Part shown: in pieces, positions 1 to 64,000 of the stretch
How the letters are laid out: every line of letters starts with the position of its first letter
Numbering within the stretch: the first letter of the stretch is position 1
Assembly: GCF_000443165.1 (NCBI RefSeq)
Contig: NZ_ATJV01000070.1
Coordinates: 62,001-126,000, forward strand
Length of the DNA stretch: 64,000 nucleotides
DNA from: Thauera terpenica 58Eu
GTDB lineage: Bacteria; Pseudomonadota; Gammaproteobacteria; Burkholderiales; Rhodocyclaceae
Reading direction: 5' to 3'
Notes under the pieces: generated by a model
Databases searched by the model: none
Told to the model about the DNA's origin: nothing
What the model saw: the letters and a program-made list of their open reading frames with translations, nothing else
Program-made: the position numbers and the translations under genes

Positions 1-550
1 CCTCGCGCCCGACCGAGCCCGGCGTGCTGCGGGCGATGACGAAGATCCAGTCGGACTCGTGCGCGAGCGAGGTCCACACCTTCTGCCCCTGCAAGCGCCA
101 GCGCCCGTCCTCGTCCTGCCAGCAGCGCGTGCTGATCGCGGCCAGGTCGGAGCCGGCGCCGGGCTCGGAGTAACCCTGGGCCCAGTATTCGCGACCTTCG
201 CGGATGCCGGGCAGGAAGCGACGCTGCTGCTCGGGCGTGCCCAGCGCGATCAGCGTCGGCGCGGTCAGGGTCTCGCCGATGTGGCCCATGCGCCCCGGCC
301 CACCGGCGCGCACGTATTCTTCATGGAAGGCGAGCTGCAGCGCCAGCGGCAGGTCGCGCCCGCCGTGTTCCTTGGGCCAGCCCAGGCCGACCCAGCCGCC
401 GCTGGCCATTTCCTGCTCCCACTCCTTGCGCAGCGCGGGATAGGCCTCCTCGTCACCCGGCCCGCCGCGATGCTTCAGGCAGGCAAAGCGGCCGACGAGG
501 TGGGTCGCCATCCAGGCGGCGACTTCCTTGCGAAATTCCTGTTCATTCAT
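1..550 (-). CDS. acyl-CoA dehydrogenase, N-terminal part (runs off the window)
   Basis: This is the first 183 residues of an acyl-CoA dehydrogenase; the rest lies beyond the left edge. The start MNEQEFRKEV is the first of two nearby candidate codons on the minus strand. The N-terminal helical domain is followed by the flavin/substrate motif WAQGYSEPGAGSDLA near residue 122 and the LQGQKVWTSLA segment near residue 148, both diagnostic of the family. It follows another acyl-CoA dehydrogenase by 25 bp, so it probably belongs to the same operon. Such adjacent pairs commonly form alpha2beta2 heterotetramers in steroid catabolism (family knowledge). The neighbouring ipdF and thiolase genes suggest a role like FadE30, oxidising a ring-derived CoA ester, but the substrate is inferred. 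Confidence 0.9.
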   Translation of the reverse strand, partial: MNEQEFRKEVAAWMATHLVGRFACLKHRGGPGDEEAYPALRKEWEQEMASGGWVGLGWPKEHGGRDLPLALQLAFHEEYVRAGGPGRMGHIGETLTAPTLIALGTPEQQRRFLPGIREGREYWAQGYSEPGAGSDLAAISTRCWQDEDGRWRLQGQKVWTSLAHESDWIFVIARSTPGSVGRE

Positions 551-575
551 GCTCTTCCGTCCTCTCAGGCTGCGC

Positions 576-1712
576 TCAGGCAACATCGAGCAGCTGTGCT
601 GCCAGGGTTTCACGCCAGGCGCTGCTCGCGCCCAGCCACTGGCTGGCCCACTGCGCACGCTTGAAGTGCAGCTGCGGATCGTATTCCCAGGTGAAGCCCA
701 CGCCGCCGTGGAGCTGGATGGCCTCCTGCGCGCAATAGCGGTAGGCCTCGGTGGCCAGCACGCGCGCGGCGCTCACTTCTGCGAACAGCGCCGCGTCGTC
801 GAGCGCGGCAGCGTCCGACTCAGCGGCGGCTGCGACCCGCGCCATCACGCCACGCACGGTGGAGCGCGCGGTTTCCATGCGCACCATCATCTCGGCAACG
901 CGATGCTTGACCGCCTGGAAGGTGGCCACCGGACGGCCGAACTGCACCCTCTCCTTGGTGTAATCGACTGCCAGCTGCAGACACTGCGCGGCGCCGCCGA
1001 CCTGCTCGGCCGCCAGTTGCAAGGCCGCCAGCACGCGAGTGCGGACGAGCCCGGCGCATACTTTGTCAGCGTCGTCGACGCGTGCTTCTGCGTCCACCCG
1101 GACCTCATCAAAGCACCAACGCGCCTGCGGCCGGGTCAGGTCCCACACCTCGAGCGGCGTGCGCTCGACGCCGGTGGCGCCGGCCTGGACCTCGAACAGA
1201 CCGATCGCAGCGTCGCCCTCCAGGCGCGCGGCCACATAGGCGACGTCAATCTGGCCGTCATCGAGCACCTGCGCGGCTTCGCCATGCAGGTGCCAGCCCT
1301 CGCCGTCGCGGCGCGCGTGCACCGTCAGCGTCGCCGGGTCGGCATCCAGGCCGGGGCCCAGAATCAGCGTCGCCGCCTGCGCGCCAAAGGCCAGCGCCGG
1401 CAGGCAGCGTTGTTGCGCGTGGGCGCTTCCGGCCTGCAGCAAGGCGGTCTGCGCCAGCACCACGGTGGAGAAGAAAGGCGTGCGCACCAGGCGCCGCCCC
1501 ATCTCCTCCATCAGCAGGCCGAGCTCGACCGCCCCCAGCCCCAGGCCGTCGAGCTCTTCAGGCACCTGCACCGCCGCCCAGCCCAGTTCGACGATGTGGG
1601 CCCACAGCCCGGCATCGTCTTGCACATCCTTACGCGCGTTGCCCTGCTCGGCGAGAAAGTCGGCTGCCGTTTCCTGCAGCGCGCGCTGCTCGTCGGAAAG
1701 CGTCAGATTCAT
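576..1712 (-). CDS. acyl-CoA dehydrogenase family protein
   Basis: A 378-residue acyl-CoA dehydrogenase. The start is MNLTLSDEQ, placed by the ATGA overlap with the upstream thiolase stop; a longer frame exists upstream but has no family similarity. The C-terminal four-helix domain is recognisable from [20 protein letters not shown] and the [16 protein letters not shown] motif. The protein ends soon after that motif and shows no YEGT-type catalytic glutamate segment, which is typical of the non-catalytic partner in heteromeric steroid dehydrogenases (family knowledge). It lies between a thiolase and the partial acyl-CoA dehydrogenase, so the pair probably acts together in beta-oxidation of a ring-degradation intermediate. 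The specific substrate is not visible. Confidence 0.9.
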
Positions 1713-2914
1713 CCCAGCACCTCGAACAGGCCCGCGGCGCCCATGCCACCGCCGATGCACATCGACACCACCACGTAACGCACGCCGCGGCGACGACCTT
1801 CGATGAGCGCATGACCGACCATGCGCGCACCCGACATGCCGAAGGGGTGACCGATGGAGATGGCGCCGCCATTGACGTTGAGACGGTCATTGGGGATGCC
1901 CAGCGTGTCGCGGACGTGGAGCACCTGGCAGGCAAAGGCTTCGTTGATTTCCCACAGGCCGATGTCGCTGACCTTGAGGCCGTGCTGCTCGAGCAGCTTG
2001 GGGATGGCGTACACCGGGCCGATGCCCATTTCTTCCGGCGCACAACCGGCGACCGCGATGCCGCGATAAATGCCCAGCGGGGCGATGCCACGGCGCTTGG
2101 CTTCGTCATGGCTCATCAGCAGCGCGGCCGAGGCCCCGTCCGAGAACTGCGAGGCATTGCCGGCGGTGATGAACTCGCCCTGCTTCACCCACTGCCCGTC
2201 CTTCACCACCGGCTGCAGCTTGGTGAGATCTTCAAGCTGGGTCGAAGGGCGGTTGCACTCGTCGCGCTTGGCGATCACGTCCTCATGACCAGCGGGCTTG
2301 CCTTCCTTGTCGAACAGCAGCTTCTTTGCCGCCAGCGGCACGATCTCGTCGTCGAACAGGCCGGCGGCCTGGGCGGCGGCGGTGCGCTGCTGGCTCTGCA
2401 GCGAGTATGCGTCCTGGTCGGCACGCGAGATGCCGTAGCGGCTGGAGACGATCTCGGCGGTCTCCAGCATCGGGATGTAGGCCGCAGGCACGATCGCCTT
2501 CACCGCCTCGGACTGCGAGCGGTAGGCGTTCTTGTACTTGTTCTGCGTCAGCGACAGCGATTCCACGCCACCACCGATGGCGACCTTCATCTCGCCGGCC
2601 ATGATGCTCTTGGCGGCGACGCCGATGGTCATCAGGCCGGAAGCGCACATGCGGTCCAGCGCCATGCCCGGCACCGTGTCGGGCAGACCGCCGGTGTAGG
2701 CGCACAGGCGGCCGATGTTGTAGGCCTGGGTGCCCTGCTGCACGGCGGCGCCCATGATCACATCCTCAACTTCACCCGGCTCGATGCCGGCGCGCTCGAC
2801 GACCGCGCGCACGACGTGGCCACCCAGCACCGGCGCTTCGGTGTCGTTGAAGGAACCGCGGAAGGACTTGGTGAGCGCGGTACGCGCGGTGGAGACGATG
2901 ACGGCTTCGATCAT
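1709..2914 (-). CDS. thiolase (acetyl-CoA acyltransferase)
   Basis: A 401-residue type II thiolase that cleaves a 3-oxoacyl-CoA with CoA. The nucleophilic cysteine is C90 in DRMCASGL, and the active-site motifs [17 protein letters not shown] and [13 protein letters not shown] occur in order, so it should be catalytically complete. The start [12 protein letters not shown] matches the usual thiolase N terminus; the much longer open frame upstream is antisense-like filler. The gene overlaps the downstream acyl-CoA dehydrogenase by 4 bp and follows the MaoC gene by 20 bp. Thiolases at this place in steroid clusters finish one round of beta-oxidation of the C/D-ring remnant; that specific role is inferred. 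Confidence 0.93.
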
Positions 2915-2934
2915 GAAGAGGCTCTCTTTAAAAT

Positions 2935-3396
2935 TCAGTCGTTGAAGGTGTAGCGGCTGATGGTGTCGACCACGCAGCCCGGGCGCTCGCTGCCCTCGAT
3001 CTCGATGGTGACGCGCACGGTGGACTGCACCGCGTCCTTGATGCGTTCGACCTTGAGGATTTCGCCACGGCCACGCACGCGCGCACCGGCCTTGACCGGC
3101 GCCGGGAAACGCACGCGGTCGCAGCCGACGTTGACGCCCATCTTCAGGTTGTCGGCGCGAATGAGCTGCGGCAGAAACAGATTGGCCAGCGCCAGGGTCA
3201 GATAGCCGTGCGCGATGCAGGCGCCGAAAGGGCCATCCTTGGCGCGCTCGGGGTCGACATGGATCCACTGGTGGTCGTCGGTGGCGTCGGCAAACTGGTC
3301 GATGCGCTGCTGGCGGATCTCGACCCAGTCGGTCACGCCCAGCTCACGGCCTTCGGCGGCGATGAGCTCGTCAGCACTGGAAAAAACCATGGTCAT
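2935..3396 (-). CDS. MaoC-family dehydratase / (R)-specific enoyl-CoA hydratase
   Basis: A 153-residue single hot-dog-fold protein. The hydratase-2 motif with Asp and His is visible in [18 protein letters not shown] near residue 40, followed by [13 protein letters not shown], the strand-helix pair that shapes the acyl tunnel. ATG at 3396 is preferred because GAGAGG lies 9 nt upstream; an upstream TTG and a downstream ATG are also possible. It lies between ipdF and the thiolase and is expected to hydrate an enoyl-CoA made by the neighbouring acyl-CoA dehydrogenases. Single-domain MaoC proteins usually dimerise (family knowledge). Confidence 0.88.
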
Positions 3397-3407
3397 CGTG
3401 CGTCCTC

Positions 3408-4193
3408 TCAAGCGTGCTGCGAGCTGACCGACAGCACTTCGCCGGTCATGTAGGAGGAATAGTCGCTGGCGAGGAAGATCATCACGTTAGCGACTTCCCA
3501 CACTTCGGCGGCGCGGCCAAAGGCCTCGCGGCTGGCGAGCTGCTCGAGCAACTCTGCGCTGGAGGCCTTCTTGAGGAACTCGTGCAGTGCGATCGAGGGC
3601 GACACGGCGTTGATGCGCACGCCGTTTTCGGCGGCTTCCAGGGCCGAGCAGCGCGTCAGCGCCATCACTCCGGCCTTGGCCGCGGCGTAGTGGGCCTGGC
3701 CCTTTTGCGCACGCCAGCCCAGCACCGAGGCGTTGTTGACGATGGCGCCGCGACCGCGCTTTTCCATGTGCGGCAGCATCGCGCGCGTCATGCGGAAGGT
3801 GCCGGTGAGGGTGATGTCCAGCACCCGGCTCCACTCTTCGTCGGTCATTTCGGTGACGCGCTTCTCACCGCCCAGGCCGGCGTTGTTGATCAGCACATCC
3901 ACACCACCGAGCTTTTCTTCAGCCGCGGCAACCAGGGCCTGCACTTCTTCTTCGTTGGTGACGTTGCACACCTGGCCCCAGATGCTCTCCAGCCCGGTCT
4001 CAGCCTTGAGCTTGGCCACCGCCTCTTCCAGACGACGCGGGTGGATGTCGGAGATCATCAAGGCGCGGCAGCCCTCTTCCGCCGATTTGCGCGCCGCGGC
4101 AAAGCCGATGCCAGCGCCTGCAGCGGCGGTGATGAGGACGGATTTGCCGGCAAGCAACTGGTGGCCGGGCACATACGAAGGGGCTTCTCTCAC
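3408..4193 (-). CDS. ipdF: IpdF-type short-chain dehydrogenase/reductase
   Basis: A 261-residue SDR. The cofactor loop reads TAAAGAGIG rather than TGxxxGIG, followed by NNAG and the active-site Tyr-Lys in YAAAKAG. The stretches ASVLGWRAQ, RINAVSPSIA and FLASDYSSYMTGEVLSVS closely resemble actinobacterial IpdF (Rv3559c type, from memory), which reduces the keto group of the 5-hydroxy-methylhexahydro-indanone-propionyl-CoA intermediate made from steroid rings C/D. Start choice: GTG at 4193 has GAGG 8 nt upstream and lies downstream of the predicted -10 at 4226-4231. A TTG at 4223 would add MGIHPFEVHA but would fall upstream of the predicted transcript start. The gene heads a MaoC-thiolase-dehydrogenase group. 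Confidence 0.88.
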   Translation of the reverse strand: MREAPSYVPGHQLLAGKSVLITAAAGAGIGFAAARKSAEEGCRALMISDIHPRRLEEAVAKLKAETGLESIWGQVCNVTNEEEVQALVAAAEEKLGGVDVLINNAGLGGEKRVTEMTDEEWSRVLDITLTGTFRMTRAMLPHMEKRGRGAIVNNASVLGWRAQKGQAHYAAAKAGVMALTRCSALEAAENGVRINAVSPSIALHEFLKKASSAELLEQLASREAFGRAAEVWEVANVMIFLASDYSSYMTGEVLSVSSQHA

Positions 4194-4225
4194 GGCGTGA
4201 ACCTCGAATGGGTGGATACCCAACC

Positions 4226-4269
4226 TTTATAGGAGGTCGCATCGGCTGCCACATCGTCAAAACGGACGG
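4226..4269 (-). promoter_or_regulatory. putative steroid-regulon promoter (ipdF), site S5
   Basis: On the minus strand the 17-mer CCGTCCGTTTTGACGAT (4269-4253) keeps the GTC-N7-ACGAT core seen at other steroid promoters in this window. Exactly 21 nt later comes TATAAA (4231-4226), a good -10 hexamer. The first two bases differ from the TA of the best sites, so it is a weaker match. The predicted transcript start is about 4219, giving a 26-nt leader to the GTG start of ipdF. Confidence 0.5.
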
Positions 4270-4301
4270 GACGAAGCACTTCGCGCAAGCGCTGAATCGT
4301 T

Positions 4302-4751
4302 TTAAGAGATCGTTTCGTCGCGCCCGCTGACCACCGCCAGAATGCGCGAGCGCGTGGCCACGATCTTCCATGCGCCGGCGATGCAGCGGTATTCGTCGTC
4401 GTAGATCACGCCGAGGCGACGGGTGAGGCCGGTTTCGGCATCGAGGTTGAAGTAGCACAGGGACCAGCGCCCGCGTGCCGTGTCGTCGGCGGTGAGCTCG
4501 ATCTCGGGGTTGGCGCCGTGGTGGCTGTCGCGCACGCGCGGGTGGCAGGCCAGCGACTGGTAGAGCGCGACGAAGGAGTCGCGCTCGTCGAATTGGCCGA
4601 CCGCCTCGAAGTCGATGCGGATGGGGCCGGTGGCGAAGCAATCGCGGATGGCCTCGACGTCCTTCAGATCGCAGGCGTTGAGGTAGCGATGCTTGAGCTG
4701 GCGAATCGCCTCCAGCGCCTCAAGGCGGGCGACGCGTTGTTCCAGAGTCAT
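4302..4751 (-). CDS. NTF2/SnoaL-like protein
   Basis: A 149-residue protein with the NTF2-like alpha+beta barrel pattern of the SnoaL_4 type: an N-terminal helix (RLEALEAIRQLKHRYLNACD), then strands ending in CIAGAWKIVATRSRILAVV. Such proteins include ketosteroid isomerase-like enzymes and hydroxylase or dehydratase-like subunits, but no catalytic Tyr/Asp set can be assigned safely by eye. It lies 10 bp downstream of an SDR gene in the steroid operon and has a distant counterpart at 60784-61425, also paired with an SDR. The recurring SDR plus NTF2 pairing suggests a shared step on a steroid or bile-acid derivative; the reaction is unknown. Confidence 0.8.
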   Translation of the reverse strand: MTLEQRVARLEALEAIRQLKHRYLNACDLKDVEAIRDCFATGPIRIDFEAVGQFDERDSFVALYQSLACHPRVRDSHHGANPEIELTADDTARGRWSLCYFNLDAETGLTRRLGVIYDDEYRCIAGAWKIVATRSRILAVVSGRDETIS

Positions 4752-4761
4752 GCCGCCTCCT

Positions 4762-5643
4762 TCAGCTCACACGCGCGGGATGAAACGCACGCGGCTCGCC
4801 CAGCATGCGCCGCAAGCTCGGCGGCTCGCGCCCGCCTTCGTCGCGCACCCCATATTGCGCTGCCAACTCGGCCACGATCAGGGTCTGGCCCGAGCGGCTG
4901 GCCAGTTCGGGGTCGCGCCACAGGGCATGGATGACGCGGCCGACGAACTGCGGACTTTCGCTGTGCGCCATGAAGTCGCCATAGGCGTCGCTGCGCTGGC
5001 GGGCGGCCAGCGCGGTGCGCTCGGTGCGCTGCACGCCCAGCCACAAGGACAGTGCGGCCACGCCCGTGCCTTCGAAGTCGACCCCCATATCCCAGGCCAT
5101 CTTGTCGCAGCCGGCTTTTTGCGCGCCGTAGGCCGGGCCGTGCATGTAGCAGCCGGCGCCGTAGGACGAGGTGAACACCACCAGCGCGGGAGCGGACTTG
5201 AGCAACAGCGGTGCGGCGCAATGCGTGGCGATGTAGTTCGAGCGCAGACCGACGCCAAAGATGTCAGCCTGGCTGTGCGGCTTGGTCCAGAACGGGCCGG
5301 GTGCGATCAGGCTATCGTCGATATGGATGGCGTTGTTGACCAGGATGTCGAGCCGCCCCTGCTCGCGCTCGACGCGCTCGAACAAGGCCTGCACCTGACG
5401 GTCGTCGGCATGGTCGCAGTGCACCGCGATGCCTTGTCCGCCGGCCGCGGTGACGGCGGCGGCGCTGGCGTGGATGGTGCCGTGCAGCACTTCGTCGCCA
5501 ACCCGGCAGCTGCCCTCGGTGGTGCTGCGCCCGGTCACGTAGACGGTCATGCCGGCGGCGCCGAGCGCTTCGGCCACACCCTGGCCCACGCCGCGGCTGG
5601 CGCCGGTGACGACCGCCACCCCTGGAGATACGGGAGTGCTCAT
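4762..5643 (-). CDS. short-chain dehydrogenase (DHRS1-like)
   Basis: A 293-residue SDR with the NAD(P) loop TGASRGVG at residues 14-21, an NNA segment, and the catalytic YGAQKAG. It is longer than the classical 250 residues: the C-terminal extension with GRVIHALWRDPELASRSGQT and a long tail resembles DHRS1-type enzymes, several of which reduce steroid ketones (family knowledge). The start ATG is 19 bp from the amidase stop, and the gene reads into the NTF2-like gene. Its substrate is unknown; context suggests an oxidised steroid intermediate. Confidence 0.85.
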   Translation of the reverse strand: MSTPVSPGVAVVTGASRGVGQGVAEALGAAGMTVYVTGRSTTEGSCRVGDEVLHGTIHASAAAVTAAGGQGIAVHCDHADDRQVQALFERVEREQGRLDILVNNAIHIDDSLIAPGPFWTKPHSQADIFGVGLRSNYIATHCAAPLLLKSAPALVVFTSSYGAGCYMHGPAYGAQKAGCDKMAWDMGVDFEGTGVAALSLWLGVQRTERTALAARQRSDAYGDFMAHSESPQFVGRVIHALWRDPELASRSGQTLIVAELAAQYGVRDEGGREPPSLRRMLGEPRAFHPARVS

Positions 5644-5662
5644 TGAAGCTCCTTCAGTTTTT

Positions 5663-7225
5663 TCAGGCCAGCGCCGGCGGACGACGATCGGCCCACGGTG
5701 CGGCCTGTTCCAGCTGCGCAGCCAGTGCGATCAAGCGCGCCTCGCCCCCGAACGGCGCGGCGAACTGCACGCCCACCGGCAGCCCCTCCGCACTCCAGTG
5801 CAGGGGGACGGACATCGCGGGATGGCCGCTCATGTTGAACATGGCGGTAAAAGGCGAGGCCAGCACCGCATTCCGGGCGAAGTCGTCATAAGGCTGGTCG
5901 AGCGAGATTTCACCGAGCTTGGGCGGCAGTCCTGCGGTAGTGGGCGACAGGATGAAGTCGTAGCGGCCAAACAGCTGGTCGAAAACACGCCCGCCCTGAT
6001 CGAAGACGGCGCGCGCGCCGTAGAGCTGGGCGGCGGTGTAGGTCTTGGCCTTTTGCAGGTTGCGCCAGTTGACCGGTTCGATCTCGTCTTCACGTACCGC
6101 GCGCCCGAGCTGCTTTTCGCGCGCCTGCACGGAAACCAGCAGACCGGTACCGGTCATGATGCCCAGGCCGCCGAACATCTCCATGAAAGGCAGTTCGCTG
6201 AGCGTGATCGGCTCGACGTGGTGGCCCAGCCCGGTGCACAGGGTGGCGGCCTTGCGCACCGCCTCCAGGCATTCCGCATGCAGGCCGGTGCCGAACAGAT
6301 TGGTTTCGAGCAGCCCGATCCTGAGCCCGCGCGGTGCTTGCGCCAGCGCCGCCAGCAGGTCGGCGGTGGGCGGTGAAACCCGGGAGCCCGCTTCCGGCCC
6401 CTGGCTGAGCTGGGTCAGCAGCGCCGTATCGCGCACGCTGCGGCTGATGACGTTGTTGACGGACAGCCCCATCCAGCCCTCGATCGCGCGCGGCCCCATC
6501 GGAATCAGGCCGCGGCTGGGCTTGAGCCCGAACAGGCCGCAGTGCGAGGCCGGAATGCGGATCGAGCCGCCGCCATCGCTGGCGTGCGCCACCGGCAGCA
6601 CGCCGGCTGCAATCGCCGCCGAAGCCCCGCCGGACGAACCGCCCGAGCTGTGCGCCAGGTTCCAGGGGTTGCGCGTGGCGCCGAACAGGCGCGACTCGGT
6701 GGTCGCGGTCTGGCCGAATTCAGGGGACGTCAGTTTGGCAAAGATGTTCAGGCCCGCGGCCTGATAGCGCTGCACCAGGGTGGAGTCGTGGTCGGCGACC
6801 GCATCCTTGAAGAAGACGCAGCCGTTGGTGGTGATCGTGCCCTCAAGCGCGACCCCCAGATCCTTGAGCGCAAACGGCACACCGCTGAGCGGCGGTCGCG
6901 CCGTGCGCTCGGCCTGGCCCGCGCCGTCGAGCGTGCGGGCGTGTTCGCGTGCACGCTCGAAATGCGGCACCGCGACGGCGTTGATCACCGCATAGGCCTC
7001 GGCGCGCGCAAGCGCTGCCTCCAGCATCTCGCTCGGCTTCACATCTCCGCGCCGGATCAGGCGCGCAATCTCGGTCGCGTCCCAGCGCTCATATTCAGGC
7101 AGGGGCAGCGCAGAGGCTGCCGCTGCCGGCGACGTCAGGCTCACGCCCGCCGCCGCGGCGCCGCCGAGCACGGCACCGGTCTTGAGAAAGTCACGACGTC
7201 CCTGCTCCGCGGCTGATGTGCTCAT
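5663..7225 (-). CDS. amidase-signature hydrolase with Tat signal
   Basis: A 520-residue amidase-signature enzyme. The Ser-Ser-Lys triad elements are visible: the lysine in FALKDLG near residue 120 and the glycine/serine loop SSGGSSGGASAA near residue 195. The N terminus carries a twin-arginine signal, RRDFLKTGAVLGGAAAAGVSL, ending near SPAAAASA, so the folded enzyme should be exported to the periplasm. It lies inside a run of cytoplasmic CoA-pathway genes, 1 bp from an SDR and 19 bp from another. A deconjugating role, such as cleaving the amide of taurine- or glycine-conjugated bile acids before uptake, would fit but is inference. Aryl-amide or ester hydrolysis is an alternative. Confidence 0.9.
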   Translation of the reverse strand: MSTSAAEQGRRDFLKTGAVLGGAAAAGVSLTSPAAAASALPLPEYERWDATEIARLIRRGDVKPSEMLEAALARAEAYAVINAVAVPHFERAREHARTLDGAGQAERTARPPLSGVPFALKDLGVALEGTITTNGCVFFKDAVADHDSTLVQRYQAAGLNIFAKLTSPEFGQTATTESRLFGATRNPWNLAHSSGGSSGGASAAIAAGVLPVAHASDGGGSIRIPASHCGLFGLKPSRGLIPMGPRAIEGWMGLSVNNVISRSVRDTALLTQLSQGPEAGSRVSPPTADLLAALAQAPRGLRIGLLETNLFGTGLHAECLEAVRKAATLCTGLGHHVEPITLSELPFMEMFGGLGIMTGTGLLVSVQAREKQLGRAVREDEIEPVNWRNLQKAKTYTAAQLYGARAVFDQGGRVFDQLFGRYDFILSPTTAGLPPKLGEISLDQPYDDFARNAVLASPFTAMFNMSGHPAMSVPLHWSAEGLPVGVQFAAPFGGEARLIALAAQLEQAAPWADRRPPALA

Positions 7226-7226
7226 C

Positions 7227-8102
7227 TCAGCTCCCCCAGACCTTTTGTGCGGGAACCGACTGCTTCATCAGTTCATCGACGGCCGCGCCGGCTTCGGCAG
7301 GCGTCAGGCGTGCGCCCTTGTCCTTCTGCGGCCCGGTGCGCCAGCCATCACACACCGAGATGCGACCGCCCTGGGCCTCGAACACCTGGCCACTGACGTG
7401 CGAGGACGCCTCACTACCCAGCCACACCACCAGCGGCGCGACGTTTTCGGCCGCCCAGGAGTCGAAGCCCGACTCCGGCGCCTTCACCACATCGGCCATC
7501 GCGGACTCGGTCATCGAGGTCCGTGCCGACGGCGCCAGCGCATTGGCGGTGACGCCATAACGCGCCATCTCGGCCGCCTGCACCAGGGTCAGGGTGGCGA
7601 TGCCGCCCTTGGCGGCGGAATAGTTCGACTGTCCGATCGAGCCCTGCAGGCCGGCGCCGGAGCTGGTGTTGATGATGCGGGCGGCAATCTTGTTGCCGGC
7701 CTTGGCCTGGTCGCGCCAGCGCTTGCCGAGGATGTTGGCGAGGCAGAAGTGGCCTTTCAGGTGCACCCGCATGACCTGGTCCCAGTCGTCTTCGGACAGG
7801 CTGACGAACATGCGATCGCGCAGGATGCCGGCGTTATTGACCACCACGTGCACTTCGCCGTAAGCCGCGAGCGCGGCATCGACGATCTGCTGGGCGGTGT
7901 CGATGCGGGTGATGTCGTCGGCGTTGGCGATGGCCTTGCCACCCGCCGCCACGATCTCGGCCACCACCGCGTCAGCGGCGTCCTTGCGGATGTCATTGAC
8001 GACGACGTTCGCGCCCTCGGCGGCAAACGCCAGCGCATAGGCACGACCCAGACCACCACCGGCACCGGTGATGATGACCGTGCGTTGTTGGCAAATTCCC
8101 AT
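7227..8102 (-). CDS. short-chain dehydrogenase (MFE-2/17beta-HSD4-like)
   Basis: A 291-residue SDR with TGAGGGLGRAYAL (residues 12-24), VVVNNAGILRD and the catalytic YSAAKGG. The motif order and the GILRD sequence match the (3R)-hydroxyacyl-CoA dehydrogenase domain of multifunctional enzyme 2 and the mycobacterial HSD4A group, which act both on 17beta-hydroxysteroids and on hydroxyacyl-CoA side chains (family knowledge). The C-terminal 45 residues extend beyond the SDR fold. The gene is followed after 1 bp by the amidase and preceded by a 142-bp gap with a strong hairpin. Confidence 0.87.
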   Translation of the reverse strand: MGICQQRTVIITGAGGGLGRAYALAFAAEGANVVVNDIRKDAADAVVAEIVAAGGKAIANADDITRIDTAQQIVDAALAAYGEVHVVVNNAGILRDRMFVSLSEDDWDQVMRVHLKGHFCLANILGKRWRDQAKAGNKIAARIINTSSGAGLQGSIGQSNYSAAKGGIATLTLVQAAEMARYGVTANALAPSARTSMTESAMADVVKAPESGFDSWAAENVAPLVVWLGSEASSHVSGQVFEAQGGRISVCDGWRTGPQKDKGARLTPAEAGAAVDELMKQSVPAQKVWGS

Positions 8103-8163
8103 TGTCTTCTCCCTTGCTGTGAGTTCGATTGAAGGCCTGCAGCACGCGCCCCGCCTTCAGCCA

Positions 8164-8206
8164 CGCTGCGACGCGCTGCCGTACTTGCGTACGGTGCGCG
8201 TCAGCG
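8164..8206. repeat. long intergenic hairpin
   Basis: Nested inverted repeats lie between the thiolase and the SDR: CGCT, then GACGCGC, then CCGTAC, a TTGC loop, and the matching GTACGG, GCGCGTC and AGCG. No T-tract follows on either strand, so it is not a standard intrinsic terminator. It may act as an mRNA processing or stabilising hairpin, or be a REP-like element. Confidence 0.6.
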
Positions 8207-8244
8207 ACGCGGAATCAGGACAAGGGGTGGCGCGTTGCGTCGCT

Positions 8245-9396
8245 TCAGAGGCGTTCGATGATGGTGACGTTGGCCTGACCGCCGCCTTCGCACATGGTCT
8301 GCAGTCCGTAGCGCCCACCCGTGCGCTCCAGCTCATGCAGCAGCGTGGTCATCAGGCGCGCACCGGTGGCACCGAGCGGATGACCCAGGGCGATGGCGCC
8401 GCCGAGCGGGTTCATGCGCGCGGGGTCGTAGTCGAGCTCCTTCTGCCAGGCCATGACGACCGAGGCGAAGGCTTCGTTGATCTCGACCACGTCGATGTCA
8501 TTGATGCCCATGCCCGCCTTCTTGAGCGCGGCACGGGTGGCGGGAATGGGCGCGGTGAGGTGCCAGATCGGGTCGTCGGCGAGCACCGAGATGTGGTGCA
8601 CGCGGGCACGCGGGGTCAGCTTGTAGCGCTTGAGCGCGGCCTCCGACACCACCAGCAGGGCGGCGGAAGCGTCGCAGGTCTGGCTCGACACCGCGGCGGT
8701 GATCGACGGGTAGGTGGGATCGACCGGCTCCAGGCTGGCCATCTTCTCCAGCGTGCTCACACGTGGGGTCTCGTCCTGTGTGACGCCTTCGAGGGCGACG
8801 ATCTCACGCTCGAAATGACCTGCGGCGATCGCTGCGAGCGCACGGCGGTGGCTCTCGAGCGCAAACACTTCCATGTCGTGACGGCTCAGCTTCCAGTGGT
8901 CGGCGATGCGCTGCGCAGCATAGAACTGATTGACGGGCTGGTCGCCAAAGCGCGCCTTCCAGCCCTTGCTGCCGGAGAACGGATCGGGGAAGCCGAGAGG
9001 CTGGCCGGCGAGCATGGCCGACGAGATCGGGATCTGGGTCATGGTCTGCACGCCGCCGACGGCGACCACATCCTGGGTGCCGCTCATCACCGCCTGGGCG
9101 GCGAAGTGCAGCGCCTGCTGTGACGAGCCGCACTGACGGTCCACCGTCGTGCCCGGCACATTCATCGCCAGGCCGGCGGCGAGCCACGCGGTGCGGGCGA
9201 TGTCACCCGCCTGCGAGCCGATGGTGTCGACACAACCAAAGATGACGTCGTCGTATTCTTCGCCCGGGATCACATTGCGCTCGACCAGGGCCTTGAGCAC
9301 ATGGGCGCCGAGATCGATCGCATGGACGTGGGACAGACCGCCCTTGCGCTTGCCGGTGGGGCTGCGCAGGGCATCGACAATATAGGCTTCTGCCAT
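8245..9396 (-). CDS. thiolase (steroid-type acetyl-CoA acetyltransferase)
   Basis: A 383-residue thiolase with the nucleophile C89 in VDRQCGSSQQAL, then VEINEAFAS, GHPLGATGARL and the C-terminal catalytic cysteine in TMCEGGGQANVT. The sequence type (VDRQCGSSQQ, ISSAMLAGQ) is that of thiolases in steroid ring and side-chain degradation rather than of PhbA. ATG at 9396 is preferred over 9402 because GAGG is then properly spaced. It follows an acyl-CoA dehydrogenase by 2 bp, so translational coupling is likely. It should cleave a 3-oxoacyl-CoA generated by the crotonase and dehydrogenases just upstream. Confidence 0.93.
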   Translation of the reverse strand: MAEAYIVDALRSPTGKRKGGLSHVHAIDLGAHVLKALVERNVIPGEEYDDVIFGCVDTIGSQAGDIARTAWLAAGLAMNVPGTTVDRQCGSSQQALHFAAQAVMSGTQDVVAVGGVQTMTQIPISSAMLAGQPLGFPDPFSGSKGWKARFGDQPVNQFYAAQRIADHWKLSRHDMEVFALESHRRALAAIAAGHFEREIVALEGVTQDETPRVSTLEKMASLEPVDPTYPSITAAVSSQTCDASAALLVVSEAALKRYKLTPRARVHHISVLADDPIWHLTAPIPATRAALKKAGMGINDIDVVEINEAFASVVMAWQKELDYDPARMNPLGGAIALGHPLGATGARLMTTLLHELERTGGRYGLQTMCEGGGQANVTIIERL

Positions 9397-9398
9397 TT

Positions 9399-10457
9399 TC
9401 ATTCCTCGAAAGTATGACCAGGGCCGAGGGCGGCACCGTCGGCCAGCATTGCGTCCGCAACTCGGGACTTGTGCAGACCGCGGTCGCCCCAGGACGCATC
9501 CAGCGCCCAGGCCCGCTTCATGAACATCTGCAGATCGACTTCCCAGGTGTAGCCCATCGCGCCATGCACCTGAATGCCCTTGCGCGCCGCCAGCCACGCC
9601 GCCTCGCCGCAGGCGAGCTTGGCGTGCGAGACGCGGGCGTCGACGCCCGCTTCCTGGTGCGCGAGCGCGTAGGCGGCGCGATACAGCACCGGCTTGGCGA
9701 ACTCGATCTGGGTCGCAACGTCGGCAAGGTGATGCTTGACCGCTTGAAAGCTGCCGATCGGCTTGCCGAACTGCTTGCGCTGGGCCACGTAGTCGACCGA
9801 CAGGTCGAGCATGCGCTGCGCCAGGCCGAGCAACTGACCCGCCACCGACAAGGCGCCGCGGTTCAGGGTCTGTGCCCACAGCGCACGACCCGCCTCGCCC
9901 TCGGCGAGCAAGGTAGCGGCAGACGGGGTCCAGCTCACGCTGCCAAGGCGGCGCGAAAGGTCAATGCTGGCGTTGCTGTCGACCTTGACCGCGCTGCGCG
10001 GTACGGCATGCACCTCGTCACCGTTGGCGAGCAGCAGCAGATCTGCGGGATTGGCGTCGGCCACCAGCGGATTGACCGGATGGTCGACCGCAATGCGGAT
10101 GCTGCCCTCGGCAATGCGCCCCAGCCAGGCCTCACGCTCGGCCGTACCGGCAGGCAGCGCGTTGAGCAGACCGGTGGCAACATACGCTGCGTCGGCCAGC
10201 GAATCGGGAATGGCGTAGTAGCCCAGCTCTTGAGTCATCAGCGCCCAGGCAACGTCGTCCATGCCCAGGCCACCACAGTCTTCGGGCACCGACAGCGCGG
10301 TAAGACCCTGTTCGGCAAGACTCTTGCGTAGCTCGGGCGAGCGCCCGCTGTCGGTTTCCCAGATCTCGCGCAACATCTCGGGCACGGCTTCGACCATCAG
10401 GAAGCGGCTCACCGCCTCGCGGAAGGTGAGCTGGTCGTCGGTAAAAGTGAAGTCCAT
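9399..10457 (-). CDS. acyl-CoA dehydrogenase, short partner subunit
   Basis: A 352-residue acyl-CoA dehydrogenase homologue. It has the N-terminal helical domain (MDFTFTDDQLTFREAVSRFL), a shortened middle beta domain, and the C-terminal domain with RKQFGKPIGSFQAVKHHLAD and IQVHGAMGYTWEVDLQ. No catalytic-glutamate loop is recognisable. It is paired with the gene at 10471-11640, 13 bp away. In actinobacterial steroid clusters such pairs form heterotetramers with one FAD site per heterodimer (family knowledge), so this is probably the non-catalytic or FAD-cradling half. The start has GAGG upstream. Confidence 0.9.
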   Translation of the reverse strand: MDFTFTDDQLTFREAVSRFLMVEAVPEMLREIWETDSGRSPELRKSLAEQGLTALSVPEDCGGLGMDDVAWALMTQELGYYAIPDSLADAAYVATGLLNALPAGTAEREAWLGRIAEGSIRIAVDHPVNPLVADANPADLLLLANGDEVHAVPRSAVKVDSNASIDLSRRLGSVSWTPSAATLLAEGEAGRALWAQTLNRGALSVAGQLLGLAQRMLDLSVDYVAQRKQFGKPIGSFQAVKHHLADVATQIEFAKPVLYRAAYALAHQEAGVDARVSHAKLACGEAAWLAARKGIQVHGAMGYTWEVDLQMFMKRAWALDASWGDRGLHKSRVADAMLADGAALGPGHTFEE

Positions 10458-10470
10458 GGCCAGCCTCTTC

Positions 10471-11640
10471 TTACTTGGGCAGGCCGAGCATGCGCTCGGC
10501 GATGATGTTGCGCTGGATCTCGTTGGTGCCGGCGTAGATCGGACCGGCCTGCGCGAACAGGAAGCCGTCCAGCCAGCGCGCCGCGTCAACCGCGGCGGGC
10601 GCATCAGCGGTCAGCTCACCGCGCGCGCCGAGAATGCGCATGGCGGTTTCGTGCATCTTGAGGTCGAGTTCGGACCAGAAGATCTTGTTGGTGCTGGCCT
10701 CGGCGCCAATGCGTGCGCCTTTCGCCAGCCGGCCGACGGTGTGGTAGGCCGACAACGCATAGGCTTCGGTGCCGGTCCACGCTTCGATCACCGCGTCGCG
10801 GATGCTGGGGTCGCGATCCGCGATGGCGCGATTGGCCTTGTAGAGTTCGATCAGCTTGCGCGCGGTGTACTGGAAGCGTGCCGGCGAACGCAGCAACAGG
10901 CCGCGTTCGAAGCCCGCGGTGGCCATCGCCACATGCCAGCCCTGACCTTCGTCACCGATGCGGTTCTCGACCGGCACCTTGACGTCGTCAAAGAACACTT
11001 CGGCGAAGGCCTGCTTGCCGTTGAGGGCTTGAATCGGACGGATGGTCACGCCCGCCGCATCCAGCGGCACCGCCATGTAGGACAGGCCGTGATGGCGGCT
11101 GGAGCCGGGGTCGCTGCGGAACAGGCCGAACAGCCAGTCGGCAAAGATGGCGCGCGTCGACCAGGTCTTCTGGCCGTTGATCACATAGTGACTGCCGTCG
11201 GCGGAGAGGATGGCCTTGCTGGTGATGGCCGCCATGTCCGAGCCGGCGTTGGGCTCGGACCAGCCTTGCGCCCACATGTCTTCGCTGGCGGCCATGCGCG
11301 GCAGAAAGCGTGCCTTCTGCTCTTCGGTGCCGAACTCGATCAGGGTCGGGCCGAGCAGGAGCTGGCCGTTCTGATTGACCCGCATCGGCGCACCGGCGCC
11401 GTAGTACTCCTCTTCGAAACTCAGCCACTCGATGAGGTCGCAGCCGCGGCCACCCAGGGCCTCGGGCCAGATCACCATCGACAGGCGGGCGTCGAAGAGC
11501 TTGCGCTCCCACGCACGGTGCTGCTCGAAGCCTTCGCGCGTGTCGTAGCTGAGCAGGGGCTCGGCGGGCAGGTTTGCCGCAAGCCAGGCACGGACTTCCT
11601 CGCGGAAGGCCTTCTGCCGGGGGGTATAGGCGAGATCCAT
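10471..11640 (-). CDS. acyl-CoA dehydrogenase, larger partner subunit
   Basis: A 389-residue acyl-CoA dehydrogenase. WAQGWSEPNAGSDMA (near residue 122) and VINGQKTWSTRA mark the flavin/substrate domain, and the end has YAGTNEIQRNIIAERMLG. In MCAD-type enzymes this last motif reads YEGT with the catalytic Glu; here the Glu is Ala. If active, the base must come from another position, as in isovaleryl-CoA-type and steroid ChsE-type enzymes (family knowledge). It lies between the EchA20-type crotonase (8 bp) and its partner dehydrogenase (13 bp), so the three are probably co-translated. Confidence 0.92.
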   Translation of the reverse strand: MDLAYTPRQKAFREEVRAWLAANLPAEPLLSYDTREGFEQHRAWERKLFDARLSMVIWPEALGGRGCDLIEWLSFEEEYYGAGAPMRVNQNGQLLLGPTLIEFGTEEQKARFLPRMAASEDMWAQGWSEPNAGSDMAAITSKAILSADGSHYVINGQKTWSTRAIFADWLFGLFRSDPGSSRHHGLSYMAVPLDAAGVTIRPIQALNGKQAFAEVFFDDVKVPVENRIGDEGQGWHVAMATAGFERGLLLRSPARFQYTARKLIELYKANRAIADRDPSIRDAVIEAWTGTEAYALSAYHTVGRLAKGARIGAEASTNKIFWSELDLKMHETAMRILGARGELTADAPAAVDAARWLDGFLFAQAGPIYAGTNEIQRNIIAERMLGLPK

Positions 11641-11648
11641 GGTCGTCC

Positions 11649-12401
11649 TTAGAACTTGACTTCGCGTTTCTCGACGAAGGCGCGGCGGGTTTCCGCCGAA
11701 TCCGGGCTGGTGTAGGCCTGCAGGGTGAAGCCCTGCTCCCAGCGGTACTTGTCTTCCAGGTTGCCGTCCTCGATGCCGTTGAGCGCCTCCTTGGCGATAC
11801 GGATCATGGACGGGCTCTTGGCGGCGATCTTGCGGGCGATCTCGAGCGCGGCTTCGCGCAGCTCGGCCTTGGGCACGATGCGCTCGATGAAACCGTAACG
11901 ATCGGCCTCCTGCGCAGTGATCTTTTCACCGGTGAAGAACAGGTAGCGCACCTTCTGCACCGGGAACAGGCGCTGCAGGTGGGCACCGCCGCCCATCGCA
12001 CCGCGATCGACTTCGGGCAGGGCGAAGGTGGCGCATTCGGAGGCGACGACGATGTCGGCCGCGCCAGTGATGCCGATGCCGCCACCGAGCACGAAGCCGT
12101 GCACCGCGACGATGACCGGCACCGCATTGCGATGCACGGCCTTGAAGGTGGCGTAGTTGCCACCGTTGACGGCGACGATGCGCTCGGGATGGGCGTCGAG
12201 CTCCTTGATGTCCACGCCGGCGCAGAAACCGCGGCCTTCGGCGCGGATCACGATCACACGCACCTCGGGGTCGTGACCCAGCTCCTCGATGCGGTGCGCC
12301 AATGCGTACCACTCGCTGCTGTCGAGTGCATTGACCGGCGGCTTGTTGATGACGAGTTCGGCAATGCCGCCCTCGATGCTTGTCTGGAATGCCTGGCTCA
12401 C
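11649..12401 (-). CDS. echA20: EchA20-type crotonase (ring-C opening hydratase)
   Basis: A 250-residue enoyl-CoA hydratase/isomerase. The oxyanion-hole segments AEGRGFCAGVDIKEL (near residue 60) and HGFVLGGGIGITG (near 105) are present, followed by LPEVDRGAMGG. The NKPPVNALDSSEW, AKEALN and YRWEQGFT stretches match EchA20 as I remember it. EchA20 hydrolyses the D-ring beta-diketone CoA ester before IpdAB opens ring C (family knowledge). In actinobacteria echA20 adjoins ipdA-ipdB-ipdC; here ipdC and another crotonase lie just upstream in the same transcript, which supports the assignment. Confidence 0.85.
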   Translation of the reverse strand: MSQAFQTSIEGGIAELVINKPPVNALDSSEWYALAHRIEELGHDPEVRVIVIRAEGRGFCAGVDIKELDAHPERIVAVNGGNYATFKAVHRNAVPVIVAVHGFVLGGGIGITGAADIVVASECATFALPEVDRGAMGGGAHLQRLFPVQKVRYLFFTGEKITAQEADRYGFIERIVPKAELREAALEIARKIAAKSPSMIRIAKEALNGIEDGNLEDKYRWEQGFTLQAYTSPDSAETRRAFVEKREVKF

Positions 12402-12435
12402 GTTGGTGGCCTCCCTATCTTGTCGTATGGTCTTG

Positions 12436-12474
12436 AGGTCTGCGCTTCAGGTCTGCGCTTCAGGTCTGTGCTTC
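12436..12474. repeat. three tandem 13-bp repeats
   Basis: AGGTCTGCGCTTC occurs three times head to tail (12436, 12449, 12462), the third copy with one substitution. It occupies the 96-bp gap between echA20 and ipdC, 35 bp upstream of the echA20 start. It may be replication slippage or a spaced protein-binding array; nothing favours either. Confidence 0.85.
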
Positions 12475-12497
12475 CCGCGCTGCGCTGCACGGTCCGC

Positions 12498-13625
12498 TCA
12501 GGCGACGGCCTGAACATCCTTGGCTTGCGCCCTGTCTGCCGGCTCACCGAGACGGGCATAGAGGGTGGCAAGACACTGCTCCGCCTCGGCGGCGATGCCC
12601 TTGATGAGCTCTTCACAGCTCTCGAGCTTGCCGATCGCCGCCGCGACCTGGCCGCTGGGCAGGATGCCCTCGTCGGGGTAGCCTTCGACCATGGAGCGTT
12701 GCAGCAGCACCGGCTGATTGGCCGACATCACCGTCTGCGACACCGCGCCGGGGTCTTCCTTCAGCGCCTGGCGGAACACGCCCAGCATGTGACTGACGCT
12801 CATGCCGGTCTGCTGCTTCCACTTCCAGGCGCTCTTGAGCGCAATCAGCAGGCGACCCATGGGGCCGGCGGATTCGAGCTTGTCGATGAAGGGGTTCTCG
12901 ATCATGCGATGACGCATGCCATCGACCGCCAGGGTGACGCGCACTTTCTGCGGGTCATCGACCTTGACGTATCGATCGAGGGTCGCAGGCGGCGTGGGTG
13001 AATCGGTGGTCATGAGAAAGCGCGTACCCATCGCGATCCCCGCCGCGCCAGCAGCGAGCGCCGCTGCCAGGCCGCGGCCGGTGGAATAGCCGCCCGCGGC
13101 GATCACCGGCACCTTCACTGCGGCCAGCACCTGCGGCAGCAGGATGGTGGTGGGCACGCCGCCGGTGTGACCGCCGCCCTCGCCACCCTGGATGGTGATC
13201 ATGTCGGCGCCCAGCTCGATCGCCTTGAGCGCATGCTTGAGCGCACCCACGGTGGGAATGCACAGCACACCGGCTTCCTTGAAGCGGGCGATGGTCTTCT
13301 TGTCCGGACCCCGGCCGTAGCTGACGGCGCGCAGTTTGTACTGGATGGCCAGGTCGACGCACTGCGCCGCGTTCTCCTGGAACATGTGAAAGTTGAGACC
13401 GAAATTGCTGCCGCCGGTGGCGGCGATGACCTTCTTGATCTCGGCTTCGATCTTGTTCGCGTCAATCGTCGCCCCGGCGAGAAAGCCGAAACCGCCCGCC
13501 TTGGTGGTCGCGATCACCAGATTGGCGTCGGACACCCAGCCCATGGCGGTCTGGATGACGGGATAGCGGCAGCCGAGACGCTCGGTGAGCGGAGTGCGCA
13601 GGAGCGCGGAAAAATCCTGATTCAT
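12498..13625 (-). CDS. ipdC: IpdC-type nitronate monooxygenase-like FMN flavoprotein
   Basis: A 375-residue TIM-barrel flavoprotein of the 2-nitropropane dioxygenase family. The FMN-binding elements are visible: IQTAMGWVSDANLV (near residue 24), IQGGEGGGHTGG (near 145) and AAGGYSTGRGLAAALAAGA (near 180). IpdC of actinobacteria is a flavin-dependent enoyl-CoA reductase-like enzyme acting on the unsaturated C/D-ring indane CoA ester (family knowledge). Adjacency to ipdAB is the main reason for the symbol. The ATG overlaps the upstream crotonase stop by 4 bp. A true nitronate monooxygenase is the alternative but unlikely here. Confidence 0.85.
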   Translation of the reverse strand: MNQDFSALLRTPLTERLGCRYPVIQTAMGWVSDANLVIATTKAGGFGFLAGATIDANKIEAEIKKVIAATGGSNFGLNFHMFQENAAQCVDLAIQYKLRAVSYGRGPDKKTIARFKEAGVLCIPTVGALKHALKAIELGADMITIQGGEGGGHTGGVPTTILLPQVLAAVKVPVIAAGGYSTGRGLAAALAAGAAGIAMGTRFLMTTDSPTPPATLDRYVKVDDPQKVRVTLAVDGMRHRMIENPFIDKLESAGPMGRLLIALKSAWKWKQQTGMSVSHMLGVFRQALKEDPGAVSQTVMSANQPVLLQRSMVEGYPDEGILPSGQVAAAIGKLESCEELIKGIAAEAEQCLATLYARLGEPADRAQAKDVQAVA

Positions 13626-14533
13626 GCTTTGTCCCCACCTGCGGCCTGCTTGTTGGCGCTGGCCATTGCCTTGGCGTCATAGCCACCGAGCTTGTCACCC
13701 GACAGCAGTTCATTGTGGGCGTGGGCGAAATGATGCCATGCAAATACCGCATCCATCGCCGTGCGCTTGCCCTGCAGATCCTCGACATGGTTGATCGCCT
13801 GCTTGGTCAGGGCCAGGCCCATGCGCGGCTGTTTGGCCACGCGCGCGGCGAGGGCGAAGGTCTCGGTCTCGAGTTCGGCACGCGCCACCACCCGGTTGAC
13901 CATGCCCATCTGGTAGGCACGCTCGGCGCTCATGCGATCGCCGGTCATGAGGAACTCCTTGGCGATGCGCGGGTTGAGCTCATAGGGGTGAGCAAAGTAC
14001 TCCACCCCCGGGATGCCCATGCGCACCACCGGATCCTGGAAGAAGGCGTCATCGCTGGCGACGATCAGATCGCACACCCAGGCCAGCATCAGCCCGCCGG
14101 CGACGCACGCGCCCTGCACCATGGCGATGGTCGGCTTGGGCAGCTCGCGCCAGCGCCGGCACATGTTGAGGTACACCTCCTGCTCGCGCACGTAGAGGTA
14201 TTCCCCGCCCGGCTTGTTGGTGTGGTCCCACCACAGGTGGGTGCGCTCGAAGGGCTTGTTGATGTCGCGCCCCGGCGTACCGATGTCATGGCCGGCGGAG
14301 AAGTGCTTGCCCTCGCCACGCAACACGATGACCTTCACCGCATCATCATCCACCGCACGCCGGAAAGCGGCATCCAGCGCATAGGTCATCTGCGAGTTCT
14401 GCGCGTTGTTGAAGCTGGCGCGACTCATGGTCACGGTGGCAATGCCGTCGGCCACGGCGTACTTAACCGGCTCATCGGTTTCGTACGCCGTGGTGTCGGG
14501 ACGGCTGACGAAGTTCTGGTCGGGAGCGGTCAT
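13622..14533 (-). CDS. crotonase-family protein, extended
   Basis: A 303-residue enoyl-CoA hydratase/isomerase homologue. GEGKHFSAGHDIGTPG and QGACVAGGLMLAW form the oxyanion hole. A 30-residue insertion between them (ERTHLWWDHTNKPGGEYLYVRE) makes it longer than the usual 260. Start MTAPDQN is chosen over the longer open frame, whose N terminus is not crotonase-like. It lies between ipdB (19 bp) and ipdC (4-bp overlap). In actinobacteria that place has no second crotonase, so this may be a proteobacterial addition for an extra hydration or hydrolysis step. The substrate is unknown. Confidence 0.88.
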   Translation of the reverse strand: MTAPDQNFVSRPDTTAYETDEPVKYAVADGIATVTMSRASFNNAQNSQMTYALDAAFRRAVDDDAVKVIVLRGEGKHFSAGHDIGTPGRDINKPFERTHLWWDHTNKPGGEYLYVREQEVYLNMCRRWRELPKPTIAMVQGACVAGGLMLAWVCDLIVASDDAFFQDPVVRMGIPGVEYFAHPYELNPRIAKEFLMTGDRMSAERAYQMGMVNRVVARAELETETFALAARVAKQPRMGLALTKQAINHVEDLQGKRTAMDAVFAWHHFAHAHNELLSGDKLGGYDAKAMASANKQAAGGDKA

Positions 14534-14552
14534 CGTGGGTTCCTTGCCGTGC

Positions 14553-15353
14553 TCAGGCTGCTGCGCGCATGCCCGGCGGGTTGCCCTTGAGCTGCGCGGC
14601 ACGCAGGTCATGGGGATCAAGACGACGGATGAGGGTGAGCTGCGCGGCGGTCGGGTGCGGGGTTTCGCCCAGATTCGGCGCCTTCAGCAAGGGGAAGCCG
14701 GTCTTTTCCTGCACTTCATCGAAGCTCACGCCCGGATGCAGCGAACGCACGCGGATCGCGTGCTCGGGGCCTTCGAAGTCCATCACGCACAGGTCGGTGA
14801 CGATGTGGCGGATGGCCATGAAGTCCTGGCGCATGCCGGGCTCCCAGCGCGCCGGGTTGTAGCCGACGCCGGACACCATATCCACTTCGCCTTCGACGAA
14901 CACACGCTTGCTGTGGCTGGGCACGATGAAGGAGTTGATGTGGTTGATGCTGTTGCCGGGCAGGCCGCGCACGCCGAGGATGGCCGCCTTGGGCTTCTTG
15001 TAGTCGCCGATCACCGACAGGTTGGTCTGACCATAGCGGTCGATCTGGGTCGGGCCGATCATGGCGTGGCGCTGGCCACCCCAGACGCACTCGAACACGC
15101 GCTCGAAATTCATCGAACCCGAGTATTTCGGCACGAAGTCACCGCGCGGGCCGAGCGGAATCGGGTCTTCGACCAGGAAGCACTCGCTGTCGGTCATCAG
15201 CAGGCCGGGGCCGTGGGTCAGCTTGGCCAGGCTGGCACCCAGACGCGGGATCACGCCGATGCCGGAGGCGAGCACTTCGCCGTCGCCACGCCAGGCCTCG
15301 GAGGCCGCCACGATCATCAACTCGGCCAGGGAAAATTCAACTTTGTCGCTCAT
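14553..15353 (-). CDS. ipdB: IpdB, beta subunit of ring-C-opening hydrolase
   Basis: A 266-residue class I CoA-transferase-like beta subunit. It shows the Rossmann-like start with VLASGIGVIPRLGASLA, then MIGPTQIDRYGQTNLSVIGD and DLCVMDFEGPEHAIRVRSLHPG. IpdAB has the CoA-transferase fold but hydrolytically opens ring C of the COCHEA-CoA steroid intermediate (family knowledge). It follows ipdA by 14 bp, so the two subunits are probably co-translated. Start ATG at 15353 is chosen over the longer frame because residues from MSDKVEF onward match the family. Other CoA-transferases are possible by sequence alone; the neighbours decide for IpdB. Confidence 0.9.
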   Translation of the reverse strand: MSDKVEFSLAELMIVAASEAWRGDGEVLASGIGVIPRLGASLAKLTHGPGLLMTDSECFLVEDPIPLGPRGDFVPKYSGSMNFERVFECVWGGQRHAMIGPTQIDRYGQTNLSVIGDYKKPKAAILGVRGLPGNSINHINSFIVPSHSKRVFVEGEVDMVSGVGYNPARWEPGMRQDFMAIRHIVTDLCVMDFEGPEHAIRVRSLHPGVSFDEVQEKTGFPLLKAPNLGETPHPTAAQLTLIRRLDPHDLRAAQLKGNPPGMRAAA

Positions 15354-15367
15354 GCCGCTCACGCTCC

Positions 15368-16243
15368 TCAAAACACCGGCAGGGGCAGCTTGCCCATGCG
15401 CTCGACGCCACCGTTCTTGTCCTGGTAGGCGGCTTCACCTGCAGTGACGAACTCGTCCATATAGGCCTGCCAGCCGCCGTCCTCGGCAGCGCTGGCCACG
15501 TAGCGCTTCAGATGCGCCATGTCCCAACCGTATTCGGGGTCACAGGCGGTCGGGTGCGCACCGCAAGGCGCATGCACGACCCCTTTCACCAGGTAGCGCT
15601 CGAAGGTGTTGAAGCGCGCCTCGGCGGCGGTGAGCGCGAAGCGCTCTTCCACGCGCTCGGCCGAGACGTAGCAGGCATCGGCAGCACGCGCCACGAGGTG
15701 GTCGAAATACGGATCGCCGCCAGTGATCAAGGTGTTGCCGAGCTGATCGGCAGCGTTGACATGGACGAGCGCAACGTCGAGCTTGAGCGCCGGCATCGCC
15801 AGCAGCACTTCACCGTCGTCATAAGGCGAGGTGATGGTCTTGAGTTCGGGGTTGAGCTTGGTGACGTCGGTCGCCAGACCGCAGCGCGTGGGCAGGAAGG
15901 GCACGCGCATGCCAGCGGCGCGCAGGCCCCACTGCCACATGCCTTCATCGAGCTCGAGCAACTCGAGCGCACCGGATTCACGCACCTTGCGATACCAGGG
16001 CTCGAGCGGAATGGCGTCGAGCGTGGCGAAGCCGAAGATGAGTTTCTTCACCTTGCCGGCGGCGCACAGCATGCCCACCTCCGGGCCACCATAGGCGACC
16101 ACGGTGAGGTCCTTGAGGTCGGAGCGCAGGATCTCGCGCACGATCGCCATCGGCTTGCGCCGCGGGCCCCAGCCACCAAAACCGATGGTCATGCCATCAC
16201 GAAGTTGGGCGACGACATCGGTCGCCGTCATCAGCTTGTTCAT
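15368..16243 (-). CDS. ipdA: IpdA, alpha subunit of ring-C-opening hydrolase
   Basis: A 291-residue class I CoA-transferase-like alpha subunit, close to the 292 residues I recall for mycobacterial IpdA. It shows GMTIGFGGWGPRRKPMA near residue 20, VVAYGGPEVGMLCAAGKVKKL, and a long C-terminal region with ERYLVKGVVHAPCGAHPT. It starts at MNKLMTATDV; the open frame continues upstream without family similarity. It lies between the extradiol dioxygenase gene (26 bp) and ipdB (14 bp). Together with IpdB it should cleave steroid ring C in the cytoplasm. Confidence 0.9.
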   Translation of the reverse strand: MNKLMTATDVVAQLRDGMTIGFGGWGPRRKPMAIVREILRSDLKDLTVVAYGGPEVGMLCAAGKVKKLIFGFATLDAIPLEPWYRKVRESGALELLELDEGMWQWGLRAAGMRVPFLPTRCGLATDVTKLNPELKTITSPYDDGEVLLAMPALKLDVALVHVNAADQLGNTLITGGDPYFDHLVARAADACYVSAERVEERFALTAAEARFNTFERYLVKGVVHAPCGAHPTACDPEYGWDMAHLKRYVASAAEDGGWQAYMDEFVTAGEAAYQDKNGGVERMGKLPLPVF

Positions 16244-16269
16244 GGATTGTTTCCTGTATTCGACCGCGC

Positions 16270-17166
16270 TCAGGCGGCCTGTTCCTTGACACCGAAATCG
16301 TGACCCCAGATGCTGACACGGGTGAATTCGAAGGCGCTGTGCGTCTCCCAATCACATTGCAGACCGCCAAAGCCGTACTCGAGATCGAAGCCGGAAGGGG
16401 TCTTCATGTAGAAGGAGGTCATGCGGTCGTTGAGGTGCTGCCCCAGCGTGGCCGACAAGGGCACCTTGTGTGCGATGCGACGGTCGTGGGCACGCCCGAC
16501 TTCGGTCATCGAATCGACTTCGACCATCACATGCACGCAGCCGCTGGGCACCGGGTACTCGGCGATTGCCAGGCTGTGGTGGCGGGCGTTGTTGCAGTGG
16601 AAGAAGTGGATGCGCACCGGCGGCGCGGAGGGGTCGGGGCGGAAATTGAAGATGTCCGACAGCCCGAAGCCGAGCACGTCGCGGTAGAAGGCGGCGGTGG
16701 CGTCGAAGTTCGGCGCCGGCATCACGGTGTGACCGAGACCCATGTCACCGGTGAGGAAGCGCGGCACGCCCTGGGGCGAGACAAAGGGCTGACAATCCGA
16801 CAGGTGGCCCCAGCACAGCTCGTGGCGATTGCCCGACGGATCGGTGAGCACCGCCACCGCCTGCATGCCACGCTGGGCCACGGTGGCGGCATCGGCCAGC
16901 TCATAGGCCACGCCCTTGTCGTCGAGCTCGGCGAGCGCGGCCTTGAAGGCCGGCTCATTGGCCAGCTCCCAGCCCGATGCCACGTAACGGCGCTCGGCGC
17001 CCTGAACCACCAGAATGCGGAAGGGGCGCTCGTCCATCTTGACGTAGAGCCCGTTGCCCGGTGCCGGTGCAGTCATCATACCGAGCACGTCTTCGGCATA
17101 GCGCTTCCACTCGGTGATGTCGTCGATCTGGGCAACGAAATAGGCCAGTCCGCGGATATCGATCAT
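16270..17166 (-). CDS. hsaC: type I extradiol ring-cleavage dioxygenase (HsaC/TesB-like)
   Basis: A 298-residue two-domain vicinal-oxygen-chelate dioxygenase. The N-terminal domain (MIDIRGLAYFVAQ...) is degenerate; the C-terminal domain carries the iron ligands, recognisable as His in MGLGHTVMPAP, His in NNARHHSLAI and Glu in GFDLEYGFGG. Length and motifs fit 3,4-DHSA dioxygenase, which opens the aromatised ring A in the 9,10-seco pathway (family knowledge). BphC-like activity on other catechols is the alternative. It is the first gene of the long minus-strand operon, with promoter site S1 upstream; an HsaD-type hydrolase for the cleavage product starts at 63830. Confidence 0.88.
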   Translation of the reverse strand: MIDIRGLAYFVAQIDDITEWKRYAEDVLGMMTAPAPGNGLYVKMDERPFRILVVQGAERRYVASGWELANEPAFKAALAELDDKGVAYELADAATVAQRGMQAVAVLTDPSGNRHELCWGHLSDCQPFVSPQGVPRFLTGDMGLGHTVMPAPNFDATAAFYRDVLGFGLSDIFNFRPDPSAPPVRIHFFHCNNARHHSLAIAEYPVPSGCVHVMVEVDSMTEVGRAHDRRIAHKVPLSATLGQHLNDRMTSFYMKTPSGFDLEYGFGGLQCDWETHSAFEFTRVSIWGHDFGVKEQAA

Positions 17167-17209
17167 CGTGCTTGCTCCCCCCCTGAATTAGGTTTTCTGC
17201 GATGGGAGC

Positions 17210-17253
17210 ATTGTGCGAAGACTGCGAGGGATGCTCATCGTCCGTTGAGACTA
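17210..17253 (-). promoter_or_regulatory. putative steroid-regulon promoter (hsaC-ipdAB operon), site S1
   Basis: On the minus strand TAGTCTCAACGGACGAT (17253-17237) is followed after 21 nt by CACAAT (17215-17210), a -10-like hexamer. The 17-mer is almost the same as the one before the SDR operon at 62 kb (14 of 17 identical to the 62338 site, 15 of 17 to the 62269 site), with identical spacing. The predicted transcript start is near 17203, leaving a leader of about 37 nt with a GGGGAG Shine-Dalgarno. Confidence 0.65.
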
Positions 17254-17303
17254 CGAATTCCCCCTCGGGCGGCCTCTTGTCAGCGTCATCGACGGCGGCG
17301 CGA

Positions 17304-19130
17304 TCACTGCACCAGAACGGGCTGCGGGCGCTGCAGGTCGCGCGCCAGTTCGCGCAACGCTCCCTCGTCCAGGGTCTCGACCTCGAGCAGGCGGGTGGCG
17401 GCCACGTCGAGAAGGGCGCGATTGGCGGCAAGGATTTCCAGCGCCTGCGCAAACACTTCATGCAGCACGGTGCGCACCGCGGCGTCCATGGCTTGCGCGG
17501 TGGCCTCACTGTAGTTGCGTTCCAGATAGCTCCCCGTGCGCCCGCCCAGGAAGTTGTTTCTCTCGGTCTCGTAGCTGACGCTGCCGAGCTCCGCGTCCAT
17601 GCCGTAGCGCGCCACCATCGAGCGCGCGATGTCGGTGGCGCGCGCCAGATCGTCGGCCGCACCGGTCGACAGATGATCGAACACCAGCTTCTCGGCAGCA
17701 CGCCCGCCCATCAGCACCGCAATCTTGGCGCGCAGCTCGTGTTCGGTCATGAGGAAGCGATCCTCGGTCGGACGCTGAATCGTATAACCCAGGGCGCCTA
17801 CACCGCGCGGGATGATGGACACCTTGTGCACCTCATCCATGCCCGGCAAGGCCATGCTGACCAGCGCGTGGCCCATCTCGTGATAGGCCACGATCCTGCG
17901 CTCACGCGGGTTGATGAGGCGGTTGCGCTTTTCCAGGCCGGCGACGATGCGCTCGATCGCATGGGTGAAGTCCTCCATGCTCACCACCTTGGCGCGCCGC
18001 CGCGTCGCCAGCAGCGCCGCCTCATTGACCAGGTTGGCGAGGTCGGCGCCGGAAAAGCCAGTGGTCAGCGCGGCGATGTCCTCCACCCCCATGTCGGGAG
18101 CGAGGACGATCTTTTTCATGTGCACCTGAAGGATCTGCACCCTGCCGGCACGGTCGGGCCGGTCCACCAGCACCTGGCGATCGAAGCGCCCCGCGCGCAG
18201 CAAGGCAGGGTCGAGTATCTCGGGCCGGTTGGTGGCCGACAGCAAGACCACGCCCTGCCCCGGATCAAAGCCGTCGAGCTCGGACAGGAGCTGGTTCAGG
18301 GTCTGTTCGCGCTCATCGTTGCCGCCTTGCATCGTGCCCGCACCGCGGGCGCGTCCGAGGGCGTCGAGCTCGTCGATGAAGATGATGGCGGGCGCGGCCT
18401 TGCGCGCCTGCTCGAAGAGGTCGCGCACGCGCGCCGCGCCCACGCCGACGAACATCTCGACGAACTCCGAGCCCGAGATGGAAAAGAAGGGCACTCCCGC
18501 CTCACCCGCCACCGCACGCGCGAGCAAGGTCTTGCCGGTGCCGGGCGGGCCGACCAGCAAGATGCCCTTGGGCATGCGCGCACCCAGGCTGCTGTATTCC
18601 CTGGGGTTCTGCAGGAAGTCGACGACCTCCTGCAACTCCGCCTTGGCCTCGTCCACTCCCGCGACATCGGCAAAGCTGACCTTGGTGTCGCTCTCGACAT
18701 AGACCCTGGCCTTGCTCTTGCCGATCGCGGTCAGGCCGCCCATGCCCTGCCCCATCCTGCGGATGAGGAACATCCAGATTCCGACAAAGATCAGCGCGGG
18801 CAGAATCCATGACAACAAGGTGGTGAACCAGGTGTTTTCGACCGCGCCCGAGTAAGTCACACCGGCCTCGCTCAGGCGCCCGGCCAGATCGGGTGCCACC
18901 GGTGTGGTGACGAAACCGGTCTTGCCGTCCTGCGGCGTCTTGAAGCTGCCACTGATCGTCGTGCTGCCGATCTTGACGTTCTCGATCGCGCCCTGCTTGA
19001 GATAGGTCTCGAACTGACTATAGGGGATCGCCTCGATCGCCTGCGCCTCCACCCACAGATCACGCAGGAAGACGATGCCCATCAGGGCAAAGAGCACGTA
19101 CCAGAGATTGATCTGGGTTCCACGATTCAT
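17304..19130 (-). CDS. ftsH: FtsH-family membrane AAA+ zinc protease
   Basis: A 608-residue FtsH. It has two N-terminal membrane segments (residues 8-22 and about 104-123) flanking a small periplasmic domain. The AAA module has Walker A GPPGTGKT (194-201), Walker [13 protein letters not shown] and the second region of homology [20 protein letters not shown]. The metallopeptidase HExxH is YHEMGHALV. It degrades membrane and regulatory proteins using ATP (family knowledge). No rlmE or folP, the usual housekeeping neighbours, is nearby, so this is probably a second paralogue. Start [14 protein letters not shown] is chosen because the 72 extra residues upstream lack family character. It is convergent with no gene and lies just upstream of the steroid operon. 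Confidence 0.95.
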
Positions 19131-19340
19131 GCTGTTGCTCCGCTGAGGATGGTTGGACACGCGACCTGGGGGGCGCCGCAGAGTGTTTGCCACGAGCGCG
19201 TGCGCCCTGATGCAATGTAGCGTCGGCGCAAGCCCTCCGCCAACGACGGCCAGGCCCTGAGCATGACCCGTCGCATGACGAAAGCAAGCAGGGATCCCGC
19301 TCCCGGCGCACTCACACCAAAACCCTGACGTCGGCCTGGT

Positions 19341-19368
19341 TGTCAATACTTTTTTTCAGTCTATACGT
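19341..19368 (+). promoter_or_regulatory. putative sigma-70 promoter for the hemerythrin gene
   Basis: TTGTCA (19341-19346) and TATACG (19363-19368) are separated by 16 bp in a T-rich stretch that contrasts with the GC-rich surroundings. Transcription would start near 19375, which places an upstream ATG at 19378 at the very transcript end and favours the ATG at 19417. Confidence 0.5.
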
Positions 19369-19416
19369 TAACGGGACATGGCCAGGCAAATCACAGGACT
19401 GAGGGGAGCACAGACG

Positions 19417-20019
19417 ATGGCGAACGCTATCGACAGGCTGAGTGCCGAACATGCCAATCTGGGACGACTGGTGCGCCTGCTCGACGGCCGTTCTGCGGTT
19501 GGCGCAGAGCTGACGTCAGTGACGGTCGCGCTGTTCGTGGACGTGATGTACTACCTGACCCATTTTCCAGACGTTTCGCACCACCCGGCCGAGGACGGCA
19601 TTGTCGAGCGACTGCGCGGCAAGGGTGCGCTGCCGCCCGGTTTCGGTGACGAGATCGAAGCCCAGCATGCCACGCTGGAGCGCCAGGGGGTCGACCTGAT
19701 GCGCGATCTGGAATCCGCGGCGCGGGAAGAATCCATGTCGTGGGAACTCGTCGAAGCCAACATCCGGCTGTATGCCGAACGTCTGCGCCACAACATGGCG
19801 GTCGAAGAGCTGATCCTGTTTCCGGCGGCGCTGCGCCACTTCGAGGCAGACGACTGGCTCGCGATCGATGCCATCACTGCACGCGTCCAGCACGATCCGC
19901 TGCTGTCGACTTCAACCGAGGACCGCTTCGCGCAACTGCGCCGTGTGATCGCCGCCGAGGCCGATTGCGGCTGCGAACAGGAGCCTGGACTGGGCGGCCT
20001 CGCCCACCCGGGAGCGTGA
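19417..20019 (+). CDS. hemerythrin-like HHE-domain protein
   Basis: A 200-residue all-helical hemerythrin/HHE domain. Candidate di-iron ligands are H in SAEHANLG near residue 10, the histidines in LTHFPDVSHHPAEDGI near residues 50-57, E/H in EIEAQHATL near 90, and HNMAVEELILFP near 132. The spacing fits bacterial hemerythrin-like proteins used in oxygen, nitric-oxide or iron-stress handling (family knowledge). The C terminus adds a cysteine pair (DCGCEQEP). ATG at 19417 has GAGGGGAG upstream. It stands alone between ftsH (divergent) and the sdh genes. Confidence 0.85.
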   Translation: MANAIDRLSAEHANLGRLVRLLDGRSAVGAELTSVTVALFVDVMYYLTHFPDVSHHPAEDGIVERLRGKGALPPGFGDEIEAQHATLERQGVDLMRDLESAAREESMSWELVEANIRLYAERLRHNMAVEELILFPAALRHFEADDWLAIDAITARVQHDPLLSTSTEDRFAQLRRVIAAEADCGCEQEPGLGGLAHPGA

Positions 20020-20082
20020 TCGGGGCAGGCGATCATATCCCATCCGCGTACGGCAGACCCTGTGTCATCGATGGAGGCCAGC

Positions 20083-20469
20083 ATGCCAGCACCACCCAGA
20101 GCCGCACCGAAATTCCTGAATCTTGCGCAGATCCGCTTCCCGATCGGCGCCATCGCCTCGATCGGGCACCGCATCTCCGGCGTGCTGCTGCTGATCAGCC
20201 TGCCCTTCCTGGTCCTCGCGCTCGAGCGCTCGCTGCGCAGCGAGGCAGACTATGCGGCGCTCGGCACATGGCTGAACTCGCCCTGGCGGGCCTTGCTGCT
20301 GGTGGTGATGGTGTGGGCGGCGACGCATCATCTGCTCGCAGGGGTGCGCCACATGTTGATGGACATCGGCATAGGCAGTCGCCTCGCACAGGCGCGCATG
20401 AGCGCCTGGAGCACGATTGTGGCGGCACTGCTCATCGCTCTGCTTGCTGCAATGAGGTGGCTGTCATGA
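20083..20469 (+). CDS. sdhC: succinate dehydrogenase cytochrome b556 subunit (SdhC-like)
   Basis: A 128-residue membrane anchor subunit. It has the SdhC signature FLNLAQIRFPIGAIASIGHRISG near residue 15 and three hydrophobic helices; the haem-ligating histidine is probably in THHLLAGVRHMLMD near residue 85. ATG at 20083 has GGAGG 5 nt upstream. It overlaps sdhD by 4 bp. SdhC and SdhD bind haem b and quinone and anchor the catalytic subunits at the inner membrane (family knowledge). Confidence 0.92.
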   Translation: MPAPPRAAPKFLNLAQIRFPIGAIASIGHRISGVLLLISLPFLVLALERSLRSEADYAALGTWLNSPWRALLLVVMVWAATHHLLAGVRHMLMDIGIGSRLAQARMSAWSTIVAALLIALLAAMRWLS

Positions 20470-20810
20470 GGCTTTTCCACGGCCAACGCGCCTGGGTGCT
20501 GCAGCGCCTGACGGCACTGGTGGTGCTGCTGTTGCTGGCGCTGACGGCAGCGACCCTGCTGATCGGGCCGGCGCCAAGTTATGAGCGCTGGCACGCACTG
20601 GCCACCAGTGCCCCCGGTGCCGTGCTGATCGTGATCTTTTTTGCGGCCCTGTGCGGTCACGCCTGGGTGGGCGTGCGTGACATCGTGCTCGACTACATCC
20701 AGCCCACCGCCCTGCGCTTGCCACTGCTGGCACTGATTGCCTTCATCCTGATTGCGATCACGCTCCGCGTGACGCTGACCATGGCCACCCATTTCACCGT
20801 CGGCGCCTGA
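20466..20810 (+). CDS. sdhD: succinate dehydrogenase membrane anchor (SdhD-like)
   Basis: A 114-residue anchor with three membrane helices. QRAWVLQRLTAL at the N terminus is SdhD-like, and the haem-ligand histidine is probably in CGHAWVGVRDIVLDY near residue 58. It overlaps sdhC (ATGA) and is followed by sdhB after only 24 bp. In almost all proteobacterial operons sdhA lies at exactly this place; here it is absent. Confidence 0.9.
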   Translation: MRLFHGQRAWVLQRLTALVVLLLLALTAATLLIGPAPSYERWHALATSAPGAVLIVIFFAALCGHAWVGVRDIVLDYIQPTALRLPLLALIAFILIAITLRVTLTMATHFTVGA

Positions 20811-20834
20811 GCATGCAGCGCGAGGAGAAGGAAC

Positions 20835-21530
20835 ATGCGACTGAGCATCTACCGCTATAACCCCGAATCCGATGCCGCACCGCGCATGCAGGACTACGAT
20901 ATCGCCCTCGGGGGGCACGACAAGAAGCTCCTCGACGTGCTGATGCGAATCAGGGAGACCGACGACAGTCTGTCCTTCCGGCGCTCGTGTCGCGAAGGCG
21001 TGTGCGGCTCGGACGCAATGAACATCAACGGCCGCAACGGCCTGGCCTGCATCACCGCCGTGTCCGACCTCAAGGAGCCGGTGGTGCTGCGTCCGCTGCC
21101 CGGCTTTCCGGTGATTCGCGACCTGATCGTGGACATGACCCAGTTCTTCACGCACTACAACTCGATCAAGCCCTACCTGATCAACGACCAGATTCCACCC
21201 GAGCGCGAGCGCCTGCAGTCGCCGGAACAGCGTGAGCGCCTGAACGGTCTCTACGAATGCATCCTGTGCGCCTGCTGCAGCGCATTCTGCCCGTCGTACT
21301 GGTGGAACCCGAGCAAGTTCGTGGGCCCGGCCGGCTTGCTGCAGGCCTATCGCTTCATCACCGACAGCCGCGACACCGCCACCCGCGAGCGCCTTGCCTA
21401 CCTCGACGATGTGTATCGTCTGTACCGCTGCCGCACGATCATGAATTGCACCGAGGTATGCCCGAAAGGCCTCAGCCCTTCGCATGCGATCGAGCAAATC
21501 CGCGTGGCGCTGCTGCGCGAATCATCCTGA
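20835..21530 (+). CDS. sdhB: succinate dehydrogenase iron-sulfur subunit (SdhB-like)
   Basis: A 231-residue iron-sulfur subunit. The [2Fe-2S] ligands are in SCREGVCGSDAMNINGRNGLAC (residues about 55-76, with the Asp variant normal for SdhB). The [4Fe-4S] and [3Fe-4S] ligands are in CILCACCSAFCP, CRTIMNC and CTEVCPKG. The full set of cluster ligands is therefore present. AGGAGAAGG precedes the ATG. No flavoprotein gene is linked, so SdhA must come from elsewhere or a different flavoprotein docks here. The reading direction is convergent with the FAD oxidoreductase. Confidence 0.94.
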   Translation: MRLSIYRYNPESDAAPRMQDYDIALGGHDKKLLDVLMRIRETDDSLSFRRSCREGVCGSDAMNINGRNGLACITAVSDLKEPVVLRPLPGFPVIRDLIVDMTQFFTHYNSIKPYLINDQIPPERERLQSPEQRERLNGLYECILCACCSAFCPSYWWNPSKFVGPAGLLQAYRFITDSRDTATRERLAYLDDVYRLYRCRTIMNCTEVCPKGLSPSHAIEQIRVALLRESS

Positions 21531-21556
21531 GCGCAGCAGCGCCACCCAGCCCCGGC

Positions 21557-22891
21557 TCAGAGCCGGATGCGCTCGAAGCGGTCGATGACGCGCGCAATCG
21601 GGATCAGCACCCGCCGGATCTTGAATTCGAAGCGCCCTGGCGACTGCAGCGCCACCGGCGCCTCCAGCGGCAGCACGATGTCCTGCGGGCGGTCGTCGGC
21701 CAGGGCGTGTGCCAGGTTCATGCCCATCATGGGACCGACCACATTGCCGCCGGCACCGAAGTTCATCAGCGCCATCACGCCATCGGCCACATGGTAGAGC
21801 CGCGGGCCGCCAGCCTGGTAGGCCGGCGCTGAATTGGCCGTCATGCCGGTCCAATAGGCATCGAGCTCGATCGGCACATCGCGTGTCGCCGGCCAGGTGC
21901 GGTGCAGGTGACGCAGCAGATAGCTGAAATAGCGCTTGCCATCGTCGGCGCCACCAACCCCGGGTATGGTCGCCGTCACCAGCCGATTGCGCCCGTCGAG
22001 CACCATCGGATACAAGCCCAGCGGGAACTGGGACATCGCCACCCGCGCCGGGTTGATGATCTCGAGCAAGGCCGGCGGCAGCGGCGTGGTCGCCACGCCA
22101 CAGGCCAGCAGCGGATACGAAGTACGCGCCAGCTCGGGAAAGAAGGCGTTACCGAAATGGCCGTTGGTGCACACCACCACCTTTTGCGCGGTGACGCTGC
22201 CCTGCGCGCTGCGCAGCTTCCAGCGCCGCCCCACACGCTCACAGGCCTCGACCGGCGAATCGCCAAACACCTGGGCGCCATGACGCGCAGCGACCGCGAC
22301 CATGCCATTGGTGAACATGTGCGGATTGACCCGGCCGCCGTCCTGCCAGTGCACACCAAAGGCATAGCGCTCGGTGCCCAGCAGTTCGCGCAGACGCCCG
22401 GCGCCTATGGTCTCGACCTGATAGCCCAGCGCGCGCCAGTGCGCGGCGTTCTGCGTCATTGACGCGTATTCGCGATAGGCCGCGGCCACCAGGCCGCAAG
22501 GGGCCGCATCGGCGTCAATGCCGTGGCGCGCACAGAGCTCGAAGATGATGTTGCGATGGCGCAGGTAATAATCGACGAAGCGCTGCCCGCCATCGGGCCA
22601 GGCTTTCATCTCTCCGAACTTGCCGAAATAGGGCTGCACCTGACCTGCGTTGCGTCCCGAGGCGCCGTCGGCGGGCTGGCGCGCCTCGACCAGGGCAACC
22701 CGCAGGCCGCGTTCGGCCAGATGCAAGGCCAGCGAGGCCCCCACCACCCCTGCGCCGATCACCGCGACCTCAGCCTCGATATCGGCTGTCAGCGCCGGCC
22801 AGCGCGGCGACGCGGCAGGCGCCGGCCACGCGCTGCGGGCGATGGAAACGGTACCGCTCTCGTAAGCGGCGTATGCAGCAGACGAGCTCAT
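21557..22891 (-). CDS. FAD-dependent oxidoreductase of the DAO family
   Basis: A 444-residue D-amino-acid-oxidase-fold flavoprotein. The dinucleotide-binding motif VAVIGAGVVGASLALHLAERG begins near residue 41, the second FAD contact GRNAGQVQPYF lies near 80, and FGAGGNVVGPMMG sits near 385. The pattern resembles gamma-glutamylputrescine oxidase and related amine oxidases, so oxidation of an amine or imino acid is the usual expectation; no substrate is evident. It is not a flavoprotein subunit of succinate dehydrogenase: it lacks the His-flavin and FRD/SDH motifs. It overlaps the upstream small membrane protein gene by 4 bp. The true start is MSSSAAYAAYESG. Confidence 0.85.
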   Translation of the reverse strand: MSSSAAYAAYESGTVSIARSAWPAPAASPRWPALTADIEAEVAVIGAGVVGASLALHLAERGLRVALVEARQPADGASGRNAGQVQPYFGKFGEMKAWPDGGQRFVDYYLRHRNIIFELCARHGIDADAAPCGLVAAAYREYASMTQNAAHWRALGYQVETIGAGRLRELLGTERYAFGVHWQDGGRVNPHMFTNGMVAVAARHGAQVFGDSPVEACERVGRRWKLRSAQGSVTAQKVVVCTNGHFGNAFFPELARTSYPLLACGVATTPLPPALLEIINPARVAMSQFPLGLYPMVLDGRNRLVTATIPGVGGADDGKRYFSYLLRHLHRTWPATRDVPIELDAYWTGMTANSAPAYQAGGPRLYHVADGVMALMNFGAGGNVVGPMMGMNLAHALADDRPQDIVLPLEAPVALQSPGRFEFKIRRVLIPIARVIDRFERIRL

Positions 22892-23304
22892 TGGTCCTTG
22901 ATCCCCCACGGATACAGGCGCGCATTGCTCACCGCCTGATGCAGCCACAGCGCGGCGATCACCCACACCGCCAGTGGCACCGGCTGGTCGGCCATCAGCG
23001 TCAGCACGCCGTGCGTGAGCAGTGCAATCACGGCCACGCTCTTGTAGCACACCAGCAACAGCAGCAGCCCGACATGGCTGCGTGGCGCGCGCGCGCCAGC
23101 GATGCTGGCGAGCCCGACACCGAAGATGACGCTGCCGTAAAGAATCGCCGGGTAGGGCGCAGCACCCAGATCCATGCCCAGCAGACGCCAGAATGCGCTC
23201 GGCCAGATCATCATCACCGCGCCCAGCAGCAAGGCGCTCGGCACGCTGACGCGGAAGGCCTTGCGCACTTTCGCTTCGTCAAACACAGGTCCCGCATTGT
23301 TCAT
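22888..23304 (-). CDS. small four-helix membrane protein
   Basis: A 138-residue protein with four predicted membrane helices (about residues 21-41, 52-70, 78-98 and 106-125) and short loops. No enzyme motif is visible. It overlaps the start of the FAD oxidoreductase (ATGA), so the two are translationally coupled. It may anchor or supply a small molecule to the oxidoreductase, but that is only a guess from linkage. Confidence 0.75.
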   Translation of the reverse strand: MNNAGPVFDEAKVRKAFRVSVPSALLLGAVMMIWPSAFWRLLGMDLGAAPYPAILYGSVIFGVGLASIAGARAPRSHVGLLLLLVCYKSVAVIALLTHGVLTLMADQPVPLAVWVIAALWLHQAVSNARLYPWGIKDQ

Positions 23305-23383
23305 CGCAAATTGCTCCGGTGGTGGTCGCGCGCTGCGGCCGTTGTCAAATGTGATGCCTGTACGCGCACTGATGCGGTGATCA

Positions 23384-24133
23384 TCACTCCACGACGTTGA
23401 AACCGGCCGTCATTCCGCCGTCAATGATGAATTCGGAGCCAGTGGTATAGGACGCCTCGTCCGAAGCCAGGAAGGCCACCATGCGCGCAACCTCGTCGAC
23501 CGTACCAACGCGGGGAATCGGCAGGCTCTTGTGGGTATCGCCCAGTTCGCCATCAGGGCCTCGCACCATCGCGGTGTCGATGCCGCCCGGATGCACGGAG
23601 TTCACCCGGATGTTGTAGCGACCGAACTCCAGCGCCGCGCACTTGGTCATGCCACGCACCGCAAACTTGCTCGCGGTGTAAGCGCTCAAGCCCCCCATGC
23701 CCACGAAGCCGGACACCGACGAGGTGTTGACGATGGCGCCCCCGCCGACGCTCTTCAGCGCCGCCAGCACCGCCTTCATGCCCAGCCAGCAACCGACCTG
23801 ATTGACGCTGATCACCGCCATGTACTCCTCGAGGCTCATGTCCTCGATCTGCCCCCAGCGCAGGATGCCGGCATTATTGACGAGCACGTCGAGGCGGCCG
23901 AAGTGCTCCAGCGTCTTGCTTACGGCAGCGTCCCACTGCGCGCCCTGGGTGACATCGAGATGGAGATAGAGCGCATCCGGGCCCAGCTCCTGCGCCAGCC
24001 GGGCGCCGTCCTCGTCGAGCACGTCGGCGATGACGACCTTCGCGCCTTCGGCGATGAACAGCCGTGCTTCGGCCTCACCCTGACCGCGCGCCGCACCGCT
24101 CACAAAAACCACCTTGTCTGCAAAACGCTTCAT
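23384..24133 (-). CDS. hydroxysteroid-type short-chain dehydrogenase
   Basis: A 249-residue classical SDR with SGAARGQGEAEA (residues 12-23, NAD loop), NNAGILRWG and the catalytic YTASKFAVRG. It ends with the usual GSEFIIDGGMTAG. The AARGQG loop and overall pattern are those of bacterial 3alpha/20beta-hydroxysteroid dehydrogenases (family knowledge). It lies next to the LuxR regulator, on the same strand, so oxidation of a hydroxyl on the incoming steroid is the favoured role. Other secondary alcohols remain possible. Confidence 0.85.
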   Translation of the reverse strand: MKRFADKVVFVSGAARGQGEAEARLFIAEGAKVVIADVLDEDGARLAQELGPDALYLHLDVTQGAQWDAAVSKTLEHFGRLDVLVNNAGILRWGQIEDMSLEEYMAVISVNQVGCWLGMKAVLAALKSVGGGAIVNTSSVSGFVGMGGLSAYTASKFAVRGMTKCAALEFGRYNIRVNSVHPGGIDTAMVRGPDGELGDTHKSLPIPRVGTVDEVARMVAFLASDEASYTTGSEFIIDGGMTAGFNVVE

Positions 24134-24234
24134 ACACCTTCCCCTGATTATTTTTTGCGATGCTCAAGAAAACGGCGCCCGCTTGATGGCAAGCGGCCCC
24201 GTCGGACGAAAAAACACCCGCTGCGCGCCCAGCC

Positions 24235-25473
24235 TCAGGCCAGCGGCGCGACGCCACTGAGCAGCACGCGCAACAACTCGGTCTGGCGCGTGACGCCGGT
24301 CTTGGCAAAAACCGCCCGGATCTGGCAGCGCGCGGTATTGCGGGTCACATTGAGACGCTGTGCCGCCTCCTCCACCGTGCAGCCAGCCATCAGCTGGACG
24401 GCAAGGTTGGCCTCGGCGGTGGTGAGCCGGTACAGTTGCTTCAGCTCGTCGTGCGAAGCCAGCACGTGCGCCTCGGAATCTCGGAGGATGACCAGCGCCG
24501 CCGGGCGCGACGATGGCTCTGACCATTCGGTCAGGGGCGCAGCACGCACGGCGACACCCAGATTCGAGCGCCCCGAGGACCGGCTCACCGACATGCCGCT
24601 GACCACGCCCGGTTGCGACTGTCCGCCCGCGGATACGGCACGCTCGATCAGACTGCGCAGCTCGTGGTTTTCAGCCGGAAACGCCGCCGACAGCCCGCCA
24701 TTGACGATGGACAAGCCGTCGCGCTGCTCCAGGATCGCGCTCGCCGCACGATTGGCCTTGAGGATGCGCTTCTCCTTGTCCAGAAACACCACTCCAACCG
24801 ACAGACGGTCGAGCATGCCTGCGTAAAAATGGCTCTCCACCGCGGCGATATCCAGGCCTGCGCGCAACTGCACTGCGATCACCAGATGCGGCAGCAAAAG
24901 ACTGCAGATCGCCAGCTCGCGCTCGCCGAAACGGGCCGCGCTGGGCGGGCGCGAAACGCGCAGGCGGCAGCTGGGCTCGGGCCCCATGCCGATATCGGCG
25001 CCGATGTAATAACGAATGTTCAGCGGCGCATGAAACTCGCGGTAATACGAGCCCTGCAGCCAGTCCTCGTCATCGACCAACTCCTCCAGCATCACCATGC
25101 GGTCGCGCGGCAGATTGAAGAAGGGGTCAATCGTGGTCAGGCTGGTCGAGAAAACTGCCGCCCGCTCGGGCTGGGCCTCGCCGGCAAACACCACCTGCAG
25201 GGGCTGCTCGGAATTGGGCACGCGCAGGATCAGGGCGACGTAGTTGGCGTCGAGCAGTTCGCGCATGCGCTCGAGCACACGCGTCCACGGAACCGTCTCC
25301 TGGGTGCCGGAATAGACCAGACCGATGAGCTTGTCGACCTCGACGAAACCGAGCCCCGAGCGTTCGAACAGGAGATCGCGCCCACAAGGCTCGGTGATCC
25401 GGGATCTCGTCCGCATTCCAGCCCCGGTAGCCGGGACCATCGTCGCTCTCTCCATACCCGTCGTCGCTCCCAT
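24235..25473 (-). CDS. LuxR-family regulator, TesR-like
   Basis: A 412-residue regulator. The C-terminal GerE-type helix-turn-helix is LTTAEANLAVQLMAGCTVEEAAQRLNV...TRNTARCQIRAVFAKTG, and it ends RQTELLRVLLSG. The N-terminal 330 residues contain a PAS-like segment (MLDRLSVGVVFLDKEKRILKANRAA) that could sense a ligand. Length and context match TesR, the LuxR-type activator of steroid genes in Comamonas testosteroni (family knowledge). Site S4 in its own promoter suggests autoregulation. ATG at 25473 follows GGGAG; in-frame ATGs at 25455 and 25416 are alternatives. Confidence 0.85.
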   Translation of the reverse strand: MGATTGMERATMVPATGAGMRTRSRITEPCGRDLLFERSGLGFVEVDKLIGLVYSGTQETVPWTRVLERMRELLDANYVALILRVPNSEQPLQVVFAGEAQPERAAVFSTSLTTIDPFFNLPRDRMVMLEELVDDEDWLQGSYYREFHAPLNIRYYIGADIGMGPEPSCRLRVSRPPSAARFGERELAICSLLLPHLVIAVQLRAGLDIAAVESHFYAGMLDRLSVGVVFLDKEKRILKANRAASAILEQRDGLSIVNGGLSAAFPAENHELRSLIERAVSAGGQSQPGVVSGMSVSRSSGRSNLGVAVRAAPLTEWSEPSSRPAALVILRDSEAHVLASHDELKQLYRLTTAEANLAVQLMAGCTVEEAAQRLNVTRNTARCQIRAVFAKTGVTRQTELLRVLLSGVAPLA

Positions 25474-25528
25474 CCGCACTCCCGTGAAACGCCGGCAAGC
25501 GCCTGATCACCTGGCTTTTCGTGGCCTC

Positions 25529-25572
25529 ACGATCACACGGAAGCCTGGCGCCCTCATCACTAAAATGGACTA
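25529..25572 (-). promoter_or_regulatory. putative steroid-regulon promoter (luxR), site S4
   Basis: On the minus strand TAGTCCATTTTAGTGAT (25572-25556) is followed after 21 nt by GATCGT (25534-25529). It matches the site before the aldolase operon at 13 of 17 positions and keeps its ATCGT -10 core. The ACGAT half is changed to GTGAT, so it is a weaker site, as is common for an autoregulated regulator gene. The predicted start is near 25522, with a 49-nt leader. Confidence 0.5.
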
Positions 25573-25731
25573 CGTCACCACGATCCCGAGTGTGCCCACT
25601 TAAGCAGTTTGAATGATGAACACAAACACGAGCAGCGAATAATGAGCTCTGGGCAGGCGATGGCTCTGCATCGAGCCGCCGCTCCATCGTCCCGCCGCCC
25701 CATCGTCAACTCCGCGCCCCCAGGAGCCGCC

Positions 25732-26661
25732 GTGTACCTCGACCCTCAAGCCCAAGCCATCGCCGACCAGCTCGCGCACCTGCCGCGTCCGGACTTCTCC
25801 ACGCTGAGCGTGGCCGACTACCGCGCCATGCTTGCCGCATTTCCGATGCCATCGGACGGTGACGACGGCCTGGCCTCGGTCACCGACGACAGCCTGCCCG
25901 GCCCCGGCGGCCCATTGGCGGTGCGCATCTTCCGCCCGGTCGGTGCCGCCCCCCTGCCGCTGACCGTGTTCTTCCACGGTGGCGGCTTCATCAGTTGTGG
26001 CATCGACACCCACACCAACCTCTGCAGCCGGCTGGCCGCCTTGTCGGGCTCGATCGTGGCCGCGGTGGACTACCGCCTGGCACCCGAGCATCGCTTTCCG
26101 GCCGCCGTGGACGACACCATCGCCGCGGTGCGCGCCCTGCATCAACGGGCAGCGGATTTCGGTGCCGACCCCGACCAGATCGCCGTGGCCGGCGACAGCG
26201 CGGGCGGCACCCTGGCCGCAGTGGCGGCGCATGCCCTGCGCGGCAGCGGCATCCCGATCCGTCATCAGCTCCTGCTTTACCCGGTTACCGATGCCGCCTG
26301 CGACTCCGCGTCGCAGCATGAACTCACCGACGCGCCGGTACTCAACCGCGAGGCCATGCAATGGTTCTGGCGCAACTACCTGCCCGATGCCGCCGCCGGC
26401 CTCGACCCCCGCGCCTCGCCGCTGCGCCAGCGCGATCTGGCGGACCTGCCACCGGCCACCATCATCACCGCCAGCGCCGACCCGCTGCGCGACGAAGGCG
26501 AGGCCTACGCGCAGGCGCTGATCAGCGCCGGCGTGTGCGTCACCCAGCAACGCTGGAACGGCCAGTTCCATGGTTTTGCCAGCCTGCTCGGCACGCTCGA
26601 CGCCGCCTCCGAAGTGCTGGCCTTGTCCGCCCTGCAGCTCAGGGGGGCGTTCGACAACTGA
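25732..26661 (+). CDS. alpha/beta-hydrolase esterase (HSL family)
   Basis: A 309-residue hormone-sensitive-lipase-type esterase. HGGG (residues 82-85) forms the oxyanion hole, and the nucleophile is S156 in GDSAGG. The acid is in ASADPLRDEGEAY and the base in QFHGFASLLG. GTG at 25732 is chosen because AGGAG lies 5 nt upstream and the resulting length is standard; upstream in-frame ATG or TTG codons would add an unrelated 41-residue arginine/alanine-rich stretch. It is followed after 62 bp by a Baeyer-Villiger monooxygenase, so hydrolysis of the ester or lactone made by that enzyme is the best guess. Confidence 0.88.
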   Translation: MYLDPQAQAIADQLAHLPRPDFSTLSVADYRAMLAAFPMPSDGDDGLASVTDDSLPGPGGPLAVRIFRPVGAAPLPLTVFFHGGGFISCGIDTHTNLCSRLAALSGSIVAAVDYRLAPEHRFPAAVDDTIAAVRALHQRAADFGADPDQIAVAGDSAGGTLAAVAAHALRGSGIPIRHQLLLYPVTDAACDSASQHELTDAPVLNREAMQWFWRNYLPDAAAGLDPRASPLRQRDLADLPPATIITASADPLRDEGEAYAQALISAGVCVTQQRWNGQFHGFASLLGTLDAASEVLALSALQLRGAFDN

Positions 26662-26723
26662 TTCGCCGGCCTCGCCGCAGGCCCCACACCTGTTCCAATC
26701 CGCCCCTGGAGTGACTCATCACC

Positions 26724-28199
26724 ATGACTATCGCAAACACCGCGCCGCAATCGCTTCGCATCGTCGTCATCGGCGCCGGCATGGCCGGCATCCTGGCCGC
26801 CATCCGCCTGCGCGAGGCCGGCAAGCACCAGGTCGTCGTCTATGAGAAAGCCGACCGCGTCGGCGGCACCTGGCGCGAGAACACTTATCCAGGCCTGGCG
26901 TGTGACGTTCCCGCCCACGCCTACACCTACTCCTTCGCCCCCAATGCGGAATGGAGCAGCTACCTCGCACCCGGGCCGGAAATCCAGCGCTACTTCGAAG
27001 CCGTGGCGCAACAGTACGCCCTCGACAAGGTGATCCAGTTCGGCCAGGAGGTGGTGCGCTGCGAACTCAAGGACGGCCGCTGGGAGCTCGAAACCGCCAG
27101 CGGACTGATCGACCACGCCGATGTGGTGATCGCCGCCACCGGCGTCCTCCACCACCCCAGCATGCCCGACCTGCCCGGCCTGGACCGCTTTACCGGGCCC
27201 TCCTTTCACTCCGCACAGTGGGATCATTCGGTGGCGCTGGACGGCAAGCGCATCGGCATCATCGGCAGCGGCTCGACCGGCGTGCAGATCGTCTCCGCAC
27301 TCGCCGGGCGCGCGAGCAAGCTCATCCACATCCAGCGCACACCGCAGTGGATCATGCCGGTTCCCAACACCCCCTACAGCGAAGAACAGAAAGCCGCCTT
27401 CCGCGCCGACCCTGCGCTCATCGACGACATCCGCTACGCCGAGGCCTACACCTCGGCAGTGAATCGCTTCACCGAGGCCATCATCGATCAGGACTCGCCG
27501 CAGATCCGCGAGATCGAGGACATCTGTCGGCAAAACCTCGAAGGCAGCGTGAAAGACCCCGTGCTGCGCGAGAAACTGCGCCCCAACTATCGCGCCGCCT
27601 GCAAGCGCCTGATCTACTCGTCGGACTACTACGAGAAGGTGCAGCGCCCCGACGTAGCCGTCGCCATCGGCCCGATCCAGCACATCGAGCCCGAAGGCGT
27701 GCGCATGGCGGACGGGACGCTGCAGGAGGTCGATGTGCTGGTGCTGGCAACGGGCTTTCACGCCGACCGCTTCGTGCGCCCGATGCGGGTGATCGGGCGC
27801 AATGGCACCGACCTGGATGCGCGCTGGTCGCCCGCACCCTCGGCCTATCTCGGCATCACCGTGCCCGGCCTGCCGAACTTCTTCATGCTCAACGGCCCCA
27901 CCGGCCCGGTCGGCAATTTCTCTCTGATCGACATCGCCGAGCGTCAATGGAACTACATCGAGCACCTGCTCGCCGACATCGAAGCGGGCAAATGCCGCCA
28001 GGTCGATTTGAAGGAAGACGCGATGCAGGCGTATGACCACCGCCGCATCGCCGCCGCGCGCAAGACGATTTTCGGCTCAGGCTGCTCGAGCTGGTATCTG
28101 GATGCCACCGGCGTTCCGGTGAGCTGGCCATGGAGCTACGATGCCTTCGCCGAGCAGACGGCGGCACCGAAGAATGAGGACTACGAGTACATCGCTTGA
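26724..28199 (+). CDS. Baeyer-Villiger flavin monooxygenase
   Basis: A 491-residue class B flavoprotein monooxygenase. It has the FAD motif VIGAGMAG (residues 15-22), GGTWRENTYPG, the Baeyer-Villiger fingerprint FTGPSFHSAQWDH (F156 to W166, matching FxGxxxHxxxW) and the NADPH motif GIIGSGSTG near residue 176. It should insert oxygen next to a ketone to give an ester or lactone. Because it is paired with an esterase and faces a TesR-like regulator, a steroid ketone is a reasonable substrate: the C20 ketone of a pregnane (giving a 17-acetate) or the C17 ketone. This is inferred. Confidence 0.9.
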   Translation: MTIANTAPQSLRIVVIGAGMAGILAAIRLREAGKHQVVVYEKADRVGGTWRENTYPGLACDVPAHAYTYSFAPNAEWSSYLAPGPEIQRYFEAVAQQYALDKVIQFGQEVVRCELKDGRWELETASGLIDHADVVIAATGVLHHPSMPDLPGLDRFTGPSFHSAQWDHSVALDGKRIGIIGSGSTGVQIVSALAGRASKLIHIQRTPQWIMPVPNTPYSEEQKAAFRADPALIDDIRYAEAYTSAVNRFTEAIIDQDSPQIREIEDICRQNLEGSVKDPVLREKLRPNYRAACKRLIYSSDYYEKVQRPDVAVAIGPIQHIEPEGVRMADGTLQEVDVLVLATGFHADRFVRPMRVIGRNGTDLDARWSPAPSAYLGITVPGLPNFFMLNGPTGPVGNFSLIDIAERQWNYIEHLLADIEAGKCRQVDLKEDAMQAYDHRRIAAARKTIFGSGCSSWYLDATGVPVSWPWSYDAFAEQTAAPKNEDYEYIA

Positions 28200-28299
28200 A
28201 GAACTGCGGGGGGCAGCTGCCCCCTGCCAGTGGTGGCATCAGAATGCCGCCTTTGCAACTGAAGCTGCCACTCTCGAAAATCCGACGTCGGGCAGCAGC

Positions 28300-28428
28300 T
28301 CGGCCTCAGCTGCCGGTGGCTTTATGGCGCAGTCAGGCAACAATGTGCTGGTCACCTGCCGTTCGTCGAGCGTCAGGCGACGCCGAACGGCGGCTTCTCC
28401 ATCCTGGCAACTGGAACTACCGACCCTG
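28300..28428 (+). repeat. dispersed intergenic repeat, copy A
   Basis: About 125 bp from GCCTCAGCTGCCGG to AACTGGAACTACCGACC match the reverse complement of 51870-51995 with roughly 90% identity by eye. It holds no convincing gene. It marks the left edge of the accessory island. The remainder of the 28200-28489 gap shows only a GTAGC-GTTA-GCTAC hairpin at the end of the TetR gene. Confidence 0.8.
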
Positions 28429-28489
28429 AGCGGTCAGTCTATGCTTTGGTGACGCAACGACCGGTCTGGAGTAGCGTCGCGGTGTAGCG

Positions 28490-29146
28490 TTAGCTACCTC
28501 GGCGGCTGGCTTGCTCCTTGGTGGCGAGTAATCCTGCCAAAGCAAAATGCTTGAGATGGCTTTTGAGTTCATCTGCGGGCCGCGTCATCAATGCGCGAAA
28601 TGGAGTAGGCGTATCGCGGTCCACTACCAGCATCATCAGCATCGGTGCGATGACGCTCAGAACGCACCGCAACAACGCCGGGTCCTGTGCGCTGAATCCA
28701 GTAACTTCCGAAAGGATGTCGCTCATGAGCTTGAAGCGCGGCATCACCCCTTCTCGAACGAGGGCTGCTAGGTGGGTAGAAGGTGCAACCAACTCCCGGG
28801 CGAATACACGTCCATGCCAGCCCCCTTCGTCGTAAAGCCGGTCGACAATCATGTCGATGGCTGCGGATAGTTTGTTCTCCGCAGAATCCTGCCGAGCGTG
28901 AATTTCCTTGAGCTTCTGAAGGTTAATCAGCTGCTCATATCCTTCGAAGAGCACTGCTTGATACAACCCGTCGCGGCCGCCAAAGTGGTAATTGATGGCG
29001 GCAAGGTCTGTTCCGGCCGCTTCGCAGATCGCTTTGTTTGCGGCCCCTGCATAGCCAAGTCGTGCAAATAGCTGCCCGGCAACTTCCAGGAGGCGGGCTC
29101 GAGTTGCATCTCCATCGGCACGCGCTGCTCTCTTACGTCCAGCCAT
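28490..29146 (-). CDS. TetR-family repressor (CecR/YbiH-like)
   Basis: A 218-residue TetR protein. The N-terminal helix-turn-helix reads TRARLLEVAGQLFARLGYAGAANKAICEAAGTDLAAINYHFGGRDGL (residues about 15-62). The C-terminal ligand domain resembles CecR/YbiH, which controls ybhGFSR in Escherichia coli (family knowledge). The divergent pump operon starts 105 bp away, and a perfect 19-bp palindrome lies in that gap. ATG at 29146 is used; a TTG at 29155 is less likely. Nucleotide composition here is less GC-rich than the steroid genes, consistent with transfer. Confidence 0.9.
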   Translation of the reverse strand: MAGRKRAARADGDATRARLLEVAGQLFARLGYAGAANKAICEAAGTDLAAINYHFGGRDGLYQAVLFEGYEQLINLQKLKEIHARQDSAENKLSAAIDMIVDRLYDEGGWHGRVFARELVAPSTHLAALVREGVMPRFKLMSDILSEVTGFSAQDPALLRCVLSVIAPMLMMLVVDRDTPTPFRALMTRPADELKSHLKHFALAGLLATKEQASRRGS

Positions 29147-29185
29147 AGTTTTCAACCCAATCTTGATGCCCGAATGCTACCATAG

Positions 29186-29214
29186 TTGCAATTCAAATTG
29201 AATTTGAATATAGT
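29186..29214 (+). promoter_or_regulatory. pump-operon promoter with TetR operator in the spacer
   Basis: TTGCAA (29186-29191) and TATAGT (29209-29214) are 17 bp apart, a near-ideal sigma-70 promoter. The perfect palindrome ATTCAAATT-G-AATTTGAAT (29191-29209) fills the spacer and touches both hexamers, so a bound TetR dimer would block RNA polymerase. Its position between the divergent genes also suits autorepression. Confidence 0.85.
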
Positions 29215-29251
29215 GCGTCTATCGAGAACGTCAAGCGCAGGAGCATCGAAT

Positions 29252-30244
29252 ATGAACCGGAAAATTCTCGCCGGAGTTGCGATAGCAGTTGTTGGAGTCG
29301 TTGGTGTCAGCGCTTGGCTGTGGAGCGGAAACTCCTCGCAGAAGAACGACATCACGCTGCTTGGCAACGTCGACATCCGTCAGGTTTCACTGGCCTTCCA
29401 GGACAGCGAGCGCATTGTTGAAATGCGGGTTGAGGAAGGGGCGAAGGTCACAGCTGGCCAAGTTCTGGCGGTGCTCGACACTCGCACGCTCGAGCTTCAG
29501 GCGGCTCAGACCGAGGCTCAAATCGAGGTAAACAAGAAGGCTTTGCTGCGCTTACGCAACGGTTCGCGCCCGGAAGAAATAGGTCAGGCGCAGGCCCGGG
29601 TGGATGCTGCTACTACCGATGCAAAGTTGGCCGAGCTGGATTTCCAGCGGATGCAATCCATCGCAGAGGAAACTCATGGTCGAGGCGTTAGCCGCCAGGA
29701 ATTGGACCGGGCCGCAGCGACATTAAAGGCGGCTCGTGCAAAAGTTGAAGACCAATCAATGGCCCTACGCCTCGCCAAATTAGGTCCGCGCTCTGAAGAC
29801 ATCGAGCAGGCGGCAGCCCAGCTCAAGGCATCGGAAGAGTCGTTGGCTTTACTCCGGCATCGCATTTCACTGGCTGAATTGAAAGCTCCGACCAATGCCG
29901 TCGTGCGTTCCAGATTAGCCGAGCCGGGCGACATGGCGTCGCCACAAAAACCGGTCTACGCCTTGGCCATCGTGCAACCCAAATGGATACGCGCTTACGT
30001 GAATGAGGCGCAGCTTGCCCGTGTCCGGCCAGGGATGTCGGCTGAGGTCAAAATAGACGGACTTCCTGACGCATCCATCGCCGGGGAGGTTGGATATATC
30101 TCCTCGGTAGCGGAATTCACGCCCAAACCCGTCCAAACGGAAGAGCTACGAACGAGCCTTGTCTATGAGGTCCGCGTACTGGTCAAGGACCCTGACGACC
30201 AGCTACGGCTGGGCATGCCAGCCACTGTCCGCTTGGTGCCCTAA
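29252..30244 (+). CDS. HlyD-family periplasmic adaptor (YbhG-like)
   Basis: A 330-residue membrane fusion protein. One N-terminal membrane anchor (residues 5-24) is followed by a split lipoyl domain (VDIRQVSLAFQDSERI... and ISLAELKAPTNAVVRSRLAEPGDM). Between them lies a long alpha-helical hairpin rich in Ala, Glu, Gln and Lys (about residues 75-200), then a beta-barrel. It should link the inner-membrane ABC transporter to the outer-membrane factor encoded at the end of the operon. ATG at 29252 has GGAG upstream. Confidence 0.9.
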   Translation: MNRKILAGVAIAVVGVVGVSAWLWSGNSSQKNDITLLGNVDIRQVSLAFQDSERIVEMRVEEGAKVTAGQVLAVLDTRTLELQAAQTEAQIEVNKKALLRLRNGSRPEEIGQAQARVDAATTDAKLAELDFQRMQSIAEETHGRGVSRQELDRAAATLKAARAKVEDQSMALRLAKLGPRSEDIEQAAAQLKASEESLALLRHRISLAELKAPTNAVVRSRLAEPGDMASPQKPVYALAIVQPKWIRAYVNEAQLARVRPGMSAEVKIDGLPDASIAGEVGYISSVAEFTPKPVQTEELRTSLVYEVRVLVKDPDDQLRLGMPATVRLVP

Positions 30245-30268
30245 TCACCCCGAGGCACTCGGCAAATC

Positions 30269-32038
30269 ATGACCACAACTGCTCTCACCGTTGATGCAAA
30301 GGATGTCGTCAAACGCTTCAAAGGAGCGGTTGGCGGGCCGGCATTGAACGGCATCACCCTCTCGATTCCCAAAGGGCAGCTCACCGCCCTCGTGGGGCCT
30401 GATGGCGCGGGCAAGACCACACTCATACGGTTAATCGCTGGTCTGATGAAGCCGGATTCAGGGAGCCTCTACACACTGGGCATTGATGTGGCCGCCAAGC
30501 CCCAGGAGGTACAAGACCTCATCAGCTACATGCCTCAACGCTTTGGCCTCTATGAAGACCTGAGCGTCATGGAGAACCTTAATCTCTATGCCGACCTGCA
30601 CGGCGTACCAATGGATGAGCGTCGAGAACGCTTTGACCGCATGCTGTCCATGACAGACATGGCCGCATTCACCAATCGCCTGGCAGGAAATCTATCGGGC
30701 GGCATGAAGCAAAAGCTTGGGTTGGCCTGCACGCTGGTACGTTCCCCCCGGCTACTTCTTCTCGACGAACCGACCGTCGGCGTTGACCCGCTCTCCCGCC
30801 GTGAGTTGTGGCGCATCGTGCAGCAGCTAGTCGAGGAAGAAGGTCTTCCGGTGATTGTGAGCACGGCTTACATGGACGAAGCAGAGCGTTGTAAGCACGT
30901 CATCGTAATGACTGAAGGGCAAGTGCTAGCTCAGGGTACACCGGATGAACTGTGCCGGCCGGCCAAGGGCCGTTGCTTTGTTGCCTATCCGCGGGAAGGT
31001 GAGTTGGCTAGGACGCTACAGGCGAGACTTATCGACGATAAGAGGCATGTTCTCGATGCTGTGCCGGAAAGCGGCGCGGTGCGCTTTATCCAGGCTGGGG
31101 GCACGGAGCCTCGTGACCTTGAAGGAATACTTCTGGGAGCTCGATGCGAGGCCACTCCCTCCCGCCTCGAAGATGGAGTGATGACCCTCCTGCGCGAGCG
31201 TGCGACCCAGGACGGCCACGAGGATGCGGTTGAGACCAAGAATTCGTCTGTACAGCTCGACACGAAGGACCCAATCGAGTTAATCAAGGTCCGCGACCTG
31301 GTTCGCCAATTTGGCAGCTTTACAGCGGTTGCCAGTACCTCGTTCAGCGTTCGCCGAGGCGAAATCTTCGGTCTACTCGGGCCCAATGGCGCGGGGAAGA
31401 CGACCACATTCCGCATGCTTTGCGGCCTGCTCCCGGCGACCAGTGGCTTCCTCGAGGTGGCGGGTTTCAACCTGAGAACCGCCCGAGCACCTGCTCGCGC
31501 TCGCATCGGCTATGTCTCCCAGAAGTTTGCCCTGTATGGAAATCTGTCCGTCACCGAAAACCTCACGTTCTTCGGAGGCGCCTATGGCTTGGGCAGACAG
31601 GAGCTGTATGCCCAGGTAGAGCGAGCGCTAGACGAATTTCAGCTGCGGGAAAAGAAAGACGAACGAAGCGGTGAGCTTCCCGGCGGTTTCAAACAGCGGC
31701 TGGCCATGGCCACGGCCCTGATACATCGCCCCGAGATTCTCTTTCTCGACGAGCCTACAAGTGGCATCGACCCACTCGCTCGTCGCGCTTTCTGGCGGCG
31801 CATCACGACGCTTGCTGCCGAAGGCACCACCATCATCGTGACGACGCACTTCATGGAGGAAGCTGAGTATTGCGACCGCATCGTCATCCAGGATGCCGGG
31901 CGCTTGCTGGCGATTGGAACACCTCACGAAGTTCGCAGCCAGGCTTCTGGTGCGGCGAACATGAATGAGGCGTTCCTGGAGATTATCAAGAAGGCGCGCG
32001 AAAGCAGGCAGACCGGCTTCAATGCGGTGGAGGCCTGA
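30269..32038 (+). CDS. ybhF: ABC transporter ATPase with two fused nucleotide-binding domains (YbhF-like)
   Basis: A 589-residue protein with two ATPase domains in tandem. Domain 1 has GPDGAGKTT near residue 43, signature LSGGMKQKLG and LLLLDEPTVGVDP. Domain 2 has GPNGAGKTTT near 373, a degenerate signature LPGGFKQRLA and ILFLDEPTSGIDP. The weakened second signature suggests the two ATP sites are unequal. The linker of about 100 residues between them is typical of YbhF. It powers the YbhSR permeases; E. coli YbhFSR is linked to export of drugs or Na+/Li+ (family knowledge). Confidence 0.92.
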   Translation: MTTTALTVDAKDVVKRFKGAVGGPALNGITLSIPKGQLTALVGPDGAGKTTLIRLIAGLMKPDSGSLYTLGIDVAAKPQEVQDLISYMPQRFGLYEDLSVMENLNLYADLHGVPMDERRERFDRMLSMTDMAAFTNRLAGNLSGGMKQKLGLACTLVRSPRLLLLDEPTVGVDPLSRRELWRIVQQLVEEEGLPVIVSTAYMDEAERCKHVIVMTEGQVLAQGTPDELCRPAKGRCFVAYPREGELARTLQARLIDDKRHVLDAVPESGAVRFIQAGGTEPRDLEGILLGARCEATPSRLEDGVMTLLRERATQDGHEDAVETKNSSVQLDTKDPIELIKVRDLVRQFGSFTAVASTSFSVRRGEIFGLLGPNGAGKTTTFRMLCGLLPATSGFLEVAGFNLRTARAPARARIGYVSQKFALYGNLSVTENLTFFGGAYGLGRQELYAQVERALDEFQLREKKDERSGELPGGFKQRLAMATALIHRPEILFLDEPTSGIDPLARRAFWRRITTLAAEGTTIIVTTHFMEEAEYCDRIVIQDAGRLLAIGTPHEVRSQASGAANMNEAFLEIIKKARESRQTGFNAVEA

Positions 32039-33198
32039 TGATGCAAACCCAATCGACTTGGCTCCCACGAAACTTGAGTCATTTTTGGCGACGGCTCAGG
32101 GCGCTCACCATCAAGGAGTTTCGCCAGCTGATACGCGACAAGAGCAACCTGGCGATAGGTATCTTCCTGCCCATCGCACTGATACTGCTCTTCGGGTACG
32201 GACTCTCGCTCGATATTCGGAATGCGCCAGTCGCCATCGTCCTAGAAGATGGCGCGCCCATGGCGCGCGATGTTGTGGCGGGATTGCGTGGCTCGGACTA
32301 CATCGCCCCTCGTTACGTCACGACGATGGCCGAGGCGGAAGCCCTGATGCGTGGCCGCCAGGTCGACGGCATTGTCCGCATCCCCTCCGACTTTTCTCGG
32401 CAACTGGCTCAGGGCCGAGGAACGGTACAGCTTGTCGTCCATGGAACGGATGCAGCGACGGCCGCCAGTCTTCGTGGTTATGTGTCCGCAGCCATTGATG
32501 GATGGAACAAGCGCCGCGCCGATAGCGCCGGCAGGGTCAGTGCTGCTCCAGGCGTGGAGCTTGTTGACCGTCTCTGGTTCAACTCGGCCAATTCGAGCAC
32601 CTGGTATCTGGTTCCTGGGCTGATAGTCCTCATCATGACCCTGGTTGGCGGATTCCTAACCTCGATGGTCATCGCCCGGGAATGGGAGCGCGGAACGATG
32701 GAGGCCCTTTTCGTCACCCCGGTGCGTTCCCTCGAAATACTGCTCGCCAAAATCATCCCGTACTTCGCGGTGGGTATGGGAGGGCTGACGCTCTGCCTGG
32801 TCGCCGCCCGGGGGTTGTTCCATGTGCCGCTTCACGGTTCGCTCTGGGTGCTGATGGTCAGTTCAATGCTTTATCTGATGGTCGCACTGAGTCTGGGGTT
32901 GTTGATTTCAGCGGCCGCCCGCAATCAGTTTCTTGCAAGCCAGGTCGCCGTCATCATTACCTTCCTGCCGGCCCTGATGCTCTCCGGCTTCCTGTTTGAC
33001 CTGCACAACGTACCGACCGGCATCCAGAAGGTCGCGTCCATCCTGCCTGCAACCTACTACGTTGAACTGGCGCGCATGAGCTTCCTGGCCGGCGACAACC
33101 TCAACCTAATAGTGCGCGACTGGACAATCCTTATCGTGCAGTTTGCCGTGCTCATCACGGGCGCGCGTCTACGCACCAAGAAGACATTGGACCGATGA
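32038..33198 (+). CDS. ybhS: ABC-2 permease (YbhS-like)
   Basis: A 386-residue ABC-2-type permease. One N-terminal membrane helix (IFLPIALILLFGYGLSL) precedes a periplasmic domain of about 140 residues, then five to six C-terminal helices including MTLVGGFLTSMVIAREWERGTMEAL, the conserved cytoplasmic turn of the family. Its ATG overlaps the ATPase stop (TGATG) and its end overlaps the next permease by 4 bp. It should pair with the next gene product as a heterodimer. Confidence 0.92.
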   Translation: MMQTQSTWLPRNLSHFWRRLRALTIKEFRQLIRDKSNLAIGIFLPIALILLFGYGLSLDIRNAPVAIVLEDGAPMARDVVAGLRGSDYIAPRYVTTMAEAEALMRGRQVDGIVRIPSDFSRQLAQGRGTVQLVVHGTDAATAASLRGYVSAAIDGWNKRRADSAGRVSAAPGVELVDRLWFNSANSSTWYLVPGLIVLIMTLVGGFLTSMVIAREWERGTMEALFVTPVRSLEILLAKIIPYFAVGMGGLTLCLVAARGLFHVPLHGSLWVLMVSSMLYLMVALSLGLLISAAARNQFLASQVAVIITFLPALMLSGFLFDLHNVPTGIQKVASILPATYYVELARMSFLAGDNLNLIVRDWTILIVQFAVLITGARLRTKKTLDR

Positions 33199-34325
33199 TG
33201 ACTCTGCTCGAATCCATTACGGGTTCTCTTCGCCGAATCTCCTTCCTGTTCCGCAAGGAAGTCTTGGCGATTTTGAAGGACCCCGCCATCCGGGTAATTC
33301 TCATCGTCCCGATTGTTATCCAGTCGCTGGTCTTCGGTTACGCGGCCACCTACGACCTCAATCATGTGCGATACGCCGTTCTAAATGAGAGTCGTGGCGC
33401 AGCCTCGACAAATCTGCTGGCTCGTCTGGAGGGCTCAAAGGTCTTTGTACGGGCGGCGACGCTGCGCAATTCAAGCGATATTGCTCGTGCTATCGACAAT
33501 GGCGAGGCGCTGCTGGTTCTCCACTTCGCGCCCGACTTCGACGCGAAACTAGCATCAACGGGTAGCGCACCTGTTCAGCTCATTCTCGATGGGCGTAACT
33601 CGACCACTGCCAATATGGCGGCTGGCCACCTGAGCACCCTGATTGGCCAATTCAACGCTTCACTACCCAACGCGGTACGTCCACCCGTCAACATTGAAAT
33701 CCGAGCCTGGTTCAATCCCAACCTGGAATCTCGGTGGAACATCGTTCCCGCCCTGATTGCTTCCCTGAGCATGATTCAAACTTTGCTGTTGGCCGCATTG
33801 TCGGTGGCCCGTGAGCGTGAACAGGGCACGTTCGACCAACTGCTCGTGACGCCACTGCGACCCATGGAGATTTTGATTGGCAAGGCGTCGCCGGCCATCA
33901 CTATCGGACTGGTGCAGGCAAGCCTGGTTTTCTGCGTGGCGCTGTTCTGGTTCCGGATTCCGTTCCAGGGGTCCTTGGTTGTGCTCTATGTGGGGCTTGT
34001 CGCCTTTACAACGGCCTGCGTTGGTATTGGTCTCTCCATCTCGGCGCTGTCCCTGAATATGCACCAGGCAATGGTTTACGCCTTCGTACTCATCATGCCG
34101 CTCATCCTGTTGTCCGGGCTCGTCACGCCCGTTGGCAACATGCCTACCGCACTACAGATTCTGACTTACGCCGACCCGTTGCGATTCGCCATCGACCTGG
34201 TTCGCCGGGTCTATCTGGAGGGTGCTGGTTGGCAGGACGTAGGAATGGATTTTGTCCCGATGCTGGTGATAGCCGCGATAACGCTTCCCGTTGCCGCATG
34301 GCTTTTCCGAAATCGGCTGACCTAA
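33195..34325 (+). CDS. ybhR: ABC-2 permease (YbhR-like)
   Basis: A 376-residue ABC-2 permease with the same layout as its neighbour: FRKEVLAILKDPAIRVILIVPIVIQ at the N terminus, a periplasmic domain, and five C-terminal helices with the VAREREQGTFDQLLVTPLRP turn. It overlaps YbhS by 4 bp and is followed after 10 bp by the outer-membrane factor gene. The four proteins form a complete MacB-independent tripartite-style exporter. Confidence 0.92.
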   Translation: MMTLLESITGSLRRISFLFRKEVLAILKDPAIRVILIVPIVIQSLVFGYAATYDLNHVRYAVLNESRGAASTNLLARLEGSKVFVRAATLRNSSDIARAIDNGEALLVLHFAPDFDAKLASTGSAPVQLILDGRNSTTANMAAGHLSTLIGQFNASLPNAVRPPVNIEIRAWFNPNLESRWNIVPALIASLSMIQTLLLAALSVAREREQGTFDQLLVTPLRPMEILIGKASPAITIGLVQASLVFCVALFWFRIPFQGSLVVLYVGLVAFTTACVGIGLSISALSLNMHQAMVYAFVLIMPLILLSGLVTPVGNMPTALQILTYADPLRFAIDLVRRVYLEGAGWQDVGMDFVPMLVIAAITLPVAAWLFRNRLT

Positions 34326-34335
34326 GGGGAATGCA

Positions 34336-35841
34336 ATGAAGAACACCTTAACCTTGCGTGTGCATCGGTCGCTGTGGCTCCTGAGCACGAGCATTCTATT
34401 GTCGGCATGTGCAGCCGTTGGCCCTGACTATAAGGCACCTGAGCTTTTGTCTCCGGCCACTTGGTCTTTATGGTCGAGCTCGAGCAAAGAATTGCCCAGG
34501 AACGAGGGGATGCAGGGAGCCCCCGAGCATAAGTGGTGGGCTGCATTTCAGGATTCCGTGCTGGACCAGTTGGAAACCCGCGTGCTTGAGTCCAGCCCAG
34601 ACTTGAAGACTGCAATGCTTCACTATGAACAGGCACGCTCTCAGAGGAGTGTCACTGCTAGCCAGCAAGTCCCCGAAGTCAAACTCCAGGGTGGCGCAAT
34701 TCGCCAGCGGCAGAGCGAATACGCGGCGGGGGACCGGGTGCTGGACGTAATGGCGCCGAATAATCGGGATGCGGTTGCCAAATCACTATCCGAGCCTTAC
34801 ACCTCCTACCAAGGCGGATTCGATGCGTCTTGGGAAATTGACCTGTGGGGACGTGTGCGCCGAGCGGTTGAGGCTGCTGATGCAGACATCGCCAATTCGT
34901 TGGCATTACTTGACCAGACCAGACTCGTCATCTCCAGCGACTTGGCGATGGCCTATATCGACCTGCGCACAACGCAACGCCTGTTGAAATTGACGCGGGA
35001 CGACATCACGGCCCTGCGCGAGCGGACATCTATGATGGAGTCCAGGAGCAAGCATGGACTCGCCAACGATTTGGACCTTGAGCGCCAGCGGCTGCAACTG
35101 GCTGACCTTGAGGAACAGATGCCCCCGCTACTTGAACAGGAGGCACAGTCCAAGAACCGTATTTGCCTGCTTCTCGGGCTGCGCCCCGGTGATTTGGCCA
35201 AAGAGCTGGCCGCCGAGAGTGCTCCTGCCGCGGCAATGGTGTTGCCTCAATACAAGCTCGGCGTGCCATCTGAGTTGGCCGGTCGACGCCCTGACATTCG
35301 TGCGGCCGAAGCGCGCTTACATCAGGCAACTGCGGCGATAGGCGAAGCCCAGGCCCAGCTTTATCCTAGTGTTCGCCTTGGTCTTCGCTTCGGTTTGGAT
35401 TCCTACGAAGCTGGCAAGTTTGGTGATTGGGGTAGCCGCTTCTGGTCTATCGGTCCGAGTTTGGATTTGCCGATTTTCGATGGTGGCCGCCGTCGTGCCA
35501 CCGTGACGCTTCGAGAACTGCGCCAGCAGGAAGCTGCTATCGAATTTCAACGGACGGTATTGAGGGCTTGGCAGGAAGTTGACGATGCATTGACGTCCTA
35601 TGCAGCAGAACAGGAACGGCAACAGCGCCTTCTTGTTAAGGCTCAAAGCAGTGCTGATGTCTATCAGTTGGCACAAGCTCGGGAGCGTGCCGGGTTGGTC
35701 GATTACCTCAATGTTATCGACGCTCAGCGTACCGACATTCAAGCAAGGCGTGACGTTGTTGCAAGCCAGGGGCGCACGCAGCTTCGCTTCATTGCAATAT
35801 ACCGAGCACTGGGTGGTGGAGTGGCTGAAACTGCTGACTGA
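34336..35841 (+). CDS. outer-membrane efflux lipoprotein (OprM/NodT-like)
   Basis: A 501-residue outer-membrane factor. The signal peptide ends in lipobox LLSACAAVGPDY, so the mature protein starts at Cys25 or so. Two repeats of the TolC-like fold follow, with ASWEIDLWGRVRRAVEAADAD in repeat 1 and LPIFDGGRRRATVTLRELRQQEA in repeat 2. Most ybhGFSR operons lack their own outer-membrane factor and borrow TolC (family knowledge); here a dedicated channel is co-encoded. It ends the operon. Confidence 0.92.
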   Translation: MKNTLTLRVHRSLWLLSTSILLSACAAVGPDYKAPELLSPATWSLWSSSSKELPRNEGMQGAPEHKWWAAFQDSVLDQLETRVLESSPDLKTAMLHYEQARSQRSVTASQQVPEVKLQGGAIRQRQSEYAAGDRVLDVMAPNNRDAVAKSLSEPYTSYQGGFDASWEIDLWGRVRRAVEAADADIANSLALLDQTRLVISSDLAMAYIDLRTTQRLLKLTRDDITALRERTSMMESRSKHGLANDLDLERQRLQLADLEEQMPPLLEQEAQSKNRICLLLGLRPGDLAKELAAESAPAAAMVLPQYKLGVPSELAGRRPDIRAAEARLHQATAAIGEAQAQLYPSVRLGLRFGLDSYEAGKFGDWGSRFWSIGPSLDLPIFDGGRRRATVTLRELRQQEAAIEFQRTVLRAWQEVDDALTSYAAEQERQQRLLVKAQSSADVYQLAQARERAGLVDYLNVIDAQRTDIQARRDVVASQGRTQLRFIAIYRALGGGVAETAD

Positions 35842-36003
35842 TGCTCCGCTTGGGTGGAGGCAGAAACTAAGAAAGCAGCCGTTCAAATGACAGCTTTAGG
35901 GCGAAGCCTACTGGCCGCTTGTGGCCGATAGTACCCTCTCGGCATCATCACCGTAAGCAGCCGCCCGCCGGCAAAAGGTGCATGGCGGGCAGCCGCGCCG
36001 GGT

Positions 36004-36624
36004 TCAGATCTCGATCTGCTCGGAGATCTCCAAGGCATCATCGACCTCGATGCCCAAGTACCGCACTGTCGACTCAAGTTTGGAGTGGCCGAGCAGGAGC
36101 TGAACGGCTCGCAGGTTCTTCGTGCGCTTGTAGATCAATGTCGCCTTCGTCCTCCGCATCGAGTGCGTACCGTAGGCGGAAGGATCCAAGCCAGCGGCTA
36201 CCACCCAGCGCTCGACGATCCTCGCGTACTGCCGGGTAGAGACATGCGGAGAGTCGTGCAGGCGGCTCGGAAAGAGGAAATCTTCCGACCTCAAGGCGGC
36301 CTTCGCGATCCAGGCAGCCACAGCCGTGCGCGTCGGCTCTGTCAGTTCGAACTGCACAGGCCGCTGCGTTTTCCGCTGCACGACCATGGCGCGCGAGAGC
36401 ACCTGGCTTCCATGCGTCACGTCGCGCACCCGCAGACTTACGAGGTCACATCCTCGGAGCTTGCTGTCGATCGCGAGGTTGAACATGGCGAGGTCGCGCA
36501 CTTCGTGCGCGTTCTGCAGATGAATACGGATGGCCCAGATGTCCTTGGGTTTGAGCGGTGCCTTCTGGCCCACCAGCTTCCCCTTGTTCCAGGCTTCCCG
36601 ATACGGATGTTCTCGGGTTTCCAT
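36004..36624 (-). CDS. small tyrosine recombinase
   Basis: A 206-residue tyrosine recombinase consisting of little more than the catalytic domain. Arg I is in SKLRGCDLVSLRV, the His-x-x-Arg box is HSMRRTKATL, and the third box is LLLGHSKLESTVRYLGI with the likely nucleophile Tyr near residue 193. There is no separate N-terminal SAM-like core-binding domain, so it is FimB/FimE-sized rather than XerC-sized. A damaged second copy lies at 52177-52796. It may act on inverted repeats near its own gene, such as the leader hairpin at 36627-36654. Confidence 0.88.
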   Translation of the reverse strand: METREHPYREAWNKGKLVGQKAPLKPKDIWAIRIHLQNAHEVRDLAMFNLAIDSKLRGCDLVSLRVRDVTHGSQVLSRAMVVQRKTQRPVQFELTEPTRTAVAAWIAKAALRSEDFLFPSRLHDSPHVSTRQYARIVERWVVAAGLDPSAYGTHSMRRTKATLIYKRTKNLRAVQLLLGHSKLESTVRYLGIEVDDALEISEQIEI

Positions 36625-36626
36625 GA

Positions 36627-36654
36627 CAGACTCCTTGCTGTTGATCGGAGTCTG
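36627..36654 (-). promoter_or_regulatory. hairpin that buries the recombinase Shine-Dalgarno
   Basis: On the minus strand the leader folds as CAGACTCC / GGAGTCTG with a 12-nt loop, and the GGAG arm is the Shine-Dalgarno, 6 nt before the ATG. In copy 2 the inner 6-bp stem is GGCTCC/GGAGCC: an A-T pair has become G-C on both arms, so pairing is kept. This suggests a translation-limiting structure or a recombinase-binding inverted repeat. Confidence 0.6.
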
Positions 36655-36705
36655 ATTCTTGAGCTCGTGGCGTGCGGCCGCTACCGGGGAAGATGCCCAC
36701 AGCGT

Positions 36706-37070
36706 AATATTGTTCAGCGTTGTTCGACGCCTGCCCCTTCCGCGCGACGTTGAACGCCCCAGCTGCGCCGGGCGGGCAGGCGTTGGACAAAGCCCGGGGG
36801 AGGAAACCGCGAACCGCGTCGAGGCGTTTCAGGACGGGTGAGGCGCTATGGGCAATTGAGTGCCGCGAGCGCCGGCAGGGACGCAGTAATCATGCCGAAC
36901 CACCGGCGCTGAGGCGTCGCGCCGGCGCCTCTCCGAGGGCTTGGAGCCGCATCTTGTACGCGTGCTGAGCGGGCTGGCAGGCTGATTCCTGTCGAGGGCG
37001 CAGCCGGTACCAGGCCGCGCTGCGTGATCAGACGCAGGCCGGCGCTTTGGCTCGGGCAAGTCGTGCGGAT
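36706..37070. other. gene-free stretch between the recombinase and the IS91-like element
   Basis: I see no supported gene. The stretch is GC-rich with several inverted segments, such as GGCGCCGGCGC-like runs near 36930. It probably includes one terminus of the IS91-like element, whose exact end cannot be fixed by eye. Confidence 0.5.
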
Positions 37071-38276
37071 TCATGAGGTTGCCCCACTTAAGGGCGGTGC
37101 CCGGATCGTCGCGCCCCGCGCAAAGGTCTCGACGACGCGCATCACCGACCCGCAGCAGCGGCACACGAAACCACTGGCGGGCGTTGTCGGTGGCGTCACC
37201 TCAGGATCGACGGCGATCACGGGCGGTTCGGTGGAAGGAGGCGCGGCGAGCAGCTCGCGCACACGCGCGAGGTTTTTCCTTCGCCCGGCGTTGGCGAGCA
37301 ATCCGTAGTGCCGGATGCGGTGGAAGCCGCACGGCAGCACATGCAGCAGGAAGCGGCGCATGAATTCCTCGGCAGTGAGCGTCATCGTCTTGTGACGGGT
37401 GCGCCCGTTGGCGCGGTAGTCCTTCCAGCGGAAGGAGACGGCTCCGGCGTCGAGCGACACCAGGCGACGGTTCGAGATCGCCACCCGATGGGTGTAGCGC
37501 GACAGATAGGCGAGCACCGCCTCGGGGCCGGCGAAGGGTCGCTTGGCATACACGACCCACTCGCAGGTGCGCAGCGGTGCGAGCCAGCGCAGGAACGCGG
37601 CCGTCTGTGCCAGCGGGGCGAACTCGCCGAAGAAGCGTAGCGCCCCAGCGTGATGCGCCTTGGTCAGCTCTTCCAGGAAACGCCGCCGGAACAGGCGCGA
37701 GAGTACGCGAACCGGCAGGAAGAAGCCGCGCCGGCAGGCGATCCAGCGCTGCCCGTCGGCCGACAGGCCACCCCCGGGGACGATGCCGTGCACGTGCGGG
37801 TGGTGCGTCATCGCCGAGCCCCACGTGTGCAGCACGAGCGTGGCGCCGATCGTCGCGCCGAGGTGCTTCGGATCGGCGGCGATGGTGAGCAGCGTCTCGG
37901 CGGCGACCTCGAACAGCAGCCGATAGACCAACGCTTTGTTGGTGTAGGCCAGTGCGCTGATCGGCGCCGGCAGCGTGAAGACCACGTGGTAATACTCAAC
38001 CGGCAGCAGGTCCGCCTGCCGGGCCTCGAGCCAACGCTGGGCAGCCCGCGCCTGACACTTCGGGCAGTGCCGGTTGCGGCACGAGTTGTAGCTGATGTCG
38101 ATCTGCTCGCAGGCCTCACAGCGCAGCACATGCCCGCCCAGCGCCGCAGTGCGGCACTGTTCGATGGCCGACATGACCTTCAACTGCCCGAGGCTCAGGT
38201 GACCGTGCTGGGCGAGACGCCACGCCGGCCCGAAGGCGCGGAAGATGTCCGCGACCTCCAGTGCGGAGCGGACCAC
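37071..38276 (-). CDS. IS91-family transposase
   Basis: A 401-residue IS91-type HUH transposase. The N-terminal zinc-binding cysteines are visible in LRCEACEQ and CRNRHCPKCQ, the HUH metal site is HHPHVHGIVPGGG near residue 160, and YLSRYTHRVAIS near 268 carries the catalytic Tyr region. These enzymes move DNA by rolling-circle transposition and can mobilise neighbouring DNA (family knowledge). It starts at GTG, 7 bp after the integrase stop, and ends with an extra Cys pair (CRCCGSVMRVVE). Confidence 0.93.
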   Translation of the reverse strand: MVRSALEVADIFRAFGPAWRLAQHGHLSLGQLKVMSAIEQCRTAALGGHVLRCEACEQIDISYNSCRNRHCPKCQARAAQRWLEARQADLLPVEYYHVVFTLPAPISALAYTNKALVYRLLFEVAAETLLTIAADPKHLGATIGATLVLHTWGSAMTHHPHVHGIVPGGGLSADGQRWIACRRGFFLPVRVLSRLFRRRFLEELTKAHHAGALRFFGEFAPLAQTAAFLRWLAPLRTCEWVVYAKRPFAGPEAVLAYLSRYTHRVAISNRRLVSLDAGAVSFRWKDYRANGRTRHKTMTLTAEEFMRRFLLHVLPCGFHRIRHYGLLANAGRRKNLARVRELLAAPPSTEPPVIAVDPEVTPPTTPASGFVCRCCGSVMRVVETFARGATIRAPPLSGATS

Positions 38277-38283
38277 GATGCGC

Positions 38284-39159
38284 CTACGCCGGCTGCAGCA
38301 TCTCCAGCGGACTGACGACCTCGCGCAGCAGGTCGGTGGCGACCTGCGTGTAGATCACCGTGGTGTCGAGTTTCTTGTGGCCGAGCAGCGCCTGGATGAT
38401 GCGGATGTCGACCTTCTGCTCGAGCAGGTGGGTCGCGAAGCAGTGGCGAAGCGTGTGCATCGACACCCGCTTGTCGATGCCGGCCGCCAGGGCGGCGGCC
38501 TGAACAGCGCGATTGAGCTGACGCGGGCTCAGTGACTCGATCGGGTTGAGGCCCGGGAACAACCAGCCGCCATCGAGCATCTTGCCCTGCGCCCGGGCGA
38601 CCCGCCACCACACGCGCAACCGCTCCAGCAGCAGGGGCGAGAGCATCGCGTAGCGATCCTTGCGGCCTTTGCCTTGCTCGACCCGCAGGGTCATGCGCCC
38701 GCTGTCGACGTCGCTGACCTTGAGCGAGACCACTTCGCTCGCTCGCAGTCCGGTCGCGTAGGCGAGCGACAGCGCCGTCTGGTGCTTGAGATTGTTGCAG
38801 GCGGCGATCAGGCGCGCGACCTCCTCGCGGCTGAGCACCACCGGCAAGCGCTGCGGCAGCCGGACCGGCTGCATTCGTGCCATCAACTCGCCGCGTTGAA
38901 GCGTGATATCGAAGAAGAACTTCAGCCCGCTGATGGCGGCGTTGAGCGACATCGGCGAGGTGCCGGTATCGACCAGGTGCAACTGGTAGTTGCGCAGGTC
39001 CTCCACCGTGGCGCTATCGGGCGCGCGCCCCAGATAGCGCGTGAACCGGCACACCGCACGGATGTACGCACTCTGCGTCTTGGGGGTGAGCTTGCGCATC
39101 CGCATGTCGTCGAGCATGCGCTGGCGCAAGGGGCTGACGGGACGAGTCGGGGTGTCCAT
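38284..39159 (-). CDS. tyrosine integrase of the IS91-like element
   Basis: A 291-residue tyrosine recombinase with both domains. The SAM-like core-binding domain is seen in TPKTQSAYIRAVCRFTRYLG (residues 25-44). The catalytic residues are Arg in ATGLRASEVVSL, Lys in EQGKGRKDRYAML, HTLRHCFATHLLE, LLGHKKLDTTVIYTQV. It is complete and has AGGAG upstream of the ATG. It differs strongly from the small recombinase at 36004 and belongs with the IS91 transposase 7 bp downstream. Confidence 0.92.
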   Translation of the reverse strand: MDTPTRPVSPLRQRMLDDMRMRKLTPKTQSAYIRAVCRFTRYLGRAPDSATVEDLRNYQLHLVDTGTSPMSLNAAISGLKFFFDITLQRGELMARMQPVRLPQRLPVVLSREEVARLIAACNNLKHQTALSLAYATGLRASEVVSLKVSDVDSGRMTLRVEQGKGRKDRYAMLSPLLLERLRVWWRVARAQGKMLDGGWLFPGLNPIESLSPRQLNRAVQAAALAAGIDKRVSMHTLRHCFATHLLEQKVDIRIIQALLGHKKLDTTVIYTQVATDLLREVVSPLEMLQPA

Positions 39160-39444
39160 GGCTTGCTCCTGTCGAAAATGAGGCCGATTGCCTCATCTCC
39201 CACCATGGCAAGCCCGCTGCCGATGGAAACCACGAACTTCGATGCTCGTCACGAGCGGTTCAGCACACCCCTACCGCGCGAGCGGTTTAGTCCGACGGCC
39301 AGTTGCAGCCATATGGAACGCTCGGCAACAGGCAAGATGGCCGTCGGCACAGCCCCAGACAGCTGACGTTTGCAAGACACATGGAGTGCTAGGTTGCTGC
39401 CTCACGGAAGCTGCTGGTGACGCGGGCAATGAGTTGCCGCCCGG

Positions 39445-41322
39445 CTACAGCAAGACCTGCGTTCCCAGTTCGACCACCTGATTCGCCGGCAGGCGGAAAT
39501 AGGTCGCGGCGCCCTCCGCCTGCCGGGTCATCCACGAAAACAGCGCGCAGCGCCAGCGAGGCAGCGACCCGGGCCCATCGACGATCACCGAGCGCGCCAC
39601 GAAGTAGGTTGTCAACATCGGATCGAACGTGAGGCGGAACTTGGTTACTCCCTCGAGCGCCTTCGGCAGATCCGGCTCCTCGCGGAAGCCGAAGTGCACG
39701 TCGAGTTGGTAGGTGTCGGGCGCGAGCCGCGTCAGATGCAATCGATCGGCTTCAGCGACGTAGGGAATCTCCTCGTTCACAACATGCAGGAACACGGTCT
39801 GCTCGTGCATGACCTTGTAATGCTTTAGGTTGTGGAACAGCGCGCTGGGAACGACGCTGGTATCGGAAGTCAGGTAGACGGCAGTCCCTGCCACTCGCGG
39901 CACGTCCGGATGGGGGCCGTGGAGGAAGCCGTCCATCGGCACGTCAATCTTCCGCCGCTGTTCGGCAACCAGCTGGCTACCTTCCTTCCAACTAGTGAGG
40001 GCGATGAAGATGAGCGCGCCGAGCAGCATCGGGAACCAGCCTCCGGCGGCGATCTTGGTCAGATTCGAGCCGAAGAAGGCGCACTCCAGCAGCGCGAATA
40101 GTCCCAGGCCGGCCACAATCGGAAGCCGGAAGCGAGCGGGGGCGGCGAGCGTGACGAAGGTCGTGAGCACGGTGGTGATGATCATCGTGCCGGAGACCGC
40201 GATGCCGTATGCGGCCGCCAGCGCGGCCGACGACCGGAACTCCAGCACCAGCAGGACCACCGACAGCAGCATCAGCCAGTTGACGCTGGGGATGTAGATC
40301 TGGCCGCGTTCGCGGTCGGAGGTGTGCAGAATGCGCACGCGCGGCAGGTAACCGAGGCGCGAGGCCTGCAGGGTCATCGAGTACGCGCCGGAGATCGTTG
40401 CCTGCGAGGCGATCACCGTCGCCGCTGTCGCGAGGCCGACGAGCGGGAAGACGAACCAGTCCGGCGCGAGCAGGTAGAATGGATTTTCGGCCGCGGTCGG
40501 GTCACGCAGCACCAGCGCCCCCTGACCGAAGTAGTTGATCAGCAGCGCCGGGCAGACCAGCCCGTACCAGGCAACGCGGACCGCTCTCGCGCCGAAGTGG
40601 CCCATGTCGGCATACAGCGCCTCACCCCCGGTGAGAGCCAGGAAGACCGCCGACAGCAGCAGGAAGGCCGCATGGGGACGGTCCATCGCGAAGCTCACCG
40701 CATGGCGGGGATCAATCGCCGCGAGCACCTGCGGGGTCTGCAGGATCGATTGCAGGCCCAACACGGCCAGCGTTGCGAACCAGATCAGCGTGACGGGTCC
40801 GAAGAGCGTGCCGACGCGGGCCGTGCCGTGTTTCTGGATCAGGAACAGGCTGACCAGAATACCAACCGTGATCGGCACGACCAGTCGTTCGAACTGCGGC
40901 GCCGCGACTGCAAGGCCTTCGACTGCCGAGAGGACCGAGATCGCCGGGGTGATGATCGCATCGCCGTAAAACAATGCTGCGGCGAATACGCCGGCACCGA
41001 TCACCAGCGCCGCGAGCCGCGGCGCATTCGACGCGGTGCGATGCGCGAGCGCGGTCAGCGCGAGCACGCCGCCCTCGCCGTCGTTGTGGTATCTCAGAAC
41101 GATCCAGACGTACTTGAGCGAAATGATCAGCATCATCGCCCAGAAGAAGGCGGAAAGCGCCGCCAGCACGTTGGCCTCGCTAACGGGAAGCGCGTGCGAG
41201 CCGTTAAAAGCCTCCTTGAACGCATACAGCGGGCTGGTACCGATATCGCCATAGACGATGCCGAGCGCCGCGAGCGCGAGCCCGCCCAGGCTGCTGTGCG
41301 AACGATCCTGTGCTGCAGACAT
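39445..41322 (-). CDS. kup: Kup-family potassium transporter
   Basis: A 625-residue K+/H+ symporter. It has the N-terminal signature LALAALGIVYGDIGTSPLYAFKEAF (residues 13-37), about twelve membrane helices up to residue 450, then a cytoplasmic C-terminal domain of about 170 residues. YGDAIITPAISVLSAVEGL and TGGEALYADMGHFG are further Kup signatures. It takes up potassium at low cost, especially at low pH (family knowledge). It follows kdpE by 36 bp, suggesting that a KdpDE-type pair regulates a Kup transporter rather than KdpFABC, which is absent here. Confidence 0.94.
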   Translation of the reverse strand: MSAAQDRSHSSLGGLALAALGIVYGDIGTSPLYAFKEAFNGSHALPVSEANVLAALSAFFWAMMLIISLKYVWIVLRYHNDGEGGVLALTALAHRTASNAPRLAALVIGAGVFAAALFYGDAIITPAISVLSAVEGLAVAAPQFERLVVPITVGILVSLFLIQKHGTARVGTLFGPVTLIWFATLAVLGLQSILQTPQVLAAIDPRHAVSFAMDRPHAAFLLLSAVFLALTGGEALYADMGHFGARAVRVAWYGLVCPALLINYFGQGALVLRDPTAAENPFYLLAPDWFVFPLVGLATAATVIASQATISGAYSMTLQASRLGYLPRVRILHTSDRERGQIYIPSVNWLMLLSVVLLVLEFRSSAALAAAYGIAVSGTMIITTVLTTFVTLAAPARFRLPIVAGLGLFALLECAFFGSNLTKIAAGGWFPMLLGALIFIALTSWKEGSQLVAEQRRKIDVPMDGFLHGPHPDVPRVAGTAVYLTSDTSVVPSALFHNLKHYKVMHEQTVFLHVVNEEIPYVAEADRLHLTRLAPDTYQLDVHFGFREEPDLPKALEGVTKFRLTFDPMLTTYFVARSVIVDGPGSLPRWRCALFSWMTRQAEGAATYFRLPANQVVELGTQVLL

Positions 41323-41358
41323 GCTGATTCCTCGAAAGTGGGCGAGCGGGAGCGGCAG

Positions 41359-42051
41359 TCAGGCATTAAAGCGATAGCCGACACCGATTTCGGTGCGCAG
41401 ATGCGCCGGTTGCGTTGGGTCCGCCTCCAGCTTTTGCCGCAGATGACCAACGTAGATGCGCAGATAGTGGGTGCTGTCCACGTAGGCCGGCCCCCATACC
41501 TCGCGCAGCAAATGCCGGTGGGTCAGGACTTTGCCGGGGTTGGCGAGCAGGACGACGAGCAGGCGATACTCGCGGGCGGTGAGGTGCACCGGCTCCCCGG
41601 CCCGCGTTACCGTGCGGCGGGCGAGATCGACCTCGACATCGCCGAAACGCACGTGCGCCTCGCGCGCGTCGTTGCCGCCGTCGGCTCGTCGCAGCAGTGC
41701 CCGCACGCGGGCGAGCAATTCGCCGACCGAGAAGGGTTTGGTGAGATAGTCGTCGGCGCCCGCATCGAGCGCCACGATCTTGTCCGCCTCGTCGGAGCGC
41801 GCCGAAAGGATCAGCACCGGCACCCGCGACCAATCGCGCAGGGCGTGCACGAACTCCGCGCCGTCGCCGTCGGGCAGACCTAGATCGAGGATTACCAGGT
41901 CGGGCTTGCGCGAGGCGGCGTCGGTGAGCGCCTGCTCGACGGTCCCGGCCTCGAACACCTGATAGGCGGCTCGCTCCCGCGTCTGCCGGATGAAGCGGCG
42001 AATTTGCAGCTCGTCCTCGACGACGAGGATGCCGGTGCGATGCTCGGTCAC
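41359..42051 (-). CDS. kdpE: KdpE-like response regulator
   Basis: A 230-residue OmpR-type regulator. The receiver domain has ILVVEDELQIRRF, the phosphorylated Asp in LVILDLGLPDGDG (near residue 52) and the conserved Lys in DDYLTKPFSVGEL. The winged-helix domain has LTAREYRLLVVLLANPGKVLTHRHLLREVWG and HYLRIYVGHLRQKLE, which are KdpE-like. GTG at 42051 overlaps the kinase stop by 4 bp (GTGA). The longer upstream frame lies antisense or out of frame within kdpD. Confidence 0.92.
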   Translation of the reverse strand: MTEHRTGILVVEDELQIRRFIRQTRERAAYQVFEAGTVEQALTDAASRKPDLVILDLGLPDGDGAEFVHALRDWSRVPVLILSARSDEADKIVALDAGADDYLTKPFSVGELLARVRALLRRADGGNDAREAHVRFGDVEVDLARRTVTRAGEPVHLTAREYRLLVVLLANPGKVLTHRHLLREVWGPAYVDSTHYLRIYVGHLRQKLEADPTQPAHLRTEIGVGYRFNA

Positions 42052-43589
42052 GATCCGACTCCGGCCGGGTCGGCAAGCTCCGGCTCGATGCGCGGGGGCT
42101 CGCCGCCCGACGGCAGCGTAAAGCGGACGCAGGCGCCGCCGTCGGCCGGGTTGGAAGCGCCGATCTGCCCGCCGTGCGCTTCGACGATCGCCCGGCAGAT
42201 CGCCAGCCCCAGCCCGACGCCGGCGATTGGTGACTCCGCGGCGCCCCGCTCGAACAGCTCGAAGAGACGCGGCAGGCTCCCCGGCGGAAAGCCGGGACCG
42301 CGGTCGCACACCTCGATGACCAGCCCGTCGGCATTCCCTACGACGTTCACCGCGATCGGCGCGCCGGCCGGTGAATACTTCGCCGCATTCTCGATCAGGT
42401 TGCAGAAGACACGCTCCATCAGCACGGCGTCGACGGCGACGAGCGGCAGCTCCGGCGGTAGCGTCACCTTCACCGGATGCTCGCGCAGCGCGTCATCGAG
42501 CATCCGGATGCTGGCGCCGACCACCTCGTCGATCGCTTGCCATTCCTTGCGCAGGCGCACTTGCCCGGCCTGCAGCCGCGCCATGTCGAGAAGGTTATCC
42601 ACCATCTTGTTCAGGCGGCCCGCCTGGTCTCGAATCGCTCGAGCGGCATCGCGCTCTTCGTCAGTGAGATGGGAGCCGGCGAGCGTCAGTGAATCGGCCT
42701 GCCCGAACAGCACTGTGAGTGGCGTCCGGATGTCGTGGGAAATCGACGACAGGATCGAGCTTCGCAATCGCTCCGCCTCGGTTTCGAGCCGGCTCGCCTC
42801 CGCGATCTCTACAAAGTGCAGGCGTTCGAGGGCGATGGCGGCCAGCGACGCGACGCCATCGAGCATCGGAAGCAGCAGATCGGGCTGGCTGCAGGCACCC
42901 GCGCGGACAAACAGGACGCCGTGCCGGTGCGTCGCGCCAGCGAGCGGAAACATCATGTCCCGTCCGTTCGGGCTGGCGATGCAGCAGGAGCCATCCCCCG
43001 CGTCGCTCTGGAACACCGCCCGGACTGCGATCGACTCATCCAGTCCGAGCGGCGCTCCGGGGTGTGGAAACTCATGCAGCGCCTGCGCCGTATCGGTCAG
43101 GAAGAGCCGGGCGTCGCCGTCGGCCTGTTCGCGCACGAAGGCGCCCACCCGCTCCACGACCTGGTCGATGCTGATTGCCCCGGCCAGGGCCTTGGCGAGC
43201 GCATAAAGAGCGTGCGAGCGTCGTTCGCGCGCCAGGGCTTCGCTCGCGCTCGCCTGCAGCCTCGTGGTGAGGTGACTGATGATCAACGACACGGCCAGCA
43301 TCACGGCGAACGTTACGAGATACTGCACGTCGCTGACGAGGAACGAGACGTGGGGTGGGACGAAAAAGAAGTTGAACGCCGCAACGGTGACGAAACTGGC
43401 GAGGATGGCCGGCGACCGTCCAAGCCTCGCCGCGATGAACACGATTGTCACCAACAGCAGCATCGCAATGTTGGTCGGCTCCAGCACGTCGCGCAGCGGC
43501 AGACAGATCGACACTGCAAGGCCGCAGGCGGCAAGCGCGAGCAGATGGCTTGTAGTCGGCGGCAGACGCTTGCGCTCGTCGCTTTGCAT
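42048..43589 (-). CDS. short KdpD-like sensor histidine kinase
   Basis: A 513-residue kinase corresponding to the C-terminal half of KdpD. It has the KdpD-type four-helix membrane domain (residues 15-105), a GAF-like domain, the phosphoacceptor His in SSISHDIRTPLTVL, and N, G1 and G2 boxes (NLIENAAKYSP, EVCDRGPGFPP, GVGLGLAICRAIVEAHGG). The usual N-terminal KdpD and USP domains of about 390 residues are missing. The IS insertion 14 bp upstream does not explain this: with the IS removed, the frame reaches a TGA after about 15 codons. The short form therefore seems original. Confidence 0.88.
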   Translation of the reverse strand: MQSDERKRLPPTTSHLLALAACGLAVSICLPLRDVLEPTNIAMLLLVTIVFIAARLGRSPAILASFVTVAAFNFFFVPPHVSFLVSDVQYLVTFAVMLAVSLIISHLTTRLQASASEALARERRSHALYALAKALAGAISIDQVVERVGAFVREQADGDARLFLTDTAQALHEFPHPGAPLGLDESIAVRAVFQSDAGDGSCCIASPNGRDMMFPLAGATHRHGVLFVRAGACSQPDLLLPMLDGVASLAAIALERLHFVEIAEASRLETEAERLRSSILSSISHDIRTPLTVLFGQADSLTLAGSHLTDEERDAARAIRDQAGRLNKMVDNLLDMARLQAGQVRLRKEWQAIDEVVGASIRMLDDALREHPVKVTLPPELPLVAVDAVLMERVFCNLIENAAKYSPAGAPIAVNVVGNADGLVIEVCDRGPGFPPGSLPRLFELFERGAAESPIAGVGLGLAICRAIVEAHGGQIGASNPADGGACVRFTLPSGGEPPRIEPELADPAGVGS

Positions 43590-43603
43590 GTTTGGTCTTT
43601 GAA

Positions 43604-45254
43604 CCTAAAAACCTCAGTTGATAGCGTGCAACGGGGCTGAATCGCTGGCAGGCTATGGGTTTGGCGTTGATTGAAGGAGTCACCCGATGGGTGAGTCGAA
43701 ATTGAAGCGTGTGCGCAGTGAAGAAATGCTTTTGTCGTGCGCCGGCGTACAGACGGCGGGTGGTCGCGTGCAGGTTCGTTGGGAAGCAGACAGTGCGGCC
43801 ACGCCGATGGGGCAACTGGCGTACTTCATCGAGTTTCTGACGCTGACCGGCCTGTGGTCGGGTTGGCAGGATCGTTGTCCGCTGTCGTATTTGAGCCCGA
43901 ACGCGCCGAGCAAGGCGGATGTGCTGGACACATGGTTGCTGTCGATCTTGTCGGGGCATCGGCGCTATTCGCACGTCACGACGATCCGCTGTGACGGGGT
44001 CAATCCTGGGCTGCTGGGGATGAACAAAGTCATCAGCGAGGATGGGCTGCGCCGGGCACTGTCGGCGATGCCCGAGGACGAAGGTATCAGTTGGCTCGAC
44101 GGCCATCTGCGCGAGAGCACCGCCCCCTTGCTCGATGTACCATGGATTCTGGACATCGACACGACGATCAAGCCGCTGTACGGCAAGCAAGAAGGCGCGG
44201 TGGTGTCCTACAACCCGAAGAAGCCGGGCCGCCCCTCCCACAGTTACCACACCTATCTGATGGCCGGGCTGCGCCTGGTGATGGGGGTCGAGGTCAAGGC
44301 GGGCAACGAGCACTCGGGCAGTCACACGCTGCCCGGCTTGCTCAAGATCCTCGATGAGTTGCCCGTGCGCCACAAACCGAAGATGGTGCGTGGCGATTGC
44401 GGCTTCGGTTCGGACGGCATCATGCGCGAGCTCGAAGCGCGCGCGCAGCCTTATCTGTTCAAGCTGCGCCTGTCGAAGAACGTCAAGCGCCACATCGAGC
44501 GCCTGTTCCGGGTGTCGGGCTGGACTGATGCGGGTCAGGGCTGGGAGGGAATCAACAGCACGCTGGCACTCACCGGCTGGGAGGACAAACGCCGTGTAGT
44601 CGTGCTGCGCCGCCCCTTGCACGGTGAGATGGTGCTGGCTCAGGAAGACGACAGCGGTCAGCAACTGCTGGGCTTCATCGAGGCTGACCGCAAGGGCGGC
44701 AAGCGCATCACCGGCTACGAGTACGCCGTGCTGGTCACCAACCTCGATCACGAGATCCGCTCGCTCGGCCAGCTCTACCGCGACCGAGCTGACGCGGAGA
44801 ATGCCTTCGATGAGCTCAAGAATCAGTGGGGATGGGGCGGCTTCACCACCCATGACCTGCATCGCTGCCAACTGTCGGCGCGCGCGGTGGCGTTGATCTA
44901 CAACTGGTGGAGTCTGTTCGTGCCTCTGGCCAACCCCGAAGCGCGCCTCGAGGCCATCACCAGCCGACCCTGGTTGATGTCCTCGGTCGGCCGGCGCACC
45001 GAGCATGCAGGACAGGCCACGATCACGCTCACCGGCCAGCATGCCTACTTCGACAAGGCTCGACAGGTGCTCCTGCGCATCTCCGGCCAACTCCAAGCCT
45101 GGGCAACAGAGGCTGCGGAGCAGTTGAACTCCTGCTCGGTCTGGGTGCGATGCTGCGATCATCTCAAGCGCACCCTCGCGACCATCGGGCCACCGCACCC
45201 CCTCTGGCTGCCACCAAATCATGCAAACGGGGTGGGGTAATTGAGGTTTTTAGG
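43604..45254. mobile_element. IS1380-like insertion sequence, complete
   Basis: A 1,651-bp element bounded by inverted repeats CCTAAAAACCTCA and TGAGGTTTTTAGG, with TTGAA directly repeated on both sides (43599-43603 and 45255-45259) as a 5-bp target duplication. The intact ends and duplication point to a recent insertion. It sits 14 bp upstream of the kdpD-like start and so separates that operon from its original promoter region. Confidence 0.9.
43687..45240 (+). CDS. DDE transposase (IS1380-like)
   Basis: A 517-residue DDE transposase. The first Asp is in WILDIDTTIKPLYG (near residue 157), the second in MVRGDCGFGSDGIM (near 239), and the Glu in YRDRADAENAFDELKNQWGWGG (near 370), which is the YREK-like region of the IS4/IS1380 superfamily. 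It fills nearly the whole element and appears intact. Family assignment between IS1380 and related IS4 groups would need a database comparison. Confidence 0.9.
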   Translation: MGESKLKRVRSEEMLLSCAGVQTAGGRVQVRWEADSAATPMGQLAYFIEFLTLTGLWSGWQDRCPLSYLSPNAPSKADVLDTWLLSILSGHRRYSHVTTIRCDGVNPGLLGMNKVISEDGLRRALSAMPEDEGISWLDGHLRESTAPLLDVPWILDIDTTIKPLYGKQEGAVVSYNPKKPGRPSHSYHTYLMAGLRLVMGVEVKAGNEHSGSHTLPGLLKILDELPVRHKPKMVRGDCGFGSDGIMRELEARAQPYLFKLRLSKNVKRHIERLFRVSGWTDAGQGWEGINSTLALTGWEDKRRVVVLRRPLHGEMVLAQEDDSGQQLLGFIEADRKGGKRITGYEYAVLVTNLDHEIRSLGQLYRDRADAENAFDELKNQWGWGGFTTHDLHRCQLSARAVALIYNWWSLFVPLANPEARLEAITSRPWLMSSVGRRTEHAGQATITLTGQHAYFDKARQVLLRISGQLQAWATEAAEQLNSCSVWVRCCDHLKRTLATIGPPHPLWLPPNHANGVG

Positions 45255-45259
45255 TTGAA

Positions 45260-45812
45260 TCCTCGTTCGCACGTGACGAGGCAGTCGTCACGACGTCTCG
45301 GGGGTCGGAGTTGGTTGCCGAGTTGATTGTGCTGCGGCGCCAATAAAAACGGTGTAAACGAGCAAGATTCGTTTGCGGCGACGATCGCCCCCGGAGAGCG
45401 CCGTGATCTCGCGTAGGGCGTCTTGCGTGAATGCGAGGTAAGCCTGGGTTGTTGCCCATCAGGACAGAACCACTGTTGGCATATTCGCCGCCATGAGCAG
45501 TCATTCTGCATGCTTTCGTGCGATTGTCTCTTGCGGGTCAGGTCGAGACAGCTGCAGTCGGCTTGGCGCGCTCCAGCGCAGGTGTGGCGGGAGGTCTCAG
45601 TCCGGTCAGGAGCTGTCGGGCACCCTCACGGCAGATTGCGATTCCGGTGGCCGCTCTAGCCTAGGCGCCAGTCGTTCCCAGTTCGGGTCGCTGATTTGCG
45701 CGCTGAGATCGAATTAACATCGAAAAAATGGAGGCAAATCCTCCTCATAAACGATTAAATCGAGCATTGAACAATGCAAGAATGATCGCTGTTACTGAAA
45801 TACAGCGAGGAG
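45260..45812. other. gene-free stretch right of the IS
   Basis: No supported gene is seen in about 550 bp. It should contain the displaced upstream region of the kdpD-like operon at its left end. At its right end an AT-rich stretch with a GGAGG-CAAAT-CCTCC hairpin (45731-45745) may hold the promoter of the next gene. Confidence 0.6.
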
Positions 45813-46232
45813 ATGATCGTGTTCTACGCACTTGGTTGGTTTTCGGTGTTCGGCCTGCTCGCACTCTGGTCACTATCAGTCTGGGCTCTGCATTCAGTTG
45901 CCGTTTGGTCGGTTTCGAATGCCAGCGCGTTGACTGGTGTCGCATCAGATGTGGAGGGTCTTGGTCTACCGCAATGGCTGCAGCCCTGGGTGCCTCCGGA
46001 GATCACACAGGCGATGACCTCGCTGCTGGCAGATTTGGCGCCGGTCGTCGAAAGTCTGTTGCAGACCATGCCGGCGCTGGCTGGCGGCCTGACCATGGTG
46101 GCCTGGGTAATCTGGGGGCTTGGCAGTGCACTGCTGCTCCTGCTTGGAGCGGGGCTGCATCTGGGCATTGCAATGTGGCGCCGCCACAGCGGTGATTCCG
46201 GGCCGCAACCTGCGAGTTGGTTGGCTTCATGA
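45813..46232 (+). CDS. membrane protein of unknown function
   Basis: A 139-residue protein with two hydrophobic segments (residues 3-27 and about 88-116) around a loop containing LPQWLQPWVPPEITQAM. It ends in a short charged tail. I do not recognise a family. GAGGAG abuts the ATG, so GTG at 45819 may be the real start. It precedes the antiporter gene by 127 bp and may be co-transcribed. Confidence 0.65.
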   Translation: MIVFYALGWFSVFGLLALWSLSVWALHSVAVWSVSNASALTGVASDVEGLGLPQWLQPWVPPEITQAMTSLLADLAPVVESLLQTMPALAGGLTMVAWVIWGLGSALLLLLGAGLHLGIAMWRRHSGDSGPQPASWLAS

Positions 46233-46359
46233 CGGGAAACACCACTTCGCGCGAGGGTGTTCGACACCGTGCTCCAGTGGTACATCGTCAATTTCTTGGC
46301 TGTCCGCGCAATGTGGATAATGGGCGTTGGGCAACTTTTGAGCTCTGCAGGCACTGATC

Positions 46360-47436
46360 ATGACCCTTCTCTTGTTCCTCGGTGGCCTGACCCTGCTGGT
46401 CATCGGCGCTGAAATCCTGGTACGCGGTGCGTCCAGGCTGGCGATGTCCTTCGGTATCAGCCCGCTTGTCGTCGGTCTCACCATCGTTGCCTTTGGCACT
46501 AGCGCGCCCGAGGTTGCGGTGAGCGTTGGCGCCGTACTCGACGGTAAGACCGACATTGCCATCGGCAACGTGGTGGGCAGCAACATCTTCAATGTGCTTT
46601 TCATATTGGGCGTCAGTGCCTTGATCACGCCGCTGGTGGTCAACATCCAGTTGATCCGGCAGGAGGTGCCGATCATGCTGGGCGCAAGCCTGTTGCTGCT
46701 GGCGCTCACGCTGGATGGAAGGCTTTCGTTTCTCGACGGAGGCTTCCTGGTCGCCCTGCTGTTTGCCTACACCGTCTTCCTGGTCGTGCAATCGCGGCGC
46801 GAGACCCAAGCGGCTAAGGACGAGTTTGCCGAAGAGATCAAGCCAGCCCAGACCGGAGCTTGGGACAGCCACTGGGCGGCGCAGATAGGATTGATCGCTG
46901 CGGGTCTGGTAGCGCTGGTCTTCGGCTCGGATTACCTGGTCCAGGCCTCGGTGAGCTTTGCCAAGGCCATGGGTGTGAGCGACCTCGTCATCGGCCTGAC
47001 GATCGTCGCCGCGGGCACCAGCATGCCTGAGGTGGCTACCAGCATCACGGCCGCGATCAAGGGCGAACGCGATATCGCGGTGGGGAACGTCGTCGGCAGC
47101 AACACCTTCAACATCCTGGGCTGCCTGGGCTTGTCGGGGCTGGTGTCGGGCGACCTGGGCCTGGCGATGGCGCCATCGCTGCTGGCCTTCGATATCTGGG
47201 TGATGCTGGCGGTGGCCCTTGCCTGCCTGCCGGTGTTCATGACCGGCCGCGAGATCGCGCGCTGGGAAGGCGGCGTCTTTCTGGGTTACTACATCGCCTA
47301 CGTGGCCTACCTGCTTCTGGCGGCGCAGCAGCATGATGTGCTGCCGGTCTTCTCGAGCGTGATGATGAGCTTTGTCGTACCGCTGACCGTGGTGACCCTG
47401 GTGGTGGTGGTGATCCGCCGCCCGTCCGCAACATGA
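46360..47436 (+). CDS. Ca2+/Na+ antiporter of the CaCA family (YrbG-like)
   Basis: A 358-residue cation antiporter with about ten membrane helices. The two internal alpha-repeats carry the ion-binding motifs FGTSAPEVAVS (near residue 48) and AGTSMPEVATS (near 224), each followed by a GNVVGSNxFN box. It should exchange Na+ or H+ for Ca2+ at the inner membrane (family knowledge). It overlaps the ExoD gene by 4 bp. A cation P-type ATPase 1.4 kb downstream suggests a divalent-cation export cluster. Confidence 0.92.
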   Translation: MTLLLFLGGLTLLVIGAEILVRGASRLAMSFGISPLVVGLTIVAFGTSAPEVAVSVGAVLDGKTDIAIGNVVGSNIFNVLFILGVSALITPLVVNIQLIRQEVPIMLGASLLLLALTLDGRLSFLDGGFLVALLFAYTVFLVVQSRRETQAAKDEFAEEIKPAQTGAWDSHWAAQIGLIAAGLVALVFGSDYLVQASVSFAKAMGVSDLVIGLTIVAAGTSMPEVATSITAAIKGERDIAVGNVVGSNTFNILGCLGLSGLVSGDLGLAMAPSLLAFDIWVMLAVALACLPVFMTGREIARWEGGVFLGYYIAYVAYLLLAAQQHDVLPVFSSVMMSFVVPLTVVTLVVVVIRRPSAT

Positions 47437-48038
47437 CGGCGCCCATCGTGCAGCGGTTACGTGAAACAGCCGCAGCCTTATCCGAAGAGCGGGTGTCGAT
47501 GCAAACCCTGGCGCACGCCCACGGGACCGCAGCACACGGCACTTTGCTGCTGTTGATGGCCGGGCCTTGCCTCCTGCCGGTGCCGGGAGTGGGCACAGTG
47601 CTCGGCTTCGGGATGGCGGCTCTCGCGGCAGCGATGTGGAAGGGCCACACCTCGGTATGCCTGCCCCGGCGGGTCGCCGAACTCGAACTCTCCCGCCACT
47701 GGGCGCAGCGCGTGCTGGGCATCCTGGCGTCTGCCTATGCCATGGCCGGTCGCTTCGCCAAGGCCCGACTGAGCCATCTCGCATCCACAGGCAGACGGTC
47801 ATGGACTGCCGCAGCGATCGGGCTGATGGCCTTCATCGTCATACTGCCGATTCCCCTCGGCAACCTGCTGCCGGCGCTGGCGATGATGCTTATCGGGTTG
47901 GGGTTGGTGTTTCGCGATGGCGTCGTAGCGGTACTTGGGATGATCACGGCGGTGCTGGCGTTTTTCGTCACGGCCGGCCTGGTGCTGATGGCATGGGTTT
48001 ATGGCAGCGAGTGGATTCTGCGATGGGCTTCAAGTTGA
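47433..48038 (+). CDS. ExoD-family membrane protein
   Basis: A 201-residue ExoD protein. The N-terminal LRETAAALSEERVSMQTLAHAHGTAAHG is typical, followed by hydrophobic segments (about residues 36-70, 125-150 and 160-190) with LPVPGVGTVLGFGM and ILPIPLGNLLPALAMMLIGLGL. ExoD was described in exopolysaccharide and alkaline-stress phenotypes of rhizobia, and its biochemical role is unknown (family knowledge). It is coupled to the CaCA antiporter. Confidence 0.88.
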   Translation: MTAPIVQRLRETAAALSEERVSMQTLAHAHGTAAHGTLLLLMAGPCLLPVPGVGTVLGFGMAALAAAMWKGHTSVCLPRRVAELELSRHWAQRVLGILASAYAMAGRFAKARLSHLASTGRRSWTAAAIGLMAFIVILPIPLGNLLPALAMMLIGLGLVFRDGVVAVLGMITAVLAFFVTAGLVLMAWVYGSEWILRWASS

Positions 48039-48051
48039 AAGGGCTTTCTCG

Positions 48052-48117
48052 ATGATTTATGCAATCCTCAAAATGCTGCACGTGCTGTCCATGGATCGAG
48101 GAATCAGACCTTGGTAG
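48052..48117 (+). pseudogene. possible remnant of a small membrane protein gene
   Basis: A 21-codon frame beginning MIYAILKMLHVLSM resembles the start of DUF2269-type membrane proteins but stops after MDRGIRPW. It lies 13 bp after exoD. It may be a truncated relic or chance. Confidence 0.3.
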
Positions 48118-48180
48118 CTGCAACCACGCTCCATGCACAAGCAGAATTGAGCCGGCGCAGCTTCTGAAAGACAGGCCGAG

Positions 48181-48480
48181 ATGGCACTGAAACGTTCCTT
48201 TCCGACCTACTTCAGTGCCCGCTGGAACGGACATCGGCCTGCGCGCAGCCTCTTCTGGTGGGACCTGACGATCGTCGGAACCCTGGTCAATGGCGTCATG
48301 GGCCTGATTTCGCTGATCTTGCTCGCAAAAGGCGTCGATGGCTCTGTCTGGTTGGCGCTTCACCTCCTGCTGATTCCCTACAACCTCTTCCTCGTCTTCA
48401 GTGTGCACCGGAATACCGGATCCAACCTGATCCACAGGGGCGGATCGATTGCCTGGTTCGGATGCACCTTGCTGGGTTGA
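48181..48480 (+). CDS. small membrane protein of unknown function
   Basis: A 99-residue protein with two hydrophobic helices (residues 26-49 and 55-74) after a basic N terminus (KRSFPTYFSARWNGHRPARS). I recognise no family. It stands between exoD and the riboswitch-controlled ATPase and has its own ATG with a GAG-type ribosome site. Confidence that it is expressed is moderate. Confidence 0.6.
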   Translation: MALKRSFPTYFSARWNGHRPARSLFWWDLTIVGTLVNGVMGLISLILLAKGVDGSVWLALHLLLIPYNLFLVFSVHRNTGSNLIHRGGSIAWFGCTLLG

Positions 48481-48572
48481 AGAATGCTCGAACGGCAATC
48501 GCGCGCAGCGCTCCTCAACGAAGCGAATGAAGCTACCGCTAAGGATCCTCGCGGACGATCGGCTCGCCTCCG

Positions 48573-48600
48573 TTGACTTTGCGATGGCCCCACTTACACT
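48573..48600 (+). promoter_or_regulatory. sigma-70 promoter of the riboswitch-ATPase transcript
   Basis: TTGACT (48573-48578) and TACACT (48595-48600) are 16 bp apart. Transcription would start at about A48608, two bases before the first paired base of the riboswitch, which is the expected arrangement. Confidence 0.75.
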
Positions 48601-48609
48601 CGTGTTTAT

Positions 48610-48720
48610 CAAGGGGAGTAGCTTCACACGTCCCGGCATCGTCATCACGGAAGCTTGATCGTATGACCGCTTCCCGGTGCCGGGGGTAACGAGCGTATCC
48701 GTTACAAGCGAGACCTTGCC
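48610..48720 (+). ncRNA. yybP-ykoY manganese riboswitch
   Basis: The leader starts AAGGGGAGTAGC (48611-48622), the hallmark of the first metal-binding loop, and ends AAGCGAGACCTTG (48706-48718), the second loop and closing strand. CAAGG (48610-48614) pairs with CCTTG (48714-48718) as P1. CCCGGC (48632-48637) can pair with GCCGGG (48679-48684), and GTAAC (48686-48690) with GTTAC (48701-48705). yybP-ykoY aptamers sense Mn2+ and control exporters, including P-type ATPases (family knowledge). The ATPase gene follows directly. Confidence 0.88.
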
Positions 48721-48751
48721 CGTGGGCAAGGTCCGTGCAGCGACAGCGTGC

Positions 48752-48792
48752 AAGGGTCTGTGTCCTTCGGGAACAGACCCTTTCTTGTTTTT
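48752..48792 (+). terminator. intrinsic terminator of the riboswitch expression platform
   Basis: A perfect 10-bp stem, AAGGGTCTGT with ACAGACCCTT, closes an 11-nt loop and is followed by TTTCTTGTTTTT. It lies between the aptamer and the ATPase. Immediately before it, CCTTGCC-CGTG-GGCAAGG (48714-48731) can form a hairpin that would compete with P1, giving a plausible switch: metal-bound P1 forms or breaks to allow read-through. Confidence 0.82.
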
Positions 48793-48804
48793 GTGGAGTC
48801 GAAC

Positions 48805-51480
48805 TTGGACACGAACTCGCGCCCCTCCGTGGTGCCCTGGCACGCGATACCCGACAAGGCCGTCAGTCGCAAGCTTGAGGTCGCCCCCGATACCGGCTTG
48901 CTGCAGGCGGAGGTTGCTGTCCGACTGCAGCGCCATGGTCGGAATCGCCTCGCGGAGAAGCCTCCGCGCCCCGCATGGCTCAAGTTTCTCGACCAGTTCA
49001 GGAGTGTGCTGATCGGGATCCTGATCGGCGCAGCGCTGCTCGCCGGACTGATTGGCGACATCAAGGATGCGGCGGTCATTGCCGTGGTCGTTCTGCTCAA
49101 CGCGACGCTGGGATTCTTCCAGGAGCGCCGTGCGGAGAACGCCCTGGCCGCGTTGCGCGGCATGCTGGCACCGAGCGCGCGGGTAAGACGTGATCGCGAA
49201 ACCCGTGTCGTTCCCGCCGAGGAACTCGTGCCGGGCGATATCCTGCTGCTCGAAGCGGGCGATCGCGTGCCGGCCGATGCCAGGGTGCTACAGGCGCATG
49301 GGGCCGAAGTGGCCGAGGCTGCGTTGACCGGCGAGTCCCATGCGGTCGGCAAGACCGCCGAGGCCGTGGATGCCGATGCATCCCTTGCCGAGCGTGTCGG
49401 CATGGTGTTCATGAACACCGTGATCACCCGGGGTCGCATCGAAGCCGTGGTGACCGCGACCGGCATGCACACCGAAATGGGGCGCCTGGCCGGGCTGCTC
49501 GCACAGACAGCCGAGTCCTCGACACCCTTGCAGATCCAGCTCGACGCGCTCGGCAAGCGTCTCGCGTTCATTGCCGCCGTGGTTGTCGGCCTGATGTTCG
49601 TGGCCGGGCTGATGCGTGGTGATGACCTGGTCACGACGGCGATGACCGCCATCGCCCTTGCCGTCGCCGCGATCCCCGAGGGTCTGCCTGCGGTGGTCAC
49701 GGTGACGCTGGCGCTCGGCATGCACCGCATGGCCAGGCGCCACGTGATCGTCAAGAAGCTTGCTGCGGTCGAGACACTCGGGTGCACCACGGTGATCTGC
49801 TCGGACAAGACCGGCACGCTGACGCTGAACCAGATGACCGCTCGCGTGCTGCACGCTGCAGGTCGCCGCTACGCCATCGAAGGCGAAGGCTATGTTGCCG
49901 CCGGCCGCATTCTGGACGAAGAAGGCCGCGTTGCCGGCACCGAGCTTCATGACCTCCTGCTCCCGGCCGCCTTGTGCGCCGACGCGCGCCTGCAGGACGG
50001 CCAGCTCATCGGCGACCCGACTGAAGGGGCGCTGCTTGCGCTCGCGGTCAAGGCGGGGGTGGATCCTGCATCGAAGAACCAGCACACCCCGCGTATTGCC
50101 GAGTTGCCATTCGATTCGGCGCACAAGTTCATGGCGACCTTCCACCATGATGGCGACGCGGTGCAGGTCTGGGTGAAGGGTGCGCCGGACGTGCTCATCA
50201 GTCGTGCCGCGCGCATGCAGGGCAGGGATGGTGAGGTCGCGCTGGACACGGACGCCCGAGAAACGCTGCTCCGTGCCAACCGGGAACTCGCCGAGGGCGC
50301 GATGCGGGTGCTCGCGCTCGCTGGGCGCCGGATTCCGGCGTCTGCGTTCGATCCCTCCGGCGACCTGATGGGCTGGATGAATGACCTGAGCCTGTGCGGA
50401 CTGGTCGGCATCATCGACCCGCCCCGCCCCGAGGCGCGGGAATCGATTGCGCAGTGCCATGCTGCAGGGATCCGGGTGAAGATGATCACCGGCGACCATC
50501 CGGTGACGGCCGCCGCCATCGCGCGCGAGCTCGGGCTGGTCGGCGAGGTGCATGAGGGACGCGAACTCGATGGCCTGAGCGACGAGGCCACCACCGCGCT
50601 GGTCGAACGCAGCGCGGTGTTCGCCCGCGTGGCGCCGGAACACAAGATGCGTATCGTGGAGTCGCTGCAAGGGCGCGGTCATGTCGTGGCGATGACCGGC
50701 GATGGTGTTAACGACGCCCCTGCGCTCAAGCGCGCCGACATCGGCGTGGCGATGGGTATCACCGGTACGGAAGTCACCAAGGAGGCTGCCACCCTGGTGC
50801 TTACCGACGACAACTTTGCCTCCATCGTTGGTGCGGTGCGCGAGGGACGCACCATCTACGAGAACATCGTCAAGTTCGTCCGCTTCCAGCTATCGACCAA
50901 CATCGGTGCCATCCTGACCGTGCTGGGAGCGCCCTTCATGGGCCTGGCGACACCCTTCACGGCAGTGCAGATCCTCTGGGTGAACATCATCATGGACGGC
51001 CCGCCGGCGATGACCCTCGGCGTGGAGCCGGCCCGCCCAGGGATCATGGACCAGCCGCCACGCGCCGGCGATGCCGCCATCCTGTCGCCGCAACGCATGT
51101 GGCGCATCGCGCTATATGGCCTGACCATGGCGGTGGGAACCTTGGGCGTCTATGCCTGGGCCATGGCCTCGGGCGATACCGCCCGCGCGATGACGCTGGC
51201 CTTCACCACCTTCGTGCTCTTCCAGTTCTTCAACATCTTCAATGCGCGCACCGAACATGGCAGCGCCTTCAATCGCCAGTTCTTCAGCAACGGGAAGCTG
51301 TGGCTCGCCCTGCTGGGCGTTGTTCTGCTGCAGATCGTCGTGGTGCACTGGGCGCCAGCGCAGGCGGTGTTCGACACCGTCGACCTGAGCGCGAACGACT
51401 GGCTGATCGCAACTGCCGTCGCATCCTCGACGCTCTTGCTCGAAGAGGCACGGAAGCTGTTGTTCAGGCTTGTGAGGTGA
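48805..51480 (+). CDS. P2-type cation-transporting ATPase (Ca2+/Mn2+ export)
   Basis: An 891-residue P-type ATPase. Motifs in order: actuator TGES, the phosphorylated D334 in CSDKTGTLTLNQ, KGAPD, and GDGVNDAPALK. The fourth helix reads AIPEGLPAVVTVTLALG, as in Ca2+-ATPases, and the sixth contains NIIMDGPPAMTLG, so divalent-cation export from the cytoplasm is expected. The riboswitch makes Mn2+ a likely substrate. The start is TTG at 48805 (DTNSRPSVVPW...): GGAG lies 6 nt upstream and the codon is the first in frame after the terminator. An earlier in-frame start at 48748 would lie before and inside the terminator stem. Confidence 0.9.
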   Translation: MDTNSRPSVVPWHAIPDKAVSRKLEVAPDTGLLQAEVAVRLQRHGRNRLAEKPPRPAWLKFLDQFRSVLIGILIGAALLAGLIGDIKDAAVIAVVVLLNATLGFFQERRAENALAALRGMLAPSARVRRDRETRVVPAEELVPGDILLLEAGDRVPADARVLQAHGAEVAEAALTGESHAVGKTAEAVDADASLAERVGMVFMNTVITRGRIEAVVTATGMHTEMGRLAGLLAQTAESSTPLQIQLDALGKRLAFIAAVVVGLMFVAGLMRGDDLVTTAMTAIALAVAAIPEGLPAVVTVTLALGMHRMARRHVIVKKLAAVETLGCTTVICSDKTGTLTLNQMTARVLHAAGRRYAIEGEGYVAAGRILDEEGRVAGTELHDLLLPAALCADARLQDGQLIGDPTEGALLALAVKAGVDPASKNQHTPRIAELPFDSAHKFMATFHHDGDAVQVWVKGAPDVLISRAARMQGRDGEVALDTDARETLLRANRELAEGAMRVLALAGRRIPASAFDPSGDLMGWMNDLSLCGLVGIIDPPRPEARESIAQCHAAGIRVKMITGDHPVTAAAIARELGLVGEVHEGRELDGLSDEATTALVERSAVFARVAPEHKMRIVESLQGRGHVVAMTGDGVNDAPALKRADIGVAMGITGTEVTKEAATLVLTDDNFASIVGAVREGRTIYENIVKFVRFQLSTNIGAILTVLGAPFMGLATPFTAVQILWVNIIMDGPPAMTLGVEPARPGIMDQPPRAGDAAILSPQRMWRIALYGLTMAVGTLGVYAWAMASGDTARAMTLAFTTFVLFQFFNIFNARTEHGSAFNRQFFSNGKLWLALLGVVLLQIVVVHWAPAQAVFDTVDLSANDWLIATAVASSTLLLEEARKLLFRLVR

Positions 51481-51492
51481 CAGCAGACCTAC

Positions 51493-51532
51493 ATGGGGCC
51501 GGTTCGTTACGCTGGCGGAGACCGGTCCCCAT
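51493..51532 (+). terminator. hairpin after the ATPase gene, possible terminator
   Basis: ATGGGGCCGGT pairs with ACCGGTCCCCAT, apart from one bulge, 13 bp after the stop codon. There is no clear T-tract, so it may be Rho-dependent or only stabilise the 3' end. Confidence 0.4.
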
Positions 51533-51869
51533 CAACCGAAGTGCCAGTGAACTCGTTTTCTAGATCGACGTTCCGCCCAAGGTGGGCGTCATGACCCGCA
51601 ATGCCTCGGAAGGCGGCCGCCGCTGCCTTGTCGCATCGGTTGATACCCCAAGCCGCTTGGAAGCCCTCGCCCGAGCCCCGTGCGATAACTCCCACTCTCA
51701 TCCCATCAACACCGGAGTTCGACGGGCTGGTGGATAGCGGCCTCCGGACAGATTCTGGGCTTGTATTGGGAGTGCTGAGGAAGGCAATGCGCTTCTGGAG
51801 TTCAGCTGGGCGCATGACAGCTCGACTCCGATACCTGCCACCGGACGATCGATGTGGCCAATGACAACA

Positions 51870-51995
51870 ACGGGTCGGTAGTTCCAGTTGGCAGAATGGA
51901 GAAGCCGCCGTTCGCCGTAGCCTGACGCTCGAACGGCAGGTGACCAGCACATTGCGGCCTGACTGCGCCATCAAGCCTCCGGCAGCTGAGGCCGA
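51870..51995 (-). repeat. dispersed intergenic repeat, copy B
   Basis: The reverse complement matches copy A at 28300-28428 at about 90% by eye. It lies inside a roughly 700-bp gap between the ATPase and the broken recombinase, where I see no supported gene. With copy A it forms inverted flanks around 23.5 kb of accessory DNA. Confidence 0.8.
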
Positions 51996-52091
51996 TGACT
52001 TGCCTGAGGTTCGAAGAAGGACAGCCGACCGGTCCAGGATCGGTTGCCTGCCGTTCGCGTTGGCCAGAATTTCTCAGCCTCTATGTCTCTT

Positions 52092-52879
52092 GATGGCCGA
52101 TAGTACCCTCTCAGCATCTCCACCGTAAGCAGCCGCCCGCTGCCTCAAGGACGCTTGGCGGGCGACTGCTCCAGCGTCAGATCTCGATCTGCTCAGAGAT
52201 CTCCAACGCGTCATCCACCTCGATGCCCAAGTACCGCACTGTCGACTCGAGCTTAGAATGCCCCAGCAGGAGTTGAACGGCCCGCAGGTTCTTCGTGCGT
52301 TTGTAGATCAAGGTCGCTTTCGTCCTCCGCATTGAGTGCGTACCGTATGCGGACGGATCGAGGCCGGCGGCTACTGCCCAGTGCTCGACGATCCTCGCGT
52401 ACTACCGGGTGGAGACATGCAGGGAGTCATGCAGGCGGCTCGGAAATGGGAAGTCTCCCGCGCTCAGCCGGCCTTCGCGATCCAGGCAGCCATGGCTGTG
52501 CGCGTCGGCTCGGTCAGTTCAAACTGCACAAGCCGCTGCGTCTTCCTTTGCACGACCATCGCGCGTGAAAGCACTTGGCTTTTGTGCGTCACGTCGCGCA
52601 CCCGCAGGCTGAAGAGGTCGCAGCCTCGAAGCTTGCTGTCGATCGCGAGGTTGAACATGGCGAGGTCGCGCACCGCGTGCGCCTTCTGTAGATGAATGCG
52701 GACCGCCCAGATGTCCTTCGGTTTGAGCGGTGCCTTCTGGCCAACCAACTTCCCCTTGTTCCCGGCTTCCCGATGCGGATTTTCACGGGTTTCCATGATC
52801 GGCTCCTTGCTGTTGATAGGAGCCCAACTCTCGAGCTGGCAGCGACCGGCAGCTACCGGGGCAGATGTCCACAGCGTAC
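52092..52879. repeat. direct repeat, copy 2 (damaged recombinase module)
   Basis: Second copy of the 35925-36705 segment, in the same orientation. It keeps both flanks and the leader hairpin, but the gene inside is broken. The level of divergence suggests an old duplication or independent arrivals of related modules. Confidence 0.85.
52177..52796 (-). pseudogene. inactivated small tyrosine recombinase
   Basis: Homologous throughout to the 206-residue recombinase at 36004-36624. The first 109 codons are intact and closely similar. A 1-base deletion near 52465 shifts the frame into a TGA, and downstream a CAG codon of the intact copy is TAG (near 52402), so two independent lesions remove the catalytic His-Arg and Tyr boxes. 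The leader hairpin is preserved with a compensatory base-pair change (GGCTCC/GGAGCC at 52801-52824). Confidence 0.88.
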
Positions 52880-52972
52880 GACTAGGCCCGAGGCCTGGTG
52901 ATCCTGACCATCAGCGGCCAGATGAGCGCTCTACATCGGCGCTCTACAAAACGCGGTCCCTGCCGCGCGTCC

Positions 52973-53278
52973 TCAGTGCCTTGGCCAGCTCCAGATCGCG
53001 GGAATATCTCGGGCGTGGTGCAGGACGCGCGCAACCGTGATCCCCTCGTCGTCAACGAAATTAAAGAGGAGATAAGGCGTCGACGTCGGTCAGCTGCGAA
53101 GGCCAGCCGCCAGTTCGTCCCGAGCCCGGCCCATTTTCGGCTGCAGAAGCAGCGTTCGCGAATCGGCTTGGATCTGATCGAGCAACTGATCGGCGGCCTC
53201 GATGCTGTCCTCGGCGACGAAAAGCCAAGCCTCGAGCAAATCGTTTTCCGCACTGGCGGAATGTCGAACCGGGCTCAC
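52973..53278 (-). pseudogene. parE: ParE-family toxin with an internal stop
   Basis: The frame starts MSPVRHSASAENDLLEAWLFVAED and reads as a ParE/RelE-fold toxin to ELAAGLRS, where a TGA (53092-53090) interrupts it. The same frame continues PTSTPYLLFNFVDDEGITVA and RVLHHARDIP, the conserved ParE C terminus, to a TGA at 52975. A Trp codon is normal at the interrupted place, so a TGG to TGA change is likely. The toxin is probably inactive, leaving a solitary antitoxin 7 bp upstream. Confidence 0.85.
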
Positions 53279-53285
53279 GCCATCA

Positions 53286-53558
53286 CTACGCCGGTCGCCG
53301 TGCGGCCAGTGCTGCTCGGCCGCGTTGCTTGATTTCGTTCATGTCGAGCTCGCGCACCCGGCCCGCCTCGATGTCGGCGACGCCTTGGGCGATGTCAGCT
53401 TTCAGGCTAGCGAGGTTTGCCGCCTGCACGCCCTGGTAGGCCTCGAATAATCGCAATGCTTCGCGGATGACTTCACTCGCAGAGCTGTAGAGACCAGACT
53501 CCACGTGCCGGCGCACCCGATTTTCCAACTCGGGGGGTAAAGAGATGTTGAGGGACAT
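53286..53558 (-). CDS. parD: ParD-family antitoxin
   Basis: A 90-residue antitoxin. The N-terminal ribbon-helix-helix DNA-binding domain is MSLNISLPPELENRVRRHVESGLYSSASEVIREALRLFE (residues 1-39), followed by a flexible C-terminal tail that would neutralise ParE. The usual parD-parE gene order and 7-bp spacing are kept. ParD normally represses its own promoter (family knowledge). Confidence 0.92.
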   Translation of the reverse strand: MSLNISLPPELENRVRRHVESGLYSSASEVIREALRLFEAYQGVQAANLASLKADIAQGVADIEAGRVRELDMNEIKQRGRAALAARRPA

Positions 53559-53664
53559 GGCCGAAGTCCATACGACAGGAGGCGAACCCGAGAATCGGGC
53601 GCTACATCTCCACGGTCGCCTTCGACCAGGCAGCGCCATTCAGGATCCCATATCGCGCGCACCC

Positions 53665-53697
53665 AAAAAAACGCCGCCAACCCTTGCGGGCGGCGGC
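53665..53697 (-). terminator. intrinsic terminator of the aldolase operon
   Basis: On the minus strand a stem of CGCCGCC with GGCGGCG and a 10-nt loop is followed by seven T residues. It lies about 100 bp after the stop of the DUF35-MaoC gene and ends the minus-strand transcript. Confidence 0.75.
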
Positions 53698-53715
53698 AAA
53701 TAGAGGAGGGTAACC

Positions 53716-53793
53716 ATGCAACAGAACTACAGGTACAACAAGGCACTACAACAACGGCACTACAACAACGCTAAAACAAAGAACTCAGGCTGA
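53716..53793 (+). CDS. possible 25-residue peptide
   Basis: A short frame with a strong GAGGAGG ribosome site 7 nt before its ATG. It encodes MQQNYRYNKALQQRHYNNAK plus five residues, rich in Asn, Gln, Tyr and basic residues. Its codons include a short GCACTACAACAACG-type tandem repeat. It lies opposite the 3' untranslated region of the aldolase operon and 3 bp before the convergent stop. It may be a real small peptide or a chance frame in a repeat. Confidence 0.35.
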   Translation: MQQNYRYNKALQQRHYNNAKTKNSG

Positions 53794-54765
53794 TCACATG
53801 TAGAGGATGACCAGATCATTGATCACCGACGGACGCTCGTTGCCGACCACGTGGGTGACGATTTCCAGGGTCATCTGCATGCCCTTGGGCAGCTTCTCCA
53901 CCGCCTTGACCCGTGTGCGCGCATGGATGCGCGAGCCGGCAGGCACGGGTGCGGGGAAGCGCAGGCGGTCGGAGCCGTAATTGACCATGTTGTTGAAGCC
54001 GACCACTTCGAAGTCCAGCGCCACGCGCAGGCGTGACTGCAGCACCTGCACCAGCGCGCCGTGGGCGATGGTGCCGCCGAAGGGGCTTTGCGCGCGGGCA
54101 CGCTCGGGGTCGGTGTGGATCCAGTAATCGTCGCCGGACAACTGCGCAAATTCGTTGATCAGCTCCTGGTCGACGACGATCTGGTTGCTCCAGTCGCTGT
54201 AGGTGTCGCTGACCAGGGCCTTCATCGCGGCCTCGTCGTCGAAGCGCACCTGGCGCTTGCTCACCGCTGCGGCGGCGGCGTCGGCCTGTGCGGCTGAAGC
54301 GGCGGCGAGCGCGGCGGGCGTGCTGTCGATGTGCGCCGGGAAGTCATTGTCGGCGGCGGTGAAGCGCAGCAGCACGGTGCCGTCGGAGTGCGCGGTGTCA
54401 AACACCGGCTTGACGCGCATGCCGACCTTGATCTCGCTCTCGTCCATACCGACGAGCGTGGTGTTGATGCGCACGCCTTCGTCGAGTTCGACCACCGCGA
54501 GCTTCTGCGGCATCTCGTCGGCAAAATCCGGCAGGGTGGGAACGCGGGTCAGGGTGTAGGTGTACAGCGTGCCCGCGCCCTTCACTTCCTTCCACTCGAG
54601 GTCCTGTGACCAGCACTTGTCGCAATGGCGGCGCGGAAAGAAGATCCAGTGGCCGCAGGACTTGCAGTGCGGGATGGTGAGACGGCCTTCTTTCAGGCCA
54701 TCCCAGAAGGGGGCCGAAATTGCGGTCGGCATCGGCATTGGTTTGTTGGTCGACATGCTCGTCAT
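53794..54765 (-). CDS. DUF35 OB-fold / MaoC hydratase fusion (ChsH2-like)
   Basis: A 323-residue two-domain protein. The N-terminal rubredoxin-like zinc ribbon has C34, C37, C48 and C51 (HCKSCG and HCDKCW) and leads into an OB-fold (residues about 55-135). After an alanine-rich linker, a MaoC hot-dog domain (175-320) carries the motif FAQLSGDDYWIHTDPERA and TIAHGALVQVL. In actinobacterial cholesterol degradation ChsH2 has this same order: its MaoC part works with ChsH1, and its DUF35 part binds the aldolase Ltp2 (family knowledge). The partner aldolase-like gene overlaps upstream by 4 bp. Confidence 0.9.
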   Translation of the reverse strand: MTSMSTNKPMPMPTAISAPFWDGLKEGRLTIPHCKSCGHWIFFPRRHCDKCWSQDLEWKEVKGAGTLYTYTLTRVPTLPDFADEMPQKLAVVELDEGVRINTTLVGMDESEIKVGMRVKPVFDTAHSDGTVLLRFTAADNDFPAHIDSTPAALAAASAAQADAAAAAVSKRQVRFDDEAAMKALVSDTYSDWSNQIVVDQELINEFAQLSGDDYWIHTDPERARAQSPFGGTIAHGALVQVLQSRLRVALDFEVVGFNNMVNYGSDRLRFPAPVPAGSRIHARTRVKAVEKLPKGMQMTLEIVTHVVGNERPSVINDLVILYM

Positions 54766-55973
54766 GCTCCCTGAAGAATCAGTGCGCCCTGCTCACTCAT
54801 CACGCCGCCGGTTCCGGACACGAACACGGTGTCGCAGTCCTTGAGCTGGCGCTCGCCCGCGCGACCGGCGATCTGATGGAAGGCCTCGATGACCTGCGAC
54901 ATGCCGCCCGAAGTGCCGCTCTGGCCAAAGCTGAGCTGGCCGCCGTGGGTGTTCATGGGGAAGTCCCCGCGCCAGGTCAGGTCATGCTCGCGCACCCAGC
55001 GCATGCCCTCGCCCTTGGGCACGAAGCCGGCGTCCTCGAGCGTGAGCAGCACGGTGATGGTGTAGCAGTCATAGATCTGCGCCGCCTGTACATCGCTGCG
55101 CTTGATTCCGGCCATGGCAAAGGCGCGGTCGGCGGCGGGGCCGATCGGCGTGTGCACCATGTCGTCGGCGTAGGTCGGCGACTTGAACGACAGATGCTCA
55201 CCAAAGCCGGTGACGCAGGCGCCGCGATTGCGTGCGCGCGCCGCCACTTCCTTGGAGGCGACGATCACCGCCGCGCCACCGGCCACCGGCATCACGATCT
55301 CGAGCACGTGCAGCGGGTCGGCGACCATCTTGCTGTTGAGCACGTCCTCGATCGTCAAGGGCTTGCCGAAGAAGCTGGCATCCGGGTTGGCGAGCGCATT
55401 GGTGCGCTGATCCACCGCGATCTTGGCCATCGCCACCGGGTCATAGCCGTACTGCGCGGCGTAGCGCTGCGCGATCATTGCATAGCCGGTGTTCTGTCCG
55501 AGGTGACCATAGGGCAGGTCGAACTCGGCCTCGGGCGCGCCGAAAGCGGTGCTGTGGCCACCGAAACGCATCGCCCGCGCCATCCAGCTCGGGTCCTCAT
55601 TCGGAGCAAGGGGTGCCATCCGCGACGGGATCACGCACAGCACGGCCTGGCACAGACCGAGCTCGATCGCCGCCGCCGCACGCCACACCATGGCTACCGA
55701 AGAACAACCGCCGAGGTCGACGACTTCGGCGAAGTTCAGCGACAGGCCGAGGTACTCAGCCGCCATTGCGGGCACGAAAACCTGCGCTTCATGGAACTGC
55801 GGCCCATGAATCACCATGCCGTCGATGTCCGACGCCTTGAGGCCGGCATCAGCCAGCGCGCGTCCGGCCAGATCGGCCACCTGTTCCAGATGGAACATCT
55901 GCGGCGCGGTCGAATATTTCTCCGGCTTGTACTGCGCGGCGCCGACGATTGCTGCGTTTCCTTTGAGACCCAT
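54762..55973 (-). CDS. thiolase-fold steroid side-chain aldolase (Ltp2-like)
   Basis: A 403-residue SCP2/Ltp2-type thiolase-fold protein. C90 in VVDLGGCSSVAMVW sits where the thiolase nucleophile would be, but the overall pattern (QIYDCYTITVLLTLE, GDFPMNTHGGQLSFGQSG, TGGVMSEQGA) is that of Ltp2-like proteins, which perform retro-aldol cleavage with a tyrosine base (family knowledge). Its partner DUF35-MaoC fusion overlaps by 4 bp, as expected for the Ltp2-ChsH2 complex. It probably releases the last side-chain carbons at C17 as an acyl-CoA. Promoter site S3 lies upstream. Confidence 0.87.
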   Translation of the reverse strand: MGLKGNAAIVGAAQYKPEKYSTAPQMFHLEQVADLAGRALADAGLKASDIDGMVIHGPQFHEAQVFVPAMAAEYLGLSLNFAEVVDLGGCSSVAMVWRAAAAIELGLCQAVLCVIPSRMAPLAPNEDPSWMARAMRFGGHSTAFGAPEAEFDLPYGHLGQNTGYAMIAQRYAAQYGYDPVAMAKIAVDQRTNALANPDASFFGKPLTIEDVLNSKMVADPLHVLEIVMPVAGGAAVIVASKEVAARARNRGACVTGFGEHLSFKSPTYADDMVHTPIGPAADRAFAMAGIKRSDVQAAQIYDCYTITVLLTLEDAGFVPKGEGMRWVREHDLTWRGDFPMNTHGGQLSFGQSGTSGGMSQVIEAFHQIAGRAGERQLKDCDTVFVSGTGGVMSEQGALILQGA

Positions 55974-56022
55974 GCTCTCTCACCTCACTGATGCGGACCG
56001 ATCGCGGCCCTGCGTTGCGCTG

Positions 56023-56066
56023 ACGATGCCACAGCCTCAAGAGTCGGCAATCGTTCAAATCGACTA
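56023..56066 (-). promoter_or_regulatory. putative steroid-regulon promoter (aldolase operon), site S3
   Basis: On the minus strand TAGTCGATTTGAACGAT (56066-56050) is followed after 21 nt by CATCGT (56028-56023). The 17-mer shares TAGTC and ACGAT with sites S1 and S2. The predicted transcript start is near 56016, leaving a 43-nt leader. Confidence 0.55.
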
Positions 56067-56080
56067 GTCGGGGCCTCAGG

Positions 56081-56124
56081 CCCTACAAACAGACGATTCG
56101 CTGGCGGCCGCAGCCATCAACAAT
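56081..56124 (+). promoter_or_regulatory. possible steroid-regulon promoter (quinoprotein), site S6
   Basis: CCCTACAAACAGACGAT (56081-56097) keeps the ACGAT half and is followed after 21 nt by AACAAT (56119-56124). The GTC half is lost, so this is the weakest member. It would start transcription near 56131, 43 nt before the GTG of the quinoprotein gene. Confidence 0.35.
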
Positions 56125-56173
56125 CGAGCGCAGGCAAGCTCTTGTCGCTACGCGCATTTCACCGGAGGTCCTC

Positions 56174-58288
56174 GTGCACACCTTGTTCCGCCAGCCCCTC
56201 GCCGCCCTGCTCGCCGCCCCGCTGCTGCTGATGGCGGCCGCCGTCGGGGCCGACACGCAAATACCGACGTCAGCACCCGCCAGCGCGGCCTCCGAGTGGC
56301 GACAACATGGCCTCAATGCCGCCGAAACCCGCTTCAGCCCGCTGAGCGCCATCGATGCCAGCAATGTGGCCGGCCTGGGCCTGGCCTGGCACTTCCGTTT
56401 CGATCGCCCACGCGGGGTGGAGGCCACACCCATCATGGTCGATGGCAGCCTGTACGTCAGCGGCCCGTGGGGCGTGGTGTATGCGCTCGACGCGCGCAGC
56501 GGCAAACTGAAATGGCAGCACGACCCGCAAGTGCCCGCAGGCAAGGGCATGCACGCCTGCTGTGACGTGGTCAATCGCGGCGTGGCCGTCGACGGCGAAC
56601 GCGTCTTTGTCGCCACCATAGACGGTCGCCTGCAGGCCCTGAACCGGGACGACGGGCGCGAGCTGTGGTCGACGCGCACCTTCGATCCCGCCGCCCCCTA
56701 CACCATCACCGGCGCGCCGCGCGTGGTGCGCGACATGGTGGTGATCGGCAACGGCGGAGCCGAATACGGCGTGCGCGGCTTCGTCTCGGCCTATGACGTA
56801 GCCACCGGCGCCCTGCGCTGGCGCTTCTACACCGTACCCGGCAATCCCGCCGACGGCGCCGATGGCGCCGCCTCCGACCGCCCGCTGCAAGAGCTCGCGC
56901 TGCCCACCTGGAGTGGCGAATGGTGGCGCTATGGGGGTGGCGGCACGGTGTGGGACTCGATGGCCTGGGACCCCGAGCTCGATCTGCTGTACTTCGGCGT
57001 CGGCAACGGCTCGCCCCACGACCGCGACCTGCGCAGCCCGGACGGCGGCGACAACCTGTTCCTGTCCTCCATCGTCGCCGTGCGCCCGAGCACAGGCGAA
57101 TACGTCTGGCACTATCAGACCACGCCGGGCGACAGCTGGGACTACACCGCCACCCAGCAAATGATCCTGACTGAACTGGAGGTCGACGGGCGCACACGCA
57201 AGGTGTTGATGCAAGCGCCCAAGAACGGCTTCTTCTACGTCCTCGACCGCGCCACCGGAGAACTGCTGAGCGCCGACAAGTACGTCACCGTCAACTGGGC
57301 GAGCCATGTCGAACTCGCCACCGGTCGCCCGGTGGAAACGGAGGGCGCGCGCTATCCGGTCGGCAGCCCCTTCCTGCTCCAGCCCTCACAGATCGGCGGC
57401 CACAACTGGCAACCCATGGCCTTCAACCCGGCCACCGGACTGGTCTATATCCCGGCGCAGGAGAGCAGCAGCTTCATGATGAAGGATGCAAACTTCCGCT
57501 ACGAAGCCGAGCGCTGGAACACCGGCCTGGTGACGCCGCCGCTGCCGCCCGGTCCGGCCATGCTGGCGCAGGCGCGCAAGTTCATGCAAGGCCATCTGCT
57601 GGCCTGGGATCCGGTGCGGCGCGTCGCCGCGTGGCGCGTCCCGCATGCCGGACCGTGGAACGGCGGTGTGCTGGCCAGCGCGGGCGGCCTGGTGTTTCAG
57701 GGCGTGGGCGGCGAAGGCCTGGTGGCCTTTGACGCCCGCGACGGCAAGCGCCTGTGGCAGTCCGACACCTGGCTCGACATCCTGGGTGGCCCGATCAGTT
57801 ACGAGCTCGACGGTGAACAATACGTCGCCGCCGCCGCGGGCTTTGGCAGCTCGCTGCACATCACCTCGAGCGTGCTCCTGCCGCGCACCGGCGCGCCGGT
57901 GCCGGGCGGACTCTTCGTCTGGAAGCTCGGTGCGAGCGCGCCGATGCCCACGGCCGAGCACAGACCCTACCTTGCCCCGCCCCCTGATCACGGCAGCGCC
58001 GCACAGGTGGAGCTCGGCGGCATGCTGTACGCGCACTACTGCATGCATTGTCATGGAGCGGGCGCGGTGGCCGGTGGCGGCATGCCGGACCTGCGTTATT
58101 CGCCCTATCTGGCGGCGGCGGAAGCGTTCCGGCGCCCGCCGCTCGACGGCGTGCTCGCCACCCGTGGCATGCCGGCATTCAGCGACAGCCTGCAGGCAGC
58201 TGAAGTGGACGCGATCCGCGCCTACGTGATCCGCATGGCGCACAGCTTCGCGCCGCAAGCCGACGCGCCTGAAGCTGCAGCGCAATGA
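56174..58288 (+). CDS. PQQ-dependent quinohaemoprotein alcohol dehydrogenase
   Basis: A 704-residue exported enzyme. A signal peptide (residues 1-26) precedes an eight-bladed propeller with repeated W-motifs. The vicinal disulfide is in GMHACCDVVNRG, near residue 130, and the active-site Asp region is in SWDYTATQQMIL. A C-terminal cytochrome c domain has CMHCHGAG and a later Met in RGMPAFSD. It oxidises alcohols in the periplasm and passes electrons to its own haem (family knowledge). GTG start with GGAGG 5 nt upstream. Standing next to an aldolase operon, a steroid side-chain alcohol is a possible substrate, but this is inferred. Confidence 0.92.
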   Translation: MHTLFRQPLAALLAAPLLLMAAAVGADTQIPTSAPASAASEWRQHGLNAAETRFSPLSAIDASNVAGLGLAWHFRFDRPRGVEATPIMVDGSLYVSGPWGVVYALDARSGKLKWQHDPQVPAGKGMHACCDVVNRGVAVDGERVFVATIDGRLQALNRDDGRELWSTRTFDPAAPYTITGAPRVVRDMVVIGNGGAEYGVRGFVSAYDVATGALRWRFYTVPGNPADGADGAASDRPLQELALPTWSGEWWRYGGGGTVWDSMAWDPELDLLYFGVGNGSPHDRDLRSPDGGDNLFLSSIVAVRPSTGEYVWHYQTTPGDSWDYTATQQMILTELEVDGRTRKVLMQAPKNGFFYVLDRATGELLSADKYVTVNWASHVELATGRPVETEGARYPVGSPFLLQPSQIGGHNWQPMAFNPATGLVYIPAQESSSFMMKDANFRYEAERWNTGLVTPPLPPGPAMLAQARKFMQGHLLAWDPVRRVAAWRVPHAGPWNGGVLASAGGLVFQGVGGEGLVAFDARDGKRLWQSDTWLDILGGPISYELDGEQYVAAAAGFGSSLHITSSVLLPRTGAPVPGGLFVWKLGASAPMPTAEHRPYLAPPPDHGSAAQVELGGMLYAHYCMHCHGAGAVAGGGMPDLRYSPYLAAAEAFRRPPLDGVLATRGMPAFSDSLQAAEVDAIRAYVIRMAHSFAPQADAPEAAAQ

Positions 58289-58433
58289 AACGAACGGCCC
58301 AATGAAAACGCCCCGTGCTCACCACAGTGGGCAGGGGGCGCAGTTTTCAGCTTGGCCATTTTCAGCTTGGCCACGCTGAATGTTCAAGGTTCGCTTGCGG
58401 CACACGCCTCAAGCGAACTCAGCACGGCGGAGA

Positions 58434-58643
58434 TCAGTTCATCGCCATCATGGTGAAGAAGCGCTCGGTCGATGCCTTGGAAGTCGAGCTCATGCTCGTG
58501 CTCTGGCAGCTGCTGTCGCTGCCCTTGCAGGCGGACATCTGCACCAGCGAGTCGATCGCGCGCGCATGGCCGGTGTCGAGCATGGCCGCCAGCCCTCCGA
58601 TACAAGCTACAGCAAGCGCGCACACAAAAATCTTGGTAAACAT
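58434..58643 (-). CDS. small exported protein
   Basis: A 69-residue protein with a signal peptide MFTKIFVCALAVACIGGLAAMLDTGHARA and a short mature part with two cysteines (SACKGSDSSCQ) and a Ser/Thr-rich region. ATG at 58643 has GGAGGA 8 nt upstream, better than the in-frame ATG at 58658. I recognise no family. It lies convergent to the quinoprotein gene and could be a periplasmic accessory. Confidence 0.6.
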   Translation of the reverse strand: MFTKIFVCALAVACIGGLAAMLDTGHARAIDSLVQMSACKGSDSSCQSTSMSSTSKASTERFFTMMAMN

Positions 58644-58828
58644 AGGCCCATCCTCCATTTCCTGACTTTTCGGTGCTCCGTCGTTGGGGACGACTCACAC
58701 TTTCGTCTGACAGGAACCCGATACGACGCCGCTTATGCTGCGACTGCCGCCCGAGTGTCTCCTCCTGCACATGACCCAGATTGACCGATTGACGCTAGGT
58801 CAACATCGTCCGAATGAACTAATTCAAA

Positions 58829-58856
58829 TAAAAAAAGGAGCCTCTCGGCTCCTTTT
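58829..58856. terminator. intrinsic terminator after the acyl-CoA synthetase gene
   Basis: AAAAGGAGCC-TCTC-GGCTCCTTTT forms a 10-bp stem with A/T tracts on both sides. It works best for the minus-strand operon ending at 58875, 18 bp away. Confidence 0.82.
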
Positions 58857-58874
58857 CTCCAGACACGGCAGCGC

Positions 58875-60728
58875 TCAGGCAAACGGCGGCAGGCGGGCCT
58901 TTCTCAGCGCCTCCTCGGAGTAAGGCTGGTAGGTCCCTGCCTCCTCGTCGCGCACATACAGGGGGTCGGAAAAGGCCTTGGGATCATAGCCCTGGCGCTG
59001 CAGATCGACCTTGCGCAGCTTGAAGGTGCTGGTGAGGTCAGCCACCCCGGACACACGCACGAACACGGGTGCGGCATAGGAAGGGAGGCGCTCTGCGGTG
59101 AGGTCGTAGAACAGCTTGGGGTCGAATTCATGGCCGGGCTGCATCACCACCGCCGCCATGCCTGCCCGCCCTTCGTGCTGCGGCACCTTCACGCCATAGA
59201 TGTTGAGCAATTCCATGCCGGGGTAATCCGACAAGGCATCGGCCACTTCAGCGGTGGACACATTTTCGCTCTTCCAGCGGAAGGTGTCGCCGATGCGGTC
59301 GACGAAGTACAGGTAGCCCTCGTCGTCGTAACGCAGCAGATCACCTGAGCTCCAGTAGGCATCGCCGTCGTTGAACACGTTGCGCAGGATCTTCTTTTCC
59401 GTTGCCTCGCGCGAGGTGTAGCCCTCGAAGCGCCCCGCGCCAACATCGGGATGATCGACGATGAAGGCGATGCCTTCGCCGACCTCGCCGGGCTGGCACA
59501 GGATGTATCGCCCGTTCTCGTCGCGCGGATGGCTCTCGGTCTCGACGTCGAAGCGCACCAGCCGCAGGTTCGACTTCTCCCAGTAGGGAATCCGCCCCAC
59601 GGAACCGGGGTAATTGTCGATGTTGATCACCGCGGTGTTGGCTTCGGTTGCACCCCAGCCCTCGAAGATCTGTACCTCACCGAAGCGCTCGATCCAGCGC
59701 GCCCAACTCTCGGGGGTGAGGCCTGCACCCAGCATGCAGCGCAAGCTGTGATTGCGGTCATCCTCGTGCGCCGGCGCGTTGAGCAGGTAACGACAGATCT
59801 CGCCGATGTACTGCACCACGGTGATGCCGTGCTTGCGCACGTCCGACCAGAACTCACGCGTGCTGAACTTGCGCCGCAAGAAGATGCTGGCGCCGCACTT
59901 GAGCGCCGTCGATACCACCGAGGTTGCCGCCGCGCCGTGATACAGCGGCAGGCAGCAATAGAACACATCGTCAGGGCCTGTCTTCAGCGTCACCTCCATG
60001 ACGTCGCCCGAAGACATCCAGCGCATGTGACTGTAACGCGCCGCCTTGGGCAGGCCGGTGGTGCCCGAAGTGAAGATCAGCAGCATGCTCTCTTCGGCGC
60101 GCACGCCCGCGCGCCCTGCGCGCGGATAGGTGGTGCGCGGCGCGGCGCCGACCTCGGCGGTGATGTCGGCCGTGAGGATCTCGCGATCCGCAGCAGTGGC
60201 GGGCTTTTCAGCGTCGGCCACGACGTAGAGCGGCCGTGCGGGGCGGTCTTCGGTGAGGGCAAAATTCGCCAGACACTCCTCGCCGACGATGAACGCCTTG
60301 GCCTCGACCGTCTCCAGCGCATGCGCCAGCGGGCGCCCGCTGACCTGAGTGTTGATGACCGCGGTGACGATGCCAAGCTTGGCCAGACCTAGCCAGTAGA
60401 AGAAGAACTCGGGTCGGTTCTCCATGGCGAGGGCACACACGTCGCCGCAGCGCAGGCCGCGCGCATGCAAGGCGTGCGCAACCTGATTGGCACGCGCGTC
60501 GACTTCGGCATAGCTCAGGCGCTGTTCGCCGTAGACGAGAAAAACCCTGTCGCCATGGCTGGCGACCTTCTCCTCGAAGCGGTCGGCGAGCGTGTAATGA
60601 TCGCCGGGCTTGATCTGCATTGCGGCACGCGAACGCAGGTCGAGCTTGGCCTGTGTTTCGTCGCGGGAAACGGGCTTGCGCGAACCGGTAACACGACGCG
60701 GCACAAGATCGGATGCGGATGCGGTCAT
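58875..60728 (-). CDS. acyl-CoA synthetase (FATP/FadD6-type)
   Basis: A 617-residue AMP-forming acyl-CoA ligase. The AMP-binding signature is LLIFTSGTTGLPKAAR near residue 210, followed by GWGATEAN, YWSSGDLL and DRIGDTFRWKSENVSTAEV, a pattern of the very-long-chain/FATP subfamily that includes steroid and bile-acid CoA ligases (family knowledge). It should activate a carboxylated side chain or ring-degradation acid with CoA and ATP. It is the last gene of an operon with an SDR and an NTF2-like gene. ATG at 60728 is supported by GAGAGGGACAC upstream. Confidence 0.9.
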   Translation of the reverse strand: MTASASDLVPRRVTGSRKPVSRDETQAKLDLRSRAAMQIKPGDHYTLADRFEEKVASHGDRVFLVYGEQRLSYAEVDARANQVAHALHARGLRCGDVCALAMENRPEFFFYWLGLAKLGIVTAVINTQVSGRPLAHALETVEAKAFIVGEECLANFALTEDRPARPLYVVADAEKPATAADREILTADITAEVGAAPRTTYPRAGRAGVRAEESMLLIFTSGTTGLPKAARYSHMRWMSSGDVMEVTLKTGPDDVFYCCLPLYHGAAATSVVSTALKCGASIFLRRKFSTREFWSDVRKHGITVVQYIGEICRYLLNAPAHEDDRNHSLRCMLGAGLTPESWARWIERFGEVQIFEGWGATEANTAVINIDNYPGSVGRIPYWEKSNLRLVRFDVETESHPRDENGRYILCQPGEVGEGIAFIVDHPDVGAGRFEGYTSREATEKKILRNVFNDGDAYWSSGDLLRYDDEGYLYFVDRIGDTFRWKSENVSTAEVADALSDYPGMELLNIYGVKVPQHEGRAGMAAVVMQPGHEFDPKLFYDLTAERLPSYAAPVFVRVSGVADLTSTFKLRKVDLQRQGYDPKAFSDPLYVRDEEAGTYQPYSEEALRKARLPPFA

Positions 60729-60783
60729 GTGTCCCTCTCCATTCTGTTTTCTAAAGATTTTGGCAAGATGTACGGCGCTGCAT

Positions 60784-61425
60784 TCAGCGCACGCGAATCC
60801 TGGGGTCGGGCGCACCGCGGCGCATGGTGGCGAGGAACTGCTCCATCGGCGCCGGCGCCGCCACTTCGGGCAATTCGTCCTTGCCCGGGCGCTCGGCCCA
60901 GAACGCCTTCCACGACGGGAACAGGTCGTGGAATGAACCCTGATAGGGCTCGCGCCCCGGCCAGCGCATCTTGCGCTCGCCAATGGGCGGCTTGTTGAGG
61001 TCGGTGGCGTACCAGTAGCACGGCAAGCGGCGGCGGAAAAACCACTCGCCGTCGACGCGCTCGTAATCATCCCAATACAACATCTGCATGATCACCCACT
61101 CCGGGCCGGTCTCATGCTCGTTCTTGGAATACACCAGGCCAGTGGCGTGATCCGGGTCCGAGAACTCGATGATGTGCTGGCCAAGGTGGTGCGAGGTGCC
61201 GGAAAACTGGTCGCGCAGGGTGCTGTCCACCCAGGCCTTGAGATGGGCACGACCCACTTTCTCGCGCCCCACGCGAATGTCGGGCGCGAACAGGTTTACA
61301 TGGGCGTCGATGTCGCGCATGTCGAGCGACAGCGAATACTTGCCTGCCAGCTGACGGATGGCGTCGATGGACTCGAGGCGGTCGATACGCGCGAGCAGGT
61401 CGGTGGGGAGCGAGGAGCTTGTCAT
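60784..61425 (-). CDS. NTF2/SnoaL-like protein, long form
   Basis: A 213-residue protein whose first 140 residues form an NTF2-like domain (DRLESIDAIRQLAGKYSLSLDMRDIDAHVNLFAPDI...GQHIIEFSDPDHATGLVYSKNEH). The C-terminal 60 residues are an extension rich in Trp and Pro (FPSWKAFWAERPGKDE). It lies 11 bp after the SDR and 55 bp before the acyl-CoA synthetase. It resembles in layout the shorter homologue at 4302-4751, also next to an SDR. A dehydratase or isomerase role on a steroid is plausible but unproven. Confidence 0.8.
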   Translation of the reverse strand: MTSSSLPTDLLARIDRLESIDAIRQLAGKYSLSLDMRDIDAHVNLFAPDIRVGREKVGRAHLKAWVDSTLRDQFSGTSHHLGQHIIEFSDPDHATGLVYSKNEHETGPEWVIMQMLYWDDYERVDGEWFFRRRLPCYWYATDLNKPPIGERKMRWPGREPYQGSFHDLFPSWKAFWAERPGKDELPEVAAPAPMEQFLATMRRGAPDPRIRVR

Positions 61426-61436
61426 GTCCGCGCCGA

Positions 61437-62171
61437 TCAGATGAAGGCCATGCCACCGTTGACGGCGATGTTCTGCCCGGTGATGAAGCCGGCATCGTCG
61501 CTGGCGAGGAAGGCCGCAACGCGGGCGATTTCTTCCGGCTCGCACATGCGGCCCAGCGGGATGGCCTTGATCATCGACTGCATCCATTCGTCCGGAATAC
61601 CCGCCATCATCGGCGTGTTGGTCGGGCCGGGAACGATGGTGTTGACGCGAATGCCACTGGCGGCGAGTTCGCGCGCGATGCTGCGCGTGAGCCCCATGAC
61701 GCCGGCCTTGGACGCACAATAGTGGCTGGGACCTTCGCCGGTCATCGCCGCGGTGCTGGAGACGTTGATGAGGCTGCCCTTCGCTCCGCACTTCTGCATC
61801 AGGCGCGCGCCTTCGCGGCAGCACAGGAAGGTGCCGGTCAGGTTCACACCGATCACCCGCGTCCAGTTGTCGTCAGGCGTATCCAGGAAGGCGTCGACCG
61901 AACCGATGCCGGCGCTGTTGACGACCACGTCCAGGCGCCCGAAGCGCTCTTCGACTGCGGCGAAAGCGGCCTTCACCGCCGCCGGATCGGACACGTTGCA
62001 CGCCAGTGCCAGGCCGTTCGCACCAAACTCGCTCACCGCCGCCGAGGCCGCTTCCAGATTGATGTCCACCGCCACGACCTGCGCGCCTGCAGCACCAAAA
62101 TGCTGCACTACCGCCCGCCCCATGCCCTGACCGGCGCCGGTCACGAAAACCACCTTGTCTGCAAAGCTCAC
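61437..62171 (-). CDS. short-chain dehydrogenase
   Basis: A 244-residue classical SDR with TGAGQGMGRAV (residues 10-20), NSAGIGSVD, catalytic YCASKAGVMG, and the C-terminal ITGQNIAVNGGMAF. GTG at 62171 has AGGAG 7 nt upstream; the longer open frame starts upstream of the predicted transcript start. It is the first gene of the SDR / NTF2-like / acyl-CoA synthetase operon behind site S2. Oxidation of a hydroxyl on a steroid or bile acid is the contextual guess. Confidence 0.88.
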   Translation of the reverse strand: MSFADKVVFVTGAGQGMGRAVVQHFGAAGAQVVAVDINLEAASAAVSEFGANGLALACNVSDPAAVKAAFAAVEERFGRLDVVVNSAGIGSVDAFLDTPDDNWTRVIGVNLTGTFLCCREGARLMQKCGAKGSLINVSSTAAMTGEGPSHYCASKAGVMGLTRSIARELAASGIRVNTIVPGPTNTPMMAGIPDEWMQSMIKAIPLGRMCEPEEIARVAAFLASDDAGFITGQNIAVNGGMAFI

Positions 62172-62241
62172 AGTCGATCTCCTTGATTGTTGTAGGTCTA
62201 CGGGGGCCGCGTAACGGTCCTTGCCCGATGATGTGCCGAGC

Positions 62242-62285
62242 ATTTTTGTCGCGATGCATGGGGCCCACATCGTCCAATGAGACTA
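62242..62285 (-). promoter_or_regulatory. putative steroid-regulon promoter (SDR-FadD operon), site S2
   Basis: On the minus strand TAGTCTCATTGGACGAT (62285-62269) differs from site S1 at only 2 of 17 positions. After 21 nt follows AAAAAT (62247-62242), and ATGC directly overlaps its end in both S1 and S2. The predicted start is near 62235, leaving a 64-nt leader. Confidence 0.65.
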
Positions 62286-62337
62286 ATGCCGCCAGCTTTG
62301 CGCGGCAGCGCCCAATGCAGGACCAGTGGCAGCGCAT

Positions 62338-62381
62338 TCGTCTGAATGGACGATGCCGCAGACCATGTCCGACCCGACGAT
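62338..62381 (+). promoter_or_regulatory. putative steroid-regulon promoter (MFS-hydrolase operon), site S7
   Basis: TCGTCTGAATGGACGAT (62338-62354) matches site S1 at 14 of 17 positions, here on the plus strand. After 21 nt follows GACGAT (62376-62381). The predicted start near 62388 excludes the ATGs at 62353 and 62365 and favours GTG at 62449 for the transporter. Confidence 0.6.
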
Positions 62382-62448
62382 ACGCCACATCGCGCAGGCG
62401 GACCCACTGCGCCCCACCCCATTTCAGCCCCTCTCAGGGAGTCAGGTA

Positions 62449-63789
62449 GTGAGCACAAGCCAAGGCACTCCACAACGCGCTACATGGCACACGCATTATG
62501 CGTTGTTGATGCTGGCGACGATCTACGTCTTCAACTACATCGACCGCCTGCTGATCTCCATCCTGATCGAGCCCATCAAGCTCGAGTTCGGCGTCAGCGA
62601 CACCCAGATCGGCCTGCTGTCGGGCGTCGCCTTTGCCATCTTCTACACCTTGTTCGGCTTCCCCATCGGCCGCCTGTCGGACCGCATCGGGCGCAAACCG
62701 GTGATCGCCCTCGCCTGCATTGCCTGGAGCGCCATGACCATGCTGTGCGGGGTGGCGACCAGCTTTGTCATGCTGTTGCTGTTTCGCATCGGCGTCGCCG
62801 TGGGTGAGGCCGGCGGCACCGCACCGTCGGTAGCCATGGTGGCGGACCTGTATCCACCAAAGCAGCGCTCACGCGCGCTGTCGGTGTTCATGATGGGACC
62901 CAGCCTGGGCGCCGTGCTGGGCCTGGGCCTGGGCGGCTGGATTGCACAGACCTACGGCTGGCGCACCGCCTTCATCGTCATCGGCGCCCCGGGGGTGGTG
63001 CTCGGCCTGCTGCTTTGGCTGACGGTACGCAGCCCACGCCCGCCCGCGCCTGCCGCACCCGTCGCCGGCGCTGCGCCGGAAAACTGGCGCACCACGCTGG
63101 TTGAGCTGCTCAAGACCCCGTCTTTCCTGCTCATCATGCTGGCCGGCACTCTGGCTGGTGTCATGGGCTACGCAATCGGCACCTGGAACCCAAGCTTCCT
63201 GATCCGCTCACATGGCACCAGCCTGCAAGATGCCGGCCTGCTCATCGGTCTGGGTGGAGGCATCACCGCCACCGTGGGCACCTTGCTGTGCGGCAGCGTC
63301 ACCGACCGCCTGGTGGCGCGCAATCCGGGCTGGCAGCTCGGCGTGCCGGTGCTGGCCTGCCTGATCAGTGTGCCGCTCGGACTGGCCTTTTATCTGTGGC
63401 CGGTCGGGATCGCGTTTCATATCGGCTCGATGGCCATCCCCGAGGCCTTTCTTTTCTACCTGGGCTTCAGCTTCGCCGCCACCTGGTGGGCAGTGCCCTT
63501 GTACGGCGCCATCAGCCACCTGTTCCCGGCCAACCGCCTGGGGCAGGCCACAGCCCTCTTCGTCATGAGCATCACCCTGTTCGGTGTCGGCCTCGGCCCC
63601 ATCATCGTCGGCGGCCTGAGCGACTTCTTCACCGCCAGCATCGGCACAGAGGCCTTGCGCTACGCGCTGGCGAGTACTGTGACGCTCTACGTGCTCACCG
63701 CCCTGTGCCTGCTGCTCGCAATCCCGGCCTACCGCCGGCAGATCGGCGCCGTGCCAGCGGCGCCCGCTGGCGCCAGCGCGCACGCCTGA
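62449..63789 (+). CDS. MFS transporter (spinster-like)
   Basis: A 446-residue major facilitator protein with twelve membrane helices. Motif A after helix 2 is GRLSDRIGRKPVIAL, and FNYIDRLLISILIEPIK at the end of helix 1 is typical of the spinster-type group found with steroid and aromatic-acid genes (family knowledge). GTG at 62449 has GGGAG 8 nt upstream and leaves a 19-residue cytoplasmic tail. ATGs at 62353 and 62365 are possible but lie upstream of the predicted transcript start. It is followed by the HsaD-type hydrolase after 40 bp, and steroid-acid uptake is likely. Confidence 0.88.
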   Translation: MSTSQGTPQRATWHTHYALLMLATIYVFNYIDRLLISILIEPIKLEFGVSDTQIGLLSGVAFAIFYTLFGFPIGRLSDRIGRKPVIALACIAWSAMTMLCGVATSFVMLLLFRIGVAVGEAGGTAPSVAMVADLYPPKQRSRALSVFMMGPSLGAVLGLGLGGWIAQTYGWRTAFIVIGAPGVVLGLLLWLTVRSPRPPAPAAPVAGAAPENWRTTLVELLKTPSFLLIMLAGTLAGVMGYAIGTWNPSFLIRSHGTSLQDAGLLIGLGGGITATVGTLLCGSVTDRLVARNPGWQLGVPVLACLISVPLGLAFYLWPVGIAFHIGSMAIPEAFLFYLGFSFAATWWAVPLYGAISHLFPANRLGQATALFVMSITLFGVGLGPIIVGGLSDFFTASIGTEALRYALASTVTLYVLTALCLLLAIPAYRRQIGAVPAAPAGASAHA

Positions 63790-63829
63790 GCCATCACCCT
63801 ATAACCAGACCCACCAGGAGACCCCACCC

Positions 63830-64000
63830 ATGACCTCACCCGACCTGCCCATCCCGCTCGACCAGTTTGCCGAACTCGACAACGGCCTGCGCCTGCACTA
63901 CCTTGATGTCGGCAGCGGACCGGTGGTGGTGTGGCTCCATGGCAGTGGCCCGGGAGCGAGCGGCTACAGCAACTTCAAGGGCAACTACCCGGCCTTTGTC
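63830..64000 (+). CDS. hsaD: meta-cleavage-product hydrolase, N-terminal part (HsaD/TesD-like)
   Basis: The first 57 residues of an alpha/beta-hydrolase, cut by the window edge. The oxyanion-hole motif WLHGSGPGASGYSNF is typical of C-C hydrolases that cleave ring-fission products, such as HsaD/TesD acting after HsaC (family knowledge). AGGAG lies 9 nt before the ATG. It is co-oriented with the transporter gene. The nucleophile elbow lies beyond the edge, so activity cannot be judged. Confidence 0.8.
   Translation, partial: MTSPDLPIPLDQFAELDNGLRLHYLDVGSGPVVVWLHGSGPGASGYSNFKGNYPAFV

Follow-up and report, generated by a model that had tools for sequence, protein, structure and literature searches.

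The occurrence of a Baeyer-Villiger monooxygenase (BVMO) gene behind an esterase gene, within a region rich in steroid-degradation genes, raises the question of which ketone the two encoded enzymes act on in Thauera terpenica 58Eu. The window analysed here comprises 64,000 nucleotides (contig NZ_ATJV01000070.1, positions 62,001 to 126,000 of the forward strand), and all coordinates given below refer to it; statements taken from PMC12239570, PMC12502768 and PMC6895838 refer to the parts of those papers available to us. For progesterone, a common hormone pollutant, the conversion to testosterone acetate is already known from another bacterium (PMC12239570). The two neighbouring genes of the window probably serve to detach the short side chain of progesterone-like hormones, by oxygen insertion and then ester splitting. 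With a probability of roughly 0.68, we consider that the C2 side chain is cleaved from pregnanes by the esterase-BVMO pair, beside a ChsH2/Ltp2 route encoded in the same window.

The BVMO gene (26,724 to 28,199, forward strand) encodes a type I enzyme of 491 residues and, as the original prediction stated, is complete and lies downstream of an HSL-type esterase gene on the same strand, with a gap of 62 bp. This frame and those of the esterase and the neighbouring regulator are all open and show a coding-type codon-position GC pattern. Type I BVMOs are marked by the fingerprints FxGxxxHxxxW[P/D] and [A/G]GxWxxxx[F/Y]P[G/M]xxxD, and a motif check on the window protein found the first, FTGPSFHSAQWD, and the second, GGTWRENTYPGLACD, to be intact; among 98 BVMO-like ORFs, near and distant, 87 have both motifs, 10 only the second and 1 only the first. 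The Rossmann glycines G17, G19 and G22 are invariant in all 35 aligned rows, as is R295, which corresponds to R329 of the cyclohexanone monooxygenase chain 3gwd when counted on the alignment. The AlphaFold model has a mean pLDDT of 91.9, and 48 of the 50 structural matches listed for it are BVMO entries (Z 34.7-39.5 over 460-478 residues). The fold comparison was rejected as a substrate test, on which it is silent because cyclohexanone, phenylacetone and steroid monooxygenases fall within ~3 Z units of each other. The gene is the sole one of its type in the genome, the three other matches at E<=0.001 being weak (E 3.5e-5 to 9.6e-4).

The assignment to the progesterone (pdc) clade comes from phylogeny. 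In a tree of 50 BVMOs, the window BVMO and EGO55_13845 of Caenibius tardaugens belong to a 26-row clade with support of 100/98, and the paralogue EGO55_06865 falls outside it. The rows of this second tree were chosen by hand, with long branches omitted and near-duplicates thinned, so that 77 of 127 rows were dropped; the first tree, in which all 127 rows and their long branches were kept, gives the same split between the EGO55_13845 clade and EGO55_06865 (SH-aLRT 99). To our knowledge, only one member of the 26-row clade has been assayed, which counts against the pregnane reading. The EGO55_13845 locus itself was placed through typed primer stretches, six of eight matching exactly and, among 145 loci, only in the two of genome G676, which is thereby identified as that C. 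tardaugens strain. EGO55_13845 converts progesterone to testosterone acetate in E. coli extracts and is up 139-fold with progesterone versus testosterone, and a double mutant in it and in a luciferase-like monooxygenase (LLM) shows no growth on progesterone (PMC12239570). The grouping of the window BVMO with an enzyme that performs this step supports, at the sequence level, the earlier proposal that it would turn a pregnane C20 ketone into a 17-acetate.

Percent identity speaks against the pregnane reading in that the window BVMO is equidistant from the two C. tardaugens paralogues, at 58.2% to EGO55_13845 versus 58.5% to EGO55_06865 (58.1 versus 57.3% in the multiple alignment), and identity by itself was rejected as orthology evidence. 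A listing of clade-separating columns, made from 18 clade rows and 15 neighbour rows with two distant rows omitted, was likewise rejected as substrate evidence, since its eight columns, four of them unlike EGO55_06865, form too small a set, unmapped to the pocket, to be of use. The equidistance is one of the points that favour a different substrate, in which case the BVMO would oxidise some other steroid ketone, be it a corticosteroid or the keto group of a bile acid or of a degradation intermediate, and the ester or lactone so formed would be opened by the esterase. This alternative also draws on the breadth of the clade and its neighbours, which span 54-78% identity in 80 loci, and on the two to four such BVMO genes carried by 4 of 27 genomes of family f41. 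We regard it as unlikely, given that the tree places the window BVMO with EGO55_13845 and that this enzyme, when offered four steroids, favoured progesterone and pregnenolone and showed low activity on 21-hydroxyprogesterone (PMC12239570).

The genomic surroundings bear on whether the substrate is a steroid at all. C/D-ring (HIP) degradation genes extend from 576 to 17,166 on the reverse strand and include genes that we take, in part presumptively, to be EchA20-like, IpdC-like, IpdAB-like and HsaC/TesB-like, and a KshA_C protein is encoded on the same contig 41 kb to the left of the window. Genes for a ChsH2-type protein (zf-ChsH2/OB + MaoC) and an Ltp2-type thiolase-fold protein of a CoA-dependent side-chain route lie at 53,794 to 55,973, also on the reverse strand. 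The gene order in Thauera sp. 28 is tesB-sdr-luxR-(est-bvmo)-chsH2-ltp2, and the congener G139 has the same order with two extra genes between luxR and est; in both, the pair stands between the ring-degradation genes and chsH2/ltp2, from which it is separated by insertions in the window. The chsH2/ltp2 genes lie directly 3' of the BVMO in L015 and L100/L101. These arrangements support the predicted CoA-independent route beside Ltp2.

Moreover, the BVMO co-occurs with ipdA. This gene is present in 5/5 genomes having a BVMO of at least 60% identity versus 10/150 overall, in 3/3 BVMO genomes versus 8/349 in a second sample, and in 24/27 versus 41/298 in a third (family f41), although these counts are not independent because the genomes are related (family f1, for instance, comprises two genera). 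The three BVMO genomes of family f41 without ipdA count against the pregnane reading. A general pair acting on small ketones in alkane or cyclic ketone catabolism, placed beside steroid genes by chance, could be considered because BVMO-esterase pairs exist in ketone catabolism and the solved sequences nearest to the window BVMO are cyclohexanone monooxygenases. The co-occurrence with ipdA and the position of the pair inside a steroid cluster in two further genomes make this explanation very improbable. Least probable of all is the ring-D entry also suggested in the original prediction, in which the BVMO would make a D-ring lactone from a 17-ketone such as androstenedione, as described for fungi, and the esterase would open it, for nothing was found in its support, rings C and D are already covered by the neighbouring HIP genes, and androstenedione, according to the introduction of PMC12239570, was not lactonised by the steroid monooxygenase of Rhodococcus.

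Removal of the pregnane side chain, the reading preferred here, would require a second enzyme acting on the ester, for which the esterase gene (25,732 to 26,661, forward strand, ~309 residues) is the candidate. Its product matches PF07859 (E 2.5e-74) and carries the HGGG oxyanion motif and the GDSAG nucleophile motif, which are marks of HSL-type (family IV) esterases. Translation probably starts at GTG 25,732, giving 309 residues; the listed start at 25,609 was rejected as probably too far upstream because homologues begin near GTG 25,732 and an AGGAG stands just 5' of it.

The two genes are adjacent on the same strand, at most 100 bp apart, in five loci (the window, L014, L015, L100 and L144), and of 50 BVMO loci with ~9 kb on each flank, 13 have an esterase homologue, always within 5 kb. 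Without this filter, 19 of 22 homologues are within 5 kb; L106, L070 and L026, where the distance exceeds 5 kb, lie outside the filtered count because of BVMO identity below 50% or short flanks. The esterase and BVMO trees form the same groups for the six nearest loci, a set that includes two near-identical ones, and the esterase is found in 5/5 BVMO genomes of the family of the window versus 7/150 genomes overall. A second LLM of C. estronivorus has an esterase of this type behind it, with 24 bp between the called frames. Against the pairing, 37 of the 50 well-flanked loci have no esterase homologue near, and among the five family genomes with both genes adjacency occurs only in that of the window and in G139; the distance is ~9 kb in G083, with neighbours that look unrelated by eye, and ~2 Mb in G129, and the genes are on separate contigs in G022. 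In addition, EGO55_13865, which neighbours the esterase homologue of C. tardaugens, is not induced by progesterone, and this speaks against the esterase role. Adjacency and matching trees nevertheless suggest that the esterase is the partner of the BVMO, as had been predicted. We found no relatives of it assayed on steroid acetates, and literature titles on Thauera and progesterone or on esterases and Baeyer-Villiger steroids included none about an esterase-BVMO pair. The testosterone-acetate hydrolase is called unknown in the available text of PMC12239570; judged from that text and the titles, what appears to be new here is a specific candidate gene for acetate hydrolysis, a step left unassigned in that bacterial progesterone pathway.

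A LuxR-type regulator gene (24,235 to 25,479, reverse strand) precedes the pair. Profile matches and a moderate-confidence model point to a VqsR/LuxR-like N-terminal domain, a PAS-like domain and an HTH; in the window protein the GerE (LuxR HTH, E 0.039) and PAS matches are weak and under the curated cut-off, and the PAS match is above it in the congener L100. Rather than facing the pair, as first described, the gene is transcribed divergently, back to back with it, and the pair is probably under the control of its product, with a steroid as the signal. The TesR-like label of the original prediction refers to domain architecture and position. Comparison of loci yielded a 20-bp stretch, TTAAGCAGTTTGAATGATGA (25,600 to 25,619, forward strand), as a candidate operator or promoter element; it is retained in similar form ahead of the esterase gene both in Thauera sp. 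28 and in G139, a match that is partly circular because the pattern was derived from the same loci, and no similar stretch was seen in L014. An SDR gene (23,384 to 24,133, reverse strand) follows the regulator gene in the same orientation and adjoins luxR also in L015 and L100. Its nearest solved sequences are Rv2002 (8.5e-68) and the 3-alpha,20-beta-HSD 2hsd (1.2e-59), followed by the 3-beta/17-beta-HSD 1hxh (4.3e-41), a ranking from which the substrate is not predictable; the 17-beta oxidase role originally suggested for it is one possibility. A TetR gene at 28,490 was excluded from the system, as it has a CecR C-terminal domain, stands beside efflux genes and lies inside an inserted stretch without counterpart in the Thauera relatives.

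A three-step scheme could thus be proposed. The BVMO, with NADPH and O2, would place an oxygen atom between C17 and C20 of progesterone or of a related 20-ketone and so produce the 17-beta-acetate, a step in print for EGO55_13845; from this ester the esterase would release, by hydrolysis, a 17-beta-hydroxysteroid, for example testosterone; and a 17-beta-HSD would form androstenedione, which could feed into the 9,10-seco and HIP pathways, whose genes lie nearby. Longer side chains would be handled by the ChsH2/Ltp2 route alongside, at the stage of their C22 acyl-CoA intermediates. More tentatively, and with the balance of our judgement somewhat against it, the pair may be a self-contained, transferable cassette of betaproteobacteria and Steroidobacteraceae for excising the side chain of pregnanes; its esterase would then be the 17-acetate hydrolase still lacking in bacterial progesterone catabolism, and the SDR would supply the pair by converting 20-beta-hydroxypregnanes to the 20-ketone instead of acting after it. 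The key enzyme of the progesterone pathway, at the level of the BVMO clade, is now placed in a Thauera-like betaproteobacterium, a genus without mention in the main text of PMC12239570 as available to us. Searches of G000, G139, Thauera sp. 28 and the genome of L014 gave no match (E<=1e-20) to an LLM of the EGO55_13860 type, so single deletions in these genomes should give a clear phenotype and thereby a cleaner test.

Among known systems, the mymA operon of Mycobacterium (BVMO, lipR and SDR) resembles the locus in gene content, with a BVMO, an HSL esterase and an SDR. EGO55_02225, a putative esterase of the Hsd60/Hsd70 operon, has been proposed as the enzyme that cleaves steroid esters ahead of 17-beta oxidation (PMC6895838). 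The C. tardaugens esterase nearest to that of the window (L149:7316-8266) was not equated with it, because neither a tandem HSD/SDR pair nor a permease was seen, by eye among the called frames, beside it or beside the other C. tardaugens relative, L140. The Ltp2/ChsH2 aldolase route of Comamonas testosteroni (ORF40-44), genes of whose types occur in the window at 53.8-56.0 kb, also removes the steroid C17 side chain, by CoA-dependent retro-aldol loss of a propionyl residue, whereas the BVMO route uses a monooxygenase step (PMC12502768). The steroid monooxygenase of Rhodococcus rhodochrous, reported to convert progesterone to testosterone acetate (PMC12239570), shares the type I BVMO fold (PDB 4aos, 4aox, 4ap1 and 4ap3; Z 36.7-37.5 over 466-472 residues); it has 549 residues versus 491 in the window BVMO, is 30% identical to it and is outscored by cyclohexanone monooxygenases in sequence comparison. 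The pdc cluster of C. tardaugens NBRC 16725 (EGO55_13845-13860; PMC12239570) has a BVMO that belongs to the same clade as that of the window and likewise lies near steroid-degradation genes. A LuxR-type gene is encoded nearby on the strand opposite to the BVMO in each; the two products are homologous over 345 residues at ~30% identity, that of the window being divergent from the esterase, and the TetR at 28,490 and the pdc TetR EGO55_13850 share 30% identity over only 76 residues (E 7e-7). The window differs from the pdc cluster in that an esterase gene stands immediately 5' of the BVMO.

The three genes of the original prediction, encoding a Baeyer-Villiger monooxygenase (BVMO), an esterase, and a regulator, are all present at the positions proposed for them. 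The BVMO gene (26724-28199, forward strand) encodes a type I enzyme with both type I motifs, and its predicted model, which is confident (pLDDT 91.9), superposes on type I BVMOs across nearly the full length in a fold comparison, the protein being about 50 residues shorter than the chains compared. By a hand count on the alignment, an arginine of the enzyme pairs with R329 of the cyclohexanone monooxygenase chain 3gwd, which we take to be the catalytic arginine. The esterase is an HSL-type protein of the Abhydrolase_3 family. Its frame, listed at 350 aa, is probably 309 aa in length, because the homologues begin at a point corresponding to window base ~25732, where a GTG codon follows AGGAG.

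The regulator gene is divergent from the esterase-BVMO pair, and its model of moderate confidence (pLDDT 76, pTM 0.49) comprises a VqsR/LuxR-like N-terminal domain, a PAS-like middle, and an HTH. The N-terminal match, 5xhx, stands at rank 7 with a target TM of 0.68, and the ranks above it are phytochromes with target TM values of ~0.2. A stretch 5′ of the esterase is conserved in Thauera sp. 28 (locus L015) and the congener G139 (L100); its core pattern, derived from these same loci, occurs in 1.97 Mb of locus sequence only at the window, L015, and L100 sites, copies of the same places aside. This stretch may be the site of the regulator, with the reservation that the pattern was drawn from the loci in which it is found. 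The SDR (23384-24133, reverse strand) could act upstream of the BVMO step, on 20-hydroxypregnanes.

Genes for acyl-CoA dehydrogenases, thiolases, and EchA20-like, IpdC-like, IpdAB-like, and HsaC/TesB-like proteins occupy 576-17166. The protein named IpdA is a CoA transferase (PF01144) whose best matches among solved sequences, 6co6, 6coj, and 6con (E 7e-80 to 2e-78), are IpdA structures; the names IpdB and IpdC come from weaker family matches and gene order. The contig also encodes a KshA_C protein, 41 kb to the left of the window, which makes an aerobic 9,10-seco pathway likely. Androgen catabolism with and without oxygen is described for Thauera strain GDN1 in PMC9980454. ChsH2-type and Ltp2-type genes lie at 53.8-56.0 kb, and their C. 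testosteroni counterparts remove the propionyl residue of cholate, according to PMC12502768. A PQQ-dependent alcohol dehydrogenase gene (56174-58288) adjoins ltp2 in the window, Thauera sp. 28, and G139. At 20062-21530, sdhC, a hydrophobic sdhD-like frame (by eye), and sdhB are consecutive, leaving no space for sdhA among them.

The gene order in Thauera sp. 28 is acad-echA20-ipdC-ech2-ipdB-ipdA-tesB-sdr-luxR-(est-bvmo)-chsH2-ltp2-PQQ dehydrogenase, with gaps of at most ~0.35 kb between the stretches aligned as DNA, and G139 (L100, L101) shares it except that a carboxyltransferase gene and a TetR gene stand between luxR and est. Two window stretches that flank the module on both sides, 17258-23394 and 28202-53640, are absent from L015, L100, and L101 in the DNA alignment. 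The larger insertion contains efflux genes (28490-36000, GC 0.58), an IS91 transposase with a tyrosine recombinase, an IS1380-like transposase, Kup, a KdpD-like kinase, and calcium transporters. On the simplest reading of these alignments, the association of the BVMO with the steroid cluster would predate both insertions. DNA identity to the Thauera loci is 72-73% in the module (23395-28201), compared with ~87% in 8254-17257 and 78-84% in 53641-64000, and the nearest relative of 25733-28193 (esterase-BVMO) is a Steroidobacteraceae locus (L014, 75% identity). The lower identity of the module could reflect its exchange or a faster change. L014 comes from a metagenome-assembled genome, and the fork uniting it with the window is weak in the BVMO tree (93/44) and stronger in the esterase tree (97).

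The BVMO co-occurs with ipdA in three samples, the window's own genome being counted in the first two. In the window's family, the BVMO at ≥60% identity is found in 5/150 genomes (9/150 at E≤1e-60) and ipdA in 10/150, all five BVMO genomes having both; among the four congeners listed, the window's genome and G139 carry both genes, and G048 and G103 carry neither at these limits. In the phylum sample, the BVMO (E≤1e-150) occurs in 3/349 genomes and ipdA in 8/349, with both in 3/3. In the family of G449, searched with the L075 BVMO, the counts are 27/298 and 41/298, with both in 24; G500, G691, and G733 have the BVMO but lack ipdA. Hypergeometric values, which ignore kinship, are 4e-7, 8e-6 (3e-4 without the own genome), and 2e-21, respectively.

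In five loci (the window, L014, L015, L100, and L144), the esterase and BVMO genes share a strand and lie within 100 bp of each other; L144, which is from the same taxonomic order, has a more distantly related pair (BVMO 52%, esterase 42% identity). Among 50 distinct loci with a BVMO of ≥50% identity and ~9 kb of flank on each side, 13 carry a homologue of the esterase at E≤1e-20, in every case no farther than 5 kb away, and 37 have none; the unfiltered loci include 22 with a homologue, 19 within 5 kb and three at 5.7-7.5 kb. The esterase tree reproduces the BVMO groups for the six nearest loci, two of them near-identical. In the window's family, the esterase (E≤1e-60) is found in 7/150 genomes, including all five with the BVMO, and is adjacent to it only in the window's genome and G139. 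In Caenibius tardaugens, an HSL esterase (L140:15462-16397) lies 4.5 kb from the BVMO gene EGO55_13845, and in C. estronivorus (L150:5936-8125) an HSL esterase gene comes after a second luciferase-like monooxygenase (LLM) gene, the called frames being 24 bp apart. A TetR-like gene, recognized by eye, is divergent from the latter pair. Since a Baeyer-Villiger enzyme and a member of this esterase family occur together in three differently built loci, we infer that the esterase hydrolyses the ester made by the BVMO. The sections of the 2025 paper (PMC12239570) consulted do not discuss the L140 esterase; the paper calls the hydrolase unknown and offers another, uninduced gene as a possible one.

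The same paper reports that EGO55_13845 forms testosterone acetate from progesterone and androstenediol acetate from pregnenolone, and that an LLM is redundant with it, LuxR and TetR genes lying between the two. Genome G676 was taken as the strain concerned, as six of eight primer stretches match it and none of the other loci among the 145 searched. The window BVMO shows 58% identity with EGO55_13845 and 58.5% with the paralogue of that enzyme, EGO55_06865. With identity about equal to both, the grouping is decided by the trees: a 70-row clade of the 127-row tree (SH-aLRT 99) and a 26-row clade of the 50-row tree (100/98) contain the window enzyme and EGO55_13845 without EGO55_06865. By protein clustering, the pattern of the C. 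tardaugens progesterone cluster (pdc), with LuxR and LLM on the opposite strand, recurs at BVMO loci L028, L036, L037, L038, L041, L054, and L075; the LLM is Pfam-confirmed in L140 and L016 only. Among ten genomes searched, an LLM of the EGO55_13860 type is present in G676, G621, and G022; the other seven, including those of the window, G139, Thauera sp. 28, and L014, gave no match at E≤1e-20. In these seven genomes, progesterone use should therefore be lost along with the BVMO, provided that no other enzyme performs the step. The locus is a variant of the pdc system, itself described only recently, that includes the esterase and in which no LLM was found. The chemistry of the step is already known; what is new, as far as literature searches show, is the pair of genes, its location within the betaproteobacterial steroid cluster, and a candidate for the hydrolase.
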